In this document: positions 1-64,000 of the stretch, one piece after another | Layout: every line of letters starts with the position of its first letter | How positions within the stretch are numbered: the first letter of the stretch is position 1 | Source of the DNA: Prosthecobacter fusiformis | Lineage (GTDB): Bacteria; Verrucomicrobiota; Verrucomicrobiia; Verrucomicrobiales; Verrucomicrobiaceae | Assembly: GCF_004364345.1 (NCBI RefSeq) | Contig: NZ_SOCA01000003.1 | Location: 1 to 64,000, forward strand | DNA length: 64,000 bases | Direction of reading: 5' to 3' | Made by a program: the position numbers and the translations under genes | The notes under the pieces: model-generated | Seen by the model: only the letters and a program-made list of their open reading frames with translations | What the model was told of the DNA's origin: nothing | The model's database searches: none

Positions 1-244
1 CCGCCCGCCCGAGCCAAACCGGCTGTCCATAACAATGCAAAGCATGGCGATGAACGAAACGGAATTGAACATACAAGGGTAAACGAAGTGCAGCCCTGGG
101 GCGGTAACACCCCGCGCATACCTCCGCCATAGAGCCCTGAAAGGGCGGGACACTCCACGTCCTTCGCAGAAAGAGCCTGCGAACCTACAGTCGTGTCGAG
201 GAGGCAGCAAAGGGTGGCATTGTGAGTATAGCTTTGGGGATGCA
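1..244. other. Intergenic edge region with REP-like hairpin
   Basis: No coding region is supported here. Positions 134-146 form a perfect hairpin (GCCCT-GAA-AGGGC). It is followed by a GGGACACTCC stretch that resembles the GGACA-GGAG-TGTCC palindromes near 57.9 and 58.1 kb. The hairpin lies just past the 3' end of the minus-strand ADP-ribosylglycohydrolase gene. It lacks a U-tract, so it is more likely a degenerate palindromic repeat than an intrinsic terminator. Confidence 0.35.
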
Positions 245-1162
245 TCACAAGTTTAGATCCAGAGGTTCACGGGCCTTGAGCCAATTCTCCGGTATGCCAT
301 TTCGCCCAACAAAAAGGGCCACAATGCCTCCGACAATGGCGCAATTGGTATCACAATCTCCGTCTCCTTCGAGAGTATTGATCATCGCTTCCTGATAGTC
401 ATCGAGATGCCTTGCCGCGCACCAGAGAGCGAACGGGACCGTGTCAGGAGCCGTGACCAGATAACCCGAGCCAAGAAGCCGTGCCGCATATTCAGGTTCC
501 ATTTCCAGAGGAACGACCGATGCCTTTCGGATACCATCAAGGGTTTCTCCTTCTGGAGTCAGCTTCAGCACCGTTTCCCACAGCTTCTCGCGGGCTTCAG
601 ACATTGGCTGACCTTGTGCCTTACAGATAGCTCCGGCGGCGAGCGCCACGGCCACAGTGCCCGCCACCCCCTCAGGGTGTGAGTGAGTGATCAGAGCCGA
701 TGCCCGGCTTTCTGTGATCAGGAGATCCACATCATCTGCAAAGTAAGCTCCCAAAGGAGCCACTCTCATCGCACCCCCATTACCTTTGGAACCACGGCCA
801 TTGAAGGCTGCGACAGATGTCTGTTGCCAAGAATCCCCGGCAAGGATTTGCTCAAGCTGCATCCGTGCTCCTTTGCCATAACCACGACCTGGATCGACCT
901 GATAACGTTCTGCAAAACGATGGGCGAGTGAATCCTGCGAAATGCGTTTCATCTCAGCCAGCTCCTCCACTATAGCCATGGCCATCTGCGTATCATCCGT
1001 ATGCCACCATTTTGGCCCCGGCAGAGCTCCTTCCGCAATAACGCGTCTGGCACCCCGTGCACAGGTTGTTAGCAGCTGCCCCAACGAATCTCCGACGGAG
1101 AGGCCGTCAAGCGATAGCAGGGCTCGCTGAAATCGAGCGGTATGAGTGGATTCTACATTCAT
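245..1162 (-). CDS. ADP-ribosylglycohydrolase (ARH/DraG family)
   Basis: The 305-residue protein has the family hallmarks. GDSLG lies near the N terminus, WWHTDDTQ follows (the TDD metal ligands), and DGDCDTN lies near the C terminus (the DxDTN second metal site). Family members are cytosolic binuclear Mg2+ or Mn2+ enzymes that remove ADP-ribose from proteins or small molecules. The length is normal for the family. It is the last gene of a minus-strand run: NrtR-like regulator, phosphatase, PARG-like, KptA, then this gene, 44 bases after kptA. That context suggests it reverses or processes ADP-ribosyl products made or handled by its neighbours. The substrate (Arg-, Ser- or O-acetyl-ADP-ribose) cannot be read from the sequence. 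Confidence 0.9.
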   Translation of the reverse strand: MNVESTHTARFQRALLSLDGLSVGDSLGQLLTTCARGARRVIAEGALPGPKWWHTDDTQMAMAIVEELAEMKRISQDSLAHRFAERYQVDPGRGYGKGARMQLEQILAGDSWQQTSVAAFNGRGSKGNGGAMRVAPLGAYFADDVDLLITESRASALITHSHPEGVAGTVAVALAAGAICKAQGQPMSEAREKLWETVLKLTPEGETLDGIRKASVVPLEMEPEYAARLLGSGYLVTAPDTVPFALWCAARHLDDYQEAMINTLEGDGDCDTNCAIVGGIVALFVGRNGIPENWLKAREPLDLNL

Positions 1163-1206
1163 AATAATTTAACCAAGTCCGAAGGGGCGAAATAAAGATA
1201 TCCAAG

Positions 1207-1761
1207 TTACGGAAACACAATGAATTCCACCGGCACATGCTCCACCAGCCACACGCCATTCGTGCTTTGGTAAAAGACATATCCCTGCTGATGCATGGCC
1301 TCCGCGTGGACGTGCAGCAGCACCGGGATTCCATGCCGCGCACCCACTTGCAGGGTCACCTGCGTTTCAGCGGAGAGATGTACATGATGACGCTGCATCT
1401 TCAGCAGACCTTTTTCCCGGATGGAGTCTAGAAACCGGGTCGCCGTCCCGTGGTAAAGAACAGTCGGCGGAACCTTGGCCGCATACTCCAGCTCCACCTC
1501 CACAGAGTGACCCTGGCTGGCGCGGATACGGGTGCCATCCGCGCTGAATTCGAAACGCTTCTTTGCATTCGTCTTCACCACATGGTCCAGCTCCTCCAGC
1601 GTAACCGGCCTGCCTGCCGTCGCACATCCGGCCAGCAAGTCGGTCACAGAAACCCAGCCCGCCGAATCCAGCCGCAACCCCGCCCTCTCCGGCTCGTGCC
1701 GCAGCACCAGGCTGAGAAACTTGCTTCTTCGTGTCGTTAGTTCGTCATTCATTTTTTTCAA
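1207..1761 (-). CDS. kptA: RNA 2'-phosphotransferase, KptA/Tpt1 family
   Basis: The 184-residue protein matches KptA/Tpt1 in length and motifs. The N-terminal winged-helix part carries SKFLSLVLRHEPE with the conserved Arg-His pair. It is followed by the KKRFEF segment and the YHGT and HVHLSAE motifs of the ADP-ribosyl-transfer fold. Known members transfer an RNA 2'-phosphate to NAD+, releasing nicotinamide and ADP-ribose 1'',2''-cyclic phosphate. Bacterial homologues often lack an obvious tRNA-splicing substrate and some ADP-ribosylate nucleic-acid ends. It lies 21 bases downstream of the PARG-like gene and upstream of an ADP-ribosylglycohydrolase, so both NAD+-consuming and ADP-ribose-clearing steps are in one operon. 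Confidence 0.93.
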   Translation of the reverse strand: MKKMNDELTTRRSKFLSLVLRHEPERAGLRLDSAGWVSVTDLLAGCATAGRPVTLEELDHVVKTNAKKRFEFSADGTRIRASQGHSVEVELEYAAKVPPTVLYHGTATRFLDSIREKGLLKMQRHHVHLSAETQVTLQVGARHGIPVLLHVHAEAMHQQGYVFYQSTNGVWLVEHVPVEFIVFP

Positions 1762-1782
1762 TCATTCCAATCGTTGCTGAGA

Positions 1783-2826
1783 TCAGTTGCCGTCACTCTT
1801 TCCCCAGGAGAAACCAAGGCCCCCGATCCCCCGGACGATCTCCGAAACTTCTCTTCCGGCACCCCCATTGAGGCCCTCTAAAAAAGCCATCCCCTCCTCG
1901 AAGTCGAAGCGGTTGCGTTCTTCGCCCACGTAAAACACCACCTTCCCCGCTTGGGCCATTCTCGCGGCGAGCACTTGGAGCATGGCCATGAGAACCCGGT
2001 TGCCTCCAAAGGCTCCGCATCCCCACCACCCCGTGTGAATCTCCACTTCCTGCGGCATCAAACCCGCACGTTCCGACTCCTTCACCGCCGCTGAGAAGCC
2101 GGTAAAAGCAGTCTGTAAAATGTCCAAAATCTGACGAGAAGAATAGCGGCCAGACCCTGTCGGGGCTGCCATGGCAATGATATTCGACGACGAGGCGGGC
2201 TTCAGAACCGTCGTCGCCTGAAGGATTCTTTCCCTGTTAGCAACGCCAAACGCATTGCCATACAGAGGACCAGAATTCGTTGCTCCTTCGCCTGGCTTCT
2301 CAGAGAGTCTGAAGAGACGGCCCCACCAGGGACTTTTGCTGGCACCGCTGGACGTACTTGTGAGATCCATGGCGCACACTCTCGGCACATTGGAGATGGT
2401 CACCGGCGTGCTCGCTCCATTTTCCCGCGTCAGCGCAGGATGCCCCTCATGCAGCAAGGCTTCACGCAAAGAGCCGAGCACCGGATGTTCCAGCACCTGC
2501 CATTCATCCTGCGCCATCAGCGCCGATCCATAGGCCGCAAACAGTCTTGGGTCAGCAAAGTTCACATGCCAGCAGCCTGGATCCGACTGCGGATAGGAAT
2601 AAAACCCGGGCCTGCACCGGACGTTGCAGGCGCTGGATTCCAAGGGCCCGGATAAAGGGCTCAACATCCAGCGTGTATAACGCAATGTTCCGTGCACAGG
2701 ACTCCCTTCACGACTGATCCGGTCATAGACGGCTTCTTTGTGAGGATGCTTCCAGACAGGCGGGTGGACGCGTATCAAGTGCTCCGCATCAAAGTCAAGT
2801 TGTTGCAGGATAAGTGGCGAATTCAT
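1783..2826 (-). CDS. PARG-like poly(ADP-ribose) glycohydrolase / macrodomain-related protein
   Basis: The protein has 347 residues. The late motif HTGWWGCGAFGGNR resembles the TGNWGCGxFGG segment of PARG enzymes. The earlier CWHVNFADPRLFAAYG...AQDEWQVLEHP stretch resembles the PARG region where 'VDFAN' precedes the 'QEE' catalytic signature. Here the canonical GGG-X-QEE is changed to a divergent AQDEW, so catalysis is plausible but not proven. Known PARG-like proteins hydrolyse ADP-ribose linkages using a macrodomain fold. The start codon overlaps the stop of a decayed NrtR-like reading frame. The gene precedes kptA and an ARH gene, which supports an ADP-ribose role. Confidence 0.7.
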   Translation of the reverse strand: MNSPLILQQLDFDAEHLIRVHPPVWKHPHKEAVYDRISREGSPVHGTLRYTRWMLSPLSGPLESSACNVRCRPGFYSYPQSDPGCWHVNFADPRLFAAYGSALMAQDEWQVLEHPVLGSLREALLHEGHPALTRENGASTPVTISNVPRVCAMDLTSTSSGASKSPWWGRLFRLSEKPGEGATNSGPLYGNAFGVANRERILQATTVLKPASSSNIIAMAAPTGSGRYSSRQILDILQTAFTGFSAAVKESERAGLMPQEVEIHTGWWGCGAFGGNRVLMAMLQVLAARMAQAGKVVFYVGEERNRFDFEEGMAFLEGLNGGAGREVSEIVRGIGGLGFSWGKSDGN

Positions 2827-2930
2827 AACTCAAACAAAATCCTTTCTTGTTCGGTCTCCTGCCGCTTGGGATCAAAGCAGAAGAGCTGGCGGAACCCTCA
2901 GGAGGGTGCACCCCATTTGCCCCCATAAAA
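2823..2930 (-). pseudogene. Remnant of a second NrtR-type C terminus
   Basis: On the minus strand, positions 2891-2823 encode RQLFCFDPKR...FEL followed by TGA. This aligns with the last residues of the intact NrtR-like gene at 3503-4192 ([10 protein letters not shown]...FEL, TGA). In both cases the terminal TTATGA overlaps the ATG of the next gene. Upstream in the same frame there is a stop. A GANGVH stretch in another frame suggests a frameshift. I read it as the decayed tail of a duplicated Nudix regulator. Confidence 0.6.
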
Positions 2931-2954
2931 TACGCTGTTATTTGTTAGGCCCGT

Positions 2955-3506
2955 TCATTGGTTCACCTTCCAGTTCTGCACAAAGGCGCGTTGCTGCGCC
3001 GTTTCAGGAATGACCGGAAAATGAATGCGCGCATGGGCAGTGAGCTGCTGCAGTTTGCTCAGAGGATCGGTCTCGCCATGCCGGGCCAGCCAGCAGCCAA
3101 TAACCGTGGCCGTGCGACCCTTGCCGCCCCAGCAGTGCACATAGGCAGCTCGGTCCTCCGCCAGCACTTCATCCAGGAGATCCAGCGTAGCAGTCATGTC
3201 GGCGATTCGCGGAATGCCCAGATCACGAATAGGGCTTCGATCCCACGTCACCGGCTCGCCACGGATAGCGCCCAGATCAAACCATTCGGGGGTGTAATCC
3301 GTGAACTTCCGCCGGTTCAGGGGATCCGACTCGTCCTCTTCCATGAGATTGGTGATGTGCGAGATGCCACAATTGAGCAGCGATTCTAGCTTCGCCTTAG
3401 CGACAAAGGGATCTCGATCTCCAGGCAGAAAACCGGCGAGCAGCTTGCCTGGGACAACCCAATAACTGCGGGCAAAAGGAAGATTGGGAGGACGTGGAGG
3501 TTTCAT
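2955..3506 (-). CDS. Cys-based dual-specificity/tyrosine-like phosphatase
   Basis: The 183-residue protein carries the phosphatase P-loop [15 protein letters not shown], matching HCX5R(S/T), about two thirds along. An upstream Asp-rich stretch ([18 protein letters not shown]-type region) could supply the general acid. The size fits the dual-specificity or atypical PTP family. These cytosolic enzymes dephosphorylate proteins, nucleotides or sugar phosphates through a phosphocysteine intermediate. Its start overlaps the stop of the NrtR-like gene by four bases (ATGA), so the two are translationally coupled. Placement upstream of PARG-like, KptA and ARH genes suggests a small ADP-ribose-type phosphate as substrate rather than a protein; this is inference. 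Confidence 0.8.
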
Positions 3507-4192
3507 AATTCAAAGTGGAATCCCTTCTTCTTCAGTTTCTCATACCGCACGGGATCAAAGCGGAAGAGTTGGGCGGGGCGGTGGGCGCCTTCGCGGTGGG
3601 TTTCATTCAGGGGGAGGAGCAGGCCGTAGCTGAGTACCTTTTTGCGGAAGTTCCGTTTGTCTAAAGGCGTGCCCAAAACGGTCTCATATAGGTGCTGAAG
3701 GTGGCTCAGCGTAAACTTGGGCGGCAGCAACTCAAAGCCGATGGGCTCATAGCGCAGCTTGCCGCGCAGGCGTTGCAGGGCCACTGCCAAAATATCCGCA
3801 TGATCAAAGGCCAGCGCTGGCACCTGGCTCACTGGAAACCACTGCGCATCCGCTGCATCGGTGGTGGCATGGGTGCGGTGATCGGCGGGTTTGGTGAGCG
3901 CATAGTAGGCCACGCTGATCACCCGCTCACGCGGATCGCGGTCCACCCGGCTGAAGGTATAAAGCTGCTCGAGAAAAATCTTGGCCAGGCCCGTCTCTTC
4001 CACCAGCTCACGCCGTGCAGCATCGTCCAGGGTTTCATCCACACGCACAAAGCCGCCCGGCAGCGCCCACTGGCCTTTGAAGGGCTGTAGTCCACGTTCA
4101 ATCAGCAGCACCTTCAGCTCCGTTTCATCAAAGCCAAACACCACACAGTCCACTGTCAACGCAGCGCGCGGGTATTCATAAACATGCTTCAT
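3503..4192 (-). CDS. NrtR-like Nudix-domain transcriptional regulator
   Basis: The N terminus ([11 protein letters not shown]...[21 protein letters not shown]) and Nudix helix ([11 protein letters not shown]) identify a Nudix domain. A C-terminal winged helix (roughly residues 150-229) ends in [17 protein letters not shown], the typical NrtR architecture. NrtR proteins sense ADP-ribose or related NAD metabolites and repress NAD genes. The Nudix box reads [22 protein letters not shown], close to canonical, so hydrolase activity on ADP-ribose-like compounds is possible too. I start it at MKHVYEY because the Nudix fold begins immediately after. A longer frame to 4243 is possible but runs into the putative operator. 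It heads the ADP-ribose operon and is probably autoregulatory. Confidence 0.85.
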
Positions 4193-4198
4193 GCTGAT

Positions 4199-4230
4199 TA
4201 TGTAAGTGTAAAAACAACACGATGTAAAGA
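4199..4230. promoter_or_regulatory. Candidate operator/promoter of the NrtR-headed operon
   Basis: Immediately upstream of the regulator start there are three TGTAA words within about 30 bases. There is also a small dyad, GTGTAAAAACAACAC at 4206-4220, with GTGT/ACAC arms. NrtR proteins commonly repress their own operon from sites at this position. The exact NrtR consensus for this phylum is not known to me. Confidence 0.35.
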
Positions 4231-4335
4231 GCAAATTGCACACTGCCCAAAATGACCGCTGTGCAAATAGCCCAATGAACCATAGCCGCTCGTGCAGAAT
4301 GCTCGAATAATGCCATCAACGCGAACTCTTGCAGT

Positions 4336-4367
4336 ATGTAAATATGTTGATAAACAACGCATTACAT
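4336..4367. promoter_or_regulatory. Nested dyad between divergent genes
   Basis: ATGTAA (4336-4341) and TTACAT (4362-4367) form outer arms. TGTT-GATA-AACA (4345-4356) forms an inner dyad centred one base away. This symmetric arrangement in the divergent intergenic space fits a dimeric repressor site, possibly for the NrtR-like regulator or for the small downstream gene. The outer half-sites point the opposite way from BlaI-type TTACA-TGTAA sites. Confidence 0.4.
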
Positions 4368-4452
4368 TTCATCAGAATCCAATGGCACACAGCCTGCATA
4401 GATCTTTGGAGTGCGTTTTCTGACCGCACATAACATCAACCTAACAAAGACT

Positions 4453-4626
4453 ATGAAACTCATCCGCATCCTCACTCTGGCCATCACAGCGACCACCCTG
4501 ACCCTCACTTCCGTGAGCTGCCGGGAAAAAGGACCTGGTGAAAAAATCGGCGACAAAGTGGATGACGCCCTGGACGCACGCCCAGGTGAACCCGTCCGCG
4601 ATGCCGTGGAAAAGGTCACCGAGTAA
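4453..4626 (+). CDS. Small secreted or lipoprotein-like peptide
   Basis: The 57-residue product begins MKLIRILTLAITATTLTLTS, a clear hydrophobic signal segment. VSC follows, an imperfect lipobox because the -3 position is Ser rather than Leu. The mature part (REKGPGEKIGDKVDDALDARPGEPVRDAVEKVTE) is short, charged and predicted helical, reminiscent of entericidin-like small lipoproteins. I do not recognise a named family. The start at 4453 is chosen over the in-frame ATG at 4411 because the signal segment begins there. A strong terminator follows, so it is probably a monocistronic envelope or stress peptide. Confidence 0.6.
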   Translation: MKLIRILTLAITATTLTLTSVSCREKGPGEKIGDKVDDALDARPGEPVRDAVEKVTE

Positions 4627-4637
4627 GCATCCCTGAT

Positions 4638-4685
4638 ACCTGGCCTGCAGATGCCCCCGCATCTGCCTAGGCCAGGTCGTTTTTC
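4638..4685 (+). terminator. Rho-independent terminator
   Basis: A long stem is formed by ACCTGGCC and GCAGATGC pairing with GCATCTGC and GGCCAGGT (4638-4677). It is followed by GT and a run of T at 4680-4684. It ends the transcript of the small lipoprotein-like gene. Confidence 0.85.
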
Positions 4686-4713
4686 AAGTAATCATCTCTA
4701 ATCTTCAAATTTT

Positions 4714-4968
4714 ATGGGCATTCTTTCCTGGATCATTCTCGGCCTCCTCGCTGGTGGCATCGCTAAATTTCTCATGCCAGGCAAGGACCCTGGTGGCTGT
4801 TTCATCACCATCCTTCTGGGCATCGTCGGTGCTGCCGTCGGTGGTTGGATCGGCACCCAGCTTGGTTTCGGTTCCGTGCAGCAGTTTGACCTGCGTGGCC
4901 TCGGCATCGCCATTCTCGGTTCGCTCATTCTCCTGCTGATTTACCGGATGGTCGCAGGCCGCAAATAG
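4714..4968 (+). CDS. GlsB/YeaQ/YmgE-family small membrane protein
   Basis: The 84-residue protein has three hydrophobic segments rich in Gly: SWIILGLLAGGIAKFLMPG, ITILLGIVGAAVGGWIG and LGIAILGSLILLLIYRMV. It also has the GKDPGGCFITILLGIVGA signature of the transglycosylase-associated/GlsB family. These inner-membrane proteins are associated with general stress responses, but their biochemical activity is unknown. The length is typical. It lies alone between a terminator and the glycan enzyme gene, which starts about 45 bases downstream and could share its transcript. Confidence 0.88.
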   Translation: MGILSWIILGLLAGGIAKFLMPGKDPGGCFITILLGIVGAAVGGWIGTQLGFGSVQQFDLRGLGIAILGSLILLLIYRMVAGRK

Positions 4969-5014
4969 ATCATCTCCCGCCGTCCCAAATCACTTGCCAA
5001 ACTTCCTCCCTCTC

Positions 5015-6850
5015 ATGAGCGATCGCAAAGCTGCCCTGCAAAAGATCAAAGTCATTCCTGGCATGGGCTGCATGGTGCAGCCAAAAGGTGCCGCATTCCG
5101 TGTCTGGGCACCACATGCAGACAGCGTGTCGGTGGTAGGCACTTTTAACAAATGGGATCCGCAGGCCTGTCCCATGCAGAGGGAGGAAGGTGGCACTTGG
5201 TTTGCCTTGGTGGAAGAGGCGGAGGAAGGCCAAGGCTACCTTTATCACATTCGCAATGGTGAAAAGGAATTCACCCGGCCGGATCCCCGTGCCCGGTGCA
5301 TGGAAAACTCCATTGGCAATTCACTCGTCTGGAAGTCGCGACGCGATGCTGCCGGTGGCGAATTCACTCCGCCCACCATGGATGAAATGATCATCTATGA
5401 AATGCACATCGGTTCCTTCCATGTGCATGAGGGTGCCGCTCATGGCACCTTTTCCACCGCCATCGAAAAGATGGATTATTTAAAAGACCTCGGTATCAAT
5501 GCCATTGAACTCATGCCCGTGGCGGAATTCGCCGGCGACATGTCCTGGGGTTACAATCCTGCCTGTCCTTACGCCATCGAGTCCGCCTATGGTGGGCCAG
5601 AGGGACTGCTGGCTTTTGTTAAAGCCGCGCATGATCACGGCATCGCCGTCATCATGGATGTCGTTTACAATCACTTCGGCCCTTCAGACCTCGGCCTCTG
5701 GCAGTTCGATGGCTGGTCAGAGAATGAAAAAGGCGGCATCTATTTCTACAATGATCAACGCTCCAGCACCCCTTGGGGGGATACCCGTCCCGACTATGGA
5801 CGCGGCGAGGTCCGCTCTTACATCCGCGACAATGCCATCATGTGGTTTGAAGAATACGGCGTGGACGGCTTGCGCTGGGACATGACCGTCTTCATCCGCA
5901 GCTGTCAGGGAAATCCCGGCCATCCTGATGATGATCTCTCCGAAGGCTGGGGCCTCATGCAATGGGTCAATGACGAAATCCACGCCCATTATCCTCAGGC
6001 CATCACCATTGCTGAAGATCTTCGGGACAGTGAATGGATGGTCAAGGATACCGGGGCTGGTGGAGCTGGATTCCGCAGCCAGTGGAATGCTGATTTTGTC
6101 CATCCCGTGCGTGCCGTCATGATCCAGGCCGAGGACCAGCATCGCAATCTCGAGGCCCTTCAATCCGCCCTCACCTGCTGCTTTGATGGCGATGCCTTCA
6201 AACGTGTCATCTATACCGAATCACACGACGAAGTCGCTAACGGCAAAGCCCGTCTTCCGTCTGAAATCGTTCCTTCAGATGCCAGTGCACTGCCTGCCCG
6301 CCAAAGGGCAAATCTCGGTGCTGTCATGGTCTATACAGCTCCTGGCATTCCTATGATTTTTCAAGGCCAGGAATTCCTCACCGATGAATGGTTCCGTGAC
6401 GATGTACCTCTGGATTGGTCACGCACGGAGGAGTTTCAAGGCGTCGTTCAAATCTATCGCGACCTAGCCAAAATGCGCCGGAACTTTGAAGGCTGCACCG
6501 CAGGTCTCATGGGCCAGAACATTCACGTTCATCATGTTGAGCACGGGCGTAAGGTGCTTGGCTACCGTCGCTGGCGTGAAGGTGGCTCTGGGGATGATGT
6601 CATCGTTATACTAAACCTCGGCCATCAGCCTGCGGATGATATTCGCATCGGCGTCCCCTCCTCCGGCCTTTGGCGCATCCGCTTCCATAGTGATGCCCAG
6701 GTCTATGGAGGAGACCTCGCGGGTCATCCCTGCGTGGATGCCATGGCCACCGAAGGCGATTGGGAAGGACACCCCTTCAGCATCACCCTTGCCCTTGGCA
6801 GCTATGCAGCCGCCGTCCTTTCTCAGGACCCGGGCGAAAAGGCAGCCTAA
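5015..6850 (+). CDS. GlgB-like GH13 alpha-glucan branching or related enzyme with CBM48
   Basis: The N-terminal CBM48-like domain (KGAAFRVWAPHADSVSVVGTFNKW) precedes a GH13 barrel. Catalytic candidates are Asp289 in DGLRWD, Glu334 in IAEDL and Asp405 in ESHDEVANGK, numbered from the ATG at 5015. The SHDEVxxGK motif is characteristic of 1,4-alpha-glucan branching enzymes. At about 611 residues it is shorter than many GlgB proteins, mainly at the N terminus. Branching enzymes cut an alpha-1,4 glucan and re-attach it as an alpha-1,6 branch. Trehalohydrolase-type specificity is a less likely alternative. No other glycogen gene is adjacent. A start seven codons upstream (4994) is also possible; neither has a strong ribosome binding site. 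Confidence 0.8.
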   Translation: MSDRKAALQKIKVIPGMGCMVQPKGAAFRVWAPHADSVSVVGTFNKWDPQACPMQREEGGTWFALVEEAEEGQGYLYHIRNGEKEFTRPDPRARCMENSIGNSLVWKSRRDAAGGEFTPPTMDEMIIYEMHIGSFHVHEGAAHGTFSTAIEKMDYLKDLGINAIELMPVAEFAGDMSWGYNPACPYAIESAYGGPEGLLAFVKAAHDHGIAVIMDVVYNHFGPSDLGLWQFDGWSENEKGGIYFYNDQRSSTPWGDTRPDYGRGEVRSYIRDNAIMWFEEYGVDGLRWDMTVFIRSCQGNPGHPDDDLSEGWGLMQWVNDEIHAHYPQAITIAEDLRDSEWMVKDTGAGGAGFRSQWNADFVHPVRAVMIQAEDQHRNLEALQSALTCCFDGDAFKRVIYTESHDEVANGKARLPSEIVPSDASALPARQRANLGAVMVYTAPGIPMIFQGQEFLTDEWFRDDVPLDWSRTEEFQGVVQIYRDLAKMRRNFEGCTAGLMGQNIHVHHVEHGRKVLGYRRWREGGSGDDVIVILNLGHQPADDIRIGVPSSGLWRIRFHSDAQVYGGDLAGHPCVDAMATEGDWEGHPFSITLALGSYAAAVLSQDPGEKAA

Positions 6851-6992
6851 CCAATGATAGACGGAAAAGGGGCGGTAGATCGCAGGTCGCCTGCACGCCT
6901 CCTTTTCTTGCTGATTCGCAAAGCCGCGAAAATTCTCTGCATAAACTCGCTGTTGCGATGGCCTCGTTGCCTTATCGTAACCAACAAAGTTC

Positions 6993-8651
6993 ATGCAGCA
7001 GCGCCGAACCAATCTCTTGCTCATCCTTCTGGTCGTCACGCCGCTGGCGTTGCTCACCTGGTTGGGTACTTACCTGATTCGCGATGCCGCACGCAGCACA
7101 GATTCTGCCATGCAGGCCGTGCTGGCGGAACGCCTCGCCGTTGCAGACCACCAGCTTGCCGATGACCTGCGCCGTTTCACGGACCAGTTAGACCTCCTGG
7201 ATGCCCCCGCTAATTCGGATCCTAAATCCACCGCCATGGCCCTCGGCACACATCCCTGGACCATGGAGACCTGGATCGCCTCACAGAATGGCGTGGCGGA
7301 GATCGTCACCGAAAAAGGTGATCAGTCTCAGGATGTCGGTGCGGATGCCGCCACCCGCGCCCGCATGCTCCAGCACATTCTCAGCCTCCCCCTGCCCCGC
7401 TCCGCAGAGGCGATGGAGCCTTTCGCATTGGTCATCGAAGCCAGCTCCCAGCAGGATCCAGACCGCAGCCGTCAGGCCATCTGGCAGACCTTCGCGCGCA
7501 CGGAGGGTTATCATCAAAAAGGACTCGTCAAGCCCGGCCCCATGCCTGCATTCAGCTCCGGCTGGCACGTCACCGATGGCGATTTCATTTATTGGCGCCA
7601 GCTCTCTCCGGGCACCATCATCTGTGCGCGGCTGGATAGCCGGGCTCTCCGCCATGCCCTTTTCAGCCGGTTGCCACCCCCTGGGTTGCAGGCATACCCC
7701 GGCCGCCTCACCCTCACCACCCGCAGCGGCATCCCCCTCCACACCGCCGGGCGCAGCCTGCCCGGCTCTCTCACACGTCCCGCAGCTGTGAAGCAATGCT
7801 CCGCACCCCTCACCCAGTGGTTCTTGAGCTATTCCCCCGCCGCTATCGAATTCCCCAAACCCTACCTGTTTCCCATTTTGTTAGGCGTCGGCTCCGGCTG
7901 CCTCCTCGTCCTCGCTCTCGCGTGGACCTTTTTTCGCGAAAATGCCCGCGAGCTCCGCCTCGCCCAGCAGCGCGTCAGTTTTGTCAATCAGATCTCCCAT
8001 GAGCTGAAGACCCCCCTCACCAATATCCAGCTCTATACAGAGATGGCCGCTCACCGCATCGAGAGCACCAATGATATCATCTGCCAGCGCCACCTCCGCG
8101 TTGTCGAGACAGAGACCGCCCGCCTCAACCGCCTTATTCAAAACGTCCTCAACTACGCACGCCAGCAGCGGGATAAGCTCAGTGTCCAGCCCCGCCCTAT
8201 CATATTGGATGAAGTCGTCAGCCGGGCTGTGGGAAACTGGCGCACCCTCTTGGAAAACAAAGGCTTCAAAGTTCACCTCTCCCTCAATGGCCCCCCCACC
8301 ATGAAGGCCGATGCCGATGCCATCGAGCAGATCCTCAGCAACCTCCTTTCCAATGTGGACAAATACGCCGCTCATGGGAAATGGGTCTCCATCCACACCG
8401 AAAGCACCGGCAGCAGCGCCCGCATTATTGTCGAGGACCGCGGCCCCGGCATTCCCTCCGGAAAACGCCGCATGGTCTTTGAGCCTTTCGAGCGTCTCCG
8501 CTCAGATTTAAACGAAGGCGTCAGCGGCACCGGCATCGGCCTCACCATCTCCCGGGAGCTGGCAGATCTTCACGGAGGGTCATTGGAAGTTTGCAGCCTA
8601 TACAAAGATGGGGCTAGATTCATCCTCACCCTGCCCGTTCAACCCTTATGA
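6993..8651 (+). CDS. Membrane-bound sensor histidine kinase
   Basis: The 552-residue protein has an N-terminal membrane segment (LLLILLVVTPLALLTWLGTYLI). A periplasmic sensor region of about 260 residues follows, then a second membrane segment at about residues 290-312. The HisKA motif SHELKTPLTN places the phosphoaccepting His at 336. The ATPase domain shows N (NLLSNVDKYA), G1 (EDRGPGIP) and G2 (GTGIGL) boxes. The periplasmic domain is not one I recognise. The stop overlaps the response regulator start (ATGA), so the pair is coupled. Nothing in the sequence identifies the signal. Confidence 0.93.
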   Translation: MQQRRTNLLLILLVVTPLALLTWLGTYLIRDAARSTDSAMQAVLAERLAVADHQLADDLRRFTDQLDLLDAPANSDPKSTAMALGTHPWTMETWIASQNGVAEIVTEKGDQSQDVGADAATRARMLQHILSLPLPRSAEAMEPFALVIEASSQQDPDRSRQAIWQTFARTEGYHQKGLVKPGPMPAFSSGWHVTDGDFIYWRQLSPGTIICARLDSRALRHALFSRLPPPGLQAYPGRLTLTTRSGIPLHTAGRSLPGSLTRPAAVKQCSAPLTQWFLSYSPAAIEFPKPYLFPILLGVGSGCLLVLALAWTFFRENARELRLAQQRVSFVNQISHELKTPLTNIQLYTEMAAHRIESTNDIICQRHLRVVETETARLNRLIQNVLNYARQQRDKLSVQPRPIILDEVVSRAVGNWRTLLENKGFKVHLSLNGPPTMKADADAIEQILSNLLSNVDKYAAHGKWVSIHTESTGSSARIIVEDRGPGIPSGKRRMVFEPFERLRSDLNEGVSGTGIGLTISRELADLHGGSLEVCSLYKDGARFILTLPVQPL

Positions 8652-9331
8652 AGATCCTCATCGCCGAAGACGACGACCACACCCGCGAAGCCCTGCGCGA
8701 GGTCCTCAGCATGGAAGGTTACGAGCTGGTCACCGCCAGCGACGGCCTCCAGGCCATCGATTTCTTCCGCGCCACCCGCCCGGACTTCGTCTGCCTGGAC
8801 GTCATGATGCCTGGCCAAAACGGCTACGAGGTGTGCAAACAGATCCGCAAGATGGACGAAAACGTCCCCATCCTCTTCCTCACCGCCAAGGCCGAGGAAA
8901 TAGATACCGTCCTCGGCCTGGAGCTGGGTGCCGATGATTACATGACCAAGCCCTTCGGTGTAAAAGAGATCATCGCCCGCATCCGCGCCATCCTCCGCCG
9001 CACCGCCGCCCGTGCCGGCGCTGCTCCTCGTGAGGAAGACTTCACGATGGACGACCTCCGCATCGTCTCCGCCGAGCTTCGTGCCTACCGTGACGGCACC
9101 GAGATCCAGCTCAGCCCTCGCGATGTAAAAGTGCTGAATCTCCTCTACCAGCGCCGTGGCAAGGTCGTGGACCGCAACACCATGGCGGATGAAGTCTGGG
9201 GTGTGGATTACTTCCCCGAAAGCCGTGCGTTGGATCAGCACATCTCCCAGCTTCGCAAGCGCGTGGAAAAAGACCCCGCCAATCCCCGCATCATCCGCAC
9301 CGTCCACGGTGCCGGCTATCGCTTCGAATAG
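8648..9331 (+). CDS. OmpR/PhoB-family response regulator
   Basis: The 227-residue protein has a receiver domain with the acidic cluster EDDD at residues 7-10, phosphoacceptor Asp51 in CLDVMMPG, and the Thr/Lys motif LTAK...MTKPFG. A C-terminal winged-helix DNA-binding domain follows (LSPRDVKVLNLLYQRRGKVVDRN...ALDQHISQLRKRVEKDP...RTVHGAGYRFE). It is translated from an ATGA overlap with the sensor kinase and is its cognate regulator. The tandem hairpin array that starts five bases after the stop may terminate its mRNA. Target genes cannot be inferred. Confidence 0.95.
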   Translation: MKILIAEDDDHTREALREVLSMEGYELVTASDGLQAIDFFRATRPDFVCLDVMMPGQNGYEVCKQIRKMDENVPILFLTAKAEEIDTVLGLELGADDYMTKPFGVKEIIARIRAILRRTAARAGAAPREEDFTMDDLRIVSAELRAYRDGTEIQLSPRDVKVLNLLYQRRGKVVDRNTMADEVWGVDYFPESRALDQHISQLRKRVEKDPANPRIIRTVHGAGYRFE

Positions 9332-9335
9332 CAAA

Positions 9336-9658
9336 GTAGCCCGCTCAGTCCTTGAGCGGAAAGCATCCTCGCAACTCCCTCCCCATCCCGAGCTTTGCAT
9401 AGGTTGGCAGATAGCGCCGAAGCCAAAAAGCCTCGAATTTTTTCGTAGCGTCAAGCTCAGCAAAAGTAGCCCGCTCAGTCCCTGAGCGGAAAGCATCCTC
9501 GCACCCCCCTCCCCATCCCGAGCTTCGCATAACTTGGCAGATATCGCCGCAACCAAAAAGCCTCGAATTTTTGCGTCGTCCTAGCCTGGCAAAAAAGTAG
9601 CCCGCTCAGTCCCCTGAGCGGAAAGCAACGTCGTCCCCCCTCCCCATCCCGAGCAACG
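9336..9658. repeat. Tandem array of three ~130-bp units with hairpin cores
   Basis: Three units begin at 9336, 9466 and 9597, with periods of 130 and 131 bases; the last is truncated near 9658. Each opens with GTAGCCCGCTCAG, followed by a short C/T loop and the complementary CTGAGCGG. Stem and loop vary slightly between copies while pairing is kept. Each then carries a CCCCATCCCGAGC block and a lower-GC tail. It fills most of the 462-base gap between the response regulator and blaI-like genes. No coding region is supported; the remainder (9659-9754) shows nothing distinctive. Confidence 0.85.
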
Positions 9659-9754
9659 TCATCACCCCTTAACGCACCTTGGGTCTAAACTCGTCCCTGC
9701 ACCCCCCGCCGCAAATTTTCACCGCCACCGTAAAAAATCTTGCCCTCCATCGGA

Positions 9755-9786
9755 TTACATCTGTAAACTCACGATTACATTTGTAA
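9755..9786. promoter_or_regulatory. Two BlaI/MecI-type operators
   Basis: TTACATCTGTAA (9755-9766) and TTACATTTGTAA (9775-9786) are two near-perfect palindromes of the TACA-N2-TGTA class bound by BlaI/MecI repressors. Their centres are 20 bases apart, about two helical turns. The second ends eight bases before the start codon of the BlaI-like gene. This strongly implies autorepression of the regulator-sensor pair. Confidence 0.8.
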
Positions 9787-9793
9787 TTCAAAA

Positions 9794-10198
9794 ATGCCCC
9801 CTAACCCCCAGCCCCCCTCCTCTCCCAAAATCTCTGACGCCGAATGGACCGTCATGAAGGTCCTCTGGGAGCGTGGATCCAGCACCGTGGCTGAGGTTGT
9901 GAAAGACCTCGAAGGTCGCCTCCACTGGAAGCCCCGCACCGTCCAGACCCTCGTCCGCCGCCTTGCTGAAAAAGGTGCCCTCGCTGTGGAAACCGTGGGC
10001 CGTGAGTTTCGTTATTACCCTGCCGTCGCCCAGGATGAATGCCAGCTTGAAGAAAGCCGCAGCTTCCTGGATCGCGTCTTCGATGGCCGCCTCGCCCCCT
10101 TCGTCGCCGGATTGATGGAGCGGGAGGAAGTGTCCAAAGACGACCTCGAAGCCCTGCGGCAGGTCCTCCGCGATGCCGAAAAGAACCTCAAAAAGTAA
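9794..10198 (+). CDS. BlaI/MecI/CopY-family transcriptional repressor
   Basis: The 134-residue protein is a winged-helix repressor. ISDAEWTVMKVLWERGSSTVAEVV forms the first helices and WKPRTVQTLVRRLAEKGAL the recognition region, matching the family signature. The C-terminal helices mediate dimerisation. Known members hold their operon off until a membrane metallopeptidase signals their cleavage. Two matching operators lie directly upstream and an M56 metallopeptidase lies 18 bases downstream. No beta-lactamase is in the window, so the regulated function may be elsewhere. Confidence 0.93.
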   Translation: MPPNPQPPSSPKISDAEWTVMKVLWERGSSTVAEVVKDLEGRLHWKPRTVQTLVRRLAEKGALAVETVGREFRYYPAVAQDECQLEESRSFLDRVFDGRLAPFVAGLMEREEVSKDDLEALRQVLRDAEKNLKK

Positions 10199-10216
10199 TC
10201 GCAATCGTCACCGGCC

Positions 10217-11833
10217 ATGAATGCTTCCACTCTGGATACTGCCCTGCACTGGCTCCTGCGTACATCTCTGGAGGCCAGCGTCCTCATCCTCGCCGTCCTC
10301 GGTTTGCGCGTTCTTCTTGGCGCACGCCTTGGTGCTTCTTGGCGCATCGGTTTATGGGTGCTTGTCGGGGTAAAGCTGCTGCTCCCCGCCTGCATCCCCG
10401 CAGGCTTTGGCCTCGGCGGCTGGGCCAGCAGCTCCGTGCTTCAGCCCGCTCCCGTGGCCCTCATTTCACCTGCCACAGCCAGCCCTCTCGCCGCCGCCCC
10501 GACCCCTTCCCCAGCTCCCCCCTCGCTCACCGCCACCCTTCCTTCCACATCCCGCAGCCTCAGTCCGCTGCATCTCATCGCCATCCTCTGGTTCTCGGGC
10601 ACCCTGGCCGTCCTCGGCTTCGCCCTGTTCCGCCATCACCAGTTTGGAAAAAAGCTCGCCACCTGCCCCCGCGCTCAGGATCCCCGGCTCCTCGCCCTGC
10701 TGGAGTGCCTTCGTCACCTGGCCCGGGTCCGTCAGCCCGTCACCATCCTCCTCCTTCCTCCCGGCACCACCCCTGCCATCACCGGCATCCGCTCCCCCCG
10801 CCTGCTCCTGCCTCAGGACTGGCACTCCCGGTTCGATGACGCCAGCCTCCGCCACGTCCTCCTGCATGAGCTCTTTCACGTCCGTCATCGGGACCTCCTG
10901 TGGAATTGGGCCACCCTCGCCGTCCAGGCACTCCACTGGTTCAATCCCCTCGTCTGGACCATCGGTTCCCGCTTCCAGGCAGACCGCGAGCTGCGGTGCG
11001 ATGCCGCCGTCCTCGCCATCCTCTCCCCTGGCGAAAGATTGTCCTACGGCCACACCCTCCTCCGCATCCAGGAGACCTTTTTTGCACCCCCGGCCATGGC
11101 AGGACTGGCCCCGTGCGTGCGCAACCATCCCACCCTGCTGCAACGCATCACCATGATCGCCCAACCCAACCGCAACCGCCCCTGGCTCCAGGCCCTCTTC
11201 ACCCTCGCCTTTGGTGTGATGACCTGTTACGCCTTCACCACCGCCACCGCAGCAGATGAAAAAGAAATCCCCGCCAAGGATCGCAGCCGCGAAGGCCAGC
11301 GCAGCACTGAGCCGGGTGAAAAGAGCACCAACGAAGCCCCCCGTACATCCCGTGAGGGCGATGGCAAAATGACCGAAGGCCCTCGCGACGGCGACCGCCC
11401 TAAAACGGGTGAACGCGATGGCGACAAACCCCGCACCGGTGAAGGTGACGGCGACCGCCCCAAAACCGGTGCGCGTGACGGTGCGAAAAAGCCTGGCACC
11501 GGCGACCGTGAAGGCGGCCCCAAAACGGGTCCTCGTGATGGTGAACGTCCAAAGTCGGGCGAGCGCGATGGTAAAAGCACCAGCCTCAAAAGCAGCACCA
11601 GTGGCGAAGCCATCTCAGTGCATCTGACCAACAAAGGGGAAACCGTCATCATCCAGGGAGAGGAAATGCCACTCAACCGCCTCCGGGGTTACCTGCATCA
11701 CTCCATGGCTGGCAATAACGACACTCTCTTTCAGATCACCGCTGAATCCAATGTCCCCTATAAAGGCGTCACGTCTGCCTTGGATGCCCTGCGGGACAAC
11801 GGCAAAAGGAACGTGAAATTCGCCAAAGAATAG
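10217..11833 (+). CDS. BlaR1/MecR1-like M56 metallopeptidase with repeat linker and ExbD/TolR-like tail
   Basis: The N-terminal 380 residues contain several membrane segments. The M56 zinc site HELFH lies at residues 217-221, followed by NWATLAVQALHWFNPLVW and ELRCDAAVL, typical of BlaR1/MecR1. Instead of a penicillin-binding sensor, the protein continues into a charged linker of imperfect RDGDRPKTGE-type repeats (about residues 375-460). It ends with about 80 residues, GEAISVHLTNKGETVIIQGE...LFQITAESNVPYKGVTSALDAL, resembling the periplasmic ExbD/TolR domain. I infer a membrane signalling protease whose sensor has been exchanged. It is paired with the BlaI-like repressor. Confidence 0.82.
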   Translation: MNASTLDTALHWLLRTSLEASVLILAVLGLRVLLGARLGASWRIGLWVLVGVKLLLPACIPAGFGLGGWASSSVLQPAPVALISPATASPLAAAPTPSPAPPSLTATLPSTSRSLSPLHLIAILWFSGTLAVLGFALFRHHQFGKKLATCPRAQDPRLLALLECLRHLARVRQPVTILLLPPGTTPAITGIRSPRLLLPQDWHSRFDDASLRHVLLHELFHVRHRDLLWNWATLAVQALHWFNPLVWTIGSRFQADRELRCDAAVLAILSPGERLSYGHTLLRIQETFFAPPAMAGLAPCVRNHPTLLQRITMIAQPNRNRPWLQALFTLAFGVMTCYAFTTATAADEKEIPAKDRSREGQRSTEPGEKSTNEAPRTSREGDGKMTEGPRDGDRPKTGERDGDKPRTGEGDGDRPKTGARDGAKKPGTGDREGGPKTGPRDGERPKSGERDGKSTSLKSSTSGEAISVHLTNKGETVIIQGEEMPLNRLRGYLHHSMAGNNDTLFQITAESNVPYKGVTSALDALRDNGKRNVKFAKE

Positions 11834-11966
11834 CCCGCCTTCCCTGCACTAAAAAAACGCCACTTGGCCTAAGTGGGGGTGCCAGTTCCTTGCGCCACTT
11901 CATCCCGCCCCGGACCTTGTCAGCACCTCTGTGCACCCATGGCTCCACCCTTTCACCAGTCTTTCC

Positions 11967-12112
11967 CCGCCCATCCCCATAGGGGGATGATGGGGAAGGC
12001 ATGGGGACACCATGGGGATTCTTTTCCCCATCGCATCTCCTTCATGATCAACGGGTTGAGTCTGAAAATCCCCACATGGGGAAAAATTTAAAATCGTCCC
12101 CATTTCCCCATC
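11967..12112. repeat. ATGGGGAT/ATCCCCAT-rich intergenic element, copy 1
   Basis: The 310-base gap 11834-12143 contains no gene. It holds about ten TGGGGA or TCCCCA words, including the dyad TCCCCA-CA-TGGGGA (12069-12082) flanked by A-rich and T-rich arms. The stretch from about 12048 aligns with the reverse complement of 53690-53752 (shared ATCAACG, then AAAATCCCCA-ATGGGGAAAAA). A second small hairpin, CCACTT-GGCCT-AAGTGG, lies near 11862. It precedes the secreted toroid protein gene. Confidence 0.65.
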
Positions 12113-12143
12113 GGTCGCCCGGCAGCCACTAAACGCACCCTTT

Positions 12144-13667
12144 ATGAAACGTGCCCTCACCTTCCTTTGCCTCGCCTCGTGCGCCTCGGCCGCCACCCCC
12201 GCCGAGGTCGGCATCGCCCTCAGCAAAGCCGTCGCTTTTTATCACACCAAGGCCTCCTCCCACGGCGGTTACGTTTATCGTTACAGTGCCGATTTCACCC
12301 TGCGCGAGGCGGAGGGCATTCCCGGCCCGGACACCATCTGGATCCAGCCTCCCGGCACCCCAGCCGTCGGCATGGCCTTTCTTGATGCTTACGAAGCCAC
12401 CCAGGATGAAGCTTGCTTAAAGGCCGCCGTGGATGCCGCCCATGCCGTCACCCGCACCCAGCTCACCTCAGGCGGGTGGGATTACTCCGGCCATTTCGAT
12501 ACCGCCAACCGCCAAAAGCACCTCTATCGCCGCGATACGGAGGGCAGGCTGATTGACCGCAAAAAATTCCCTCAGGGAGAGGCCGGCTGGCACATCTGGC
12601 GGCAGCGGGAGCACAAGGACACCAACTACTCCACCGTGGATGATGATGTCACCCAGGCCGCCACCCGCCTGCTCATCCGGGTGGACCACGCCCTCGGCGG
12701 TAAGGATGAGGAGATCCATGAAGCGGCAGATTATGCCCTCAATGCTATCATCAATGCCCAGTATCCAGCTGGTGGCTGGTCGGCCAGTTTTGATACCTGG
12801 CCCGCCTCGCCACCTCCTGCGGACAAATACCCCGTCAAGCCAGGCAACTATCCCGCTGACTGGCCGCGCAAATGGCCCAAAGACTTCACTGGCTGTTATG
12901 TCCTCAATGACAACACCCATGCCACCTTGATGAGCACCCTGCTCCTCGCCTGGCAGCTCCGGCAGGATGAAAAATACCTCGCTGCTGCCAAACGTGGCGG
13001 CGATTTCCTCGTCACCGCCCAGATGCCAGATCCCCAGCCCGCCTGGGCCCAGCAATACGATGCCGATATGCAGCCCGTCTGGAGTCGCGCCTTTGAGCCT
13101 AGCTCCGTCAGCGGTCGCGAATCCCAGGCCGCCATGTGGGCCCTGTTGAAGCTCAGCGCCGTCACTGGCGATAAAAAATACCTGCCCCCCGTGGCCAAGG
13201 CTGTCGCTTATCTACGCAAGTCCTTGCTCCCCGGTAACAAGCTCGCTCGCTTCTATGAACTTCAGACCAACAAGCCCCTCTACTTCGAGCGTGGTGAAGG
13301 CGGCAAAGGTTTTGAACTGACCTACAGCGACAAAAAAGCCTCCTCGAATTATGGCTGGGTTTGGGACAGCGAGCTGGATGCCATCGAGACCATAGGCCGC
13401 AAGATCTTTCGCGATGAGCTCGTCGTGTTCCCCCGTACCGAAAAAGAACGCTGGTCCTATCCTCCCACCGATAAAGACATCGCCAGCATCCTCAGCGAGC
13501 AAAAACCCGATGGCTCCTGGACTGAGACGAAGGATGAGCGCGGCATCATGCGCGATGCCAACGGCAAAAAGATATCCCCTAAAGGCGGCGTCATCTACAG
13601 CGATACCTTTGTCCAAAACGTCCGCGCCCTCAGTGCCTGGATGAAGATGAAAGGAGCCAAGTCATGA
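12144..13667 (+). CDS. Secreted alpha/alpha-toroid protein, possibly pectate-lyase-like
   Basis: The 507-residue product has a signal peptide (MKRALTFLCLASCASA). Its helical repeat body contains recurring GGW motifs (LTSGGWDYSGHF, YPAGGWSASFD) and KPDGSW, typical of alpha/alpha-toroid folds such as PL10 pectate lyases and terpene-cyclase-like proteins. In planctomycetes and verrucomicrobia similar proteins are often labelled pectate lyase, but I see no certain catalytic set, so substrate and activity are unproven. The stop overlaps the next start (ATGA), coupling it to DUF1549/DUF1553 and DUF1501 genes. This suggests a secreted glycan-use operon. Confidence 0.6.
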   Translation: MKRALTFLCLASCASAATPAEVGIALSKAVAFYHTKASSHGGYVYRYSADFTLREAEGIPGPDTIWIQPPGTPAVGMAFLDAYEATQDEACLKAAVDAAHAVTRTQLTSGGWDYSGHFDTANRQKHLYRRDTEGRLIDRKKFPQGEAGWHIWRQREHKDTNYSTVDDDVTQAATRLLIRVDHALGGKDEEIHEAADYALNAIINAQYPAGGWSASFDTWPASPPPADKYPVKPGNYPADWPRKWPKDFTGCYVLNDNTHATLMSTLLLAWQLRQDEKYLAAAKRGGDFLVTAQMPDPQPAWAQQYDADMQPVWSRAFEPSSVSGRESQAAMWALLKLSAVTGDKKYLPPVAKAVAYLRKSLLPGNKLARFYELQTNKPLYFERGEGGKGFELTYSDKKASSNYGWVWDSELDAIETIGRKIFRDELVVFPRTEKERWSYPPTDKDIASILSEQKPDGSWTETKDERGIMRDANGKKISPKGGVIYSDTFVQNVRALSAWMKMKGAKS

Positions 13668-15652
13668 AAGCGAACCCGCTCTGGTTTCCCTTCGGACTCA
13701 TCTTGGCCACCGTGCCTCTCTCGGCAGCTGAATATGAAAATCCAGTCCCCTGGTCCTACAAGCCCATCCAACGTCCCCCCATCCCTGAGATCAAGGAATC
13801 CACTTGGCCCCGTGATGACCTGGACCGCTTCATTCTCGCCCGGCTGGAAAAGGAAAGCCTTCACCCCATCGGTGATGCACCTCGTGCCACCTGGATCCGC
13901 CGCGCTTCTTTTGACCTTCGCGGCCTCCCTCCTTCTCACGAGGAAGTGGAGGCCTTCGTCGGTGACCCAGCAGGCGATGATCTCGCCTATGCCAAGGTCG
14001 TGGACGCCTTTCTGCAGAGCGAGCGTTTTGGCGAACGCTGGGCCCGCCACTGGCTGGATGTGGTGCGTTATGCCGACAGTGTCGGACGCGTCTGGAACGC
14101 CCCCTTTCTGTATGCCTTTCGTTACCGCGACTGGGTCATTGATTCCTTCAATAATGACAAGCCCTATAACCGCTTCATTGCCGAGCAGCTAGCTGGTGAT
14201 CTCCTGCCCGCAAAGACCGTCGCTCAAAGGCGTGAGCAAATCACTGGCACCGGCATGCTGGCCCTGGGCAGCCTCAGCCTCCAAGAAGGCAGTTATGAGC
14301 AGTTCGTGCTCGATCAGGTGGATGACCAGATGGACGTCTCCTCCCGCGCCTTCCTTGGCCTAACATTCAGTTGCGCACGTTGTCATGATCACAAGACGGA
14401 ACCCGTCAGCCAGAAGGATTATTATGCCCTCGCTGGCATTTTTTACAGTAGCCGCACCCTCTCCGGCCTCGCCAACCGCCATGACATGACTCGCGCCGGA
14501 TATGTGGATCCCGAGATGCTCGTGGACCTTCCCACTTCCCTGAATGAACCCATCGGCCCACCGCAAAAACTTCCCGCCGGTGTCCATTCCATGGATGACA
14601 TCCGCGCCCTTGGGAATCCCAAGCAGATTCCCCGGTATGACATGGACCCGCATTTCAGCATGGGCCTGGTCGAGGGCGAAGTTCGCGACTGTGCACTCGC
14701 CATCGGTGGAGATCCGTATGAACGCGAGGCCGCTCCGGCACGTGGCAAAATCACCGTTCCCAGCTTGCCACCCCTGCCCGCCATCGCCACTGGATCTTCA
14801 GGCCGCTTTGAGCTGGCCCAGTGGATCGCCTCCCCCGCCAATCCATTGACCTCACGCGTCATGGTCAACCGCATCTGGCAGCATCTTTTTGGTGAAGGCA
14901 TCGTCCGCACCGTGGATGATTTCGGCATCACCGGCGCAGATCCTACCCATCCAGAACTGATGGATCATCTTGCCGTCCGGTTTGTTGAAGGTGGCTGGTC
15001 CGTCAAAAAGCTGATCCGCACCCTGATGCTCAGCCGCACCTATCGCCTCGCCTCCTCCACCGGCACCGCCAGTGATCCCAATCATCCCGATGCAGGCAAC
15101 AAGTTGCATTGGCGCATGAATGCCCGCCGTCTCGAGATCGAACCCCTGCGCGATACCCTTCTTCAGCTGGCAGGCCGCCTCGACCTCAATCGTCCTGAAG
15201 GCATTCAGGTGGGTGGCACTGGCGGCAAAGGCCGCATGGGCGTCACTCAGAGTTTCATCGGGATTGAAGACCCCTTTCGCACCATCTACCTCCCCGTCAT
15301 CCGCGATGCCGTGCCCGAGCTTTTCAGCACCTTTGATTTCCCCGGTCCCACCCAGATCAAAGGCCTCCGCGATGTCACCACCACGCCGCCCCAATCCCTC
15401 TTTTTCATGAACAGTCCCTTCATGGAAGACACTGCCGCCGAGATCGCTGCGCGAATTCTGGAGCAGGACAAAAGCACCTCCGAGGGCGTGACCCATGCAT
15501 ATCGTTATTTGTTAGGCCGCGCCCCCTCGCCCGAAGAATCCGCCGAGGCCACCGCCCTCATCCAAAGTTTCGAAGAAGCTTCCGATACCTCCCGCTGGAC
15601 CACCCTTGTGCAGGCTCTGCTCGGCACCGCCGAGTTCCGTTACGTGTTCTAA
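13664..15652 (+). CDS. Secreted DUF1549/DUF1553 (PSCyt2-PSD1) protein
   Basis: The 662-residue protein has a signal peptide followed by the DUF1549 signature. That includes DDLDRFILARLEKESL, WIRRASFDLRGLPPS, and GERWARHWLDVVRYADS. A CARCHDHKTEP motif resembling a haem-binding CxxCH follows. The C-terminal DUF1553 contains LTSRVMVNRIWQHLFGEGIV and LSRTYRLAS. This pair of domains is almost confined to planctomycetes and verrucomicrobia and has no firmly established activity. It lacks the N-terminal cytochrome domain and is shorter than many homologues. It is coupled to the preceding gene and 20 bases from the DUF1501 gene, the usual partner. Confidence 0.93.
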   Translation: MKANPLWFPFGLILATVPLSAAEYENPVPWSYKPIQRPPIPEIKESTWPRDDLDRFILARLEKESLHPIGDAPRATWIRRASFDLRGLPPSHEEVEAFVGDPAGDDLAYAKVVDAFLQSERFGERWARHWLDVVRYADSVGRVWNAPFLYAFRYRDWVIDSFNNDKPYNRFIAEQLAGDLLPAKTVAQRREQITGTGMLALGSLSLQEGSYEQFVLDQVDDQMDVSSRAFLGLTFSCARCHDHKTEPVSQKDYYALAGIFYSSRTLSGLANRHDMTRAGYVDPEMLVDLPTSLNEPIGPPQKLPAGVHSMDDIRALGNPKQIPRYDMDPHFSMGLVEGEVRDCALAIGGDPYEREAAPARGKITVPSLPPLPAIATGSSGRFELAQWIASPANPLTSRVMVNRIWQHLFGEGIVRTVDDFGITGADPTHPELMDHLAVRFVEGGWSVKKLIRTLMLSRTYRLASSTGTASDPNHPDAGNKLHWRMNARRLEIEPLRDTLLQLAGRLDLNRPEGIQVGGTGGKGRMGVTQSFIGIEDPFRTIYLPVIRDAVPELFSTFDFPGPTQIKGLRDVTTTPPQSLFFMNSPFMEDTAAEIAARILEQDKSTSEGVTHAYRYLLGRAPSPEESAEATALIQSFEEASDTSRWTTLVQALLGTAEFRYVF

Positions 15653-15672
15653 ATCTCCTTCCACCAGCTGCC

Positions 15673-17022
15673 ATGATCACCCGTCGTCATATCCTTCAGT
15701 CCACCGGTGCCGGTTTCGGCTGGCTGGCCTTCCAGGCACTCAGCCAGCAGTGGGCGCATGCCGCCGCACCGCCGAAGACCATCAACCCGTTGGCCCCGAA
15801 GCCGCCGCATTTTGCTCCCAGGGCCAAACGTGTCATCTTCATGTTCATGCAGGGCGGTCCCAGCCATCTGGACACCTTCGACTGGAAGCCGGAGCTAGTC
15901 CGGGCACAGGAGAGAAAGCTTCAAAAGTACATGGGCTCCGCCTTTGAGTTCAAACCTCGCGGCCAGAGCGGCATGATGATCTCCGAGGCCTTTCCCGAAC
16001 TGGCCAAACATGCCGATAGCCTCTGCATGCTCAATGGCATGAAGACCGCCACCAACGCCCATCAGATGGCCACCGTCGCCCTTCATATAGGTAGCGAATC
16101 ATTTGTTAGGCCGTCCATGGGTGCCTGGGTGGTCTATGGCCTCGGCTCAGAGGCTGAAGACCTGCCCGGTTTTGTCACCATCAATCCCATCGCTGACAAC
16201 GGCGGTGCCATGAACTACGGCTCCGCCTTCCTTCCGGCTACCTTCCAGGGTACGCGCTTGAATTCAGGCGGCGGTGGAGTGGCCCACCTCAGCAACAGCC
16301 GCCTCTCCGATGCCGATCAGAAACGGCAGATCGAGTTCATCCAAAAGGCTAACCGCCGCCTGCTCGGCCAGGATCCTGGCAATCCAGAAATCGAAGGCGT
16401 CATTCAGTCCTACGAACTCGCTTACAAGATGCAGACCTCCGTACCCATGACACTGGACCTGGACCAGGAGCCTGCGCACATCCGCGAAATGTATGGGCTT
16501 GATAATGGCGATACCGAACGTTTCGGCACCCAGTGTCTCATGGCCCGGCGCATGGCGGAAAAAGGTGTCCGTTTTATCCAGCTCACCTCTCCCGGTTGGG
16601 ATCATCACAACGGCCTGCGCGATAACCTCGGCCGCCAGTGCCACTCGATTGACAAGCCCATCGCCGGTCTCATCGCCGACCTGAAACAGCGCAACATGCT
16701 GGATGAAACCCTCATCATCTGGGGCGGTGAATTCGGCCGTGGTTCCGCTTATGACAACGAGCTGTACAACGGTCGCGGTCACAATGGCGGCGGTTATACC
16801 ATGTGGATGGCCGGCGGCGGTGTGAAGGGCGGGTACGTCCACGGCAGCACCGATGAAATGGGCGATACCGCCACCACCGGTATCATCCAGACCCACGACC
16901 TCCACGCCACCATCCTGCATCTTCTCGGCATCAACCATGAACGCCTCACCTACCGCTACGCCGGCCGCAACTTCCGCCTCACCGACGTCGCTGGAGTCGT
17001 CGCCAAAGACATCCTCGCCTGA
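15673..17022 (+). CDS. DUF1501 secreted protein (sulfatase/phosphatase-like fold)
   Basis: The 449-residue protein starts ITRRHILQSTGAGFGWLAF, a twin-arginine-type signal. Diagnostic DUF1501 segments follow: FMFMQGGPSHLDTFDWKP, AHQMATVALHIGSES, TSPGWDHHNGL and WGGEFGRGSAYD...GRGHNGGGYTMWMAGGGVKGG. The family belongs to the alkaline-phosphatase/sulfatase superfamily by similarity but has no defined substrate. It almost always accompanies DUF1549/DUF1553 proteins, as here, implying a shared periplasmic or surface complex. It ends the three-gene operon; a 150-bp inverted-repeat element follows six bases later. Confidence 0.93.
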   Translation: MITRRHILQSTGAGFGWLAFQALSQQWAHAAAPPKTINPLAPKPPHFAPRAKRVIFMFMQGGPSHLDTFDWKPELVRAQERKLQKYMGSAFEFKPRGQSGMMISEAFPELAKHADSLCMLNGMKTATNAHQMATVALHIGSESFVRPSMGAWVVYGLGSEAEDLPGFVTINPIADNGGAMNYGSAFLPATFQGTRLNSGGGGVAHLSNSRLSDADQKRQIEFIQKANRRLLGQDPGNPEIEGVIQSYELAYKMQTSVPMTLDLDQEPAHIREMYGLDNGDTERFGTQCLMARRMAEKGVRFIQLTSPGWDHHNGLRDNLGRQCHSIDKPIAGLIADLKQRNMLDETLIIWGGEFGRGSAYDNELYNGRGHNGGGYTMWMAGGGVKGGYVHGSTDEMGDTATTGIIQTHDLHATILHLLGINHERLTYRYAGRNFRLTDVAGVVAKDILA

Positions 17023-17027
17023 GGCAA

Positions 17028-17177
17028 AGTACTCCAGAGCTTTAGCTCGCGATAACATCGAACAAACCATTTCATTCCCGAGCTAGGATTCGATCACACC
17101 TCAGCTCGTAAAACATTGGAATGCCTCCCGCTCCTGAATAACTTTCGAGGCCAGCCGAGCTAAAGCTCTAGACTACT
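17028..17177. repeat. 150-bp inverted-repeat (MITE/REP-like) element
   Basis: The left arm (17028-17049) and right arm (17156-17177) are 22-base inverted repeats with about three mismatches, sharing AGAGCTTTAGCTCG. Inside are further CGAGCT and AGCTCG words, including a nested inverted pair CGAGCTAG/CAGCTCG. The element fills the gap between DUF1501 and araC and ends five bases before the araC start. It encodes no protein and no target duplication is obvious. Confidence 0.75.
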
Positions 17178-17182
17178 TTTCC

Positions 17183-18073
17183 ATGAACCGCCGCACCATC
17201 CCCTCGCTCCAGATGAGCGACTACGGACAGGACAGCCTGCGGCAGCAAGGCGTGGTGGTCATGCCCCTGGAGCTTTCCATGAGCCGCGAGCCATCCCGGC
17301 TCATTCCGCATTTTCATGATTTCTTCCAGCTCTTCCTCATTCAGGGGCCCGCCCGCCTGATGCATGATTTCCGTGAATATGACGTCAATGGCGTAACGCT
17401 GTTCTTTCTCAGCCCCGGACAGGTGCACACCATTTATCCACGCAGCCCGTCCATGCATGGCACCGTCGCCTCATTCACGCAGGCTTTCTTTGATCATCAG
17501 TCGCCGCCGCCAAGCATGCTCTTTGAGCTGCCCTTCTTTTTCGCCTCGGGTGCTGCTCCTTCGTTCTCCGTGGAAAAGAAGGAAGCCGCCCGGATCATCG
17601 CCCTCTTCAGTGACCTCCAGCGGGAATACGATGAAGGCAGGCGCGGTGTCATGGAGGCATTGCGTGCCCTGCTGCGCATTCTCTTCATCGAGGCCAGTCG
17701 CCTGGAGGCCGTGGGTCACCCAGTGCAGGAGCCATCTCGCGCGGCCCTGCTGACCCGCCAGTTTCATCTGGCCCTGGAACATCACTTCCGGGAATGGCAG
17801 GCCCTGGCTCCCTATGCAAAGCAGCTGGGCGTCACCGTGAACCATCTCAATGACGTCATTCATGAAGAGACAGGTCATTCCGCAGGAGAGCTTATTCGTC
17901 ACCGGCGGCTCCTCGATGCCAAGCGCCTTTTACTCCACTCGGACCTCAGTGTCTCCGAAATCGGGTACCAGATCGGCTTTCACGATCCCTCCTACTTTAG
18001 CCGCTTTTTCCGCCGTTACGTGGGCGAGACCCCAGCCGAGTTTCGAGATGCAATCCGAGAAAAATACCATTGA
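17183..18073 (+). CDS. AraC-family transcriptional regulator
   Basis: The 296-residue protein has an N-terminal cupin-like sensor (PHFHDFFQLFLIQGPARLMHD, with FLSPGQVHTIYP). Its C-terminal AraC double helix-turn-helix runs from about residue 195 (YAKQLGVTVNHLNDVIHEETGHSAGELI, then SEIGYQIGFHDPSYFSRFFRRYVGETPAEFR). It probably activates the adjacent MFS transporter gene, which starts 65 bases downstream, in response to an unknown small molecule. Its 5' end is set directly against the inverted-repeat element, so its own promoter or leader may lie in that element. Confidence 0.93.
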   Translation: MNRRTIPSLQMSDYGQDSLRQQGVVVMPLELSMSREPSRLIPHFHDFFQLFLIQGPARLMHDFREYDVNGVTLFFLSPGQVHTIYPRSPSMHGTVASFTQAFFDHQSPPPSMLFELPFFFASGAAPSFSVEKKEAARIIALFSDLQREYDEGRRGVMEALRALLRILFIEASRLEAVGHPVQEPSRAALLTRQFHLALEHHFREWQALAPYAKQLGVTVNHLNDVIHEETGHSAGELIRHRRLLDAKRLLLHSDLSVSEIGYQIGFHDPSYFSRFFRRYVGETPAEFRDAIREKYH

Positions 18074-18138
18074 GATCCCACCATGCACCAGGGCTGTCCT
18101 TTGAATGAAGAAGCCTTTGGGCGAAGACTCATGGTCCT

Positions 18139-19374
18139 ATGAATGAGACAGTGATCGAGGAGATGCCGCCCCGGGTGAGGCCTCAGCAGAAAGCCACGGA
18201 GACCGTGTTTGCCCTGCTCTTTGCCATCAGCTTTTCACACATGCTGAATGACACCATTCAGGCCCTGCTTCCCGCCATCTATCCGGTTCTCAAGGAGTCC
18301 TATGGACTCACTTTCACTCAGCTAGGTCTTATCACCCTCACCTTTCAGTGCACCGCCTCGCTCTTGCAGCCATTGGTCGGTTACATCACGGACAAAAGGG
18401 CCATGCCATATTCCCTGCCTGTCGGCATGGGCCTGACCTTGGTCGGCTTATTGCTTCTGTCCCAGGCGCATACTTTCCCGGCCATTCTGATCGCCTCGGC
18501 CATGGTCGGTAGCGGCTCCGCCATCTTCCATCCAGAGGCCTCGCGCATCGCCCACATGGCGGCGGGGAAGCGGCGCGGGCTGGCGCAGTCGCTGTTCCAG
18601 GTTGGTGGCAATGCAGGGACATCCATTGGTCCTTTGCTAGCCGCCTGGTTCATCGTGCCACACGGTCAGGCTGCCCTGTCATGGTTCTCCATCATTGCCA
18701 TGGTGGGAGTCCTGGTACTCTTCCAGGTGGGGCAATGGCAGGGGCGAAACCTTCACCGCATTCACAAGAAGCGTGCGCCCATGTCCGGTTCCCTGAGTGA
18801 CGCCCCCGCGACTGGCCGCATCGCCTTTGCCGTGGCTGTGCTGGTGATCCTCATTTTCTCCAAGTATGTCTATCTGGCCAGCCTGACTAATTATTATACC
18901 TTTTACCTCATGGACCGCTTCCAGGTCTCTGTGCAGCATTCGCAGTATTACCTGTTTATCTTCCTCTTCTCGGTAGCTGCGGGCACCATCATTGGCGGAC
19001 CTGTGGGTGATGCCATTGGTCGCAAGCGGGTCATCTGGGTTTCCATCCTCGGCGTGGCCCCCTTCTCCCTGTGGCTGCCTCATGCCGGACTGCTGACCAC
19101 GGCCATTCTGACGGTGATCATTGGTCTGGTGCTGGCTTCTGCCTTCTCGGCCATCCTGGTCTATGCGCAGGAACTCATGCCTGGAAAGGTGGGCATGATC
19201 GCCGGTCTCTTTTTTGGTCTCGCCTTTGGCATTGCAGGCATCGGCTCGGCCGTGCTGGGTGCGGTAGCAGACAAACAGGGCATCAACTTTGTCTTTCATG
19301 CCTGTGCCTACCTTCCCCTGCTGGGTCTGCTGACGGTGTTTCTGCCCGATGTCGAAACTGCCAAAGAGAAGTGA
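18139..19374 (+). CDS. MFS transporter, fosmidomycin-resistance (Fsr) type
   Basis: The 411-residue integral membrane protein has about 12 hydrophobic segments. Its N terminus, FAISFSHMLNDTIQALLPAIYPVLKESYGLTFTQLGLITLTFQ, is typical of Fsr-like exporters. The MFS loop motif ITDKR and a second-half motif GPVGDAIGRKRVIW are present. Known relatives export fosmidomycin and other small molecules by proton antiport. It follows the AraC regulator, its likely controller. The natural substrate is not deducible. Confidence 0.9.
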   Translation: MNETVIEEMPPRVRPQQKATETVFALLFAISFSHMLNDTIQALLPAIYPVLKESYGLTFTQLGLITLTFQCTASLLQPLVGYITDKRAMPYSLPVGMGLTLVGLLLLSQAHTFPAILIASAMVGSGSAIFHPEASRIAHMAAGKRRGLAQSLFQVGGNAGTSIGPLLAAWFIVPHGQAALSWFSIIAMVGVLVLFQVGQWQGRNLHRIHKKRAPMSGSLSDAPATGRIAFAVAVLVILIFSKYVYLASLTNYYTFYLMDRFQVSVQHSQYYLFIFLFSVAAGTIIGGPVGDAIGRKRVIWVSILGVAPFSLWLPHAGLLTTAILTVIIGLVLASAFSAILVYAQELMPGKVGMIAGLFFGLAFGIAGIGSAVLGAVADKQGINFVFHACAYLPLLGLLTVFLPDVETAKEK

Positions 19375-19443
19375 CGCACCCCCGCAAGCGGGTGTACGAA
19401 GCTTGCATCTTGGGCTACAGCATGATTGTGTAATTACCCGACC

Positions 19444-20604
19444 ATGAAAGACGACCCCACGGTGCCCAGCGCAGCACGTTTTGAAACCCGAGCCATCCAC
19501 ATCGGCCAGGATTACCGCAGCGAAACTGGTGCGGTGATTCCGCCGATCTACATGACCTCGACCTATGAGACGGGGAATCCTGGCGGTTTCGACTACACCC
19601 GCAGCGGCAGCCCGAACTATCGCAACCTGCAAAACACTCTGGCCAGCCTGGAGAATGCCCAGCACTGTACCGTATTCGCCAGCGGCGTATCCGCCATCAC
19701 TGCCATCGCCTTTGGGTTGAAGGCGGGGGATACTGTCGTTTCAGAGCAGAACATCTATGGCTGCACGTATAGGCTCTTTGAGCGTGTGCTGCGGAAGTTC
19801 AATGTGGACATCCAGTATCTGGACCTCGCGGATACGGCGAATTATACCCGTATAGCCGAGATCAAACCAGCCCTGGTATGGTTGGAATCGCCCACGAATC
19901 CATTGCTCAAGATCCTCGACATCGCCGCTATCTCGGAGGTGGCGCATAGTGTCGGCAGTACGGTCGTGATGGACAATACCTTTGCCTCCAGTCTGTTGCA
20001 AAAGCCGCTGGATCTGGGTGCGGACCTGTCCCTGCTCAGCACCACGAAATATACTAACGGCCACTCGGATGCCTTGGGCGGTGCGGTCTGTTCCAACTCC
20101 GCCGAATGGCAGGAGAAGATGATCTTTGCCCAAAAGGCCCTGGGTCTGCAGCCCAGCCCCTTTGATTCCTGGCTGACTTCCCGCGGGGTGAAGACCGAGG
20201 CCATCCGCATGGAGCGGCACAGCGCCAATGCCCTGGAGCTGGCGACCCGCCTGGAGGGCCGTGCGGATGTGAAGAGTGTGCGTTATCCCTTCCTGCCTTC
20301 CAATCCGCAGTATGAGCTGGCGCGGAAGCAGATGAGCGGCGGCTCTGGCATGCTGCTCGCAGACTTTGGGCATACGCAGGATGAGGCCCTGGCCTTCATT
20401 CGTCGGCTTCGTCTTTTTACGCAGGCCGAGAGTCTCGGCGGCATCGAATCACTCGTATGCCATCCTGCAACCATGACTCATGCCTCCATACCCAAGGATA
20501 TCCGTGAAGCCGCCGGCGTGACCGACGGGCTGGTCAGGTTTTCTGTTGGTATAGAGCATGTCGAAGACCTCTGGGCAGACATCGAACAGGCACTGAAAGC
20601 ATAG
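19444..20604 (+). CDS. Cys/Met metabolism PLP-dependent enzyme (cystathionine gamma-synthase/lyase family)
   Basis: The 386-residue protein opens with FETRAIHIGQDYRSETGAVIPPIYMTSTYE. It has SGVSAITAIAF for the cofactor phosphate, VWLESPTNPLLKI, and the Schiff-base Lys202 in STTKYTNGHSDALGG. The C-terminal SLGGIESLVCHPATMTHAS matches the family. Members catalyse gamma-replacement or elimination in trans-sulfuration. Distinguishing synthase from lyase needs phylogeny. The ATG at 19444 is chosen over 19426 because the conserved region starts soon after. It lies 18 bases upstream of the acidic protein gene, so the two could be co-transcribed. Confidence 0.92.
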   Translation: MKDDPTVPSAARFETRAIHIGQDYRSETGAVIPPIYMTSTYETGNPGGFDYTRSGSPNYRNLQNTLASLENAQHCTVFASGVSAITAIAFGLKAGDTVVSEQNIYGCTYRLFERVLRKFNVDIQYLDLADTANYTRIAEIKPALVWLESPTNPLLKILDIAAISEVAHSVGSTVVMDNTFASSLLQKPLDLGADLSLLSTTKYTNGHSDALGGAVCSNSAEWQEKMIFAQKALGLQPSPFDSWLTSRGVKTEAIRMERHSANALELATRLEGRADVKSVRYPFLPSNPQYELARKQMSGGSGMLLADFGHTQDEALAFIRRLRLFTQAESLGGIESLVCHPATMTHASIPKDIREAAGVTDGLVRFSVGIEHVEDLWADIEQALKA

Positions 20605-20621
20605 GCACTCCTTACTGAATC

Positions 20622-21860
20622 ATGGCCCTGCGTATAGATCTTGCCATCACCCATGGTGAACTGGACAACACCGAGCGTGGTCGCATTCGCGGTCGCCTCT
20701 GGCTGCTTGGCCGTGAACAGCCCGTGGAGTTGGACCTTGATGGCGATGCCTGGCGGGATGTGGCCGGCACCCGGCTCACTTTTAAAAACCCCACTCCCGT
20801 TCCTCAATCCACCTCGGCCCGGCTTAACACCGTCCAAATTGGCATGGCCGGGGATATCACCGCCTCTCGAAAGGTGAAGGTCTTCACCGTGGATGAGGAA
20901 GAATGGCAGGAAGCCTACCGTCAGGACCGCATTGATGAAGTGCCCACAGAATGGCGCAACAGCCTTTATCTGGAATGGTTCACCCCGGAGCAGGGCCGCT
21001 GTGTCGTGGAAAGCGCCGACTTTGAAATCACCATCTCCGAGCATGTCTGGGAGATGGATGAGGATGAGGAGGGTGCTCAAAAACTAGCTAACATGCAGGC
21101 CATGCGCGACTTCCTGGCCGGCATCATCCAGCGGCCTGAACCTCGTGAGGATACCGACTCCGAAGACGATACCAGCCTGGAGCTTTCAGAGGAAGAATGG
21201 GAAGAGCAACTCAAAGCCTCCGACCGCCTCACCGATGCCAGTATGGAAGCCTACGAGAAGTATGGCGAGGACAACGACTCTGAGGAAAAGACTGCATTCG
21301 TCATGGGCTGGGACCATCTGCTAGAAGACATGGCCGATGCCCAGGAAGGCGTGGAACCTTCTGAGAACGACAGTGAGGATAAGAAACGTCGGCGTGAGTG
21401 GAATGAACTCATGGACCAGGCTGCTGCCGAAGCTGAAGAGGCAGAATCCTGGCAGGAAGATGACGAAGAGGATGAATCCCACCCCCTCTATGAACAGGCC
21501 CGTGAGTATGTCGTCCAGGTCAGACGTGAGATGCGCCAGACCGGCCTCAACGAAGATCATGGCGAAGATCCTGATCATCCTCTGGACCGTTTTATGACCA
21601 ACATCATGCAGATCAGCGGCAAGCTGGCCGGTGCCCTGCATTCGCGTCGTGATCTGGAGGACAGCAATGATCGTGGGTATGTACTTGCCATCACCAAGCG
21701 CTGCCTGAACTGGGCCAACGAAGCCCTCGCCGCCCTCCAAGATATGCAGGCCACCCCTGCTTATGCCGTCCATCGTCCTTTGTTCGAGACCTGGAAAACC
21801 GGGGTGCTCAACCTGCGTGAAGGCATCAATCAATTGCGGGATGAACTTAAGGAGGAGTAA
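20622..21860 (+). CDS. Highly acidic protein of unknown family
   Basis: The 412-residue protein is not a family I recognise. Residues 1-150 look beta-rich (LRIDLAITHGELDNTERGRIRGRLWLLG...VKVFTVDEEEW). Residues 165-300 are strongly acidic, with runs such as EDTDSEDDTSLELSEEEWEE and WQEDDEEDE. The C-terminal 110 residues are helical (ISGKLAGALHSRR...YVLAITKRCLNWANEALAAL). There is no signal peptide or membrane segment, so it is likely cytosolic. Its 3' end overlaps by 14 bases, tail to tail, with the third AAA+ ATPase gene. Proximity makes it a candidate substrate adaptor or partner of the three ATPases, but no co-transcription is possible. Confidence 0.75.
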   Translation: MALRIDLAITHGELDNTERGRIRGRLWLLGREQPVELDLDGDAWRDVAGTRLTFKNPTPVPQSTSARLNTVQIGMAGDITASRKVKVFTVDEEEWQEAYRQDRIDEVPTEWRNSLYLEWFTPEQGRCVVESADFEITISEHVWEMDEDEEGAQKLANMQAMRDFLAGIIQRPEPREDTDSEDDTSLELSEEEWEEQLKASDRLTDASMEAYEKYGEDNDSEEKTAFVMGWDHLLEDMADAQEGVEPSENDSEDKKRRREWNELMDQAAAEAEEAESWQEDDEEDESHPLYEQAREYVVQVRREMRQTGLNEDHGEDPDHPLDRFMTNIMQISGKLAGALHSRRDLEDSNDRGYVLAITKRCLNWANEALAALQDMQATPAYAVHRPLFETWKTGVLNLREGINQLRDELKEE

Positions 21861-24141
21861 TCTCCGTCGTGGCCCTGTTTGCGTCCCAGGTGACACGCAG
21901 CAGAAGGTCCTTGCTGGCGGGATGGGTGACGATCCATCGTGCCAATGGCATAACAATGAGTTCTTCAATCCGGCGCTGAAGTGGACGTGCACCATAGACA
22001 GGGTCAAAGCCGCGTTCGCAGACTGTTTGCAGCAGGGCATCGCTGATCTCCAGCCGCAGGCCGCGCTGGGCCAGACCCTCCCGCTGGATGAGGGCGGCGA
22101 TCTCCCTCTGGGCAATGGATTCAACGGCACTGCGGCCCAGGGGCTCAAAGGTGACGACCTGATCCAGGCGGTTGAAAAATTCAGGCCGGAAGAATTGGGT
22201 GATGGCGCTTGTGTCTGAACGTGCAGCCTCTGTGGCAGATGCCGGACCAAAACCCAGGGCGCTGCCTTTCCGCGCGCCCAGGTTGGAGGTCATGATGATG
22301 ACTGTACTGCGGAACCAGGTGGTGCGCCCCAGGGCATCGGTGAGGCGGCCTTCATCAAAGACGTTCATCAGCGTATCGAAGACCTCAGGCGCGGCCTTTT
22401 CCACCTCGTCCAGGAGAAGGACGGTGAAGGGGTTTTGACGCAAGCGTTTGACCAGGTCGGAGGGTTCTCCAAAGGCATCGCCAAGCAGGCGGCGGGCTGC
22501 ATCGTGGCCAGCGTATTCGCTCATGTCCAGGCGCACAAGCCGGTCATTGGGCTGGCGGTTGGGGAAGAGATAGTCCCCCAGGAACTTGGCCAATTGTGTC
22601 TTGCCTGTGCCAGTAGGGCCGGTGAAAAGCAGGACAGCCAGAGGGCGGCGTGGATCATTGAGCCCAGCTTTGAATTTTAACAATGTGCGGCAGACTGCAT
22701 CCACCGCCTGCGGCTGGGCGATGAGACGTTCACTGAACCAGGAACGCAGTGCTTCTGGATCTAGCACGGCAGTTTCATCCATGAGCTGATCAGGCAGGCC
22801 AGTGCCTTCAGCAAAGAGGCGGCGCAGATCCGCCAGAGCCACCTGGCGGCCGCCTGCTTCACGTGCACGCGCAGCGGCTTCGTTCATCAGGCCCAGCGGA
22901 GTTCCGGGAAAGCCTGCATAGGGTTGGAAACGCTTGCACAAACGGCCCGCCTCGCGCGCGGCCTCCATTGAAAAATCCATGGCCCCGCTGCCATTGAGAG
23001 ACTGAGCGGCCAGATTCAATACGCGGTCTTCCTGGGCCGGTGCCAGCGGATGCATGCGCTGGATGGAGAAGGCATCCAGGAAGCCTGGCAGGCTGCGTTC
23101 ACAGGCATCCACTTCCGCAGGTGTGGCTTCGACCACAAGCCGCAGCTCGCCTGACTGAAGATAGGGAATTAAAAAAGCGGCGAGACTGCTCTCCGGATTG
23201 CTGCCTCCCAGCCGCAGCAGCTCCTGTAGGCTTTCGATGCCCAGGATGGCCTCCGCGTTTCTTGCTTCGGCGATGACTTCCTCCAGCCGTTCCTGCCACT
23301 CGCCTAACCAGCGCATGCCAGCGATGAGGCGCGAGCCGCTGGTGATCCAGAAGCGCTGCGCTTTGCGCCCACTTTCCCCAGACAGCTTTTCCACCCGGCG
23401 GGCGGCTTCAATCAAAACGGCCGATTTTCCACAGCCGGATTCACCCACCAGCAGCACGCTGCCCCGGCTTTGACGCAGGCGGTTTTCCAGGTCGGTCACC
23501 TCCGCATCACGCTCCCAGGTGCGGGATGTTTTGCGCAGGGCAGGGGATCCCGCGTGCTCGGCGACTTTGGGCAGCACCTCCAGTTTAAAGTCATCCTCCT
23601 TCTCCTTCTGACGGCGCGGGGTGAAGGAGATCGCGTCCAGCTTCCATTCCACAGGTGAAAGCAGCCGCATGAGGCTGGCAGGGGTCAGCCCTTTCAATTC
23701 CTGGCGCGCATAATGAAGCGCCATTTCTTCCACCTTGTCCTGGCCGCTGAGCTCAAATTCTACATTGAGTGTCGGCAGCATCGCACAGACCAGCCCGCTC
23801 TCACGCTTGCCTACTACGCAGGGCAGCTTCAGCGTCACCGCTTCAGCACAGGGCACACTGCGGGTGCGGTTATGACCGTCCTTGACCTTCACTGCATACT
23901 CGGGCACAGCCTGGACCTTCACCACGCGCATTTCCGGGTCCTGGAAATCAGGTGCGACCATCCACAAATCACCGCTGCCATCCACGCATTGCAGGTAGTC
24001 CTTTAACTCCCGCAGCACGGCTGTGGGGGTGGCTCCGCTGGCGGAACCATAACTGGCCATGTCATCCAGCAGTCGGCCTGCCCAGCCACCCTGAGGGGAG
24101 CTGCGCCAGAGCACGACATTAAAGCGGAGGGTGCGGGACAT
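21847..24141 (-). CDS. ClpA/ClpB-like double AAA+ ATPase, third of the cassette
   Basis: The 764-residue protein has an N-terminal region of about 190 residues unlike the Clp N domain. NBD1 has a Walker A (GESGCGKS, about 229-236), but its Walker B reads ILGIESLQE, lacking the Asp-Glu pair. NBD2 is intact: GPTGTGKTQLAKFL, VLLLDEVEKAAPEVFD, sensor TSNLGARKG, FFRPEFFNRLDQVV and the C-terminal GARPLQRRIEELI. No ClpB coiled-coil middle domain and no ClpP-binding tripeptide are evident. It follows the second ATPase gene after two bases. I infer an ATP-driven protein remodeller within a hetero-assembly. Confidence 0.88.
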   Translation of the reverse strand: MSRTLRFNVVLWRSSPQGGWAGRLLDDMASYGSASGATPTAVLRELKDYLQCVDGSGDLWMVAPDFQDPEMRVVKVQAVPEYAVKVKDGHNRTRSVPCAEAVTLKLPCVVGKRESGLVCAMLPTLNVEFELSGQDKVEEMALHYARQELKGLTPASLMRLLSPVEWKLDAISFTPRRQKEKEDDFKLEVLPKVAEHAGSPALRKTSRTWERDAEVTDLENRLRQSRGSVLLVGESGCGKSAVLIEAARRVEKLSGESGRKAQRFWITSGSRLIAGMRWLGEWQERLEEVIAEARNAEAILGIESLQELLRLGGSNPESSLAAFLIPYLQSGELRLVVEATPAEVDACERSLPGFLDAFSIQRMHPLAPAQEDRVLNLAAQSLNGSGAMDFSMEAAREAGRLCKRFQPYAGFPGTPLGLMNEAAARAREAGGRQVALADLRRLFAEGTGLPDQLMDETAVLDPEALRSWFSERLIAQPQAVDAVCRTLLKFKAGLNDPRRPLAVLLFTGPTGTGKTQLAKFLGDYLFPNRQPNDRLVRLDMSEYAGHDAARRLLGDAFGEPSDLVKRLRQNPFTVLLLDEVEKAAPEVFDTLMNVFDEGRLTDALGRTTWFRSTVIIMTSNLGARKGSALGFGPASATEAARSDTSAITQFFRPEFFNRLDQVVTFEPLGRSAVESIAQREIAALIQREGLAQRGLRLEISDALLQTVCERGFDPVYGARPLQRRIEELIVMPLARWIVTHPASKDLLLRVTWDANRATTEITPP

Positions 24142-24143
24142 GA

Positions 24144-27100
24144 TCAGAAAGAAAGCGGTTCAGTACAGGCCAGCGCCAATGCCATTTCGAGGGGCAGGCT
24201 GTCATCGGTTTCCATGCACAGGCCGGTGCGTAGATCCAGCAGGCGACGACCCTGTCGGATGTGGCTGATTTCCCCTGTGCCTGAAGGCAGTTCCTGGCAG
24301 GAGTAACTGGTGAGCACCAGGCTTTCCTCGAAGCTGGCATGCACTCCGGTGAATGCGGCAGCAAGCTTTTGCAGACCGTGGCCTTCCAGGATGAGATGCG
24401 TGCCATCTGGGTTCAGGGCATCCACAAAAGCATCCTTGCGCCAGCCGGGAAGGGAAAGCTTGGCAGATGAAACCAGCGTCCATGCTTGCGGTGACGGACC
24501 TTCATCCGCAGTCAGCATCAGCAGGCGGTTTACCCGCCACAGCAGACGCAGAGCCATGGCGGTGGATCTGGCCATGGGCTGAGCCAGATCCAGTCTGGCT
24601 GCCACCTGTCTGGCGGACATGTCCGAGCCTAACAAATCATGCAGCAAGTTTTCAATGCCTGCCTCAGGCATCACGCAAAGGTAATCGTCCAGCGTTTCGA
24701 TGAAGGGTTTGGTGCCTCGGGAGGCGGAGGCTTTTTTGCGCGCTTTTTCCATGGCCTCCAAGGATGCTTCGGTCTGGTGCAGTTGCTGCCTCAGGGCGTT
24801 GCTTTCATCCCGCAGGCGGTAATACCAGGCACGCAGGGCGGAGATGCCGTCTTCACTGTCATTGAGCTTCCAGTCATCCAGGCGTGCGTTCACTTGGTCC
24901 AGGCCCTGATGCGCTTCATCCACCCTGTCCAAGAGCTCATCATGGGAGAGCCGGACCGGCAGCCGCAGGGTCTGAGCCACCTGACGGTGGACTTCGCAGG
25001 TGAAGTGAAGGGCACCGTTTTGCAGCGTCGTTTGCACCCGCACGGCACGGGAGGTTTTCCAGGTCATCAGGTGAGCGGCCAGCGGCTCCACCAGATGTGT
25101 CTCGATGGCACGCCGCAATGCACGGGCACCATATTCAGGATCGTATCCGCGCTGTGCCAGGAAACCGGTGCTGTCTGCATCCAGCAGCACCTCCACACGC
25201 CGATCGCGCAGGCCCTGCCGGGCGAGTGCACGGGAGGAAAGCGTACCCGCCAGATGCTGGATGTCCTGCCTGCGCAGTTCATGGAAGGGGACGATGCGGT
25301 CCAGGCGGTTGAAGAATTCCGGCCTGAAGAATTTCTCCGCCGCTTCCCGATAAACTTCCTTTTCTTCCGCCGCCCGGTCATCAAAGCCGAGTCGGTGCCG
25401 CGTCTTCTGGGCTCCGATGTTGGAGGTGAGGATGATGAGGCAGTTGCAGAAGTCCACCGTCTGGCCCTGGGCATCGGTGAGGCGTCCTTCCCCCAATACC
25501 TGGAGCAGGAGGTCGAAGACATCCGGGTGGGCTTTCTCCACTTCATCAAACAGCAGCAGGCTAAAGGGCTGGCGTCGCACCCGCGAGGTCAGCAGACCAC
25601 TGTGCCCCGGACTGCCGATGAGGCGCAGGGCCGCATCCCCGCCGCTGTATTCATTGAGGTCAAAGCGCAGCATCTTTTCCTCACTGCCAAAGACAAATTC
25701 CGCCAGGGCCTTGGCACATTCCGTTTTTCCAACGCCGGTCGGGCCGAGGAAGAGCAGCGACCCGAGCGGCCGCCGCGCATCATTCACCTCCGCACGGGCC
25801 ATGAGCACTGTTTCCGTCATGGCGCTCACAGCCGCCGTCTGGCCCATGATGCGGCTGGAGAAAAATTCCTGCAAGCCGCTGGGCGTCATCGACTGGCTGT
25901 TATCAATCATGGTTAGGCGGATGCCATGACGTGAGGCAAACCAGTCCAGCACCTGCCCTGCGCCGACGGTCTCCAGTTTCAGGGTTCCTTCATCCGGGAA
26001 CTGATCGGCAAAGGAGCCCGCCAGCGCGGTTAGCATCTCCACGCCCTTTCCAGGAAAAGCCCGGGCACGACCAAAGCGAGTCTGCAGGCGCATGATCAAC
26101 GGCAGGATCTCCGGGGCCAGTTTCAGGCGGGACCGAGTCTCCAGCATCTGCAGGCTGCGGATAAGGATGCGCAGGGTGCTGTCATCATCCATTTCACGGA
26201 CATGGATGACCTGAAACATGCTGGCAAAGGCACGGTCCGTTTCACGCAGTCGGCCCCAGGCTTCTGGGGTGGACTCCGCCAGGATGGCCACCGGTTCATG
26301 CTCTTGGCGTGCCTTCAGCACCTGGCCGAGTGACAGATCACTGCCCGCGGTTTTACCGGCTTCAAAGAGGCCTGGCAGATCATCCAGCACCAGGATATGG
26401 CGCTCCTGCCGCATTTCTGCCAGCATGGCTGTCCAGCGCTGCTCCCATTGGCCGATGTAAGACATGCCGCTGATCACCCGCTGGGGTGAGACATGCCAGA
26501 AGAGGCCGCGTTTAGTGCTCTCCGCCTTTTCCATCCGGCGGCGTACGCATTCATGGATGAGGGCGGTTTTGCCAGCCTTGGAGCGGCCTACCAGCAGCAC
26601 CATCGGAGTGGTGGCTTTGCGCTGGGTGAACCAGGACAGCAGCTCGCCCACCTCATTCTCACGCAGCAGGGCGTGGTGGAGATCATTGGGGTACAGTGCG
26701 TCCAGGCAGCGGCCTACTTTGCGCAGTTCTTTCCCACCATCCATGGGGGTGTCATCGCCCAGCGACAGCTTGCGGGACGGGGCTGCGGGCAGCGCCTGCC
26801 TGCCGGGAAGAACCACGCTGACGTGCGTCAGGTGCGGCTGGCTGCCAGAGAGCCATTCTTTAGGATCAAAGTCCGCTTCGTTTTCTTTTTCGAGCTTTCT
26901 CAGATGCTCCGTGAGCACACGCTTCAGCTCATCTTCCAGGTGCGTGCCGGGAGTGCATTCAAAGCTGAGTCCGCCACCCCTTGGCAGTACCGCCTGGCGG
27001 CATCCGGCGCCTTCAAAAACAGCCACATAGAAATTGCCCTCAAAGGACTGACGGCGCAGTTCAATGCGCAGGCGGATATTCTGGCCGGTGGCGGGTGGTG

Positions 27101-27323
27101 AAAAAGTCCAGGGCAGGAGCTCCCGATGGTCTGGCGATGTTTTCTCTTCGGCCAAGTTTTTGGTGATGGCACTGGCCAGGCGTTGGAGTGCGCGGTCCTC
27201 CCGGACATCCGTTTCATCACGAGTCCAGGACGGCATGAACAAGGGCCGGACGCGGAAGCGCGCCTTCTCGCCCTCCTCACGGTGGTGGTCGGCATAAACC
27301 GGGATGGAAAGGCGCAGGTTCAT
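24144..27323 (-). CDS. ClpA/ClpB-like double AAA+ ATPase with C-terminal extension, second of the cassette
   Basis: The 1059-residue protein has an N-terminal region of about 220 residues with a beta-rich stretch (RLRIELRRQSFEGNFYVAVF). NBD1 has Walker A GRSKAGKT (about 244-251) and Walker B HILVLDDLPG, where Asp replaces the usual catalytic Glu. NBD2 is canonical: GPTGVGKTECAKAL, LLLFDEVEKAHPDVFD, TSNIGAQ, FFRPEFFNRLDRIV and YGARALRRAIETHL. After residue 800 a C-terminal extension of about 250 residues contains a predicted coiled coil (ALRQQLHQTEASLEAMEKAR) and no domain I recognise. Its start overlaps the stop of the first ATPase gene (ATGA). Hetero-oligomer assembly with the neighbours is inferred. 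Confidence 0.88.
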   Translation of the reverse strand: MNLRLSIPVYADHHREEGEKARFRVRPLFMPSWTRDETDVREDRALQRLASAITKNLAEEKTSPDHRELLPWTFSPPATGQNIRLRIELRRQSFEGNFYVAVFEGAGCRQAVLPRGGGLSFECTPGTHLEDELKRVLTEHLRKLEKENEADFDPKEWLSGSQPHLTHVSVVLPGRQALPAAPSRKLSLGDDTPMDGGKELRKVGRCLDALYPNDLHHALLRENEVGELLSWFTQRKATTPMVLLVGRSKAGKTALIHECVRRRMEKAESTKRGLFWHVSPQRVISGMSYIGQWEQRWTAMLAEMRQERHILVLDDLPGLFEAGKTAGSDLSLGQVLKARQEHEPVAILAESTPEAWGRLRETDRAFASMFQVIHVREMDDDSTLRILIRSLQMLETRSRLKLAPEILPLIMRLQTRFGRARAFPGKGVEMLTALAGSFADQFPDEGTLKLETVGAGQVLDWFASRHGIRLTMIDNSQSMTPSGLQEFFSSRIMGQTAAVSAMTETVLMARAEVNDARRPLGSLLFLGPTGVGKTECAKALAEFVFGSEEKMLRFDLNEYSGGDAALRLIGSPGHSGLLTSRVRRQPFSLLLFDEVEKAHPDVFDLLLQVLGEGRLTDAQGQTVDFCNCLIILTSNIGAQKTRHRLGFDDRAAEEKEVYREAAEKFFRPEFFNRLDRIVPFHELRRQDIQHLAGTLSSRALARQGLRDRRVEVLLDADSTGFLAQRGYDPEYGARALRRAIETHLVEPLAAHLMTWKTSRAVRVQTTLQNGALHFTCEVHRQVAQTLRLPVRLSHDELLDRVDEAHQGLDQVNARLDDWKLNDSEDGISALRAWYYRLRDESNALRQQLHQTEASLEAMEKARKKASASRGTKPFIETLDDYLCVMPEAGIENLLHDLLGSDMSARQVAARLDLAQPMARSTAMALRLLWRVNRLLMLTADEGPSPQAWTLVSSAKLSLPGWRKDAFVDALNPDGTHLILEGHGLQKLAAAFTGVHASFEESLVLTSYSCQELPSGTGEISHIRQGRRLLDLRTGLCMETDDSLPLEMALALACTEPLSF

Positions 27324-30300
27324 GCCAGAGCCTCCTTCAATACGGCTTCACGGAGGCCGCGCAGAAGCCAGCTTTTTTGGAAGCTGCCGGATGTCCGGAT
27401 TCCGCCGGGACCGTCACGCACCAGCATGCGCACGGGGTCATACTGGCGGCGGATCACGCCTTTTTCCAGATTTGGCTGACCAATGATTTCTGTCGTGGCC
27501 AGCATCAGTTCGGTGAGGTCCTGCGCATTGTCTTCGGGCACACTGACTTCGATGCGGCAGGTCCAGTCTTTCTCCGCCTGGATGGCTTTTCGTTCGCTGG
27601 GACGTGCCGGCTTTTCAGGTTCATCCTCCTTGTCCCGGCTGGCTTTCATGAGGTGCAAGCCGCCTTCGTTTTTCAGTAGCAGCGTGGCTTTTTCACCACT
27701 GATCCACAGGGCCATGGCGGCGACTTTTCCCGGCTCTTCCTGCCAGAGCTGGAGTTGATCGGCCTCTTTTTCCGGCACATAGGCAAAGGCATATTGGCCA
27801 TCCTGGCTCAGCAGTTTGGCCGGGGTCTGTTTGTGAAACACACCTGCCTCCACCTTGCCGCCCAGGTCCAGTGCTAGGTCGCGATACATCGCCGCAAAGG
27901 CCATCATGCTTTTGCCCGGCTGGCCGTGGATGAGAAACAGCAACCGCTTCGGTGGTGGCTGCCATAGTGCATAGGCCTCCAGCACGGCTTCCTCCAGATC
28001 GTTTTTGGAAAGCGGGTCACGTCGGTTCAGCACAGCCAAGTCGCTGTGATGCAGGGCCAGGATGAGGCCCTCCTCATGCGTGAGCTGCTTCTGCGCATCC
28101 TTGTCGATGCGGGCCAGGCATTGCTTCAGCGTTTCCGTCTCAGGATCATGTGCCGTCCAGGCCACCGCGTTTTTGGCTTTGCCCTGGCTGTTGCGCTGGC
28201 GCTGCTGTGCCATCCTGAGTCGGCCTTGCAGACCGTTCACCATCGTGCTGCTGCGCAGGCTTTCGTAGGCCTGTCGCAGGTGGGCTGTGCTGCGCAGCCG
28301 GTCACGCAGATTTTGCAGGGCCTGTTTCTCCTCTGTGTTGGTGCCAGGCTTGACCACTTGCAGGAGCACATGGCCCAGGCTGTCCAGATCCGCCTTCAAC
28401 AGGCTTTTTTCTGCCACGCCTTCAGCAATCAGTGCGGAGATAGGTGCCAGCAAATGCTCAGCCACGCGGCGCTTCAAAGGCCGGGCTCCATAACGCGGAT
28501 CATATCCTTCCCGCGCCAGATTTTGAACCACGGCCTCGCTCACTTCCAGCCGCAGTCCTGCTTTGACAAAGCCGGGTCGCAAAGCAGCCGTGGCGATCTC
28601 ACGACGGGTCAGGGAGACCACAACTTCGCTGCTGAGCGGCTGATAAGGGACGATGCGGTCAATGCGGTTGAACATCTCCGGTCGCAGGGCTTTCTGCACC
28701 GCTGTGGTGAAATGATCCGTCGCATCCTGGTGCGCGGCACCGCCACTGCTGAAACCCATGCGACCTTTGGAAAAATCCTGCGCTCCGAGGTTGGAGGTCA
28801 TGATGACCACGCAGTTGCTGAAATCCGCCGTGCGGCCTGCGCCGTCGGTGAGCCGGGCCTCGCCTAACAATTGAAGCAATAAATCAAAGACCGCCGGGTC
28901 TGCCTTTTCAAACTCGTCCAGCAGCAACACGCTGAAGGGTTGCTCACGCACGGCAGCAGTCAGCAGCCCTTCACGTCCATCATGGCTGCCGCTCACCAGC
29001 CTCTGCGCGCTCCAGGGCTGACCGTACTCGCTCATGTCCAGGCGGATCATGCGCTCTGCGCTTTGGAAAAGGAATTCCGCCAGGGCCTTGGCCATCTCAG
29101 TTTTGCCCGTGCCTGTGGGGCCGATGAACAGCAGCGATGCCAGCGGCCTGCCTGGACGGGCGAGCCCTGCCTTGATCTGGGCGATGACGGACACCACCAC
29201 ATCCACGGCTTCGCCCTGGCCTTCGACCCGGTTTTGAAACCAGGTGCGGGTGATGTCGAGATCCAGCGGTGTCTCTGGATTCAGCAAGTGCTCCGGCATG
29301 CCAGTCTCGCGTGAGAAGGCGGCATAGACATCTGGCTCTTCGACGAGGCGCTCTGCCGGGATGTTTTCATGCAGGCGGGTCATGAAACGCAGCGGTGCAC
29401 CTGGAAAGGCTGAATAGCCCAGATAGCGCCGGTGCAGAGATCTCACCCGCTCTAGCGCGGGCCGGGAAAAGCGTGCGCGGTCACCGGCTAGTTTGGTGGA
29501 GGCGGTGAGCATCAATGCCGCCAGCTTTTCCGCCTGCGGTTCCTCCAGTTTCAAGATGCGGAAGGCATCGGCAAGACGCGGGTCCTGTTTCTCGATCACG
29601 ACCATTTGCTCATGCGTACATTCGACGATGACCTGGAGCTCCCGCCGCACCAGATACGGGCGCAAAAAGCTGGCGATGCTTTCGCTCCCGGTGCTGCTCT
29701 GGCCCACGTTCATGAGTTCGAAGAGGTTGCCCAGATAAAGGACCAGCTTTTGTTTTCGTGCCGTTTCCACCAGCTCCCGGCAGCGCTGCTGCCACATGCC
29801 AAACCCGCTGGCACCAGCGATCAACCGGGTGCCGCTGCTGCGATAAAATGGCTGCTGGCCCAGGCCAAAGTCACTGCGCCGTCGGGCCATTTCCTGGGTT
29901 AACGCGGTCTTACCCACACCTGCTGCACCCAGCAGCAGCACGCTCGGCTGATCCGGCAGAGTGAGCAGGCGGGACAGTTGCTTGAGTTCCGTTTCCAACT
30001 CATAGGCACGAGGCAGAAAGGCACCCTCCATGCGGGTGCAAAGCTGGGCGAGGATGTCCGGTCCCTGATCTTCGTTGAGGAATTTTTTCCAGCGGTCCAC
30101 GGCGGTTTCCAGCCGTGGGCTCCAGGTCACCGGCTGCACGCTCACTTCACCCCGGGCCAGCATGGCTAGGCGCAGCAGGGAGGTGTTCCATTCGCCCCGC
30201 TTCAGGGCGCTGAGCGCATGCTCATTCAGCATCTTCGGCAGCCGCTCGCGGTCCGGGGCGATGACGGCGATGCCCAGTGCAGGCACAGTGGCCAGAACGT

Positions 30301-30628
30301 GTGCTCCTTGCTCCCAGACGACTGCTTCCAGAGTCATGGTCACTGGCTCGCGCCAGGCTTCCGTCCTCTTCGCGGGCTCCACCTTCAATTCCGCCCGCAT
30401 GATTTCAGGTGTGCCCGAAACTGAGCGGCGCGTGATTTCATCCAGCGGTTCATTTTTCAGCAGGTCCTCCGCCAGATCCATCAATGCCGCCTTCGACGGG
30501 CGCTCCTTATTGGCCAGCGTCGCCAGCTCCGGAAACAGCAGCAGCTCCACCATCAACTGCGCCTCGCCCTCCGCACTGGTTTCCAGCGTGCGGGTGATGA
30601 GGTGAAGGGTGGTGTCAATGTCTGACAT
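27320..30628 (-). CDS. ClpA/ClpB-like double AAA+ ATPase with long C-terminal extension, first of the cassette
   Basis: The 1102-residue protein has a novel N-terminal region of about 205 residues. NBD1 has Walker A GAAGVGKT (about 232-239) but the Walker B position reads LVLYLGNLFEL, with no acidic pair. NBD2 is complete: GPTGTGKTEMAKAL (about 501-508), VLLLDEFEKADPAVFD, TSNLGAQD, ALRPEMFNRIDRIV and YGARPLKRRVAEHL. Residues 790-1102 form an unrecognised extension, with a VAWTAHDPETETLKQCL helical part and a beta-rich end. It lies 32 bases behind tyrS on the same strand and leads the ATPase cassette, so all four genes may share a transcript. Confidence 0.88.
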   Translation of the reverse strand: MSDIDTTLHLITRTLETSAEGEAQLMVELLLFPELATLANKERPSKAALMDLAEDLLKNEPLDEITRRSVSGTPEIMRAELKVEPAKRTEAWREPVTMTLEAVVWEQGAHVLATVPALGIAVIAPDRERLPKMLNEHALSALKRGEWNTSLLRLAMLARGEVSVQPVTWSPRLETAVDRWKKFLNEDQGPDILAQLCTRMEGAFLPRAYELETELKQLSRLLTLPDQPSVLLLGAAGVGKTALTQEMARRRSDFGLGQQPFYRSSGTRLIAGASGFGMWQQRCRELVETARKQKLVLYLGNLFELMNVGQSSTGSESIASFLRPYLVRRELQVIVECTHEQMVVIEKQDPRLADAFRILKLEEPQAEKLAALMLTASTKLAGDRARFSRPALERVRSLHRRYLGYSAFPGAPLRFMTRLHENIPAERLVEEPDVYAAFSRETGMPEHLLNPETPLDLDITRTWFQNRVEGQGEAVDVVVSVIAQIKAGLARPGRPLASLLFIGPTGTGKTEMAKALAEFLFQSAERMIRLDMSEYGQPWSAQRLVSGSHDGREGLLTAAVREQPFSVLLLDEFEKADPAVFDLLLQLLGEARLTDGAGRTADFSNCVVIMTSNLGAQDFSKGRMGFSSGGAAHQDATDHFTTAVQKALRPEMFNRIDRIVPYQPLSSEVVVSLTRREIATAALRPGFVKAGLRLEVSEAVVQNLAREGYDPRYGARPLKRRVAEHLLAPISALIAEGVAEKSLLKADLDSLGHVLLQVVKPGTNTEEKQALQNLRDRLRSTAHLRQAYESLRSSTMVNGLQGRLRMAQQRQRNSQGKAKNAVAWTAHDPETETLKQCLARIDKDAQKQLTHEEGLILALHHSDLAVLNRRDPLSKNDLEEAVLEAYALWQPPPKRLLFLIHGQPGKSMMAFAAMYRDLALDLGGKVEAGVFHKQTPAKLLSQDGQYAFAYVPEKEADQLQLWQEEPGKVAAMALWISGEKATLLLKNEGGLHLMKASRDKEDEPEKPARPSERKAIQAEKDWTCRIEVSVPEDNAQDLTELMLATTEIIGQPNLEKGVIRRQYDPVRMLVRDGPGGIRTSGSFQKSWLLRGLREAVLKEALA

Positions 30629-30660
30629 GGGAGGAGCATTGGCTCAAAGCAGGGGCCTGC

Positions 30661-31833
30661 TCACGCCAGCCGCACGCTACGCTTCTTATCCAGCTTCAGC
30701 ACGGCACCGCTTTCCCAAGCGGGTTCGGCTTTGGGGTCACTGAGTTTTTCGCCGTTGAGCTGGATGCTGCCGCCTTGGATGAGGCGGCGGACTTCACCGC
30801 CGGAGACGGGTTGGTTGAAGACGGACTGGTAGGCGTGTTGCACCACACCGAGCACGTCTTTGCGGTCGCTGAGGGTGAGGTGGGGCAGCTCGACGTTGGC
30901 GAGATCTTTTTTGCTGAAGCGGAGGTCCCAGTCATCGCGGCATTCTTGGGCAGCGGCTTCGCTGTGGTAAACGGCCACGCATTTGCCAGCGAGGGCTTTT
31001 TTGGCCTCCATGGGGTGCATCGTCGCATCCAGTTCTTCACCGAGGACAAGTAGGTAGTACTTCGCCATCAGCTCATCCGGGATGCTCATCAGCTTGCCAA
31101 ACATTTCCTTCGGAGCATCGGTTAGGCCGACGTAATTGCCGAGGGACTTGGACATCTTTTTGACGCCGTCCAGACCTTCCAGGAGGGGAAGGGTCATGCA
31201 CACCTGTGGCTCCATGCCTTCTTCTTTTTGCAGGTCGCGGCCTACCAAGATGTTAAACAACTGGTCGCTGCCGCCGATCTCCACATCGGACCGCACCACG
31301 ACGCTGTCCCAGCCCTGCATGATGGGGTACTGCAGCTCGTGCAGGCGCACCTCGGTGCCATTTGCCACGCGGTTTTTGAAATCTTCGCGCTGAAGCATCT
31401 GCTGCAGGGTCACGCGGGCATTGAGCTTGATCACCTCCATGAAGGGCATCTCTTTAAACCAACTGCCGTTGAAGACGACTTCCGTCTTTTCCTTGTCGAG
31501 GACGAGGAAGGCCTGGTCGGTGTAGGTCTTGGCGTTGGCCAGCACTTCGTCGTAAGTCAGCGGCGGGCGCGTGGTGGAGCGGCCGCTGGGGTCACCGATC
31601 ATGGCGGTGAAGTCGCCAATGATGAGGACGATCTGATGGCCGAGATCCTGGAACTGGCGCAGTTTGCGCAACGCCACGGCATGGCCCAAATGGATGTCCG
31701 GGGAGGTGGGGTCCACGCCCAGTTTGATGCGCAGGGGCTTGCCCTTGGCCAGCTTGGCGGCGAGTTCTTTTTCACTGTGAATGGTCACAGTGCCGCGCTT
31801 GAGGAGATCGAGTTGTTCAGAGACAGAGAGCAT
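30661..31833 (-). CDS. tyrS: Tyrosyl-tRNA synthetase
   Basis: The 390-residue class I synthetase shows the HIGH-type motif HLGHAVALRKL, the KMSKS loop (KKMSKSLGNYVGL) and a C-terminal S4 RNA-binding domain (VSGGEVRRLIQGGSIQLNGEKL). It charges tRNA-Tyr with tyrosine in the cytosol. I start it at MLSVSEQLDLL (31833). A longer frame to 32016 would add 61 unconserved residues, and its 5' end would overlap the divergent locus reported at 32049. It lies just upstream of three AAA+ ATPase genes on the same strand. Confidence 0.95.
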   Translation of the reverse strand: MLSVSEQLDLLKRGTVTIHSEKELAAKLAKGKPLRIKLGVDPTSPDIHLGHAVALRKLRQFQDLGHQIVLIIGDFTAMIGDPSGRSTTRPPLTYDEVLANAKTYTDQAFLVLDKEKTEVVFNGSWFKEMPFMEVIKLNARVTLQQMLQREDFKNRVANGTEVRLHELQYPIMQGWDSVVVRSDVEIGGSDQLFNILVGRDLQKEEGMEPQVCMTLPLLEGLDGVKKMSKSLGNYVGLTDAPKEMFGKLMSIPDELMAKYYLLVLGEELDATMHPMEAKKALAGKCVAVYHSEAAAQECRDDWDLRFSKKDLANVELPHLTLSDRKDVLGVVQHAYQSVFNQPVSGGEVRRLIQGGSIQLNGEKLSDPKAEPAWESGAVLKLDKKRSVRLA

Positions 31834-32048
31834 GATGGGAAAGGGAAAACGGAAGTGCCGGAGGTACAGCATGTCGAATCTGAGGCAAATGACAAATGGC
31901 CAGAGCAGCCGGGGATGCTTTTTGCGTGCGAACTTTTCCGCAATCGACACTGGTCCAGGCTCATGACCACGCAAGAAGACGGGGTAGCCATGCGTAAATG
32001 CTCGGCTGATCTCCACTGGCTTGGTTGCCCGTTTGCGGGGCAGTCCCC

Positions 32049-34220
32049 ATGAGCCCCGCCCGACTACCTTTAATCCTCAGCCTTTTTCTGCTGGGAATGC
32101 CCTCCACTGATGCCGTGGCGGAAAGTGCTGCGCCGAAAGTGATCGGTTATGAACGCCTGCATGCACAGGGTGATGGCATGAATAAGGAGGCGGGAGAGCT
32201 GTTGCTTTCTGAGCTGTCCTGTCTGGCCTGTCATGGTGACGGGCCGCGCGAGCCTGCTAAGCCGCTAGGATGGAAGGCGGGGCCTGATCTGAGCTCGGCC
32301 GGTGAGCGCCTGCGTGCTGAATGGGTGCGTGCTTTTCTTCATGATCCCGCCGCCACCCGGCCTGGGACCACGATGCCAAACCTGATGGCTGGCCGTCCGG
32401 AAGTTGAGCGTGCGGAGCTGGTCGAAAATCTGACGCATTACCTGATGCAGCAGTGTGAGCCTGTGACGGCGCGGGAAAGCTTTGTCGGCGTGGCCAAGCA
32501 AGGGAAGGAGCTTTTCAACAGCGTGGGCTGTGTGGCCTGTCATACGGATCTGCCGCTGGAGGGACTGGGTGAAAAATACGCCGCAGGTCAACTCGCGCGC
32601 TTTTTGGAGAAGCCTCTCCAGGTGCGGCCCTCCGGTCGCATGCCGGATCTTCGTCTGCCTGCAAAGGATGCGGCGAATCTGGCGGCTTTTCTTTCTGGCC
32701 CGGCTGAACCGCAAGCGGTCATAGCAGCCTTCACGGTGGATCCAGCCAAAGCGGGTCGGGGAGCTGAAGCGTATCAATCTTTGGGCTGTGTGAGCTGTCA
32801 TGACAGTAGCAAAGCTCAAATCGCGCTGGTGCCTTTGCCTCCGGGCGAGTCACGAATGAAGGCAGGCTGTCTGGCTCCGGAGCCGACGAAAGGCGTGGCG
32901 CATTATCGCTTGAGCGAGGACCAGCGGGAGGCCATCCGCAGTGCATTGACGGCACGGGCGGTTGCAAAACCGGAGGCTGAAGAGCAGGCGCTGCCAGCCG
33001 AGGTGCGTCAGGTGATGCTCCAGCGGAATTGTTTCGCCTGCCATGTGCGGGACGGGCTAGGCGGACCGAAGGCGGACGTGGCGGTTCATTTTACCTCCAC
33101 CAAGGATGACCTGGGGGACCTGGGGCGTCTGCCGCCGCCGCTGGATGGAGTGGGTCGCAAATTCCAAAGGCCAGCGCTGGAGGCGATCATTCATGGCCGG
33201 GATCCGGTGCGCAAATACATGGGCGTCAGGATGCCGGACTTTGGCACCGAATTTGCCCGTGAACTGAGCAAGCTTTTGGAGAAGGCGGATGCCGGTTCAA
33301 AAAACGCGCCGGTGGTGGCTCATGGCTCTGCCCAGGTGGCAGGGCGCAATGACTGGGGGCGTGAATTGATCGGCATCAAAGGATATGCCTGCATCGCCTG
33401 TCATGAGTTGCAGGGCCATGCTTCTCTGGGCATCGGCGCTTATGATCTGGCGCACATGCCCCGGCGGCTGCGGCCTGAGTGGATTCGCGATTTCCTGCTG
33501 AATCCGGCTCTTTACCCCACAGGCTCGCGCATGCCGCCGTTTTGGCCTGCCGGGAAACCGATGAATCCGAACATTGGCGGCGGCACAGCGGACAGCCAGA
33601 TCAGCAGCATCCTCACTTACCTGATGGAGTCGGATGAGAGCCTGCCGCCGGAAGGCATTGCCGACCGCACGGCGAATGAGCTGAAGCCGACTGATCGTCC
33701 CATCATCTTCCGCACCTTCCTGGCGGGTGCTGGCACGCATGCCATTGCTGTCGGTTTTCCAGGCGGAGTGAATGTGGCTTTTGATTCGCTCACTTCCCGT
33801 TGGGCCCTGGCTTGGCGTGGCCGGTTCCTGGATGCGGACAGCACCTGGAACCAGCGTTATTCAAAGATGGAAAAGCCGCTCGGCGAGGCTCTAATACGGC
33901 TGGGAGAAGCGGGCACGCTTTCAGTTCGCGGGAAGAAAGACCTCCTGCCGCAATATCGCGGTTACCGCATTGGCGAAGATGGAGTGCCTGTTTTTGATTA
34001 TACGCTGGGTTCACTGGCCGTGGAGGACAGGGTAGAACCTCTGCCTAACCAGGGATTGCGAAGGACATTGAAAATCAGCGGCCAAACCACCGAGGGTGTG
34101 CAGTTCACAGCCAAGCCGCCCACCGGAGTACAGGTGAAGCTTTCCAATGATGCCGGGCTTTCGTTTCGCATGAAGTTTAACAAAGGCGTGGCCGAACTCG
34201 TGGAGGAGATCACATGGTAA
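32049..34220 (+). CDS. Secreted pentahaem c-type cytochrome domain protein
   Basis: A signal peptide (LPLILSLFLLGMPSTDAVAE) leads into five CxxCH haem motifs: CLACH, CVACH, CVSCH, CFACH and CIACH, spread over the first 470 residues. The last 250 residues (TFLAGAGTHAIAVGFPGGVNVAFDSLTSRWALAWRGRFLDADSTW) are a beta-rich domain seen in planctomycete/verrucomicrobial cytochrome fusions. It is likely periplasmic and shuttles electrons from the downstream beta-propeller protein, whose start overlaps its stop. I use the ATG at 32049 because the signal peptide begins there. The precise redox partner is unknown. Confidence 0.85.
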   Translation: MSPARLPLILSLFLLGMPSTDAVAESAAPKVIGYERLHAQGDGMNKEAGELLLSELSCLACHGDGPREPAKPLGWKAGPDLSSAGERLRAEWVRAFLHDPAATRPGTTMPNLMAGRPEVERAELVENLTHYLMQQCEPVTARESFVGVAKQGKELFNSVGCVACHTDLPLEGLGEKYAAGQLARFLEKPLQVRPSGRMPDLRLPAKDAANLAAFLSGPAEPQAVIAAFTVDPAKAGRGAEAYQSLGCVSCHDSSKAQIALVPLPPGESRMKAGCLAPEPTKGVAHYRLSEDQREAIRSALTARAVAKPEAEEQALPAEVRQVMLQRNCFACHVRDGLGGPKADVAVHFTSTKDDLGDLGRLPPPLDGVGRKFQRPALEAIIHGRDPVRKYMGVRMPDFGTEFARELSKLLEKADAGSKNAPVVAHGSAQVAGRNDWGRELIGIKGYACIACHELQGHASLGIGAYDLAHMPRRLRPEWIRDFLLNPALYPTGSRMPPFWPAGKPMNPNIGGGTADSQISSILTYLMESDESLPPEGIADRTANELKPTDRPIIFRTFLAGAGTHAIAVGFPGGVNVAFDSLTSRWALAWRGRFLDADSTWNQRYSKMEKPLGEALIRLGEAGTLSVRGKKDLLPQYRGYRIGEDGVPVFDYTLGSLAVEDRVEPLPNQGLRRTLKISGQTTEGVQFTAKPPTGVQVKLSNDAGLSFRMKFNKGVAELVEEITW

Positions 34221-35671
34221 CCAAGCGCCACGCATTATCCCTCCTGGCGGTGCTTCTGGCTTTCACCGCCCATGGCGCGGAGAGTTATCAGATCGTCAAT
34301 ATCCAGCATCCGGAAGACCTCATCCTGGAGGCTGGCGGCCTGGCCAAGATCCCGGGTGGAAAGCTGGCTGTCTCGACTCGTCGCGGGGAAGTGTGGATCG
34401 CTGAAAACCCGTATGCCAAAGATGGCAAGAGGGTGAAATGGAAACGTTTTGCCAGTGCCTTGCATGAGCCGCTGGGCCTGGCCTTTCATGACGGCGCACT
34501 CTATACCGCCCAGCGTAGCGAGGTGACACGCATGGCGGATTCCAATGGCGACGGCATCGCTGATGAATACCGCTGCATCGCCAAAGGCTGGGGCGTGACG
34601 GGTGCCTACCATGAGTATGCCTACGGACCGAAATTTGATCCTGCTGGTAACATGTGGGTCACGTTGAACTGCACCATGGGCCCGATGGCGCTGCCTAACA
34701 AAGAGTGGCGTGGATACAGCCTTCGCATCAGCCCGGACGGGCAGTGGCAGCCGGTCTCTGGCGGTATGCGCTCCCCCTGCGGCATCGGTATCAATGAAGT
34801 GGGGGACGTCTTTTATTCAGATCAGCAAGGCCACTGGAATTCCGCCTGCGGCATCCATCATATCCGCCAGGGGGCCTTCCATGGGCACATCCCTTCCTTT
34901 GCCTCCTGCGAGCTTCCGGGGGCACCCTTTGCGAAACCTGAGCCGTTTGTGGAAAACGTGCCGGTGCCAGAAGCCGCGCAACGCATGCCTGTGTATAAAC
35001 CTGCCGCCGTGTGGATGCCGTATCGCAAGATGGGCATGAGTACGACCGACATCGTACTCGATGACACTGGAGGAAAATTTGGTCCTTTTACAGGTCAGTT
35101 CTTTGTGGGTGAACTCACGCTTTCATGCATCAACCGCGTCTTTATGGAAAAGGTCGGCGGTGAATACCAGGGTGCGTGTTTTCCTTTTCTCGAAGGTTTT
35201 GAAGGCGGCGTGTTGAGGCTGGAATTTGGCGAGGACGGTTCCCTTTTCGTCGGTGAAACCAGCCGTGGATGGAACTCTGCAGGCAGCAGGACCTATGGCC
35301 TGGACCGTGTCATCTGGAATAAACGCGCTCCTTTCGCCATGCGCACCATGGAGGCCAGGGCCGGGGGCTTTCACTGCACTTTTACCCAACCGGTCACCCC
35401 TGCTGCCGTAGCCGCCGCCACCTGGCAGATGCGCAGCTACACGTATGAATATCATGCCTCGTATGGAGGCCCTGACATCAATGTCAAAGACCTCTCCGTC
35501 AAGGTGGCCAGCATCGCCAAAGATGGCCTCAGCGCCGAGCTTGAAATCCAAGGTCTCCGCGAAGGTTACATCCACGAACTAACCGTCACCGGCCTGCTTT
35601 CCAACGGAGGATCCCCGCTCACTCCGACCATCGCCCATTACACGCTCAACAAGATCCCAACCGCTCCCTGA
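34214..35671 (+). CDS. Secreted beta-propeller, sorbosone/PQQ dehydrogenase-like
   Basis: The 485-residue protein has a signal peptide ending HGAES. Its propeller blades carry the dehydrogenase-like motifs LAKIPGGKLAVSTRRGEVWI, LGLAFHDGALYTAQRSEVTRM, DSNGDGIADEY and YGPKFDPAGNMWVT. Such proteins are related to glucose/sorbosone dehydrogenases and are often linked to cytochrome modules in these phyla, but a bound PQQ cannot be confirmed from the sequence. The start overlaps the stop of the pentahaem gene, implying stoichiometric expression and electron transfer. A Gfo/Idh/MocA oxidoreductase follows after six bases. Confidence 0.75.
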   Translation: MVTKRHALSLLAVLLAFTAHGAESYQIVNIQHPEDLILEAGGLAKIPGGKLAVSTRRGEVWIAENPYAKDGKRVKWKRFASALHEPLGLAFHDGALYTAQRSEVTRMADSNGDGIADEYRCIAKGWGVTGAYHEYAYGPKFDPAGNMWVTLNCTMGPMALPNKEWRGYSLRISPDGQWQPVSGGMRSPCGIGINEVGDVFYSDQQGHWNSACGIHHIRQGAFHGHIPSFASCELPGAPFAKPEPFVENVPVPEAAQRMPVYKPAAVWMPYRKMGMSTTDIVLDDTGGKFGPFTGQFFVGELTLSCINRVFMEKVGGEYQGACFPFLEGFEGGVLRLEFGEDGSLFVGETSRGWNSAGSRTYGLDRVIWNKRAPFAMRTMEARAGGFHCTFTQPVTPAAVAAATWQMRSYTYEYHASYGGPDINVKDLSVKVASIAKDGLSAELEIQGLREGYIHELTVTGLLSNGGSPLTPTIAHYTLNKIPTAP

Positions 35672-35677
35672 CCTGCC

Positions 35678-36865
35678 ATGAACCGTCGCCATTTTATCCT
35701 TTCCGCCGCCGCTGCTGCCAGCGTTGCCCCTCTCACACGCGCTGCTGATCCGGCACGCAAATGGCGGGTGGCCGTCATTGGTAATACCGGCCGTGGAGAC
35801 TACGGACACAGCCTGGACAGCATGTGGCTGAAGATGCCAGAAGTCGAGATCGTGGGCGTGGCCGATGCCAATCCCAAAGGCCTGGCGGCAGCGCAAAAGG
35901 AACTCAGCCTAACCACAGGTTTTGCAGAATACAAAGTCATGCTGACCGAGGTGAAACCTGATCTAGTGGCCATCTGCCCCAGCCACATGGGCGACCGCCG
36001 GGAGATGGCGCTGGCAGCAGCGGCATCCGGTGCCAAGGGCATCTACATGGAGAAGCCTTTTTGCCACACACTGGCTGATTGTGACGACGTCATGGCCGCC
36101 TGTGAAAAGAACAAGGTGAAGCTGGCTCTGGCCCATCGGAATCGCTACAATCCCGGGGTGGTCGCAGCGGAAAAACTAGTCAAGGAAGGTGCCATCGGCC
36201 GCCTGCTGGAGGTGCGTGGCCGTGGCAAGGAGGACACTCGCGGCGGCATCACAGACATGTGGGTACTGGGCTCCCATGTGCTCAATCTTTGCGTCTATTT
36301 TGCGGGCAAACCTGTCGCATGCTCCAGCGTCATCCTACAGGACGGCCGTGCGGTCACACCTGCGGATGTCACCCCCGGCAAGGACGACGTCGGTCCGCTC
36401 GCCGGCAATGCCGTGCATGCACGTTTCGATACCGAAAGCGGCGTGCCCATCTACTTTGATTCCATTCAAAACGCCGGAGACCGCACCGTGGGTTTCGGGC
36501 TCCAGCTTATCGGCACCAAAGGCCTCATTGACCTGCGCATGGACGCCACCCCCATTGCTCACCTTGTTCCTGGCAGCCCGTTCCATCCTGTCAAAGAACC
36601 ACGCCCATGGATCCCCATCTCCAGCGCCGGGGCTGGTGTGCCTGAACCCATGACCGATATTCGCCTCGACGTCATGAGCCACGTCACCGGTGCCCGCGAT
36701 CTCATCGCCGCGATTGAAGAAAATCGCCAGCCTCTGTGCAGCGCTGCTGATGGCCGTATCACTGTGGAAATGATCACCGCAGTCCTGGCATCCCACACCC
36801 GTGATGGTGCCCGCATCACCTTCCCTCTGGATTCGCCGCAGAATCCGCTGAGTACCTGGAAGTGA
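35678..36865 (+). CDS. Tat-exported Gfo/Idh/MocA-family oxidoreductase
   Basis: The 395-residue protein begins MNRRHFILSAAAAASVAPLT, a twin-arginine signal. A Rossmann-like region follows (WRVAVIGNTGRGDYGHSLDSMW...IVGVADANPKG), with the family motif EKPFCHTLADCDDVMAACEKN and the downstream HRNRYNPG. These enzymes oxidise or reduce sugars and polyols with NAD(P). Export suggests pre-bound cofactor. It is the third gene of the pentahaem operon, so a periplasmic sugar oxidation route is inferred. The N-terminal GxGxxG motif is modified to GNTGRG. Confidence 0.88.
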   Translation: MNRRHFILSAAAAASVAPLTRAADPARKWRVAVIGNTGRGDYGHSLDSMWLKMPEVEIVGVADANPKGLAAAQKELSLTTGFAEYKVMLTEVKPDLVAICPSHMGDRREMALAAAASGAKGIYMEKPFCHTLADCDDVMAACEKNKVKLALAHRNRYNPGVVAAEKLVKEGAIGRLLEVRGRGKEDTRGGITDMWVLGSHVLNLCVYFAGKPVACSSVILQDGRAVTPADVTPGKDDVGPLAGNAVHARFDTESGVPIYFDSIQNAGDRTVGFGLQLIGTKGLIDLRMDATPIAHLVPGSPFHPVKEPRPWIPISSAGAGVPEPMTDIRLDVMSHVTGARDLIAAIEENRQPLCSAADGRITVEMITAVLASHTRDGARITFPLDSPQNPLSTWK

Positions 36866-36888
36866 TGGGTCACCAGCTTGGAGGAAAG

Positions 36889-36925
36889 CCGCTTCGGTCA
36901 TCGAAGCGGTTAGGCCAAACTTTTT
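36889..36925 (+). terminator. Possible terminator hairpin after the oxidoreductase gene
   Basis: CCGCTTCG (36889-36896) pairs perfectly with CGAAGCGG (36902-36909) across a five-base loop. A T-run (36921-36925) lies 11 bases later, farther than ideal, so efficiency is uncertain. Confidence 0.45.
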
Positions 36926-37007
36926 GTGTGTGAGAGAAAGCTCTGAAACACTTTCTCTTTGGCAAAGGCTTGCCGTCATCCTCTGCCCTGCGTATGGCTG
37001 CATACTC

Positions 37008-39533
37008 ATGAGTCTCAACCGTCTTCTGTTTCTCGCCTCACTTCTGTGCTGGGTGCCCCTGGCTCAGGCCCTGGAGGTCCGTGTATCTCCCACGGTCTCT
37101 CTGACGGACGCTCTCAATCAAATCCGCGAGGCGCGCAAGGCAGGCAATCTGGAGGCTGCTACCATCCTGCTGCCTGAAGGGATGATCGAACTCACGGAGA
37201 CAGTGACCCTGGATGCGCAGGACTCCAACCTCACCATCACCGGCTCAAAGGCGACATTGGTGGGTGCGCCGACCGTCACCGGCTGGGAAAAGCATGAAGG
37301 CCAAATTCTCAAGGCAGTTGTCTCCAAGCTGCTGCCCAAGGGCTTTCGGCCTACCCAGCTTCTCTTCGACGGCGAGCGGCAGATCCTCGCCCGCTACCCA
37401 AACTTTGATGCGGCCAATCCCCTCTATGGTGGCTGGGCCTTTGTGGCCGAATTTCCACCCGGCGGTGCTCCTGAAGGGCACGTCTGGAAAAAGACTCTTT
37501 ATGTGAAGCCTGAAGATGTGCGGAAATGGGCTCATCCAGAGGAAGTGGAACTGAACATCTTTGCCCAATATGGCTGGTGGAATTTCATCGAACCCGTCGT
37601 CTCGCTGGACCCGGAAACGAGACTGCTGACGATGAAAAAGAACTGCACCTACGACTACCACCCGCATAACCGGTTCCATTTTCAAAACGCCCTCGAAGAG
37701 CTGGATGCCCCCGGCGAATTCTATTATGACAAACGCACGAGCAGCCTGTACTTCTGGCCGCCGCAGCCCATCGAAGGGCATGAGGTGCGGCTGCCCACTT
37801 CCGCCGGTTTTTTCAAGATCAAGCCAGGCGCAAAAAACATCATCATCCGAGGCCTTACGCTCACCGGATGTCAGGGCAGCGCCATCACCTTTGAAGGGGC
37901 AGAGGATTGCCTCGTAGAACGCTGCGTCATTACTAAAGTGGGTGATTTCAATGGCAGCGGCATTGGCGTGAGCGAAGGCAAAAACGTGCGCATCGCGCGC
38001 AATGAAATCAGTTATACCGGGAGCAATGGCATCAGCCTGAGCGGTGGCGACCGGAAAAAGCTCGTCGGTCCGGGCCACATGGCTGAAGATAATCACATTC
38101 ACCACATGGGGGTGTTTCGCAAAAACGCCTGCGGCATCTCCATGAATGGTGTGGACATCACCGCTGCGCATAACCACATCCATGACGGCCCGCGCATGGG
38201 CGTGCAGATGAGCGGAAACAATCTCATCGTCGAATACAATCACCTCCATCATCTGGTGCTGGAGACCCAGGACGGCGGTGCCATTTATACCGGCGGGCGG
38301 GACTGGATCAGCAGCCGCGGCAGCAAGTGGCGGTATAACAAGATCCATGACATCATCGGCGTCGGCCAGGAGGCTGGTGGGCTGAAGCATCCCTGGTTCA
38401 CCTTTGGCCTGTATCCAGACGATAACAGCGGGGGGCTGGACATCATTGGCAACGTGGTCTTCCGCGTCGCCCACACCCCCATCCACATGCACAACTCCCG
38501 CGATTGCCTGGTGGAAAACAACATCTTCGCCCTGGGTCGCCGTTTCCAGTTTGACCTGCACGGCTGGACCAAGGAGCACCGTTTTCAAAGCAGCCACTTT
38601 CCCACCATGGTGAAGGGTTATGAATCCGTGGTGAACGAACCCGCCTGGAAAAACATGCGCAACATGGACCTGCATCCCAATGATGCCATCCGCGATGACG
38701 GCACCATGATGAGCGGCAACATCTTCCAGCATAACATCATGTTTGGCGATACCGAAGGTGTGAAATACGGTGACATCCGCAATGCCACCCCGAAGTGGAA
38801 CACCATTGATTACAACCTGGGCTGGAACAACGGCCACCCCATTGTCACTGGCGTCAACCAGGTCGGTCCAGACATCGGCGAGCCTCTGGTGAATGACACG
38901 TTTGACACGGCTGCTCCAGGCAAGACGCCTGCGGGTTGGGGATTCAATCACCGGCCTAACAAGGACGTGCAACTCGTTGTTGCTGATGGAGTGCTACGTG
39001 CGGATTGCGCCTTTGGTGAAGATCCTAAAAATCCAAAAACCGTCTTCCATGGTCCCACCTTGCCCATCAAGCCAGGTGCCGCGTATCGAGTGAGGATGCG
39101 CATCAAGTCCAGTGAACCCACCGCACGCCTGGGCCTTGGTTTCGCCTCCTTTAAAAATGGTGAAGGTTACTGGCAGGCCGGCACCACCAGCATCACCGCC
39201 ACCAATGAATGGCAGGAATTTGAGGCCACCGGCCGGATGCTGCGTGAAAACGAAAACCAGTGGAAGCCTTGGATGAAAACCTTCTGGATGCGTGTGGACT
39301 GCCACGAGCCCAAGGGGCAGGTTTTCATTGATGACGTCCGTATCACTGAAGCTGCCCCTTTGAATGAATGGTCCGCCTGGCAGGCCGCCGGCTGGGATAA
39401 AAACAGCCTCATTGCCGATCCGCTCTTTGTGGACTGGAAGAACGACGACTGGCGTCTCAAGCCCGAATCCCCCGCCTTCAAGCTCGGCTTCAAACCCATC
39501 CCCATGGAAAAAATCGGCATCAGGCCAGAGTGA
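37008..39533 (+). CDS. Secreted parallel beta-helix protein with C-terminal carbohydrate-binding-like domain
   Basis: The 841-residue product starts MSLNRLLFLASLLCWVPLAQA, a signal peptide. The central part (about residues 260-530) has right-handed beta-helix repeats of the polysaccharide lyase type: NIIIRGLTLTGCQGSAITFEGAEDCLVERCVI, then NVRIARNEISYTGSNGISL and VENNIFALG. Residues about 635-780 resemble a CBM4/9-like jelly roll (NDTFDTAAPGKTPAGWGF...VFIDDVRITEAAP). It is likely a surface or secreted glycan-binding or -cleaving protein. The substrate is not inferable. The start at 37008 is preferred over 36924 on the basis of the signal peptide. Confidence 0.8.
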   Translation: MSLNRLLFLASLLCWVPLAQALEVRVSPTVSLTDALNQIREARKAGNLEAATILLPEGMIELTETVTLDAQDSNLTITGSKATLVGAPTVTGWEKHEGQILKAVVSKLLPKGFRPTQLLFDGERQILARYPNFDAANPLYGGWAFVAEFPPGGAPEGHVWKKTLYVKPEDVRKWAHPEEVELNIFAQYGWWNFIEPVVSLDPETRLLTMKKNCTYDYHPHNRFHFQNALEELDAPGEFYYDKRTSSLYFWPPQPIEGHEVRLPTSAGFFKIKPGAKNIIIRGLTLTGCQGSAITFEGAEDCLVERCVITKVGDFNGSGIGVSEGKNVRIARNEISYTGSNGISLSGGDRKKLVGPGHMAEDNHIHHMGVFRKNACGISMNGVDITAAHNHIHDGPRMGVQMSGNNLIVEYNHLHHLVLETQDGGAIYTGGRDWISSRGSKWRYNKIHDIIGVGQEAGGLKHPWFTFGLYPDDNSGGLDIIGNVVFRVAHTPIHMHNSRDCLVENNIFALGRRFQFDLHGWTKEHRFQSSHFPTMVKGYESVVNEPAWKNMRNMDLHPNDAIRDDGTMMSGNIFQHNIMFGDTEGVKYGDIRNATPKWNTIDYNLGWNNGHPIVTGVNQVGPDIGEPLVNDTFDTAAPGKTPAGWGFNHRPNKDVQLVVADGVLRADCAFGEDPKNPKTVFHGPTLPIKPGAAYRVRMRIKSSEPTARLGLGFASFKNGEGYWQAGTTSITATNEWQEFEATGRMLRENENQWKPWMKTFWMRVDCHEPKGQVFIDDVRITEAAPLNEWSAWQAAGWDKNSLIADPLFVDWKNDDWRLKPESPAFKLGFKPIPMEKIGIRPE

Positions 39534-39599
39534 CGGGGGGCTACCCCCCAAGCCAACAACCCGTTGCCGATCCTCCCTCAGCACGCGATAGCTTGTCCC

Positions 39600-40232
39600 A
39601 TGCATTATTTCATCACCGGCACCGATACCGATGCAGGCAAGACCTATGTCACCTGCCTGCTCATTGAGGCTCTGCGCCGCGAGGGGCATGCGGCGGCGGG
39701 ATACAAGCCGTTGGCCTGTGGGGATCGCGTGGATGCACACGCGCTGCGTCAGGCCAGTGAGGACGCGCTGACCCTGGAAGAAGTGAACCCGGTTTATCTA
39801 AAAGTACCCGCTTCTCCGTACGCGGCATCGCTGCTTGAAAACCGCACCGTGGATGTGGAGGCCGCACGTCAGGGATTCTTCACCCTGGCCGCGCGTTTTT
39901 CACACGTCTTGGTGGAAGGGGCCGGCGGCTGGGAAGTACCCCTGACGGATAAGCTTAGCATGGCGGATCTGGCTGCCGATTTGGCCATTCCGATCATTGT
40001 TGTGGTGAATAACAGGCTCGGCTGCCTCAATCACACCATCCTCACGGTAAAAAATATCCAGGCACGTGGCCTGACCTGTGCCGGGATCATCCTGAATTAT
40101 GCGCAGGATGAACGGGACCTCGCCAGCATCTCCAACCGCATGGTTTTGCAGCAATTCCTAGGCGTACCAGTCTTGGCGGAGATCATGCATGGTGAATCTC
40201 AGATGGATTGGCCAGCGGATCTGGCCCTCTGA
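39600..40232 (+). CDS. bioD: Dethiobiotin synthetase
   Basis: The 210-residue protein has the BioD P-loop FITGTDTDAGKTYVTCLL at the N terminus, then GYKPLACG, EGAGGWEVPL and VVNNRLGCLNHT, all typical. It makes dethiobiotin from 7,8-diaminopelargonate, CO2 and ATP in the cytosol. The ATG at 39600 is chosen because the P-loop begins immediately. It is orphaned: no bioA, bioB or bioF lies nearby. A small GGGGG-CTA-CCCCC hairpin lies at 39535-39549, ahead of it. Confidence 0.93.
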   Translation: MHYFITGTDTDAGKTYVTCLLIEALRREGHAAAGYKPLACGDRVDAHALRQASEDALTLEEVNPVYLKVPASPYAASLLENRTVDVEAARQGFFTLAARFSHVLVEGAGGWEVPLTDKLSMADLAADLAIPIIVVVNNRLGCLNHTILTVKNIQARGLTCAGIILNYAQDERDLASISNRMVLQQFLGVPVLAEIMHGESQMDWPADLAL

Positions 40233-40345
40233 AGCGTGTCACTTTTTAGAAGAATTGGGGTATCAAGATAAGGAGCATGTGCCGAAATGCTTGATTTCCC
40301 GTCTGCTGTCCCGATGATGGCGTTTTATACCGTCGCCCAACCACG

Positions 40346-41068
40346 ATGAAATTTGCCATTTTCGGAGACATTCATGCCAATCTGGAGGCCCTGCAGACTG
40401 TTCTGTGGGACGCCCAGGAGCAGGGGTGTGCCAATTACGTATGTCTCGGTGACATCGTCGGTTATGCCGCCAATCCGGCTGAGTGTCTGGAAACCGTGCG
40501 CCAGATGGGCTGCCCCGTCGTCCGGGGAAATCATGATGAAGGTGCCGCCAGTGAAAGCACGCTGGAAGAGCTGAATCCCCTGGCCCAGGCCGCCCTGCTC
40601 TGGACCCGCCAGCAGCTCACCGAAGATCAGCGCCAGTGGCTGCGGGATCTGAAACTCGTCCGTCAGGTACGGGATTTCACCATTGTCCATTCCACCCTGG
40701 ATTCACCTGGGGCCTGGGGTTACGTGACGAATCGCTTCGATGCGATGGCCAGCTTCAGCTACCAGTTTACCCAGGTCTGCTTTTACGGTCACACGCATGT
40801 GCCGCGCATTTTTGAAAAGGACGATTCCGTCCGCGCCGCGCGGGGCAATGACGTGACCCTCCAGCGTGGAGTGAAGTATTTTGTCAATGTCGGCAGCGTG
40901 GGCCAGCCCCGAGATGGAGACTGGCGTGCCGCCTATGCCATCTATGATGTGCAGGCGCAGACCATCTCCATCCGCCGTCTGGAATATGACATCCAGACCG
41001 CGCAGGACAAGATCCGCGCCGCCGGTCTCCCCTCCCTGCTCGCAGAGCGGCTTTCCCTCGGTAAATAA
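40346..41068 (+). CDS. Calcineurin-like metallophosphoesterase
   Basis: The 240-residue protein has the metal ligand motifs GDIHANLEAL, GDIVGYAANP, RGNHDE, HSTLD and GHTHVPRIF in order. It fits the YfcE/diadenosine-tetraphosphatase-like group. The likely substrate is a phosphodiester or dinucleotide, but the exact one is unknown. It is cytosolic with no signal peptide. The GT9-like gene starts one base after its stop codon, so the two are translationally linked. Confidence 0.88.
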   Translation: MKFAIFGDIHANLEALQTVLWDAQEQGCANYVCLGDIVGYAANPAECLETVRQMGCPVVRGNHDEGAASESTLEELNPLAQAALLWTRQQLTEDQRQWLRDLKLVRQVRDFTIVHSTLDSPGAWGYVTNRFDAMASFSYQFTQVCFYGHTHVPRIFEKDDSVRAARGNDVTLQRGVKYFVNVGSVGQPRDGDWRAAYAIYDVQAQTISIRRLEYDIQTAQDKIRAAGLPSLLAERLSLGK

Positions 41069-41069
41069 A

Positions 41070-42080
41070 ATGAGCGTATCTGGGCTGCCCTCCCTGGCTG
41101 GATTTCGGTCCGCCATGATCGTCAAACCCAGCTCGCTAGGCGATATCGTCCACACCCTCCCTGCCGTCCAGGCCATCAAGGAAGCACATCCGCAGCTCAA
41201 GCTGCGCTGGCTGGCCAATACGGAATGGACTCCATTGCTCCAGGGTTCACCGCTGCTGGAAGAGGTCATTTCCTTTCCGCGCAAGCAATGCCGCGGCCTG
41301 CCAGGCCTGTTCATCCTGCGGCGCTGGGCTAAAAGCTGGCGCGCCATGCCGCGGGAGGCCCCAGAGATCGTTTTGGATTTCCAGGGTCTGTTTCGCAGCG
41401 GTTATCTCTCCCGTGCACGCGGCTCCCGGCCCGTCATTGGCCTGTCGGATTCACGGGAAGGCGCACGCTTTTTTCACGATCACATCCTTCCTGTAGATGC
41501 GGGGGCGCATGCCGTGGATCGTTACCTGGCCATTCCGCGTGCCTTGGGTATTCCCGTGGATGCTGAAAAGCTCACTTTTCCCCTAGCGCAGGGGCATCAA
41601 CCTGCTGGCTGGCCGGACAGGCAGGACCTCATCGTTGTGCACCCCTGGTCTCGTGGAGAGGGGAAGTCGCTTTCACCAGAGGCCTTGCAGTCCCTTTGTA
41701 CTGCCCTTGCTCCCTTGCCAGTGGTCCTCGTGGGCATGTCCCAGGGCGCAGCCATCCCGCAGGGAGAACACATCACGGATTTCAGCAACCGCACCTCCCT
41801 GGCGGAGCTCATCTGGATCCTGCGTCAGGCACGCTTTGTCATCAGCGTGGACAGCGGCCCCATGCACATCGCCGCAGCGGTGAATGACCGCACCCTGGGC
41901 ATCCATACCTGGAGTGATCCGCGCCAGGTCGGCCCGTACAATCCGCGCGCCTGGGTGTGGAAGGCAGGCCGCATTGCCCATCGTACGGGTTTTCAGCCTC
42001 AGGAATACGGGATGGAAAAACAGGTCACTGAGGCCGATGCCGGAGACATCGCCGCCTTCGTACGCAACTTCCGAGACTAA
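41070..42080 (+). CDS. Glycosyltransferase family 9 (heptosyltransferase-like)
   Basis: The 336-residue protein has the GT9 N-terminal motif MIVKPSSLGDIVHTLPAVQAIKEAHP. Its C-terminal donor-binding region reads VVHPWSRGEGKSL...VLVGM...LAELIWILRQARFVISVDSGPMHIAAAVNDRTLGIHTWSDP. Family members add heptose or other sugars to the lipopolysaccharide inner core at the inner membrane. The start could be 41070 or the ATG at 41115 directly before the conserved region. It pairs with the metallophosphoesterase upstream. Acceptor specificity is unknown. Confidence 0.9.
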   Translation: MSVSGLPSLAGFRSAMIVKPSSLGDIVHTLPAVQAIKEAHPQLKLRWLANTEWTPLLQGSPLLEEVISFPRKQCRGLPGLFILRRWAKSWRAMPREAPEIVLDFQGLFRSGYLSRARGSRPVIGLSDSREGARFFHDHILPVDAGAHAVDRYLAIPRALGIPVDAEKLTFPLAQGHQPAGWPDRQDLIVVHPWSRGEGKSLSPEALQSLCTALAPLPVVLVGMSQGAAIPQGEHITDFSNRTSLAELIWILRQARFVISVDSGPMHIAAAVNDRTLGIHTWSDPRQVGPYNPRAWVWKAGRIAHRTGFQPQEYGMEKQVTEADAGDIAAFVRNFRD

Positions 42081-42156
42081 GCATTGACAAGCGAGGACTG
42101 ATTTCTACACTCGCATTGTAATTCAACTGCATACGGGACCGGGAGGTTATCACTCA

Positions 42157-42396
42157 ATGAGGAACGACGAATCTGAAGAGCCGAGGCGCGGCAGCCCTGC
42201 GCTGCATTCTGAGAAGATCATGACGGACAGGAAGATTTTCTTCCTCGATCTCAAGGAGAACGAGCGTGGCCGTGTCATCAAAATCACCGAGGATGTACGT
42301 GGCCGTCGTGATACCATCATGCTGCCCCTGGAGGCTGCCGATGAGTTCCTCGATGCCCTTCAGCGCATCCTGGAAGTGGAGCGCGACCTGGAGTAG
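42157..42396 (+). CDS. PUR-alpha-like small nucleic-acid-binding protein (DUF3276-like)
   Basis: The 79-residue product has a PUR-repeat-like core: DRKIFFLDLKENERGRVIKITEDVRGRRDTIMLPLEAADEFLDAL. The pattern is strands followed by an amphipathic helix, as in bacterial PUR family single-strand DNA/RNA-binding proteins. A good Shine-Dalgarno (GGGAGG at 42141) is spaced nine bases from the ATG at 42157. An internal ATG at 42220 could also initiate. It probably binds nucleic acid as a dimer. It lies 35 bases upstream of a Ser/Thr kinase gene, which may be incidental. Confidence 0.7.
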   Translation: MRNDESEEPRRGSPALHSEKIMTDRKIFFLDLKENERGRVIKITEDVRGRRDTIMLPLEAADEFLDALQRILEVERDLE

Positions 42397-42431
42397 TCCG
42401 CCTTTGAGCCTGTGACTTCCCCCGCACACCC

Positions 42432-44453
42432 ATGACGGAGGAGGAAATCTTTCATGCCATCCTGAGCCAGGGTGATGCTCAGGAGCGCCAGCGTATCCTG
42501 GCGGAACACTGCCCGGACGATCCGGTTCTGCGTCATCGGGTGGAGGCATTGCTGGACTCGCTGAAGACGGAAAACTTCATGCGCGTGCACCTGGAGCCGC
42601 CCACCACGCCCCTGCCAGTCAAGGAGATGGAGAGTCAGTCCATCGGCCCTTACAAGCTGCTCCAGCAGATCGGGGAAGGGGGATTTGGCACCGTCTGGAT
42701 GGCGGAGCAGACCCATCCAGTGCAGCGGCGCGTGGCTTTGAAAATCATCAAAGCCGGCATGGATACCAAGGAGGTCATTGCCCGGTTTGAGCAGGAGCGG
42801 CAGGCACTTGCCCTCATGGACCACCCGAACATCGCCCGTGTGCTGGATGCCGGGGCCACGGAGACCGGGCGTCCATTTTTTGTCATGGAGCTGGTGCGCG
42901 GTGTCCCCATCACCCGTTTTTGTGATGAGCATCTGCTCACCCCGCAGGCCCGCATCACCCTCTTTACCAAAGTCTGCCGGGCCGTCCAGCACGCCCACAT
43001 GAAGGGCGTCATTCACCGGGACCTGAAGCCCTCCAATATCCTCGTCACCCTCCATGACGGAGTGCCAGTGCCGAAGGTCATTGACTTCGGGATCGCCAAG
43101 GCCATGCAGCAGCGCCTGACAGACAAGACTCTCTTCACCCACTTTGAGCAGATGGTGGGTACGCCTCTTTACATGGCACCGGAGCAGGCCGAACTCAGCG
43201 GCCTGGACATTGATACCCGCTGCGACATCTATGCTCTCGGCGTCCTGCTTTATGAACTGCTCACTGGCCAGACACCCTTTAGCCAGGATGAGCTGATGAA
43301 GGCCGGCTTTGATGAAATGCGCCGCCTCATCCGCGAGCGCGAGCCGAAGAAACCCTCCACCCTTTTAAAAACCCTGGCCGCTGCCACCGCCAGCACCGTG
43401 GCCACCCATCGCCAGAGTGAGACACCGAAGCTCATCGGCCTGCTCAAGGGCGACCTCGACTGGATCGTTATGAAGGCCATGGAAAAGGACCGCCGCCGTC
43501 GTTACGAAACGGCCTCGGCCCTCGCGGATGACCTCCAGCGCCACCTCGATCACGAGCCTGTCCTCGCGCGCCCGCCTAGCACCGTTTACCGTCTGCAAAA
43601 GCTGTTGCAGAAAAACCGCGCAGCCTTCATCACCATCAGCCTCGTTGCCCTGTCTCTGCTTGCCGGGCTGGCCATTTCAACGACGCTTTATGTTAGGCTT
43701 CGGGTTGAAAAGGCCCAGCGTGCCGTGGAGGCCGCCCAGTTCGCCATCATGAGCGGGGAGGATGAATGGATCACCGCCACCATCCGTGAGTGCACTGCTG
43801 CTGGCGTACCCCGGACCTTCATCGGCCTGCTGGAGGGGGAGCAGCACCTCATCCAGGGACGCGTGGAGGATGCCATCCGCACGCTCGAAGACCTCGTCCA
43901 CGAAGCACCCAAAAGCATCCCGGCCCGTGCCCTGCTGGCCACCGCTCATGACCTGGTGGATGATACCCGCAGCTACCACCGTGTGATGGCTACCCTGGCC
44001 GATGCAAAACCCAAGGAGCGTGAGGATTACCTCATCCTGGGCCATGCTCTTAGCCACAGCGATGATGAAAAAGAGCGCCAGCAGGGTGTCGAGTTCATGG
44101 CCCACGCCATTCACCAGATGCGGGATTCCCCCATGGCCCGCGTCCTCCTGGCGGAGGCTCGCACCCGCCTTGCCGTGCACAGCCGCAGCCTCGAAGAAAT
44201 CCAGGAAGCCATTGCCGATATCAATGCCGCCCGTGGCTGGCAGCGCCACGGTATCGCCGTGCTCGCCATCAGTTCCTGGGCTCACGCCGTCGGCGCACAG
44301 ATCGCTGAGGAAAAGAACCGTGCAGATTTGCGTCACTCCTGGTTAGCCGTCGCTAAAACCGACGGTGAGCAACTGGTCACCTTCGACAGCTTTTATGCGG
44401 AGAAATACCTGAAGCTGCAAAAGGAGATCTTTGCACAGATGGGGGTCGATTGA
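42432..44453 (+). CDS. Transmembrane Ser/Thr protein kinase
   Basis: The 673-residue protein has a complete kinase domain (about residues 75-370). It shows the glycine loop IGEGGFGTVWMAEQ, VALKIIKAG, catalytic loop HRDLKPSN, DFGIAK and APEQAE, with a lengthened insert before the last helix, typical of planctomycete/verrucomicrobial kinases. A membrane segment (FITISLVALSLLAGLAISTTLYV, about 400-422) follows. The C-terminal helical repeats (about 440-650) have a TPR-like character and lie outside the cytoplasm. The trigger and targets are unknown. It likely shares a transcript with the PUR-like gene upstream. Confidence 0.93.
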   Translation: MTEEEIFHAILSQGDAQERQRILAEHCPDDPVLRHRVEALLDSLKTENFMRVHLEPPTTPLPVKEMESQSIGPYKLLQQIGEGGFGTVWMAEQTHPVQRRVALKIIKAGMDTKEVIARFEQERQALALMDHPNIARVLDAGATETGRPFFVMELVRGVPITRFCDEHLLTPQARITLFTKVCRAVQHAHMKGVIHRDLKPSNILVTLHDGVPVPKVIDFGIAKAMQQRLTDKTLFTHFEQMVGTPLYMAPEQAELSGLDIDTRCDIYALGVLLYELLTGQTPFSQDELMKAGFDEMRRLIREREPKKPSTLLKTLAAATASTVATHRQSETPKLIGLLKGDLDWIVMKAMEKDRRRRYETASALADDLQRHLDHEPVLARPPSTVYRLQKLLQKNRAAFITISLVALSLLAGLAISTTLYVRLRVEKAQRAVEAAQFAIMSGEDEWITATIRECTAAGVPRTFIGLLEGEQHLIQGRVEDAIRTLEDLVHEAPKSIPARALLATAHDLVDDTRSYHRVMATLADAKPKEREDYLILGHALSHSDDEKERQQGVEFMAHAIHQMRDSPMARVLLAEARTRLAVHSRSLEEIQEAIADINAARGWQRHGIAVLAISSWAHAVGAQIAEEKNRADLRHSWLAVAKTDGEQLVTFDSFYAEKYLKLQKEIFAQMGVD

Positions 44454-44495
44454 CGTTCTCTAGCGAATCAATCATGGGGTTTTGGCTCCGAAGGG

Positions 44496-45473
44496 TCAGG
44501 CGATTTTCAGTGTTGTATTCGCCTGGCACAGTTCATCATGAATGATGCGGATGGCATCGGCGGTAGGATGGACAGTTTCACTTCCAAGTTGTTCCAGGAA
44601 ACGGCAGGCGGCGAAACCTCGGGCCTTTTCTTCATAGGCGGCGATCCAGCGGTTACGGGCAGGCAGGTGCTCAGGCTTCACTGGCCAGTAACCAGGCCGG
44701 GGACGGATGTGTTCGCGGATGCCGATGCGCCAGGGTTTGGGGCTGAGTCGGGCACGGAAGCAGTGCTGGTTGCGACACATGCGGACATAAACGGGGTCAG
44801 TATCCAGTGCCTGGAAGAAATCCTGAACGGCCTCATCCCGCGCACCGAAGGTTGCATGCATCACGAGAATCCGCAGGCCTTTGGGGGTCTCATACACGCG
44901 CAAGTGCCAGTCCGGATGTTTACGGGAAAACTGACGGATGCGTTCATGCGCTCGCTCTCGGGTTCCTCCTTTGATTTTTTCATAGGCCCGAAAAAGCGCC
45001 AGGGCCAGGGGGGATCCCACCACCAATGAAACCAGAAGGCTGACCACCCCTGCCATCACCGACCATTGCCATACACCGAGCCCGGCTGAGAGGGCAACGA
45101 GGACCAGATAAACCGTGCAACTCAGGTTCATCGGTACGCTTTCGCCATAGTCCACATCTGCAAAGAGCACGTCGGGTGTGTTCAGGCAGCGGGCACCGTA
45201 GAGGTTACGGGTGATGACGGCCTCGCCATGACGGGCCAGGATTTCCTCCCGGATAGGCACGCCCTCTGCACCATTGTAAGCCAGTTTAGGCTCGTATTTT
45301 TCCACCATCTCCCCAGCGGCGATTTCACGCAGGGCAGCCATGGCCCGTTCATCGGCCAGGGCCTGCGCCTCCTCCTGACTGACGTCTGACCAGCCGAACC
45401 GGCGCACAGTGACCTGATGGTCATCCACACGTGCTTTGACCCGGCCTTCGGCCCAGAATTCGGGGACAATCAT
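44496..45473 (-). CDS. Conserved membrane protein of unknown function
   Basis: The 325-residue protein has two adjacent hydrophobic segments (about residues 118-165: CTVYLVLVALSAGLGVWQW and VVSLLVSLVVGSPLALALF). They are flanked by soluble parts. The C-terminal half has a distinctive MCRNQHCFRARLSPKPWRIGIREHIRPRPGYWP stretch followed by FLEQLGSETVHPTADAIRIIHDEL. The Cys-rich RLSPKPWR motif suggests an enzymatic or metal-binding site, but I do not recognise the family. Its promoter side carries one copy of the 39-bp direct repeat. Function unassigned. Confidence 0.7.
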   Translation of the reverse strand: MIVPEFWAEGRVKARVDDHQVTVRRFGWSDVSQEEAQALADERAMAALREIAAGEMVEKYEPKLAYNGAEGVPIREEILARHGEAVITRNLYGARCLNTPDVLFADVDYGESVPMNLSCTVYLVLVALSAGLGVWQWSVMAGVVSLLVSLVVGSPLALALFRAYEKIKGGTRERAHERIRQFSRKHPDWHLRVYETPKGLRILVMHATFGARDEAVQDFFQALDTDPVYVRMCRNQHCFRARLSPKPWRIGIREHIRPRPGYWPVKPEHLPARNRWIAAYEEKARGFAACRFLEQLGSETVHPTADAIRIIHDELCQANTTLKIA

Positions 45474-45501
45474 ACTATGACCATGAAAAGCGCCATTGTG
45501 C

Positions 45502-45540
45502 CTGTCAAAACATCATTCCTTTGCACGCAGCACGCTTTGC
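45502..45540. repeat. 39-bp direct repeat, left copy
   Basis: This 39-base segment is identical to 46901-46939. It lies 28 bases upstream of the minus-strand membrane-protein gene and five bases beyond the 3' end of the AAA/DUF4143 gene. Flanking similarity is weak, so the exact repeat boundary is sharp. Confidence 0.95.
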
Positions 45541-45545
45541 TATGG

Positions 45546-46745
45546 TTAAAGCAAATCCAGTTTGAACTCCTCTCGAAGCTGGATAGCCAACTCCGGTAGC
45601 TGGCTCAGCCCGATTGCTCGTATAGGGTCATCCGGCCCTGCCAGCGGATAATCACGATCCCCCATGTAGATGGCATAAAGCCGGGCAGGTTTTAAATCAG
45701 CCATCACCGACTTCATGGAGGCCGTCATTGTAGGTGGGGCATACTTGATTTCAAACCCGATGAGTCCTAAGGGAGTTTCGATGACCAGATCTAGCTCTGC
45801 TCCAGAATGGACTCCATAATGGGAGCATCTGTCTTCGTAAACACCTAACAGGCGAATGATCTGGTCAATCACAAATGCCTCCCAAGATCCTCCCATTTTG
45901 GGATGAGACTGTAAAGTTGCCAGAGAGTCGATGCCTAAAAGCACATGCGGCAGTCCGCTGTCACGAAACAGTAGTTTGGGGGCTTTACGAAGACGTTTGC
46001 CGACATTGACATAATACGGCGGCAGCAGGCGCACATGGAACAGTCTCCAAAACAGGTCCATGTAGCGGCCTATGGTTCGCGGTGTGGTGCCCACTATTTG
46101 AGCCAGTTCGGATTCATTCCAAATCTGGCCGTTGTAATGGGCAAGCCCCATGGACATTCGTTGCAGTTGCAGAGCGTCAAGCCGGGTGTCCACCAATTGG
46201 TGCAGATCTCCCTCTAAAACTTGGCGCAAATACTGTCTGCGCCATCGCAGCGATACTGCATCCGTATCCGCGAGGAATGACGGCGGGAATCCTCCCCGCA
46301 ACCATAGCTTGGTTATATCAGCATCATTGAGTTCGTGAATTCCAAAGCCCCCCATTTCTATTGTATTGATCCTTCCAGCCAGGGATTCTCCTGCTGTTTT
46401 ACGAAGAGGAAGAGCTACACTGCCTGTCAAAACAAAGCGTGCGGGTGAACCAGGGCGGTCCGCAAGGACGCGGAGCACAGGCATCAGTTCAGGCATTCGC
46501 TGGGCTTCATCAATAATCACGAGACCTCGCATTTCACCCAGAACAGATTGGGGATGAAGCCGCAGCCGGGTTTCATCCACCATGTCTTCCAAATCAAAAA
46601 ACTGCCCAGAAGGAGCACCCAGCAGTTTAACGAGATGAGACTTGCCACACTGTCTCGGGCCTAAAATCAGCGTCACTGGCCATTCTCGCACAGAAGCTTC
46701 TATAACCTCTCTCAATTGCGCGCGCGGTATAGCTGGGAAAGTCAT
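45546..46745 (-). CDS. AAA ATPase with DUF4143 domain
   Basis: The 399-residue protein has the Walker A ILGPRQCGKSHLVKLL, Walker B LVIIDEAQRMPEL, sensor-like FVLTGS, and the family RGGFPPSFLADTD stretch. A C-terminal DUF4143 with the restriction-like motif HYGVHSGAELDLVIETPLGLIGFEIKYAPP (a D...ExK core) follows. This family is common, often acquired, and of uncertain role; nuclease or toxin-related functions have been proposed. It contains lower-GC stretches than its neighbours and sits between perfect direct repeats, which suggests recent acquisition. Confidence 0.9.
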   Translation of the reverse strand: MTFPAIPRAQLREVIEASVREWPVTLILGPRQCGKSHLVKLLGAPSGQFFDLEDMVDETRLRLHPQSVLGEMRGLVIIDEAQRMPELMPVLRVLADRPGSPARFVLTGSVALPLRKTAGESLAGRINTIEMGGFGIHELNDADITKLWLRGGFPPSFLADTDAVSLRWRRQYLRQVLEGDLHQLVDTRLDALQLQRMSMGLAHYNGQIWNESELAQIVGTTPRTIGRYMDLFWRLFHVRLLPPYYVNVGKRLRKAPKLLFRDSGLPHVLLGIDSLATLQSHPKMGGSWEAFVIDQIIRLLGVYEDRCSHYGVHSGAELDLVIETPLGLIGFEIKYAPPTMTASMKSVMADLKPARLYAIYMGDRDYPLAGPDDPIRAIGLSQLPELAIQLREEFKLDLL

Positions 46746-46900
46746 CCTTGAAATTTGATCTCACAAGTATCAATTTTCAAGGCAAATGCCTTCAAAATCA
46801 CCAATGTGAGTTAAAATGACCTCTCCTTTCAAGGATCGGCGTTCCGGTGGGAAACTGCATGAGGTTCTTGATGACGACGATTAGCAAACGCCCCTTTCAT

Positions 46901-46939
46901 CTGTCAAAACATCATTCCTTTGCACGCAGCACGCTTTGC
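46901..46939. repeat. 39-bp direct repeat, right copy
   Basis: Identical to 45502-45540. It ends 18 bases before the hemC start codon and includes TTGCAC and other promoter-like words, so it probably carries part of the hemC promoter. Confidence 0.95.
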
Positions 46940-46957
46940 GGGCAAACATGGGGTAGA

Positions 46958-47902
46958 ATGTCCCAACCCACTCTTACTCTCGGCACCCGTGGCAGCGAAC
47001 TGGCCCTCACGCAGACGCGCATGGTCACGGAGGCGCTGCAAGCGGCTCACACGCAACTGAACGTGGTGCGCCAGATCATCCAGACCAGCGGCGACAAGCG
47101 CCAGGACCTGCGGTTTTCCGAATTCAACGTAGTGGCCCATGTGGACAAGGGCATCTTCATCAAGGAACTCGAAATCGCTTTGGAAAATAGCGAGATCGAT
47201 GCCGCCGTACATAGCCTGAAGGATGTGCCTTCGGATCTGGCCACAGGTTTTGTCATCGCTGCTGTATTGCCGCGTGCTGCGATTGAAGATGTGCTCATCA
47301 CCCGCGAGGCCTGCACTTTAGAAACCCTGCCTCAGGGTGCCCGGGTGGGCACCAGCAGTGTGCGCCGCGCGGCTCAGCTCAAGTGGCTGCGGCCGGATGT
47401 GGAGATCGTCGAGATCCGTGGGAATGTGCCGACACGAGTGAAAAAGGTGCTGGGAGATCAGCCTCTGGATGCCGTGCTTCTGGCCGCTGCCGGCCTGATG
47501 CGCCTGGGCCTCATGGAGGGGGACCGTATCCTGATTGAGGGGCAAACGCTCAGCGCATTGACGCTCGACCCCGTGACTTTTCTACCGGCTGCAGGGCAGG
47601 GGGCTATCGCTATCGAATGCCGTTCTGGGGATGAGGTGTCTATTCAAGCGGTACGTGCATTGAATGATGCTGAAACCGAAGCGCGGGTGACGGTGGAGCG
47701 TGAGTTTTTGCGCCTGCTCGGGGCTGGATGCCAGACTCCTGTGGGCGCTCATACCTGGGTGAACGGGGACCAGATGACCATGGCAGTGCGGGTCTTTAAT
47801 GAAGCAGATCTTTCCGTGGCTCCTGTGGAATTGGAGGCCACTGGCCCGGTGAGTGATCCCAAGGCTCTGGCGGCAGAGCTGGCCAAACAGGTGCTGGGAT
47901 AA
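46958..47902 (+). CDS. hemC: Porphobilinogen deaminase
   Basis: The 314-residue protein starts TLTLGTRGSELALTQ and contains VHSLKDVPSDLATGF, GTSSVRRAAQLKWLRPD, RGNVPTRVKK and the dipyrromethane-cofactor Cys258 in LGAGCQTPVGAH. It polymerises four porphobilinogens to hydroxymethylbilane in haem synthesis. The start at 46958 is chosen because homology begins here; the longer frame to 46847 would translate the direct repeat. Its promoter appears to be shared with the inserted repeat. No other haem gene is adjacent. Confidence 0.95.
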   Translation: MSQPTLTLGTRGSELALTQTRMVTEALQAAHTQLNVVRQIIQTSGDKRQDLRFSEFNVVAHVDKGIFIKELEIALENSEIDAAVHSLKDVPSDLATGFVIAAVLPRAAIEDVLITREACTLETLPQGARVGTSSVRRAAQLKWLRPDVEIVEIRGNVPTRVKKVLGDQPLDAVLLAAAGLMRLGLMEGDRILIEGQTLSALTLDPVTFLPAAGQGAIAIECRSGDEVSIQAVRALNDAETEARVTVEREFLRLLGAGCQTPVGAHTWVNGDQMTMAVRVFNEADLSVAPVELEATGPVSDPKALAAELAKQVLG

Positions 47903-47920
47903 GTGGCAGGCCCGAAGCTA

Positions 47921-49201
47921 TCAATAGACAATTTGAACCTCGTCACCCACACCGACGAGGCCGAAGAATTTCTTCGCTTTTTCATACGGCAGCCGGATGC
48001 AGCCATGGGAGGCGGGGCGGCCGGTGACGTAGCCGCTATGCAGGCCGATGGCGCTGCAATTCAGACGCATGAAAAAGGGCATGGACACATGATAGAGAGT
48101 CGAGGTCCAAGCACGATGTTTGTCGGTGATGACATACCGACCTGCCGGGGTATCGAAGCCTTCCCGGCCCGTGGAAACCAGACAACTGTCGATGATCTTG
48201 CCTTCCTGTGTCACCCAGGCGCGTTGCTGGGTCAGGTTGACGGTCACGAGGATTTGGGGTTCGGACTCTGGCTGGCGCCCCAGGATGATGCGCATCAGGA
48301 AAAGGTATCCCTGCGTGGCGGCGAAGTTAATGGGATAGCGTTTATAACGGGTGGTGCAGAAGCTGGCTTTGGCCCCGGCCCGAATGAGTTCCGCTGCACC
48401 CTCCACATCCCCACGCGCTGCACAGGCCATGAGGGGGGTCACGCCCCGATCATTCTCCAGGGAATGTTTCAGGTCCTTGATCATGACCCGCTCAAGCACC
48501 GATCTGGAGACAGGGGAGGCAAAGCGTGTGTTAGGATCCACACCAGCAGCGGTCAGTGCCCGGAGGATGTCAGAGCCACGGCGAAGAGAGGCCAGGACAA
48601 TGGGGGGCTGCTTTTCGAAATTCATCTGGGTCGGGTCAGCACCTCCATAAAGAAGTGCGCGGACAGTTTCAGGTGAAGCATGACGGATGGCCGCACACAG
48701 GGGGGTATCTCCACCGGGGGTTACTTCCGTGGCACTGGCACCCTGGGAAATGAGCTGGCTGATCCATTCTGCATCGTCCTGAAGAACGGCCATATACAGC
48801 AGTGGCAGGCCGCCGGTATCTGGGATGTCGGTGCGAAAGCGGGCGGCCACGTCATCCACCAGCGGTTGCCATTCCCAAGGCTTGGCTGGAACTGGAGCGG
48901 GGAGAGGTACTGCTTTCGTGGCGACGGGCATTGCATTCGCAGGAGGTGCAATGGGGGCCAGCTTGGGCTCATCCGGCTTTGGCAGGACTTTGGGCGCAGC
49001 TTTGACCTGCGGCTTCGGTTCGGGATTGAACAGAGTCTGTGTCTGCACCGCAGGATTCAGCGTCAGGGAAGCCAATGTCTGGGTGGTTTTGAGATCGGGC
49101 TGGCTCAAGATCACAATCATCCCTGCGCCTACGGCTGTACCCACGGTAGCGGGTAATAACCAAGCGAAAAGACTTTGAATCCAACTGGATTTTCTGACCA
49201 T
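47921..49201 (-). CDS. Ankyrin-repeat L,D-transpeptidase (YkuD) fusion
   Basis: The protein (426 residues from 49201) has an N-terminal membrane segment (LFAWLLPATVGTAVGAGMIVILS), then a Pro/Ala/Lys-rich stalk (about residues 60-110). Ankyrin-like repeats follow (GGLPLLYMAVLQDDAEWISQLISQGA, GDTPLCAAIRHASPETVRALLYGGA and VTPLMACAARGDVEGAAELIRAGA). The C-terminal YkuD domain has the catalytic signature HSGYVTGRPASHGCIRLP, with Cys in SHGC. It likely cross-links peptidoglycan or attaches proteins in the periplasm, with ankyrins as a partner-binding module. The longer frame to 49294 starts at TTG and adds no conserved sequence. Confidence 0.9.
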   Translation of the reverse strand: MVRKSSWIQSLFAWLLPATVGTAVGAGMIVILSQPDLKTTQTLASLTLNPAVQTQTLFNPEPKPQVKAAPKVLPKPDEPKLAPIAPPANAMPVATKAVPLPAPVPAKPWEWQPLVDDVAARFRTDIPDTGGLPLLYMAVLQDDAEWISQLISQGASATEVTPGGDTPLCAAIRHASPETVRALLYGGADPTQMNFEKQPPIVLASLRRGSDILRALTAAGVDPNTRFASPVSRSVLERVMIKDLKHSLENDRGVTPLMACAARGDVEGAAELIRAGAKASFCTTRYKRYPINFAATQGYLFLMRIILGRQPESEPQILVTVNLTQQRAWVTQEGKIIDSCLVSTGREGFDTPAGRYVITDKHRAWTSTLYHVSMPFFMRLNCSAIGLHSGYVTGRPASHGCIRLPYEKAKKFFGLVGVGDEVQIVY

Positions 49202-49329
49202 CGGGGAGCAATGCTTAGCGGGCTTAGACGTACTGTCGAGCGGCGTTTTCGTAGTAGCGCGAACCCTGCCATCCTTGCAACGCAGATTTGCCAATCCAAC
49301 CTCCCAATCCTCTTGTTAATCTAGTCATT

Positions 49330-50730
49330 ATGAAGAACACGGACATCCGAATCACCCAGGCTAAAGTTTATTTCCTCCCAGTCACCATGCGGGTGCCGCT
49401 GAAGTTCGGGCCTGAGACGGTGACTAGTGTGATTTGCCTGCGTACTCAGGTCACGGTGGAAGACCGCAGCGGGCGGTCGGCGACAGGTTGGGGGGAGACG
49501 CCGTTGAGTGTTTCCTGGGTGTGGCCGAGCACGCTGGGTGTGGCTGAGCGGGCGCGGCGGATGGAGGATTTTTCGGTGAAACTGGCCACCCGGCTGGTGC
49601 AGTCTGGCCTGGTGGGGCATCCGATGGAGATCGGGCAGGACTTTATTCATGGCCCGCTGGCGGAGACGCTGGCAGCGGCCAATGAAGCCGCAGGCGGGCC
49701 GGAGATGCCGTATCTTGGGTCTCTGGTAGCTTTCAGCGCTTTCGATATCGCGGTCCATGATGCCTATGGGAACCTGCTCGGCTGTGATGTTTATGATACT
49801 TATACGGCGGAGTATATGAGCCGTGACCTTTCCGCATTCCTGGAGCCGGAAGTGGGGAGTGGTATCAGCTTTGCGGGCAAATACCCGGCGGATTTCCTGG
49901 TTAAACAGGCCCCGAAGGTTCTGCCAGTGTGGCATTTGGTCGGCGGGGTGGATGCGCTGGAAACGGCGGACCTGACGGGCAGTGAGCCGAAAGATGAGCA
50001 TCCGCTGCTGCTGGCGGACTGGATCCAGCGGGATGGCCTGAAGTGCCTGAAGGTGAAGCTGCGCGGCACGGATGCGGCCTGGGATTATGAACGCATGGTA
50101 CGTGTGGGCAGGATCGGCCTGGCGAACGGAGTGCGCTGGCTCTCGGCGGACTTTAACTGTACGGTCAAGGATCCGGCGTATGTGAATGACATCACAGACC
50201 GCCTGCTGGCCGATGAGCCAGAACTGTATGCCCGCACGCTGTATGTAGAGCAGCCTTTCCCGTATGATCTGGAGGCGCATCAGATTGATGTGCGCAGTGT
50301 GTCGGCCCGCAAGCCGTTGTTCCTGGATGAAAGTGCCCATGACTGGGAATTCGTCCGCCTGGGCCGGAGGCTGGGCTGGTCGGGGGTGGCGCTGAAGACC
50401 TGCAAGACGCAGACGGGGGCGCTGCTGAGCCTGTGCTGGGCCAAGGCGCACGGCATGCCGCTGATGGTGCAGGACCTGACGAACCCGATGCTGGCCATCA
50501 TCCCGCATGTGAAGCTGGCGGCCCATGCCGGGACTATCCAAGGCGTGGAATGCAATGCGATGCAGTTCTATCCGGATGCCTCGGTGATTGAGGAGAAGAT
50601 CCATCCCGGTCTTTACCGCCGACGCGGTGGGGTGGTGGACTTTAGCAGCCTGAGCGGCAGCGGATTCGGATACCGGGTTGAGGAGATTGGCCGTGAGTTG
50701 CCTCCGGTGGCTGCCCATGCCGGGGTATAA
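49330..50730 (+). CDS. Enolase-superfamily (mandelate racemase-like) enzyme
   Basis: The 466-residue protein shows the superfamily barrel pattern. A Lys pair sits in CLKVKLRG, then metal ligands in ADFNCTV, YVEQPFPYD and LFLDESAHDW, then a Lys in GVALKTCKTQ. The N-terminal capping domain is expected to hold the specificity loops. Members abstract an alpha-proton from a carboxylate substrate, for racemisation or dehydration of sugar acids or dipeptide epimerisation. The exact reaction cannot be read from the sequence. The ATG at 49330 is preferred over 49288. It stands alone between the transpeptidase and tpiA. Confidence 0.88.
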   Translation: MKNTDIRITQAKVYFLPVTMRVPLKFGPETVTSVICLRTQVTVEDRSGRSATGWGETPLSVSWVWPSTLGVAERARRMEDFSVKLATRLVQSGLVGHPMEIGQDFIHGPLAETLAAANEAAGGPEMPYLGSLVAFSAFDIAVHDAYGNLLGCDVYDTYTAEYMSRDLSAFLEPEVGSGISFAGKYPADFLVKQAPKVLPVWHLVGGVDALETADLTGSEPKDEHPLLLADWIQRDGLKCLKVKLRGTDAAWDYERMVRVGRIGLANGVRWLSADFNCTVKDPAYVNDITDRLLADEPELYARTLYVEQPFPYDLEAHQIDVRSVSARKPLFLDESAHDWEFVRLGRRLGWSGVALKTCKTQTGALLSLCWAKAHGMPLMVQDLTNPMLAIIPHVKLAAHAGTIQGVECNAMQFYPDASVIEEKIHPGLYRRRGGVVDFSSLSGSGFGYRVEEIGRELPPVAAHAGV

Positions 50731-50776
50731 GGGACGGCGGGTATACCTTCCTGGTATAGGGTCTGGGTATAGGTAT

Positions 50777-50809
50777 AAAAAAGCGCCACGAGGGTTGCTC
50801 GTGGCGCTT
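50777..50809 (-). terminator. Rho-independent terminator of tpiA
   Basis: AAGCGCCACGAG (50781-50792) pairs with the complement at 50797-50809. On the minus strand the stem is followed by a T-run (complement of 50777-50782). This fits termination of the pgk-tpiA transcript. Several GGTATA words lie around it (50725-50823). Confidence 0.85.
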
Positions 50810-50838
50810 GATTCATGAGGGTATAGGGCTGGAGCCGG

Positions 50839-51630
50839 TTACTGGGCGTTGACCCAGTCAATGGAGGCCCGGCAGATTTCCCAGAAGCTGCCGCTTTCCA
50901 GGCTGGCTCCGCCGACGAGGGCACCGTCCACGTCCTTCTGACTGATCAGCTCGCCCATGTTGTTGGGCTTGACGCTGCCGCCGTATTGGATGCGGAGTTT
51001 CTGGGCGGTGTCTTCACCGAACATGTCCGTGAGGACGCTGCGGGTGAAGGCGTGCGCTTCCTGGGCCTGCTGGGGGCTGGCGGTGCGGCCGGTGCCGATG
51101 GCCCAGACGGGTTCATAGGCGATGACGCAATCCAGGACGCGACGTGCGCCGACTTCGGCCAGGGATTCGCGGAGCTGGCTTTCGAGGACTTTCTCGATGA
51201 GGCCACCATCGCGTTCTTCCAGGGTTTCGCCGATGCAAAGGATGGGGTGCAGGCGGGCTTCGAGGGCGGCGAGGACCTTGGCATTCACGATGGCGTTAGT
51301 TTCGCCATAAATGCTGCGGCGTTCGCTGTGACCGAGGATGACATGCTTGCAGCCGCATTCCAGGATCATGCGGGCGCTGATCTCACCGGTGTAGGCACCG
51401 GCGGGATACTGGCTCATGTTCTGGGCCGCGAGTTCGACGCAATCTTCCTGGGCATTTTTCAGCACTTCCTGTGCCTTGGTCAGGCTGATGGAAGGGGGGG
51501 CGATGACGATCTGGACGGGGCACTTTTCAGGGACCAGGCGGGAGAAGGCACGGAGGAAATCATCCGTCTCCTGGGGGGTCATGTGCATCTTCCAGTTGGC
51601 GGCGATGATGGGCTTGCGGACGTGGGTCAT
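50839..51630 (-). CDS. tpiA: Triosephosphate isomerase
   Basis: The 263-residue protein has IAANWKMH (catalytic Lys), VILGHSERR (catalytic His), and AYEPVWAIGTG (catalytic Glu), then QYGGSVKPNN and GALVGGASLES at the phosphate-binding loop. It interconverts dihydroxyacetone phosphate and glyceraldehyde-3-phosphate. It follows pgk after 78 bases and ends in a strong terminator, so the pair forms a glycolytic operon. Typical length; no oddity seen. Confidence 0.97.
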   Translation of the reverse strand: MTHVRKPIIAANWKMHMTPQETDDFLRAFSRLVPEKCPVQIVIAPPSISLTKAQEVLKNAQEDCVELAAQNMSQYPAGAYTGEISARMILECGCKHVILGHSERRSIYGETNAIVNAKVLAALEARLHPILCIGETLEERDGGLIEKVLESQLRESLAEVGARRVLDCVIAYEPVWAIGTGRTASPQQAQEAHAFTRSVLTDMFGEDTAQKLRIQYGGSVKPNNMGELISQKDVDGALVGGASLESGSFWEICRASIDWVNAQ

Positions 51631-51708
51631 AGAGGGGGTTAGCAGTGTTTGTGATTGAGGGCTGGCGGGAGGGGCTGAAGCTTAGGGAGCAGCCCCTCTG
51701 CCAAGTGG

Positions 51709-52923
51709 TTACTTGTCCTGGAGGCAGGCCACGCCTGGGAGGACTTTACCTTCGAGAAGTTCCAGGGAGGCACCGCCGCCGGTGGAGATGAAGGTCATTT
51801 TGTCATCCAGCTTGGCTTTCTTCACGGCCTTCACGCTGTCGCCACCGCCGATGATGGTCGTGGCGCTGGTGTTTTCCGCGATGGCTGCTGCCACGTCGAA
51901 GGAGCCCTTGGCAGATTCCTTGATTTCGAAAACACCCATCGGGCCGTTCCAGATGACGGTCTTGGCTCCGGCGATGGCTTCGGAGAAAAGCTTCACGGAT
52001 TCAGGTCCGATGTCCACGCCTTCCCAGCCGTCTGGGATGCTCTCGCCCACTGAGGTATAGCGAGTGTTGCCGAGTTTCTTGGCATCGAAGTCAAAGGCGT
52101 CGGTGATGAGGGAATCCACGGGGATGAGGAGGTTGACTCCGCGTTCCTTGGCCTTGTCCAGTGCAGCCTGGGCGATTGGCTCCCACTCGGGTTTGTAGAG
52201 GCTTTTGCCGATGGTGATGCCACGGACGAGCTTCATGAAGGTATAGGCCATGCCGCCGCCGATGATGATGGTATCGGCCTTTTCCAGGAGGCGGTTGATG
52301 ACTCCGATCTTGTCGCTGACCTTGGCTCCGCCGAGGATGACGACGAAGGGACGGGCAGGGTTTTCCAGTTCGTCATGGAGATAGGTCAGCTCTTTTTCCA
52401 TGAGCAGACCGGAGACGGCAGGGAGGTAATCGGCGACGCCAGCGGTGGAGCTGTGAGCGCGGTGGGCGGAACCGAAGGCGTCATTGACGAAGATTTCCGC
52501 CAGGTCGGCCAGGCCTTTGGCCAGTTCGGGGTCGTTCTTTTCTTCACCGGCGTGGAAGCGGGTGTTTTCCAGCAGGAGGACGCCACCGGCAGGCAGGGCC
52601 AGGGCTTTGGCCTTGGCGGATTCGCCCGTGGTCTCTTCGGAGAATTCGACGGGGACGCCGAGCAGCTCGCTGAGGGCAGGGGCGACCGGTGCCAGAGATT
52701 GCTTGGGATCACGCTGGCCTTTTGGACGGCCCAGGTGGCTGCAAAGGATGACTTTGGCGCCTTTTTCGATGAGGTACTTCAGGGTCGGCAGGGTTTCCTG
52801 AATGCGGGTGGCATCGGTGATGACCATCGCGCCGTCTTTTTCGTCGAGGGGAACGTTGAAGTCCACACGGACGAGGACGCGTTTGTTGCTCAGTTCGATG
52901 TCGCGGATGGTCTTTTTGGGCAT
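51709..52923 (-). CDS. pgk: Phosphoglycerate kinase
   Basis: The 404-residue protein begins [27 protein letters not shown] and carries [63 protein letters not shown] and [14 protein letters not shown], all diagnostic. It transfers phosphate from 1,3-bisphosphoglycerate to ADP. The start at 52923 fits the conserved N terminus; the longer frame to 53112 is unsupported. It heads the pgk-tpiA operon. Confidence 0.97.
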
Positions 52924-53128
52924 GGCTCTGGAGGGTATAATGAGGCCGCCGATGAAGGCGGGGATGATGTCTAGCACAGAGCGTGCAGGGTGCTCGTGAA
53001 AAATTGCAGGATGGGGGGAAGTGACTGGTCTGAGTGGGGAGGCAGAGGGATGGTAAAAAAATTTAGGGGTAGAAAGATTTCTGCCTGGGGAAGGGAGCAA
53101 GATGAGCCACAAGCCTGCGTGGCCGCAG

Positions 53129-53584
53129 CTATGGGGAGGGAAGGGGTTGCAGGAGATCGACGGTGGTGCCGGTGGGCAGTTCGGCAGTCATGCGGGTGTA
53201 GTTCCAGGTGCCTTTTTCCTTCGTGGCTTCGGTTTGGATACTGGCGGAGCCGCGAGGGCCGGAGACAGGGATCGTCAGGTTGGCCTGCCCCTCTTCCGCC
53301 GTGCTGTTGAAGCTGCCCATCACCCACCAGCCCATCTGGATGGGTTCGCCCAGTGCCTCTTTCATTTGGGGAGAATTTTGGGCTCTTTTTAGGGATTCGA
53401 CGCTGGCATCCGCTCCGCGCATAAACAGCATGACGATGAAGAAGATGCTGGCCACGAAACCGATGGCCAGGAGGATGACCGCCAGGCAGCCACCGCAGCC
53501 AACGGCGACACCTTTTTTTACGGCGGCGGCATTCTCCCGATTAATGTTGGTAGGATCGCCAAAAGGAGGAGGTTCGGTATTCAT
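53129..53584 (-). CDS. Coa1/Tim21-like membrane protein
   Basis: The 151-residue protein has a hydrophobic segment (CLAVILLAIGFVASIFFIVMLFM, about residues 35-57). A domain with EALGEPIQMGWWVMGSFNSTAEEGQANLTIPVSGPRGSASI follows, resembling the Coa1 family (cytochrome oxidase assembly factor 1). Known homologues assist respiratory complex assembly. In bacteria the role is mostly unknown. It is oriented toward pgk but separated by about 200 bases, so it is probably independently transcribed. The domain call is pattern-based. Confidence 0.6.
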   Translation of the reverse strand: MNTEPPPFGDPTNINRENAAAVKKGVAVGCGGCLAVILLAIGFVASIFFIVMLFMRGADASVESLKRAQNSPQMKEALGEPIQMGWWVMGSFNSTAEEGQANLTIPVSGPRGSASIQTEATKEKGTWNYTRMTAELPTGTTVDLLQPLPSP

Positions 53585-53683
53585 GCGGTTGAGTGGAAGT
53601 GGCGGAACAGAAGTGTTATGGTAGCTCGGGCTAGTGGTTATGAATTTTCCAGTTTGATCAGACGGCTATCTAAATCTGCGGCT

Positions 53684-53820
53684 CAGGATGGGGATGGGGA
53701 AGAAGATCGTTTTTTCCCCATTTGGGGATTTTTAGGTTAAAGCGTTGATGGATAACGATTTACCATGGGGATTTGATGGGGATCTTTATCCCCATTGGGG
53801 GCCGGATGGGGAAAGGGGGC
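53684..53820. repeat. ATGGGGAT/ATCCCCAT-rich intergenic element, copy 2
   Basis: The 562-base gap 53585-54146 contains no supported gene. Its first part repeats TGGGGA and TCCCCA words, with the dyad TCCCCA-TT-TGGGGA at 53715-53728 flanked by T-runs and A-runs that make it terminator-like on both strands. The block 53690-53752 is homologous, in reverse complement, to about 12048-12110. The rest of the gap (53821-54146) is lower in GC, has TATAAT-like words near 54130, and otherwise shows nothing distinct. Confidence 0.65.
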
Positions 53821-54146
53821 TGATTTTGAAAGGTCTGCGGGTTCCCGTTTTGACGGAGGCCTTTTAGACTGCGTTGCAAGAAGGGCAGGATTCACAGCGA
53901 GAATCATGCATCAGTATATAATATTTACGGATGAACAGCAACGGTGAATGTTTGGTTTGGGCCTGCGTTATTTGAGGGGGGATGGGGGGAGCGTGGTCAG
54001 GTGATTGATGAGTCTGAATGCTTGTCGTCACTGATTTTATCCCGGCTTGATGAATAGACGGGACAGAAGCTGAGAGCCGTAAAGGGTCTTTATATACTAG
54101 GCATCAATTTGATTGAAATTACGGAATTTATAATTACCGGGATAGG

Positions 54147-55049
54147 ATGGAAAACTCCCGAGGTCTGATTTTTGCCGGTATTTACCTGATTGTAATGTTG
54201 GGTCTGTTCTTTGGATGCTTTTTTTGGGCTGTCAAAAAACGATTAGGCAAACATCCGCTGGGGCTGGACATTCGGCTTCAGCGTCAGGCTGGAGAACATC
54301 TGCGGAAGGAATGGGAGGAAATGATCGAGAGTTTCTTTGCGCGGATGCCGCTTTTCTTGATGGCACCGTGGGCGGCTATGTTCGTGGCATCCAAGCTTTT
54401 GCGTCACTTTTCAAAAGCTGCTCCTGAGGCTGTTTTAGTGGGGATCCTCGCGTGCGCGGTAGCGGCTTTTATTGTGGCGTTGCGATGGATGCTAAAATTG
54501 ACGGACCGAATACTGAACTTGCGGCTGGGCTGGTTTGGCGAGCGTGTCGTGGCGGACCAGTTGGAGACGATCAAATCGAAGGGCTATGAAGTTTTCCATG
54601 ATGTGCCGTGCATCGGTGGCAGCGGTCCATTCAACCTGGACCACGTGGTGGTAGGACAGGGGATCGTGGTGGTGGTGGAAACCAAGACCCGTCGGAAGCC
54701 CAAGAACGTCAAAGACAACCACAAGGTGAGCTACAACGGTGATAAGCTGTGCTGGCCCTGGGGGCAGAGCACTCAGGAACTGGAGCAGGTGTTGAGGAAT
54801 TCAGCCTGGCTGAAAAAAGAGCTGAAGACGCATCTGAACCTGGACGTGAAAGTGCGCCCTGCGCTGACCATCCCTGGCTGGTTTGTGACGGGCGGTCCAC
54901 CGCAAGCGCCCGTGCTGGTCGTGGGGTACAAATTATTGCCGCAGTTCATCCTGCAGCGCTTCCCGCGTGAACTGACGGACGCCCAGACTGAATTGGTGGC
55001 CCGGCATTTGAGGAAGCTGAGCTCGGATTTGGATTATGGGGCGCTGTGA
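54147..55049 (+). CDS. Membrane-anchored NERD-domain protein
   Basis: The 300-residue protein has an N-terminal membrane segment (IFAGIYLIVMLGLFFGCFFWAV) and another pair near residues 70-115. The NERD (nuclease-related) domain follows: FGERVVADQLETIKSKGYEVFHDVPCIG...NLDHVVVGQGIVVVVETKTRR. The D...ExK arrangement (LDHVVV, VETKT) matches the nuclease-like core. NERD proteins are widespread and their substrate is generally unknown. It stands alone, with the G-rich repeat element in its upstream region. Confidence 0.85.
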   Translation: MENSRGLIFAGIYLIVMLGLFFGCFFWAVKKRLGKHPLGLDIRLQRQAGEHLRKEWEEMIESFFARMPLFLMAPWAAMFVASKLLRHFSKAAPEAVLVGILACAVAAFIVALRWMLKLTDRILNLRLGWFGERVVADQLETIKSKGYEVFHDVPCIGGSGPFNLDHVVVGQGIVVVVETKTRRKPKNVKDNHKVSYNGDKLCWPWGQSTQELEQVLRNSAWLKKELKTHLNLDVKVRPALTIPGWFVTGGPPQAPVLVVGYKLLPQFILQRFPRELTDAQTELVARHLRKLSSDLDYGAL

Positions 55050-55324
55050 ATTGTGGGGCTCGGGGGCGGGAGAGGACATGAAAACCCATGCCCCGGAAAC
55101 TGTTAGCCAAACAAGTCTCACACAAAATGAGATGCCCAATGTGGCCTGTGACAATGGACGGGATGAAGAAATGAAGAGAGATTTGAAGCCTCCGCATCCC
55201 TAGCCGCTTTTAGGTTCCAAATCGAATTTACCTTCGTGGGACCATATGGGGAGTCTGCCAGAATGGGCTAGTAGGGGAAGCATCAAGTGATGCTCCGACC
55301 ATGAAGTGGAAGGAGGGGCCTGTA

Positions 55325-57658
55325 TCAAAATCGCAGGCCGACACGGAGGCCGAAGGTGGCGGGAGGGCCGCTTTCGCCGAGGTAGTAGGTATCGGCATAT
55401 GTGTTCTCAGCATAGAGGTGGGCGGAGGACACATACTCGGTATCGAAGGCATTTTGGGCGAAGGCTTCCGCGAACCAGTTCCGATGCCTGATGCCTAACC
55501 GAAAGTGAGTCAGGGTGAAGGCGTCCTGCGCGGCCTGGTTGGTGGCATCAAAGTGGTAGGGGCCGATGAATTGGACATCCGCCCCCGCATAGAGGGAGAG
55601 GCTGTGCGGGAGCTTCCAGGTGAAGAGGGTGCCGACTGTGGCGGTGTAGTCGGGGGAATAAGCGAGCTGGTGACCTGAAATGGAGTGCCGCTCAATGAAC
55701 ACGGTTTCCATGCTGCCCCGGCGATAGGTGGCCTGGGTCAGCGCGGCCTGGCCATAGAGCTGCCAGCAGGGCAGGGGGCTCCAGGCCAGAGCGGTCTCCA
55801 GGCCGTAGGCAGAGGCATCGGCGTGGCCGACACTCACGCCGCCGTTGAAGTAGGGACTGGAGCTATGAGTGGGGTCAGACGTGTTCACCTGGAGGTTTCT
55901 CAGATCGCTGTAAAACAAGGCTAGGGAATAGCTGACGGGGGCCTGCCTGACGCGGCCTTGGAGACCCCATTCGTAGTTCCAGCTCCGGGCCTGGTTATAG
56001 TCATAGTGGGCGTCATCCCACGCATTGCCGTAATCGAACGTGGTCTGAGGCTGGCGGCCCCCGGTGAAGGAGATGTAGGTGAGCAGATCCGGCGTCAGTT
56101 CAAAGGTGAGCGCGGCCTCTGGGGTGAAGGACTGCAAGTGGCGGCTGGTGGCGGCGATTGTTAAGGGGTAATAAGCGAATGGAACGATGGGGCCGACGAT
56201 GGAGAGCGCGGTTAAAAGCTGAGAACCCTCAAATCGCTGACGTTCATAGTCCCATCGCAGTCCTGTTTGCAGGTGCAGCCGTTCTCTGAAAGTGAAGGTG
56301 CCCTGGAGGTAGGTCGTGATCCCGGTCGTCTCCATCTGAGTGGCTGTGTTGATGTTTTGCGCATCCAGTGGGAAGAAGAATCCGGGAGGTGGCGTGCTCA
56401 AGTCGGCCTCTGCTTGATGAAGATTTGTCTGCTGCTCATGGTCTGTATGATGAAAGACGGCCCCGGCGTGCCAGGCCATCTTCACGGAATCGGACAGGAT
56501 CACCGGTGTGTCAGCGGGGTTTGAAAGTCGGAGCGCTTGCGTGAAGGTGTGTTGCTCCGCACGGTTGCGGAGCTGCTGGAAAGTGGTGTCGCTGCGATCG
56601 ACCCGCACACGTAGGGCGGGGCCTGGGCCTGATACATAACCGAGCGGAAACTCTGCGCTCCGATCCTGGTCCACCAGCCTGTCGGTTTCCCACCAGGTAT
56701 AACCGGTCGTGGAGGTGAGGTCGAAGTGCTCCCCATGATAGGTGATCTGGAGGGTGGGCTGCAGGACATCGCGGTTGGAATAGCCCTCCAGATCGCGGGC
56801 ACTGCCCTGGTGGGAGGTGCGGCGGAGGGCATCCAGACGGTTCAGCGCGTCATCGCCATCGCGTGCGGATTCACCGGTGATGATCAGGCGCACCTCTAAT
56901 GCGGGATCTGGAGTCCAGAGGAACTGGGCTTTGCCAAAGCTGGCGCTGCGGGAGTCCAAATCATGACCTGTGGCAGGGTTTTCAGAAAAGCCGTCCCGCT
57001 CCTGATACCCACCTGCAAAGCTGAAGCCGAGCTGATCGCGGATCAGGGGGGTGGTCACGCGACCGCGAAACTCGTAGAGATTGTAGTTGCCGTAGGTGCT
57101 TTCCATTTCTCCCTCAAAGTTAGTTAGGGAAGGGCGGCGGCTGGTGATCCACAGGGCTCCGCCTAGGGAATTACGCGGTAGGGCGGTGCCTTGCGGCCCG
57201 GTCAGGACGGAAGCTTCCTCGCCGTCCAGCAACTCCACATTCGCTGAATAGCCATGGAGCTGAGGCACGCCGTCCAGGTAGGTGGTGACGTAGGGATTGC
57301 TGACGCTGCCGCCCAGACCACGAAGGAAGAAGGTGCTATCCTGACGCAGGCTGCCATGGCGCAGCCAGGCACCGGGCGTGCTCTGGGTGGCATCGCTGAG
57401 CGGGCGCATCACACGGGGCTCGGCAGACCCTGCCTGGGGCATGAGGGCAGGGAGATTGCGCAGGGAATCCAGGATCAGACTCAGGGTGAGGGGACTGGGC
57501 GCAGTGAGGGCGGCTTGCTGGGCTGGCGGTGCGGCGGCTGGTTTTGGGGCAGGCTGCCCGGGTTGGGTTTCCTGAGCTGTCATCGAAAGGGGGCTCATCG
57601 CCATGAGACAGGGCAGGATGAGCCTGGTGGGGGAGAACGGCCGATGGCTAGGAATCAT
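55325..57658 (-). CDS. TonB-dependent outer-membrane receptor
   Basis: The 777-residue protein has a signal peptide region (RLILPCLMAMSPLSMTAQ), then an Ala/Pro-rich linker. A plug domain follows (TFFLRGLGGSVSNPYVTTYLDGVPQLHG...LTGPQGTALPRNSLGGALWITSRRPS). The remainder is a beta-barrel ending in the C-terminal Phe (GLRVGLRF). Such receptors import siderophores, cobalamin or glycans with TonB energy. I start it at MIPSHRPF (57658), because the signal peptide begins there; the longer frame adds 13 unconserved residues. No ligand is inferable. Confidence 0.92.
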   Translation of the reverse strand: MIPSHRPFSPTRLILPCLMAMSPLSMTAQETQPGQPAPKPAAAPPAQQAALTAPSPLTLSLILDSLRNLPALMPQAGSAEPRVMRPLSDATQSTPGAWLRHGSLRQDSTFFLRGLGGSVSNPYVTTYLDGVPQLHGYSANVELLDGEEASVLTGPQGTALPRNSLGGALWITSRRPSLTNFEGEMESTYGNYNLYEFRGRVTTPLIRDQLGFSFAGGYQERDGFSENPATGHDLDSRSASFGKAQFLWTPDPALEVRLIITGESARDGDDALNRLDALRRTSHQGSARDLEGYSNRDVLQPTLQITYHGEHFDLTSTTGYTWWETDRLVDQDRSAEFPLGYVSGPGPALRVRVDRSDTTFQQLRNRAEQHTFTQALRLSNPADTPVILSDSVKMAWHAGAVFHHTDHEQQTNLHQAEADLSTPPPGFFFPLDAQNINTATQMETTGITTYLQGTFTFRERLHLQTGLRWDYERQRFEGSQLLTALSIVGPIVPFAYYPLTIAATSRHLQSFTPEAALTFELTPDLLTYISFTGGRQPQTTFDYGNAWDDAHYDYNQARSWNYEWGLQGRVRQAPVSYSLALFYSDLRNLQVNTSDPTHSSSPYFNGGVSVGHADASAYGLETALAWSPLPCWQLYGQAALTQATYRRGSMETVFIERHSISGHQLAYSPDYTATVGTLFTWKLPHSLSLYAGADVQFIGPYHFDATNQAAQDAFTLTHFRLGIRHRNWFAEAFAQNAFDTEYVSSAHLYAENTYADTYYLGESGPPATFGLRVGLRF

Positions 57659-57843
57659 GTAAGCGCCTGACTTATGCTGATTGCCCTGGTGTCGCAAGTT
57701 TCTTGGAAAAACTTGAGCAAAGAATCACAAGCGGAGAAAGGCTGAAGGGCAGGCCAGGATGGCTGCGGAGGCCCTGGTGTCAGCGCACCTCTGCGGGGTG
57801 GGCTGGGAGGAAAAGAGGGCGAAGGCCTCTGGTGAGGAGGCGT

Positions 57844-58138
57844 GGGTAATTTGGCGGCTTTGCCGCTGGGGTTTTGACTGCGGACAGGAGTGTCCGCGCT
57901 CCGCTCGGGGGCTTTGGGGACAATCACGAGACGGGGTGGTTTGTCGGGGATTGGAAGAAGGCGCGGGCAGGAGTGTCTAAGATACTCCACTTCGTGATAA
58001 GTAGCTCAGAGGGAGCTAGAGGAGTTCGCTAGTTAGCGGGGTAGGATCTTGGCCTTGGGGGCCTTGCCTGGGTAATTTGGCGGCTTTGCCGCTGGGTTTT
58101 GAATGCGGACAGGGAGTGTCCACGCTCCGCTCGGGGCG
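57844..58138. repeat. Paired two-hairpin palindromic repeats in the receptor-KS gap
   Basis: Two related units of about 68 bases (57844-57911 and 58070-58138) share GGGTAATTTGGCGGC, a GCGGC-TTT-GCCGC hairpin, and a GCGGACA-GGAG-TGTCCGC hairpin (the second imperfect in copy two), followed by GCTCCGCTCGGGG. Between them near 57968-58030 is a further degenerate palindrome (TAGCTC-AGAGG-GAGCTA). The 496-base gap 57659-58154 has no supported gene. Confidence 0.8.
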
Positions 58139-58154
58139 GGGTGCCCTTGGCACT

Positions 58155-60611
58155 TTATGCCTCCACGACGGCGCCGTAGGAGGCGCAGAGGGTGCCGGGG
58201 AGGGTGATGGAAATGGGCTGGCCGGTTTGTTGGGCGAGGGTGGTGGCGAGGACGAGCTGGAGGGCTCCGGCGGCACCCATGGCTTCGCCTAGGATCTGGC
58301 GAGGGTGATGGGTGATTTGGGGGCAGCTGTCTGTGGATGCGGCCCCATCGCGGGCAAGAGTGCCCACGGTACTTTTTGGGGCATCGCCGCAGTCGGGGGA
58401 CAGGGGAGTGCTGGCGGGACTTTTTGGGGCGTCGTCGCAATCAAGAGCATCGCGGCAATCGCGGGCAGGAGTGCCCACGGTACTTTTTTGGGATTCGGAG
58501 TGGTCGAGGAGGGGGATGCCGGAGAGGCCGGTGATGTGATGGGGGCGGTTGAAGGTGGGATTGGCGGCGAGGGTCTGTAGCTGGGCGGCTTTTTCGGCTT
58601 CGTTGTGGAAGGGGAGGGCGGGGGTGTGGGTGAGCTTTAAGCCGGGGCCGGTGAGGCTGAGGAGGAGGGCACCGGCTCCTTCGGTGGCCTTCATTTCGGG
58701 ATGGTAGTAGTGGACGGCTTCGGCTCCGAGCCAGTCGCATTCTTCAGCTCCAATGACGAGGACGTGGTCCACGAGATCCTGGAGGAGCCAGGTATGGGCG
58801 ATGTCCACGGCCTCAATGATGGCGCTGGATTCCCCGATGAGGGTGGTGGCGGGGCCATCGACGCCGAGATAGGCAGCGACATGAGAGGCGGGTGCGTTGT
58901 AAACGGTCTCGGGGAAGATGAGGGGGCTGGCGAGGGCGGGGGTATCCAGGACTTCGTGGTAAAATTTGCCGCTGAACTGGACGCAGCCATTAAACATGAG
59001 CTGGACGATGCCGAGGCGGCCTGCGCCTTTGCCCTGGGGGAAGCCGGCCTGGGTGAGGGCCTCAAGGGCGGCGGCCATGGTGAATTTGGTGATGGGGCTG
59101 GCGCGGCGGAGGCGGGGGAATTTGGGCAGGGTGTCTGCGGGGGCGGGCGGTGCGGTGCGGATGGGGCATTCCCAGTCGCGGGTGCCGACGGTGCGTAGGC
59201 TGTCGGTGGTGGGAAGGGAGGTGTTGTTTAAGATGGCCTGGGCGAGGGCGGCGGTGCCCCAACCGGCGGAGGAGACGGCTCCGGCACCGGAGATGCGGAG
59301 GGGTGGGAAGCTGGTCTGCGGACGGGGGCGTCCGCGCTCCAGGGAGATGGAGGCGGGGCTTTCGAGGGTTTGCGGACGGGGGCGTCCGCACTCCGTGAAG
59401 ACGAGGGTGGCGTTGGTGCCGCCGAAGCCGAAGCTGTTGGTGAGGGTGACGTTGACAGGGGCCTGGCGGAAGGTGTGGACGAGGTCGAACGAGACGGCGG
59501 GGTCGGTTTCGCGGATGTTCAGGCTGCCGGGCATCCACTGGCCGCGCATGGCCATGAGGCAGATGACAGCTTCGACGGCTCCGGCTCCGCCGAGGAGGTG
59601 GCCCATGGCGGACTTGGTGGAGCTGAGGGAGATTTTGGCGGCGGCGTCTCCGGCCCAGGCTTTGACGGCGCTGGCCTCGGCGACGTCGTTATAGGGGGTG
59701 CCGGTGCCGTGGGAGTTGATGTAAGTGACCTCGTGCGGGGCGATGCCGGCCATGGCACAGGCTCCGGTCATGGTGCGGATGGCGGCTTTACCTGCGGGAT
59801 CCGGCTGGGTGAGGTGATGGAGGTCTGTGGCGGTGGCGTATCCTGCGGCGACGGCGATGGCATCGGCTCCGCGCTCGGCAGCGGCGTCTTCGCTTTCTAA
59901 AAGGACGAGGGCGGCCCCTTCGCCAAGGGCGAGACCATCGCGGGCGGCATCGAAGGGGCGGGGGATGCCGCTGGGAGCGAGGGCGCGGAGGGTATCAAAC
60001 CCGGCATAGACGAGCTCTGCCAGGGCATCGTATCCGCCTGCGAGGACGCGTTTCGCCTTACCTGTCTGGATCATGGCCATGGCATCGCCGATGGCATTGG
60101 CCCCACTGGCGCAGGCATTGGAGACGAGGATCATGGGGCCATGCCAGTCGTACTCCATGGCGATGGCATTGAGCTGGCGGTGGGGCTGATAAAACTCCAG
60201 GCGGGAGATTTGGCCGGGGATTTTGGAAGGGCTGCTGGTGGCGTGACGGAAGTATTCCTGGCCGATGCCCATGGCCCCGGCGGAGGTGCCGATGATGATG
60301 GCATCAATCCCCTGAAGGCCGGGGAGCCGGGCCATGGCGAGGGTCTCGCGCAGGGCGAGGAGGAGCATTTTGGTGCCGCGATCAATGAGATGCTGGCGGC
60401 GGCCGGGGGTTTTCAGGAAGAGGCGTTCCTCTGGCAAGTCCACGTGAGCCGCGGTGCGGGCAATGCGCTGGCTGACGTCAAACATGGTGACGGGCCGGAA
60501 GGCGGTGCGATTTGCACGGAAGGAGGCTTCGTTTTCCTGCCAATCGAGGCCTAGGGGAGAGACGATGCCTGCTCCGGTGATGAGAATGCGCTGGGGATAG
60601 ACGGGTACCAC
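58155..60611 (-). CDS. Beta-ketoacyl synthase fused to a KS-like (chain-length-factor-like) domain
   Basis: The first half is a complete KAS II-type domain: ILITGAGIVSPLG, active Cys167 in SNACASG (numbered from the GTG at 60611), His in NSHGTGTPYND and Lys/His in STKSAMGHLLG. The second half (from LRISGAGAVSSAG) retains the thiolase-like fold, but its nucleophile position reads IGESSA, so it lacks the catalytic Cys, like a chain-length factor. The interdomain linker and the C-terminal region are made of repeat-encoded peptides (GRPRPQT twice, KSTVGT twice). The start is uncertain: no ATG is present, and GTG at 60611 or 60695 are options. It likely makes a polyketide or unusual fatty acid. 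Confidence 0.82.
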   Translation of the reverse strand: MVPVYPQRILITGAGIVSPLGLDWQENEASFRANRTAFRPVTMFDVSQRIARTAAHVDLPEERLFLKTPGRRQHLIDRGTKMLLLALRETLAMARLPGLQGIDAIIIGTSAGAMGIGQEYFRHATSSPSKIPGQISRLEFYQPHRQLNAIAMEYDWHGPMILVSNACASGANAIGDAMAMIQTGKAKRVLAGGYDALAELVYAGFDTLRALAPSGIPRPFDAARDGLALGEGAALVLLESEDAAAERGADAIAVAAGYATATDLHHLTQPDPAGKAAIRTMTGACAMAGIAPHEVTYINSHGTGTPYNDVAEASAVKAWAGDAAAKISLSSTKSAMGHLLGGAGAVEAVICLMAMRGQWMPGSLNIRETDPAVSFDLVHTFRQAPVNVTLTNSFGFGGTNATLVFTECGRPRPQTLESPASISLERGRPRPQTSFPPLRISGAGAVSSAGWGTAALAQAILNNTSLPTTDSLRTVGTRDWECPIRTAPPAPADTLPKFPRLRRASPITKFTMAAALEALTQAGFPQGKGAGRLGIVQLMFNGCVQFSGKFYHEVLDTPALASPLIFPETVYNAPASHVAAYLGVDGPATTLIGESSAIIEAVDIAHTWLLQDLVDHVLVIGAEECDWLGAEAVHYYHPEMKATEGAGALLLSLTGPGLKLTHTPALPFHNEAEKAAQLQTLAANPTFNRPHHITGLSGIPLLDHSESQKSTVGTPARDCRDALDCDDAPKSPASTPLSPDCGDAPKSTVGTLARDGAASTDSCPQITHHPRQILGEAMGAAGALQLVLATTLAQQTGQPISITLPGTLCASYGAVVEA
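58345..58500. repeat. In-frame palindromic repeats, C-terminal group
   Basis: GGGCA-AGAG-TGCCC (58352-58365) and GGGCA-GGAG-TGCCC (58463-58476) are nearly identical units with shared flanks CGC before and ACGGTACTTTTT after. A partial unit lies near 58396. Their separation, 111 bases, is a multiple of three. They encode KSTVGTLARD and KSTVGTPARD on the minus strand within the second KS domain. Confidence 0.8.
59316..59392. repeat. In-frame palindromic repeats, interdomain group
   Basis: GCGGACG-GGGG-CGTCCGC occurs twice (59318-59335 and 59372-59389), exactly 54 bases apart and hence in frame. Each translates to GRPRPQT on the minus strand, within the linker joining the KS and KS-like domains. 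The stem matches the intergenic palindromes at 57.9 and 58.1 kb. Confidence 0.85.
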
Positions 60612-60735
60612 GGGAAAAAGAACGCTGATGACTGGGGAATGGATTCCCAGGCTTGAACTCACGGGGGCAGGCTGGCACAGTCCTGGCTCAACCACCCGCG
60701 CCGTCTGGTTTAACCGTGCGCGGCGGAGAGTTCAA

Positions 60736-62010
60736 ATGTTTGCTGATCGTTGGAAACAAATCCTGAGCCTGCGGGGTGATGAAACCGCACTGTGGCACCC
60801 TGGGGGGGCCCTGAGTTACCATGCCCTGGAGGCGGCGGCACGTGCGCTGCCGGTGCAGAGCTGCGGGAGGCTGGGGAGGTATTATCTGGCACAGGGGGAT
60901 GGGCCGGAGGTCACGATCGCGCTGCTGGCGGGTTTTTTAACGGGGAAACCGGTGCAAGTGGTGGAGAAGGACCGCACACGCCGGGTGCCTGCCTGCTGTG
61001 TGCCGAGGAATGTGGCGCTGGTGAAGCAGACGGTGGGCAGCTCCGGGGTGAGGCGGTGCCAGTTTTTTACGTTTGCGCAAGTGGCGGCGGATGTGGACCG
61101 GCTGCACGTGGCACTGGGGCTGGGGCAGTGTGGTGCTGCGCTGGCACCGCTGAGTGTGGCGCACAGCTTTGGCCTAACGACGACGGTGCTGCAGACGCTG
61201 CTGAACGGGCTGCCGACGCATTGGCTGCCGACGCCTTTTCCCTGCGGGATGACGGAGGCGCTGGGGATGCATGAGGATGCTTTTTTACCGGGGGTTCCGG
61301 CGATGTGGAAGGCGTGGATGATCTCTGGCTTGGACCTGGGGAGGGTGAAGCTGGCTGTCTCGGCGGGGTCGCCGCTGACGCTGGAGCTGGAGGGGAAGGT
61401 GAGGGACAGTTCCCAGCTGAAGCTGCACAATCTGTATGGAACGAGCGAGACGGGGGCCATCAGCTATGATGCGACGGAAGCTCCGCGCACTGAGGCCGGG
61501 GACCTGGGGACACTGCTGCCGGGGGTGAATGCGACGACGGAGCAGGGAAGGCTGCTGGTGGAGAGCGATGCGGTGGGGCTGGGCTATGACACGGTGCAGC
61601 CGGGGGAGCTCTTCCACCATGGGCGGCACCGGACCTGGGACTGTGTGAAACTGAAAGGCGGGGCGCTTTCCTATGTGGGCTGTGATGGGGCGGGGATCAA
61701 TGTGGCCAGCCGCAAGCTGAGCCCAACGGTGATCGCGGAAAAGATCCGCCAGGCGACGGGGGTGCGGCATGTGCGCATCCACGGACACACAAGCCGGGAT
61801 CCTGAAAGGGTGCAGGATGTGGTGGCGTGCATCGGGGTGACGCCGGAGCAATTGACGTGTGAATTTAAATCAAAGGCCTGTGCGACGCTGGCCCCCTGGG
61901 AGGTGCCGAGGCATTGGCGGATCGAGAATCCGGGGCGCGTGAACCCTGATGCGGGGCGCGCAGATGGGATGGGAGATGTGGGGACGCAAATGGCGCTGCC
62001 GGTTTCCTAA
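60736..62010 (+). CDS. AMP-ligase-like adenylate-forming protein
   Basis: The 424-residue protein has an acyl-adenylate ligase fold with the A5-type motif LYGTSETGAIS. A late SYVGCDGAGINVASRKLSPTVIAEKI region corresponds to the small-domain hinge. The normally conserved phosphate-binding (A3) loop, usually TSGSTGxPK, is changed to TVGSSGVRRC. At 424 residues it is shorter than usual. It lies divergently from the KS-KS-like fusion, which suggests substrate activation for that synthase. The ATG at 60736 is used because homology begins there; the upstream frame from 60628 is unsupported. Confidence 0.75.
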   Translation: MFADRWKQILSLRGDETALWHPGGALSYHALEAAARALPVQSCGRLGRYYLAQGDGPEVTIALLAGFLTGKPVQVVEKDRTRRVPACCVPRNVALVKQTVGSSGVRRCQFFTFAQVAADVDRLHVALGLGQCGAALAPLSVAHSFGLTTTVLQTLLNGLPTHWLPTPFPCGMTEALGMHEDAFLPGVPAMWKAWMISGLDLGRVKLAVSAGSPLTLELEGKVRDSSQLKLHNLYGTSETGAISYDATEAPRTEAGDLGTLLPGVNATTEQGRLLVESDAVGLGYDTVQPGELFHHGRHRTWDCVKLKGGALSYVGCDGAGINVASRKLSPTVIAEKIRQATGVRHVRIHGHTSRDPERVQDVVACIGVTPEQLTCEFKSKACATLAPWEVPRHWRIENPGRVNPDAGRADGMGDVGTQMALPVS

Positions 62011-62019
62011 CCACAAGCG

Positions 62020-64000
62020 CTATAAGAGATCCTGCAAACCGGTCCAGCGCTTGCGGCTTTCCTGCCTGCCGACGGCGAGGCTGAGGGCGCGGGGATCCCC
62101 GACGAGGATGACAAGCCGTCGGGCGCGGGTGACGGCGGTATAGATGAGGCTGCGCTCCAGCAAAACATAATGCTGGGTACTCACGGGTATGATGACGCAG
62201 GGGAATTCGCTGCCCTGGCTTTTATGGATGGTGAGGGCATAGGCGAGCTGGAGTTCATCCAGCTCTCCAGGCTCGTATTCGACGAGGCGGTCGCCTTCGA
62301 AACGGACGCTCATTTTGAGAGGCTCGGTCTCGATGGTGACGATGTGGCCGATATCGCCATTGAAGACTTCTTTGTCGTAGTTGTTGTGAGTCTGGATGAC
62401 TTTGTCGCCGACGCGGAAAGTGGTCTGGAAGCGTTCGAGTTCATACTTGAGATCGCTGGGGGGATTGAGGGCAGACTGAAGTGCTTCATTGAGGCTGCGG
62501 GTGCCTAACAAATGACGGTTCATGGGCGTGAGCACCTGGATATCCTGGACGGGATCGAACTTGTATTTAGCGGGCAGGCGCTGATGGGCGAGCTGGACGA
62601 TAAGGTCGCGGGTTTCCTCCGGGGATTGGGTTTCCAGGAAAAAGAAGTCGCCATCGCGCTGCGGCTTGAGATCAGGCACGCGGCCGCAGTTGATCTCGTG
62701 GGCGCTGGTGATAATGCGGCTGGTGGCGGCCTGGCGGAAGATTTCGGTGAGCTGCACGCAGGGCACCTTGCCGCTGGTGATGAGATCATTCAGCACCATG
62801 CCGGGACCGACGGAAGGAAGCTGGTCTGCATCCCCGACGAGAAGGAGATGAGCACCCTCCGGCAGAGCGGAGAGAAACTGGGCCATCAGTGGTGCATCCA
62901 GCATGGAGCATTCATCTACTACGAAGAGATCCCCCGTGAGGGGCTTGCCACGATGTCTGCCCCAGGTGCCCTGCCCCTGATATTCTAACAAACGATGCAG
63001 CGTTTTTGCTTCGATGCCGGTGCTTTCGTTCAGGCGCTTGGCGGCGCGGCCGGTAGGTGCAGCAAGGGTCATCTTGACCTTCTGTCGGCCGAGAATGGTG
63101 AGGATGGTGCGAAGGATGGTGGTCTTGCCCACACCGGGGCCCCCGGTGATGATGAGGCAGCGGTTTTGCAGGGCTTCTTTGACGGCGCGTTGCTGGCTTT
63201 CAGCGAGGACCTTGCCAGTGTCCTGCGCTGCCTGAGCGATCATTTTTTCTTGATCCATTATTGGATAGGCCGCTGGCAGGGCGGTAAGCTCATGGATGGA
63301 ATGGGCGATGCTTTGCTCTGCTGCACGCAAGTAAGGTAAGTAAAGGACGGGCTGGCCTTTGAGGTCATGGCGCTCAAGCAAGGAGGAGGTGATGAGTGCC
63401 GCGACTTGTGGGCTAACGAGGTTGGGAGCACAGTCTAGAAGCTGCGCCGTTTGCGCCATGAGTGCTTCCTCCGGCAGGCAGCAGTGGCCGCTGGCGGCGG
63501 CAGTCTCCAGGCCATGAAGGATGCCAGCGCGGATGCGCTCCGGCGCGTCTTTGGCCACGCCCATCTGATGCGCGATGCCATCCGCTGTTTTGAATCCGAT
63601 GCCGTGAATGTCCTGGGCCAGCCGGTAAGGATTGGTTGTCAGGACGGAGAGGGCTTCGTCGCCATAGGTCTTGTGGATGCGCAGGGCGCGGGAGGAGCTG
63701 ATGCCGTTTTGATGCAGAAACAGCATGATGTTATGCACTGATTTCTGCTTCATCCAGGATTCGCGAATCTCCTGGCGGCGTTTTTTGCCGATGCCCTCCA
63801 CGCCTTCGAGTTTCGATGATTCGTTCTCGATGATTTCGAAGATGGCTTTGCCAAATTTTTTCACCAACCGCTTGGCGTAGGCCGGGCCAATGCCTTCGAT
63901 GAGGCCGCTGCCGAGGTATTTTTCGATGCCTTCGCTGGAATCGGGCCGGGTGAGCTTCAGCGTGTCCGCTTTGAACTGCTGGCCGTAGTCGCGGGTGGAT
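62020..64000 (-). CDS. recD2: RecD2-type ATP-dependent DNA helicase, partial
   Basis: Minus-strand frame reading through the window edge: coding continues beyond 63867, since 63868-64000 translates as YGQQFKADTLKLTRP...IEGIGPAYAKRLVKKFG, the N-terminal HhH region of RecD2. Inside the window are a helix-hairpin-helix (LEGVEGIGKKRRQEI), Walker A ITGGPGVGKTTILR, FVVDECSMLD, LVGDADQLPSVGPG and C-terminal VTRARRLVILVGDP. RecD2 unwinds DNA 5'-3' without RecBC. The missing N terminus is an artefact of the window. It is convergent with the AMP-ligase gene, which ends nine bases away. Confidence 0.95.
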   Translation of the reverse strand, partial: STRDYGQQFKADTLKLTRPDSSEGIEKYLGSGLIEGIGPAYAKRLVKKFGKAIFEIIENESSKLEGVEGIGKKRRQEIRESWMKQKSVHNIMLFLHQNGISSSRALRIHKTYGDEALSVLTTNPYRLAQDIHGIGFKTADGIAHQMGVAKDAPERIRAGILHGLETAAASGHCCLPEEALMAQTAQLLDCAPNLVSPQVAALITSSLLERHDLKGQPVLYLPYLRAAEQSIAHSIHELTALPAAYPIMDQEKMIAQAAQDTGKVLAESQQRAVKEALQNRCLIITGGPGVGKTTILRTILTILGRQKVKMTLAAPTGRAAKRLNESTGIEAKTLHRLLEYQGQGTWGRHRGKPLTGDLFVVDECSMLDAPLMAQFLSALPEGAHLLLVGDADQLPSVGPGMVLNDLITSGKVPCVQLTEIFRQAATSRIITSAHEINCGRVPDLKPQRDGDFFFLETQSPEETRDLIVQLAHQRLPAKYKFDPVQDIQVLTPMNRHLLGTRSLNEALQSALNPPSDLKYELERFQTTFRVGDKVIQTHNNYDKEVFNGDIGHIVTIETEPLKMSVRFEGDRLVEYEPGELDELQLAYALTIHKSQGSEFPCVIIPVSTQHYVLLERSLIYTAVTRARRLVILVGDPRALSLAVGRQESRKRWTGLQDLL

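Follow-up and report, generated by a model that had tools for sequence, protein, structure and literature searches.

The window, a 64,000-nucleotide stretch of Prosthecobacter fusiformis DNA, carries three adjacent genes for non-identical Clp-type ATPases with two AAA+ modules each. A reading made from the letters alone (the sequence-only reading) had described three minus-strand ATPase genes, here A1, A2 and A3, and a convergent gene for an acidic protein, D, and we found all four open reading frames at exactly the positions it had given (Table 1). A1 and A2 overlap by 4 bases, and A2 and A3 are separated by a gap of 2 bases. The same reading had assigned C-terminal extensions to two of the ATPases, which was borne out for A1 (about 360 aa) and A2 (about 300 aa).

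Table 1. Features of the ATPase cassette and the adjoining gene (positions in the window)
Feature	Position	Strand	Basis
A1, double-AAA+ Clp-type ATPase, 1102 aa	27320..30628	-	N-domain, D1, D2 and release-factor-like C-terminal extension
A2, double-AAA+ Clp-type ATPase, 1059 aa, with C-terminal extension	24144..27323	-	ORF and ClpA/ClpB models
A3, double-AAA+ Clp-type ATPase, 764 aa, without C-terminal extension	21847..24141	-	ORF and ClpA/ClpB models
D, acidic protein, 412 aa	20622..21860	+	ORF
A1 C-terminal extension, homologous by profile to class-I release factor domains 1-2	27323..28429	-	profile comparison
A2 C-terminal extension, coiled coil and possible release-factor-like fold, probably related to the A1 extension	24147..25067	-	hhalign
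A1 N-terminal domain	30071..30628	-	aligns with N-domains of A2 and A3
A2 N-terminal domain (modelled part)	26757..27323	-	pLDDT 76; HicB 6g1c Z 7.9
A3 N-terminal domain	23569..24141	-	aligns with N-domains of A1 and A2

The A1-A2-A3 set recurs in 9 of 68 genomes of its own family, and we obtained matches in 55 of 195 genomes from the phylum of a Myxococcus genome and in 10 of 149 from the phylum of an Eremiobacterota genome. Three cassette matches per genome were found in all nine carriers of the family, in 51 of the 55 and in 6 of the 10 (with at most three candidates scored per genome in the Myxococcus-phylum sample and at most five in the Eremiobacterota-phylum sample). Since a like three-gene order recurs in three phyla, the cassette is far from a chance arrangement. 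In a tree, A1, A2 and A3 form separate groups, and they are old paralogues; comparison with nine sampled Clp proteins shows the three to be one family apart from these and, as their genes are distributed, inherited as a trio. Moreover, in four genomes A3 is not adjacent to the other two genes yet is present elsewhere. Thus, the recurrence of the trio, its old paralogy and the retention of a non-adjacent A3 all fit a hetero-oligomer, as the sequence-only reading had supposed for three non-identical ATPases that belong together; homologues are not always encoded singly, though solitary ones exist.

The sets of sequences compared came from 27 cassette loci in which A1, A2 and A3 were labelled by gene position, and 17 extra cassette loci were mostly chosen for having three matches on one contig. 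At six loci (L275, L276, L279, L280, L289 and L291) the middle gene is matched best by BLAST to A3 of the window, and the last gene to A1 or A3; gene lengths and the tree agree with the positional labels at all six. The A2 gene of L278 is apparently split into two frames, the A3 gene of L031 carries a frameshift and is represented by the longer of its frames, and the solitary L288 was left out of the sets.

We considered that the system might comprise four genes, the three ATPases and D, as originally proposed, and the convergent overlap of A3 and D by 14 bases in the window speaks for this. However, of 189 genomes in the order, 131 have homologues of D and only 24 have a match of this ATPase family. 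None of the 26 other cassette loci has a match to D (E 1e-30) within its stretch, and we found D next to the cassette in the window only. D was therefore rejected as a member of the cassette, and a four-gene system is scarcely credible: of the co-occurrence across genomes that the earlier proposal implied, the part concerning the trio stood and the part concerning D did not. In one relative, what lies between D and a gene labelled TyrS is not the cassette but 1564 bp of other sequence, and the flanks of the cassette differ among genomes.

This other sequence between D and TyrS, the varying flanks and the patchy occurrence of the trio in its own family would suit a role in defence or conflict, in which the module detects arrested translation, for instance in a phage-infected cell, and acts at the ribosome. 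On the other hand, its presence in more than a quarter of the Myxococcus-phylum sample makes the trio resemble a stable trait more closely. Among the PADLOC matches, the best (PDC-M37B and DolB) cover D2 only and weaker ones also fall on AAA parts, and no effector domain is among the Pfam matches listed for A1 to A3. Searches of plasmid and phage proteins yielded no record covering 80% of A1, which also counts against a mobile or viral origin, and in the 80 loci from a scan of viral_contigs the matches were confined to the AAA part, with none matching the A1-tail profile. We regard a defence role as very unlikely.

The ATPase modules are clearly of the Hsp100/Clp type. The NCBIfam ClpB model matched A1, A2 and A3 (E 5.9e-91, 1.3e-102 and 7.5e-88), and ClpA/ClpB models cover both AAA modules of each, with the ClpB-type D2 small domain present. 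The sequence-only reading had noted neither a Clp N domain nor a ClpB middle domain, and both observations held: the best 25 Pfam matches listed for each ATPase include no Clp_N family, and in 81 cassette proteins the Walker A lysines of the two modules lie 255-281 apart, compared to 396-474 in 37 ClpB-like controls with the M domain, so that the M domain is missing. It had also seen no evident ClpP loop, which our counts contradict. At the ClpP-loop position, which follows sensor 1 and precedes RPE[FL], [LIVMFPAT]-G-[FLI] is found in 27/27 A1, 27/27 A2 and 24/26 A3 proteins (the A3 of L284 was left out of this count), with Thr as the first residue in six A2 proteins; thus the tripeptide x-G-[FLI] is present in 78 of 80 cassette proteins, compared to 16 of 18 ClpA/C-like and 1 of 37 ClpB-like controls.

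The two modules differ in their catalytic residues. In A1, the D2 Walker A and B motifs, the TSN sensor 1 and the Arg finger are intact, while DE is missing from the D1 Walker B. Indeed, the catalytic Walker B Glu of D1 is found in 0/27 of each of A1, A2 and A3, and that of D2 in 27/27 of each; the ATP-binding lysine of D1 is kept throughout all three at the 27 loci. The GYVG of D2 pore loop 1 occurs in none of the 81 cassette proteins but in 53 of 55 controls, and an aromatic residue followed by G-x-W is present in D1 of nearly all cassette proteins. These motifs bear on the possibility that the trio serves chiefly as a ClpP-dependent protease cap, a ClpA/ClpC of another kind, with its HicB-like and release-factor-like domains selecting proteins for degradation (translation factors or toxins, for instance). 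The tripeptide at the ClpP-loop position is what such a cap would carry; the loss of GYVG and of the D1 catalytic Glu sets the trio apart from the ClpA/C-like controls (16/18 with GYVG), and we hold this role to be distinctly unlikely.

Profile comparison indicates that the A1 extension, which the sequence-only reading had left unrecognised, is homologous to domains 1-2 of class-I release factors, with the catalytic part missing. We compared it by hhalign to a release-factor profile, built from the 24 PCRF loci (of 25 fetched) that contain a GGQ-x-x-N frame, and obtained 90.0% with 11 sequences, 97.5% with 27 and 98.9% when two solitary relatives were added; 150 column permutations reached at most 1.8% in the first of these comparisons, and 99 permutations at most 0.5% in the last. 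In a PDB profile search, RF1 or RF2 made up 24 of 30 matches (best E 6.6e-7), and the first other match was at 0.24. Furthermore, when 441 ATPase-like frames from the sampled loci were scanned with a release-factor HMM, it picked solitary relatives and A1 proteins of Myxococcota (three of the latter at E 3.7e-7 to 9.7e-7) and no ClpA/B/C frame. The extensions are nonetheless very diverged, since a Pfam scan of single extensions (22 sequences from 11 loci) did not match PCRF at E up to 10.

Residues used for peptide release and codon reading are not conserved in these tails. GGQ is found in none of 27 A1 tails and in one of 27 A2 tails, whose copy, at residue 16, falls outside the part that resembles release factors. 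The G-to-R spacing is 41-72 in A1 tails compared to 125 in 24/24 release factors (start and end points agree within two residues across the counts), so this interval in A1 is too short to hold the catalytic domain. As to the codon-reading tripeptide, the 27 A1 rows contain no SPF, and PPT lies within 22 residues in 4/27, off the release-factor position (the L281 row caught another site). An AlphaFold model of the A1 tail from three sequences was poor (pLDDT 42), so that the release-factor-like fold of this tail is putative.

The A2 tail appears, less surely, to be related to the A1 tail and to release factors, such that the label unrecognised is overturned more weakly for A2. Direct hhalign of A1 and A2 tails (11 sequences each) gave 0.2%; for the relation to emerge, more sequences and the solitary relatives were needed, and some subsets still failed to show it. 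Against the A1-plus-solitary profile, the A2 tail reached 71.4% with all 27 rows, 95.0% with five Eremiobacterota-phylum rows and 95.8% with six Myxococcota rows, but 4.5% with seven own-family rows and 0.5% with seven other Myxococcota rows. Compared directly to release factors, the A2 tail gave nothing significant and no release factor match.

The solitary relatives are closer to release factors. Four of them match PCRF above the Pfam gathering score, and residues 49-392 of the L292 tail align to 11-357 of RF2 (1gqe; E 4.5e-12). Domains 1, 2 and 4 of release factors hold the ribosome contacts; the solitary relatives keep all three, and A1 keeps domains 1-2. GGQ is found in neither of two solitary tails and is also missing in L294, L331 and L329; a longer, GGQ-less catalytic region is kept in L292 and L331 and missing in L288, L294 and L329. 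Together with the trio, these two groups make the evolution of the fusion testable. An order from solitary protein to trio was not borne out by the tree, since L288 falls beside the A1/A3 part (on a long branch) and not outside the trio. A phylum search with the solitary proteins gave matches in 22 of 387 genomes, of which two are cassette carriers; in the other 20 the best frames, at 742-902 aa, leave no room for a tail. Around three of the solitary relatives, the annotated genes (DUF1501, PSD1, a sigma-54 response regulator, ketopantoate hydroxymethyltransferase, polysaccharide deacetylase, S46 peptidase and EcsC) give no hint of function.

The divergence of the tails also fits a different role, in which they no longer bind ribosomes and are scaffolds that order the subunits of a hetero-hexamer working elsewhere, for example a remodeller of another pathway. 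The lack of GGQ and of a codon-reading motif agrees with this, as does an A2 tail hardly recognisable in its own family, and there is a precedent in MRPS35, whose release-factor domain is reported to have turned structural, although MRPS35 is still a ribosomal protein (PMC6514570). The retention of the ribosome-contacting domains in the solitary relatives, and in part in A1, argues against scaffolds, which we consider unlikely but worth keeping in mind.

All three ATPases begin with alignable N-terminal domains, and structural comparison of the A2 model suggests for these a HicB-like beta-beta-beta-alpha fold. Within the families in the VIA table, 6g1c (Table 1) was followed by 6g1n (Z 7.6) and 3kwr (Z 6.9), with the next at 4.3. 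Foldseek gave no clear match for the modelled domain, and a Pfam scan of 21 N-domains alone gave nothing below E 0.04 and no HicB match.

Our preferred reading, to which we give somewhat less than even chances, is that the cassette encodes a three-subunit, hetero-oligomeric Hsp100/Clp-type remodeller aimed at the translation apparatus and docking through dead release-factor modules. A1, A2 and A3 would share one ring, in which the D1 ring would bind ATP and contact the client and the D2 ring would do the work. The release-factor-like tails would dock this ring at the factor-binding site or A site of the ribosome without reading stop codons or releasing peptides, the HicB-like N-domains may bind an RNA or protein client, and the motor would detach or extract the client from ribosomes that are stalled or idle and may then pass it to ClpP. 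The inheritance of the trio, the release-factor homology of A1, the loss of GGQ, the motor motifs and the likeness of the N-domains argue for this remodeller; against it are the strong divergence of the tails, the weak A2 tail, the tail-less A3, the poor model of the A1 tail, a HicB Z just under 8 and the lack of a translation gene among the few neighbours with an annotation. A further point against is that ClpP docking might be obstructed by a tail on the D2 side.

Bacterial ribosomes are rescued or recycled by tmRNA-SmpB, ArfA/ArfB, RqcH, GTPases, RNA-modifying factors and ABC-F proteins, and we know of no such factor that is an Hsp100 motor with a release-factor module. If the trio does dock on ribosomes, it would add a mechanically powered route of ribosome clearing. 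A Clp ring of three different subunits, if formed, would also offer a handle on why AAA+ rings diversify, as in the Rpt ring of the proteasome. The homology of the A1 extension to release factors, as traced by profiles, is new: in a search of open-access journal literature, no title among the matches listed describes a Clp-release-factor fusion or this trio, and the earlier claim that no described system has this composition stands insofar as those listed matches show no complex of this kind.

The trio thus combines parts of several known systems. With ClpA, ClpC and ClpB it shares two AAA+ modules in like order, an intact D2 motor and the ClpB_D2-small domain, and with ClpA/ClpC-like controls the x-G-[FLI] tripeptide; each of these is one protein, whereas here there are three co-inherited paralogues, in which we saw no Clp_N and which lack the M domain, GYVG and the D1 catalytic Glu, and the HicB-like N-domain and release-factor-like tail set them further apart. 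The N-terminal domain of the HicB antitoxin (6g1c, 6g1n), the top structural match of the A2 N-domain, would here be fused to AAA+ motors. RF1 and RF2 have PCRF-type domains 1-2 in common with the A1 tail, and the C-terminal domain too with solitary relatives, but the tails here are fused to Clp motors, lack GGQ and do not conserve PxT/SPF. Balon, a ribosome hibernation factor, is a release-factor relative without GGQ that occupies the ribosomal A site, as proposed here; it is related to archaeo-eukaryotic aeRF1 rather than to bacterial RF1/RF2, and the accessible part of its description mentions no ATPase motor (PMC10901736). It is possible, if on balance doubtful, that the trio is a ribosome-targeting bacterial Hsp100 with three different motor subunits, guided into the A site by its catalytically dead release-factor modules so as to clear stalled ribosomes or pull them apart. 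In its logic this would match the ribosome quality control linked to CDC48/Vms1, but as a fusion-built machine present in at least three phyla. Vms1 is reported to be a release-factor-like protein that works with the AAA+ chaperone CDC48, likely at ribosomes, but these are separate eukaryotic proteins with an aeRF1-type fold (PMC6514570), whereas in the cassette a bacterial-type module appears fused to the motor itself.

The three minus-strand genes A1, A2 and A3 lie adjacent and coupled, with a 4-base overlap and then a 2-base gap along A1-A2-A3, and ClpA/ClpB profiles match each product across both AAA modules. Open reading frame coordinates and profiles thus bear out the three double-AAA+ ATPases of the sequence-only reading. 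The acidic protein D is convergent to A3 and overlaps it by 14 bases.

Coordinates of the trio, its acidic neighbour and the solitary relatives (Clp ATPases outside a trio)
Feature	Locus	Coordinates	Strand or orientation	Length	Description
A1	window	27320-30628	-	1102 aa	
A2	window	24144-27323	-	1059 aa	
A3	window	21847-24141	-	764 aa	
D	window	20622-21860	convergent with A3	412 aa	acidic
Solitary Clp ATPase	L288	6755-10264		1169 aa	N-terminal region, D1, D2, release-factor tail
Solitary Clp ATPase	L292	4676-8242		1188 aa	HEAT repeats at N-terminus, release-factor tail
Solitary Clp ATPase	L294	about 6082-9711			hydrophobic start, release-factor tail
Solitary Clp ATPase	L331	5243-8128			short N-terminus, release-factor tail

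The ATPase trio is conserved as a set. At 27 loci, the window included, its members appear as three consecutive genes, two long and one short (labels assigned by position), and each is supported by all 27 others, unlike the outside neighbours. In the window's own family, 9 of 68 genomes have a full A1 relative, and all nine show three cassette matches side by side. With a limit of E 1e-130, matches appeared in 55 of 195 genomes in the phylum of Myxococcus vastator (51 with three) and in 10 of 149 in the phylum of a Candidatus Eremiobacterota genome (6 with three); an even sample of the window's own phylum gave just 2 in 387. Another family of the window's order has three loci with a contiguous trio, plus four genomes in which A1 and A2 are adjacent and A3 lies elsewhere, identified because the A3 profile gave its best score. 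Thus the recurrence in three phyla, with A3 present even when distant, upholds the proposal that three non-identical ATPases belong together. We considered that the trio might be a conflict system; the best matches in a PADLOC search of the ATPases were confined to the D2 part (second AAA module). No neighbour outside the cassette recurs beyond a few related loci among the 27 read. Some loci are irregular: the A3 of an Eremiobacterota MAG (L031, 10740-12910) is split over two frames near 11157, either genuinely frameshifted or misassembled, and a Myxococcota A2 (L278, 7662-11153) appears as two frames of 923 and 237 aa. A Levybacteria contig (L036, 8243-13020) holds two consecutive Clp-like ATPase matches and no A1-tail profile match.

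In a maximum-likelihood tree, which carries long-branch warnings, the labels A1, A2, A3 and Clp outgroup need 3 changes, the minimum possible (shuffled mean 47.6). One branch, with support 76, divides A3 from the rest; A1 and A2 each take two changes, and the nine Clp outgroup rows separate with support 100. The solitary L288 protein falls beside the A1/A3 part, not outside the trio. Since the labels separate and the trio recurs across phyla, the triplication is probably older than its spread over them.

D, in contrast to its proposed role as a partner of the ATPases, is a bystander. Across the order, 131 of 189 genomes (28 of 43 genera) carry a homologue. In two close relatives (L114, L115) the neighbours on its other side are kept, and no cassette ATPase matched in the 14 kb examined; in L115, 1564 bp of other sequence lie between D and the gene labelled by eye as TyrS, at the cassette's place in the window. 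Nor did D match at E 1e-30 in the stretches of 26 other cassette loci. Pfam, NCBIfam and PADLOC gave no match for D; a second, shorter copy of about 340 aa, matching residues 1-170, is often present in its family.

The C-terminal extension of A1 resembles class-I release factors, a likeness spotted by eye and afterwards tested. Compared profile to profile with 24 release factors taken from relatives, the extension scored 90.0% using 11 sequences, 97.5% using 27 (E 7.2e-12, for one pair) and 98.9% once two solitary relatives joined the set, against at most 1.8% for column-permuted profiles (150 permutations, 11-sequence run), at most 0.5% (99, run with solitary relatives) and 0.2-0.3% for reversed profiles. 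In an unguided search of PDB sequences with the A1 profile, 24 of 30 matches up to E 10 were RF1 or RF2 (best E 6.6e-7; first other match 0.24). A release-factor HMM run on 441 ATPase-like frames matched the solitary L288 and L292, an L239 frame that is part of L294's gene, and otherwise Myxococcota A1 only, of which three scored E 3.7e-7 to 9.7e-7 and another five 0.0017 to 0.0029; ClpA, ClpB and ClpC frames were absent from the matches. Counting against the likeness, single tails from 11 loci did not reach the Pfam release-factor family PCRF at E up to 10.

The solitary relatives make the link between Clp and release factors plain at the sequence level. The L288 tail matches PCRF at 2.8e-10 (40.8 bits; cut-off 24), and 23 of its 24 PDB matches are release factors, C-terminal segment included; the L292 tail reaches 1.3e-9, and its residues 49-392 align with 11-357 of the E. 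coli RF2 in 1gqe (4.5e-12). L294 and L331, from the window's order, also exceed the cut-off. The release-factor motif GGQ is absent from L288, L292, L294, L331 and L329. Counted from the G-x-H motif to the next R, with end points that shift by at most two residues from script to script, the spacing is 125 in 24 of 24 release factors, 41-72 in 27 A1 proteins, and 123, 102, 63, 60 and 42 in L292, L331, L294, L288 and L329. Thus the catalytic region is kept without GGQ in some relatives and lost in others. A rival to ribosome docking is that the tail has been reused structurally. Two 1116-aa solitary proteins (L329, 6090-9440; L330, 326-3676) have tails release-factor-like by eye, yet the release-factor profile gives them only 12-13 bits. 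Also matching the solitary-protein profile, but too short for such a tail, are proteins of 742-902 aa with two AAA modules from scattered genomes of the phylum (L297-L309, L338, L339); the matches reach E 1e-108 or better, and L339 came from a separate search. A 2149-aa open frame (13244-19693) lies downstream of the L288 ATPase.

For A2, the relation to release factors is less certain than for A1. Against the A1-plus-solitary profile, A2 tails gave 95.0% (five, Eremiobacterota phylum), 95.8% (six Myxococcota), 4.5% (seven own-family) and 0.5% (seven other Myxococcota); all 27 gave 71.4% (60 permutations, at most 0.1%). The A2 tail profile did not find release factors themselves. An N-domain of about 190 residues is alignable across A1, A2 and A3. 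With an AlphaFold model of that of A2 (eight sequences, pLDDT 76), Foldseek gave no clear match; VIA placed HicB antitoxin, an idea written down before the model was made, first, with 6g1c at Z 7.9 (83 residues at rmsd 2.8) and 6g1n at Z 7.6, ahead of 3kwr (Z 6.9, rmsd 5.3) and a next match at 4.3. Because Pfam gave no match backing HicB and a Z below 8 can reflect a common arrangement, the HicB-like model is suggestive.

Motor motifs were counted in 27 sequences of each subunit (81 in all). In D2, the Walker A lysine, Walker B Asp-Glu and TSN sensor 1 are intact in 27/27 of each. D1, the first module, keeps the Walker A lysine in 27/27 of each and never has the catalytic glutamate, replaced by N/H/S/R/G in A1, D in A2 and S/R/N in A3. 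Thus D2 looks like the working ring and D1 like a non-hydrolysing, possibly gripping one. The D1 pore loop has an aromatic residue or His in 80/81 and G and W in 81/81; the D2 GYVG loop is missing in 81/81, compared to its presence in 53/55 Clp controls. Module spacing rules out the ClpB middle domain, as the earlier reading had held. A tripeptide after sensor 1, [LIVMFPAT]-G-[FLI], occurs in 78 of the 80 cassette proteins scored and in 16/18 ClpA/ClpC-like controls, but in only 1/37 ClpB-like ones. The tripeptide makes contact with ClpP possible, and on a rival reading the trio could be a ClpP cap.

The best-supported reading is that the subunits would form a hetero-oligomeric Clp-type remodeller that may dock on ribosomes through dead release-factor modules; the sequences establish homology, joint inheritance and motif states, and we infer ring composition, docking, client and outcome. 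Neither the trio nor the Clp-release-factor combination was found among the matches listed in full-text searches of the open literature, and Clp and HicB do not occur in the main text of a release-factor evolution review, whose AAA+ passages, in the parts seen, concern CDC48 (PMC6514570). The individual parts are known and the kind is Hsp100/Clp; a demonstration of ribosome docking would make this a new kind of system. A precedent for a release-factor relative that binds the A site without catalysis is Balon, which is related to aeRF1, lacks GGQ and occupies that site (PMC10901736).
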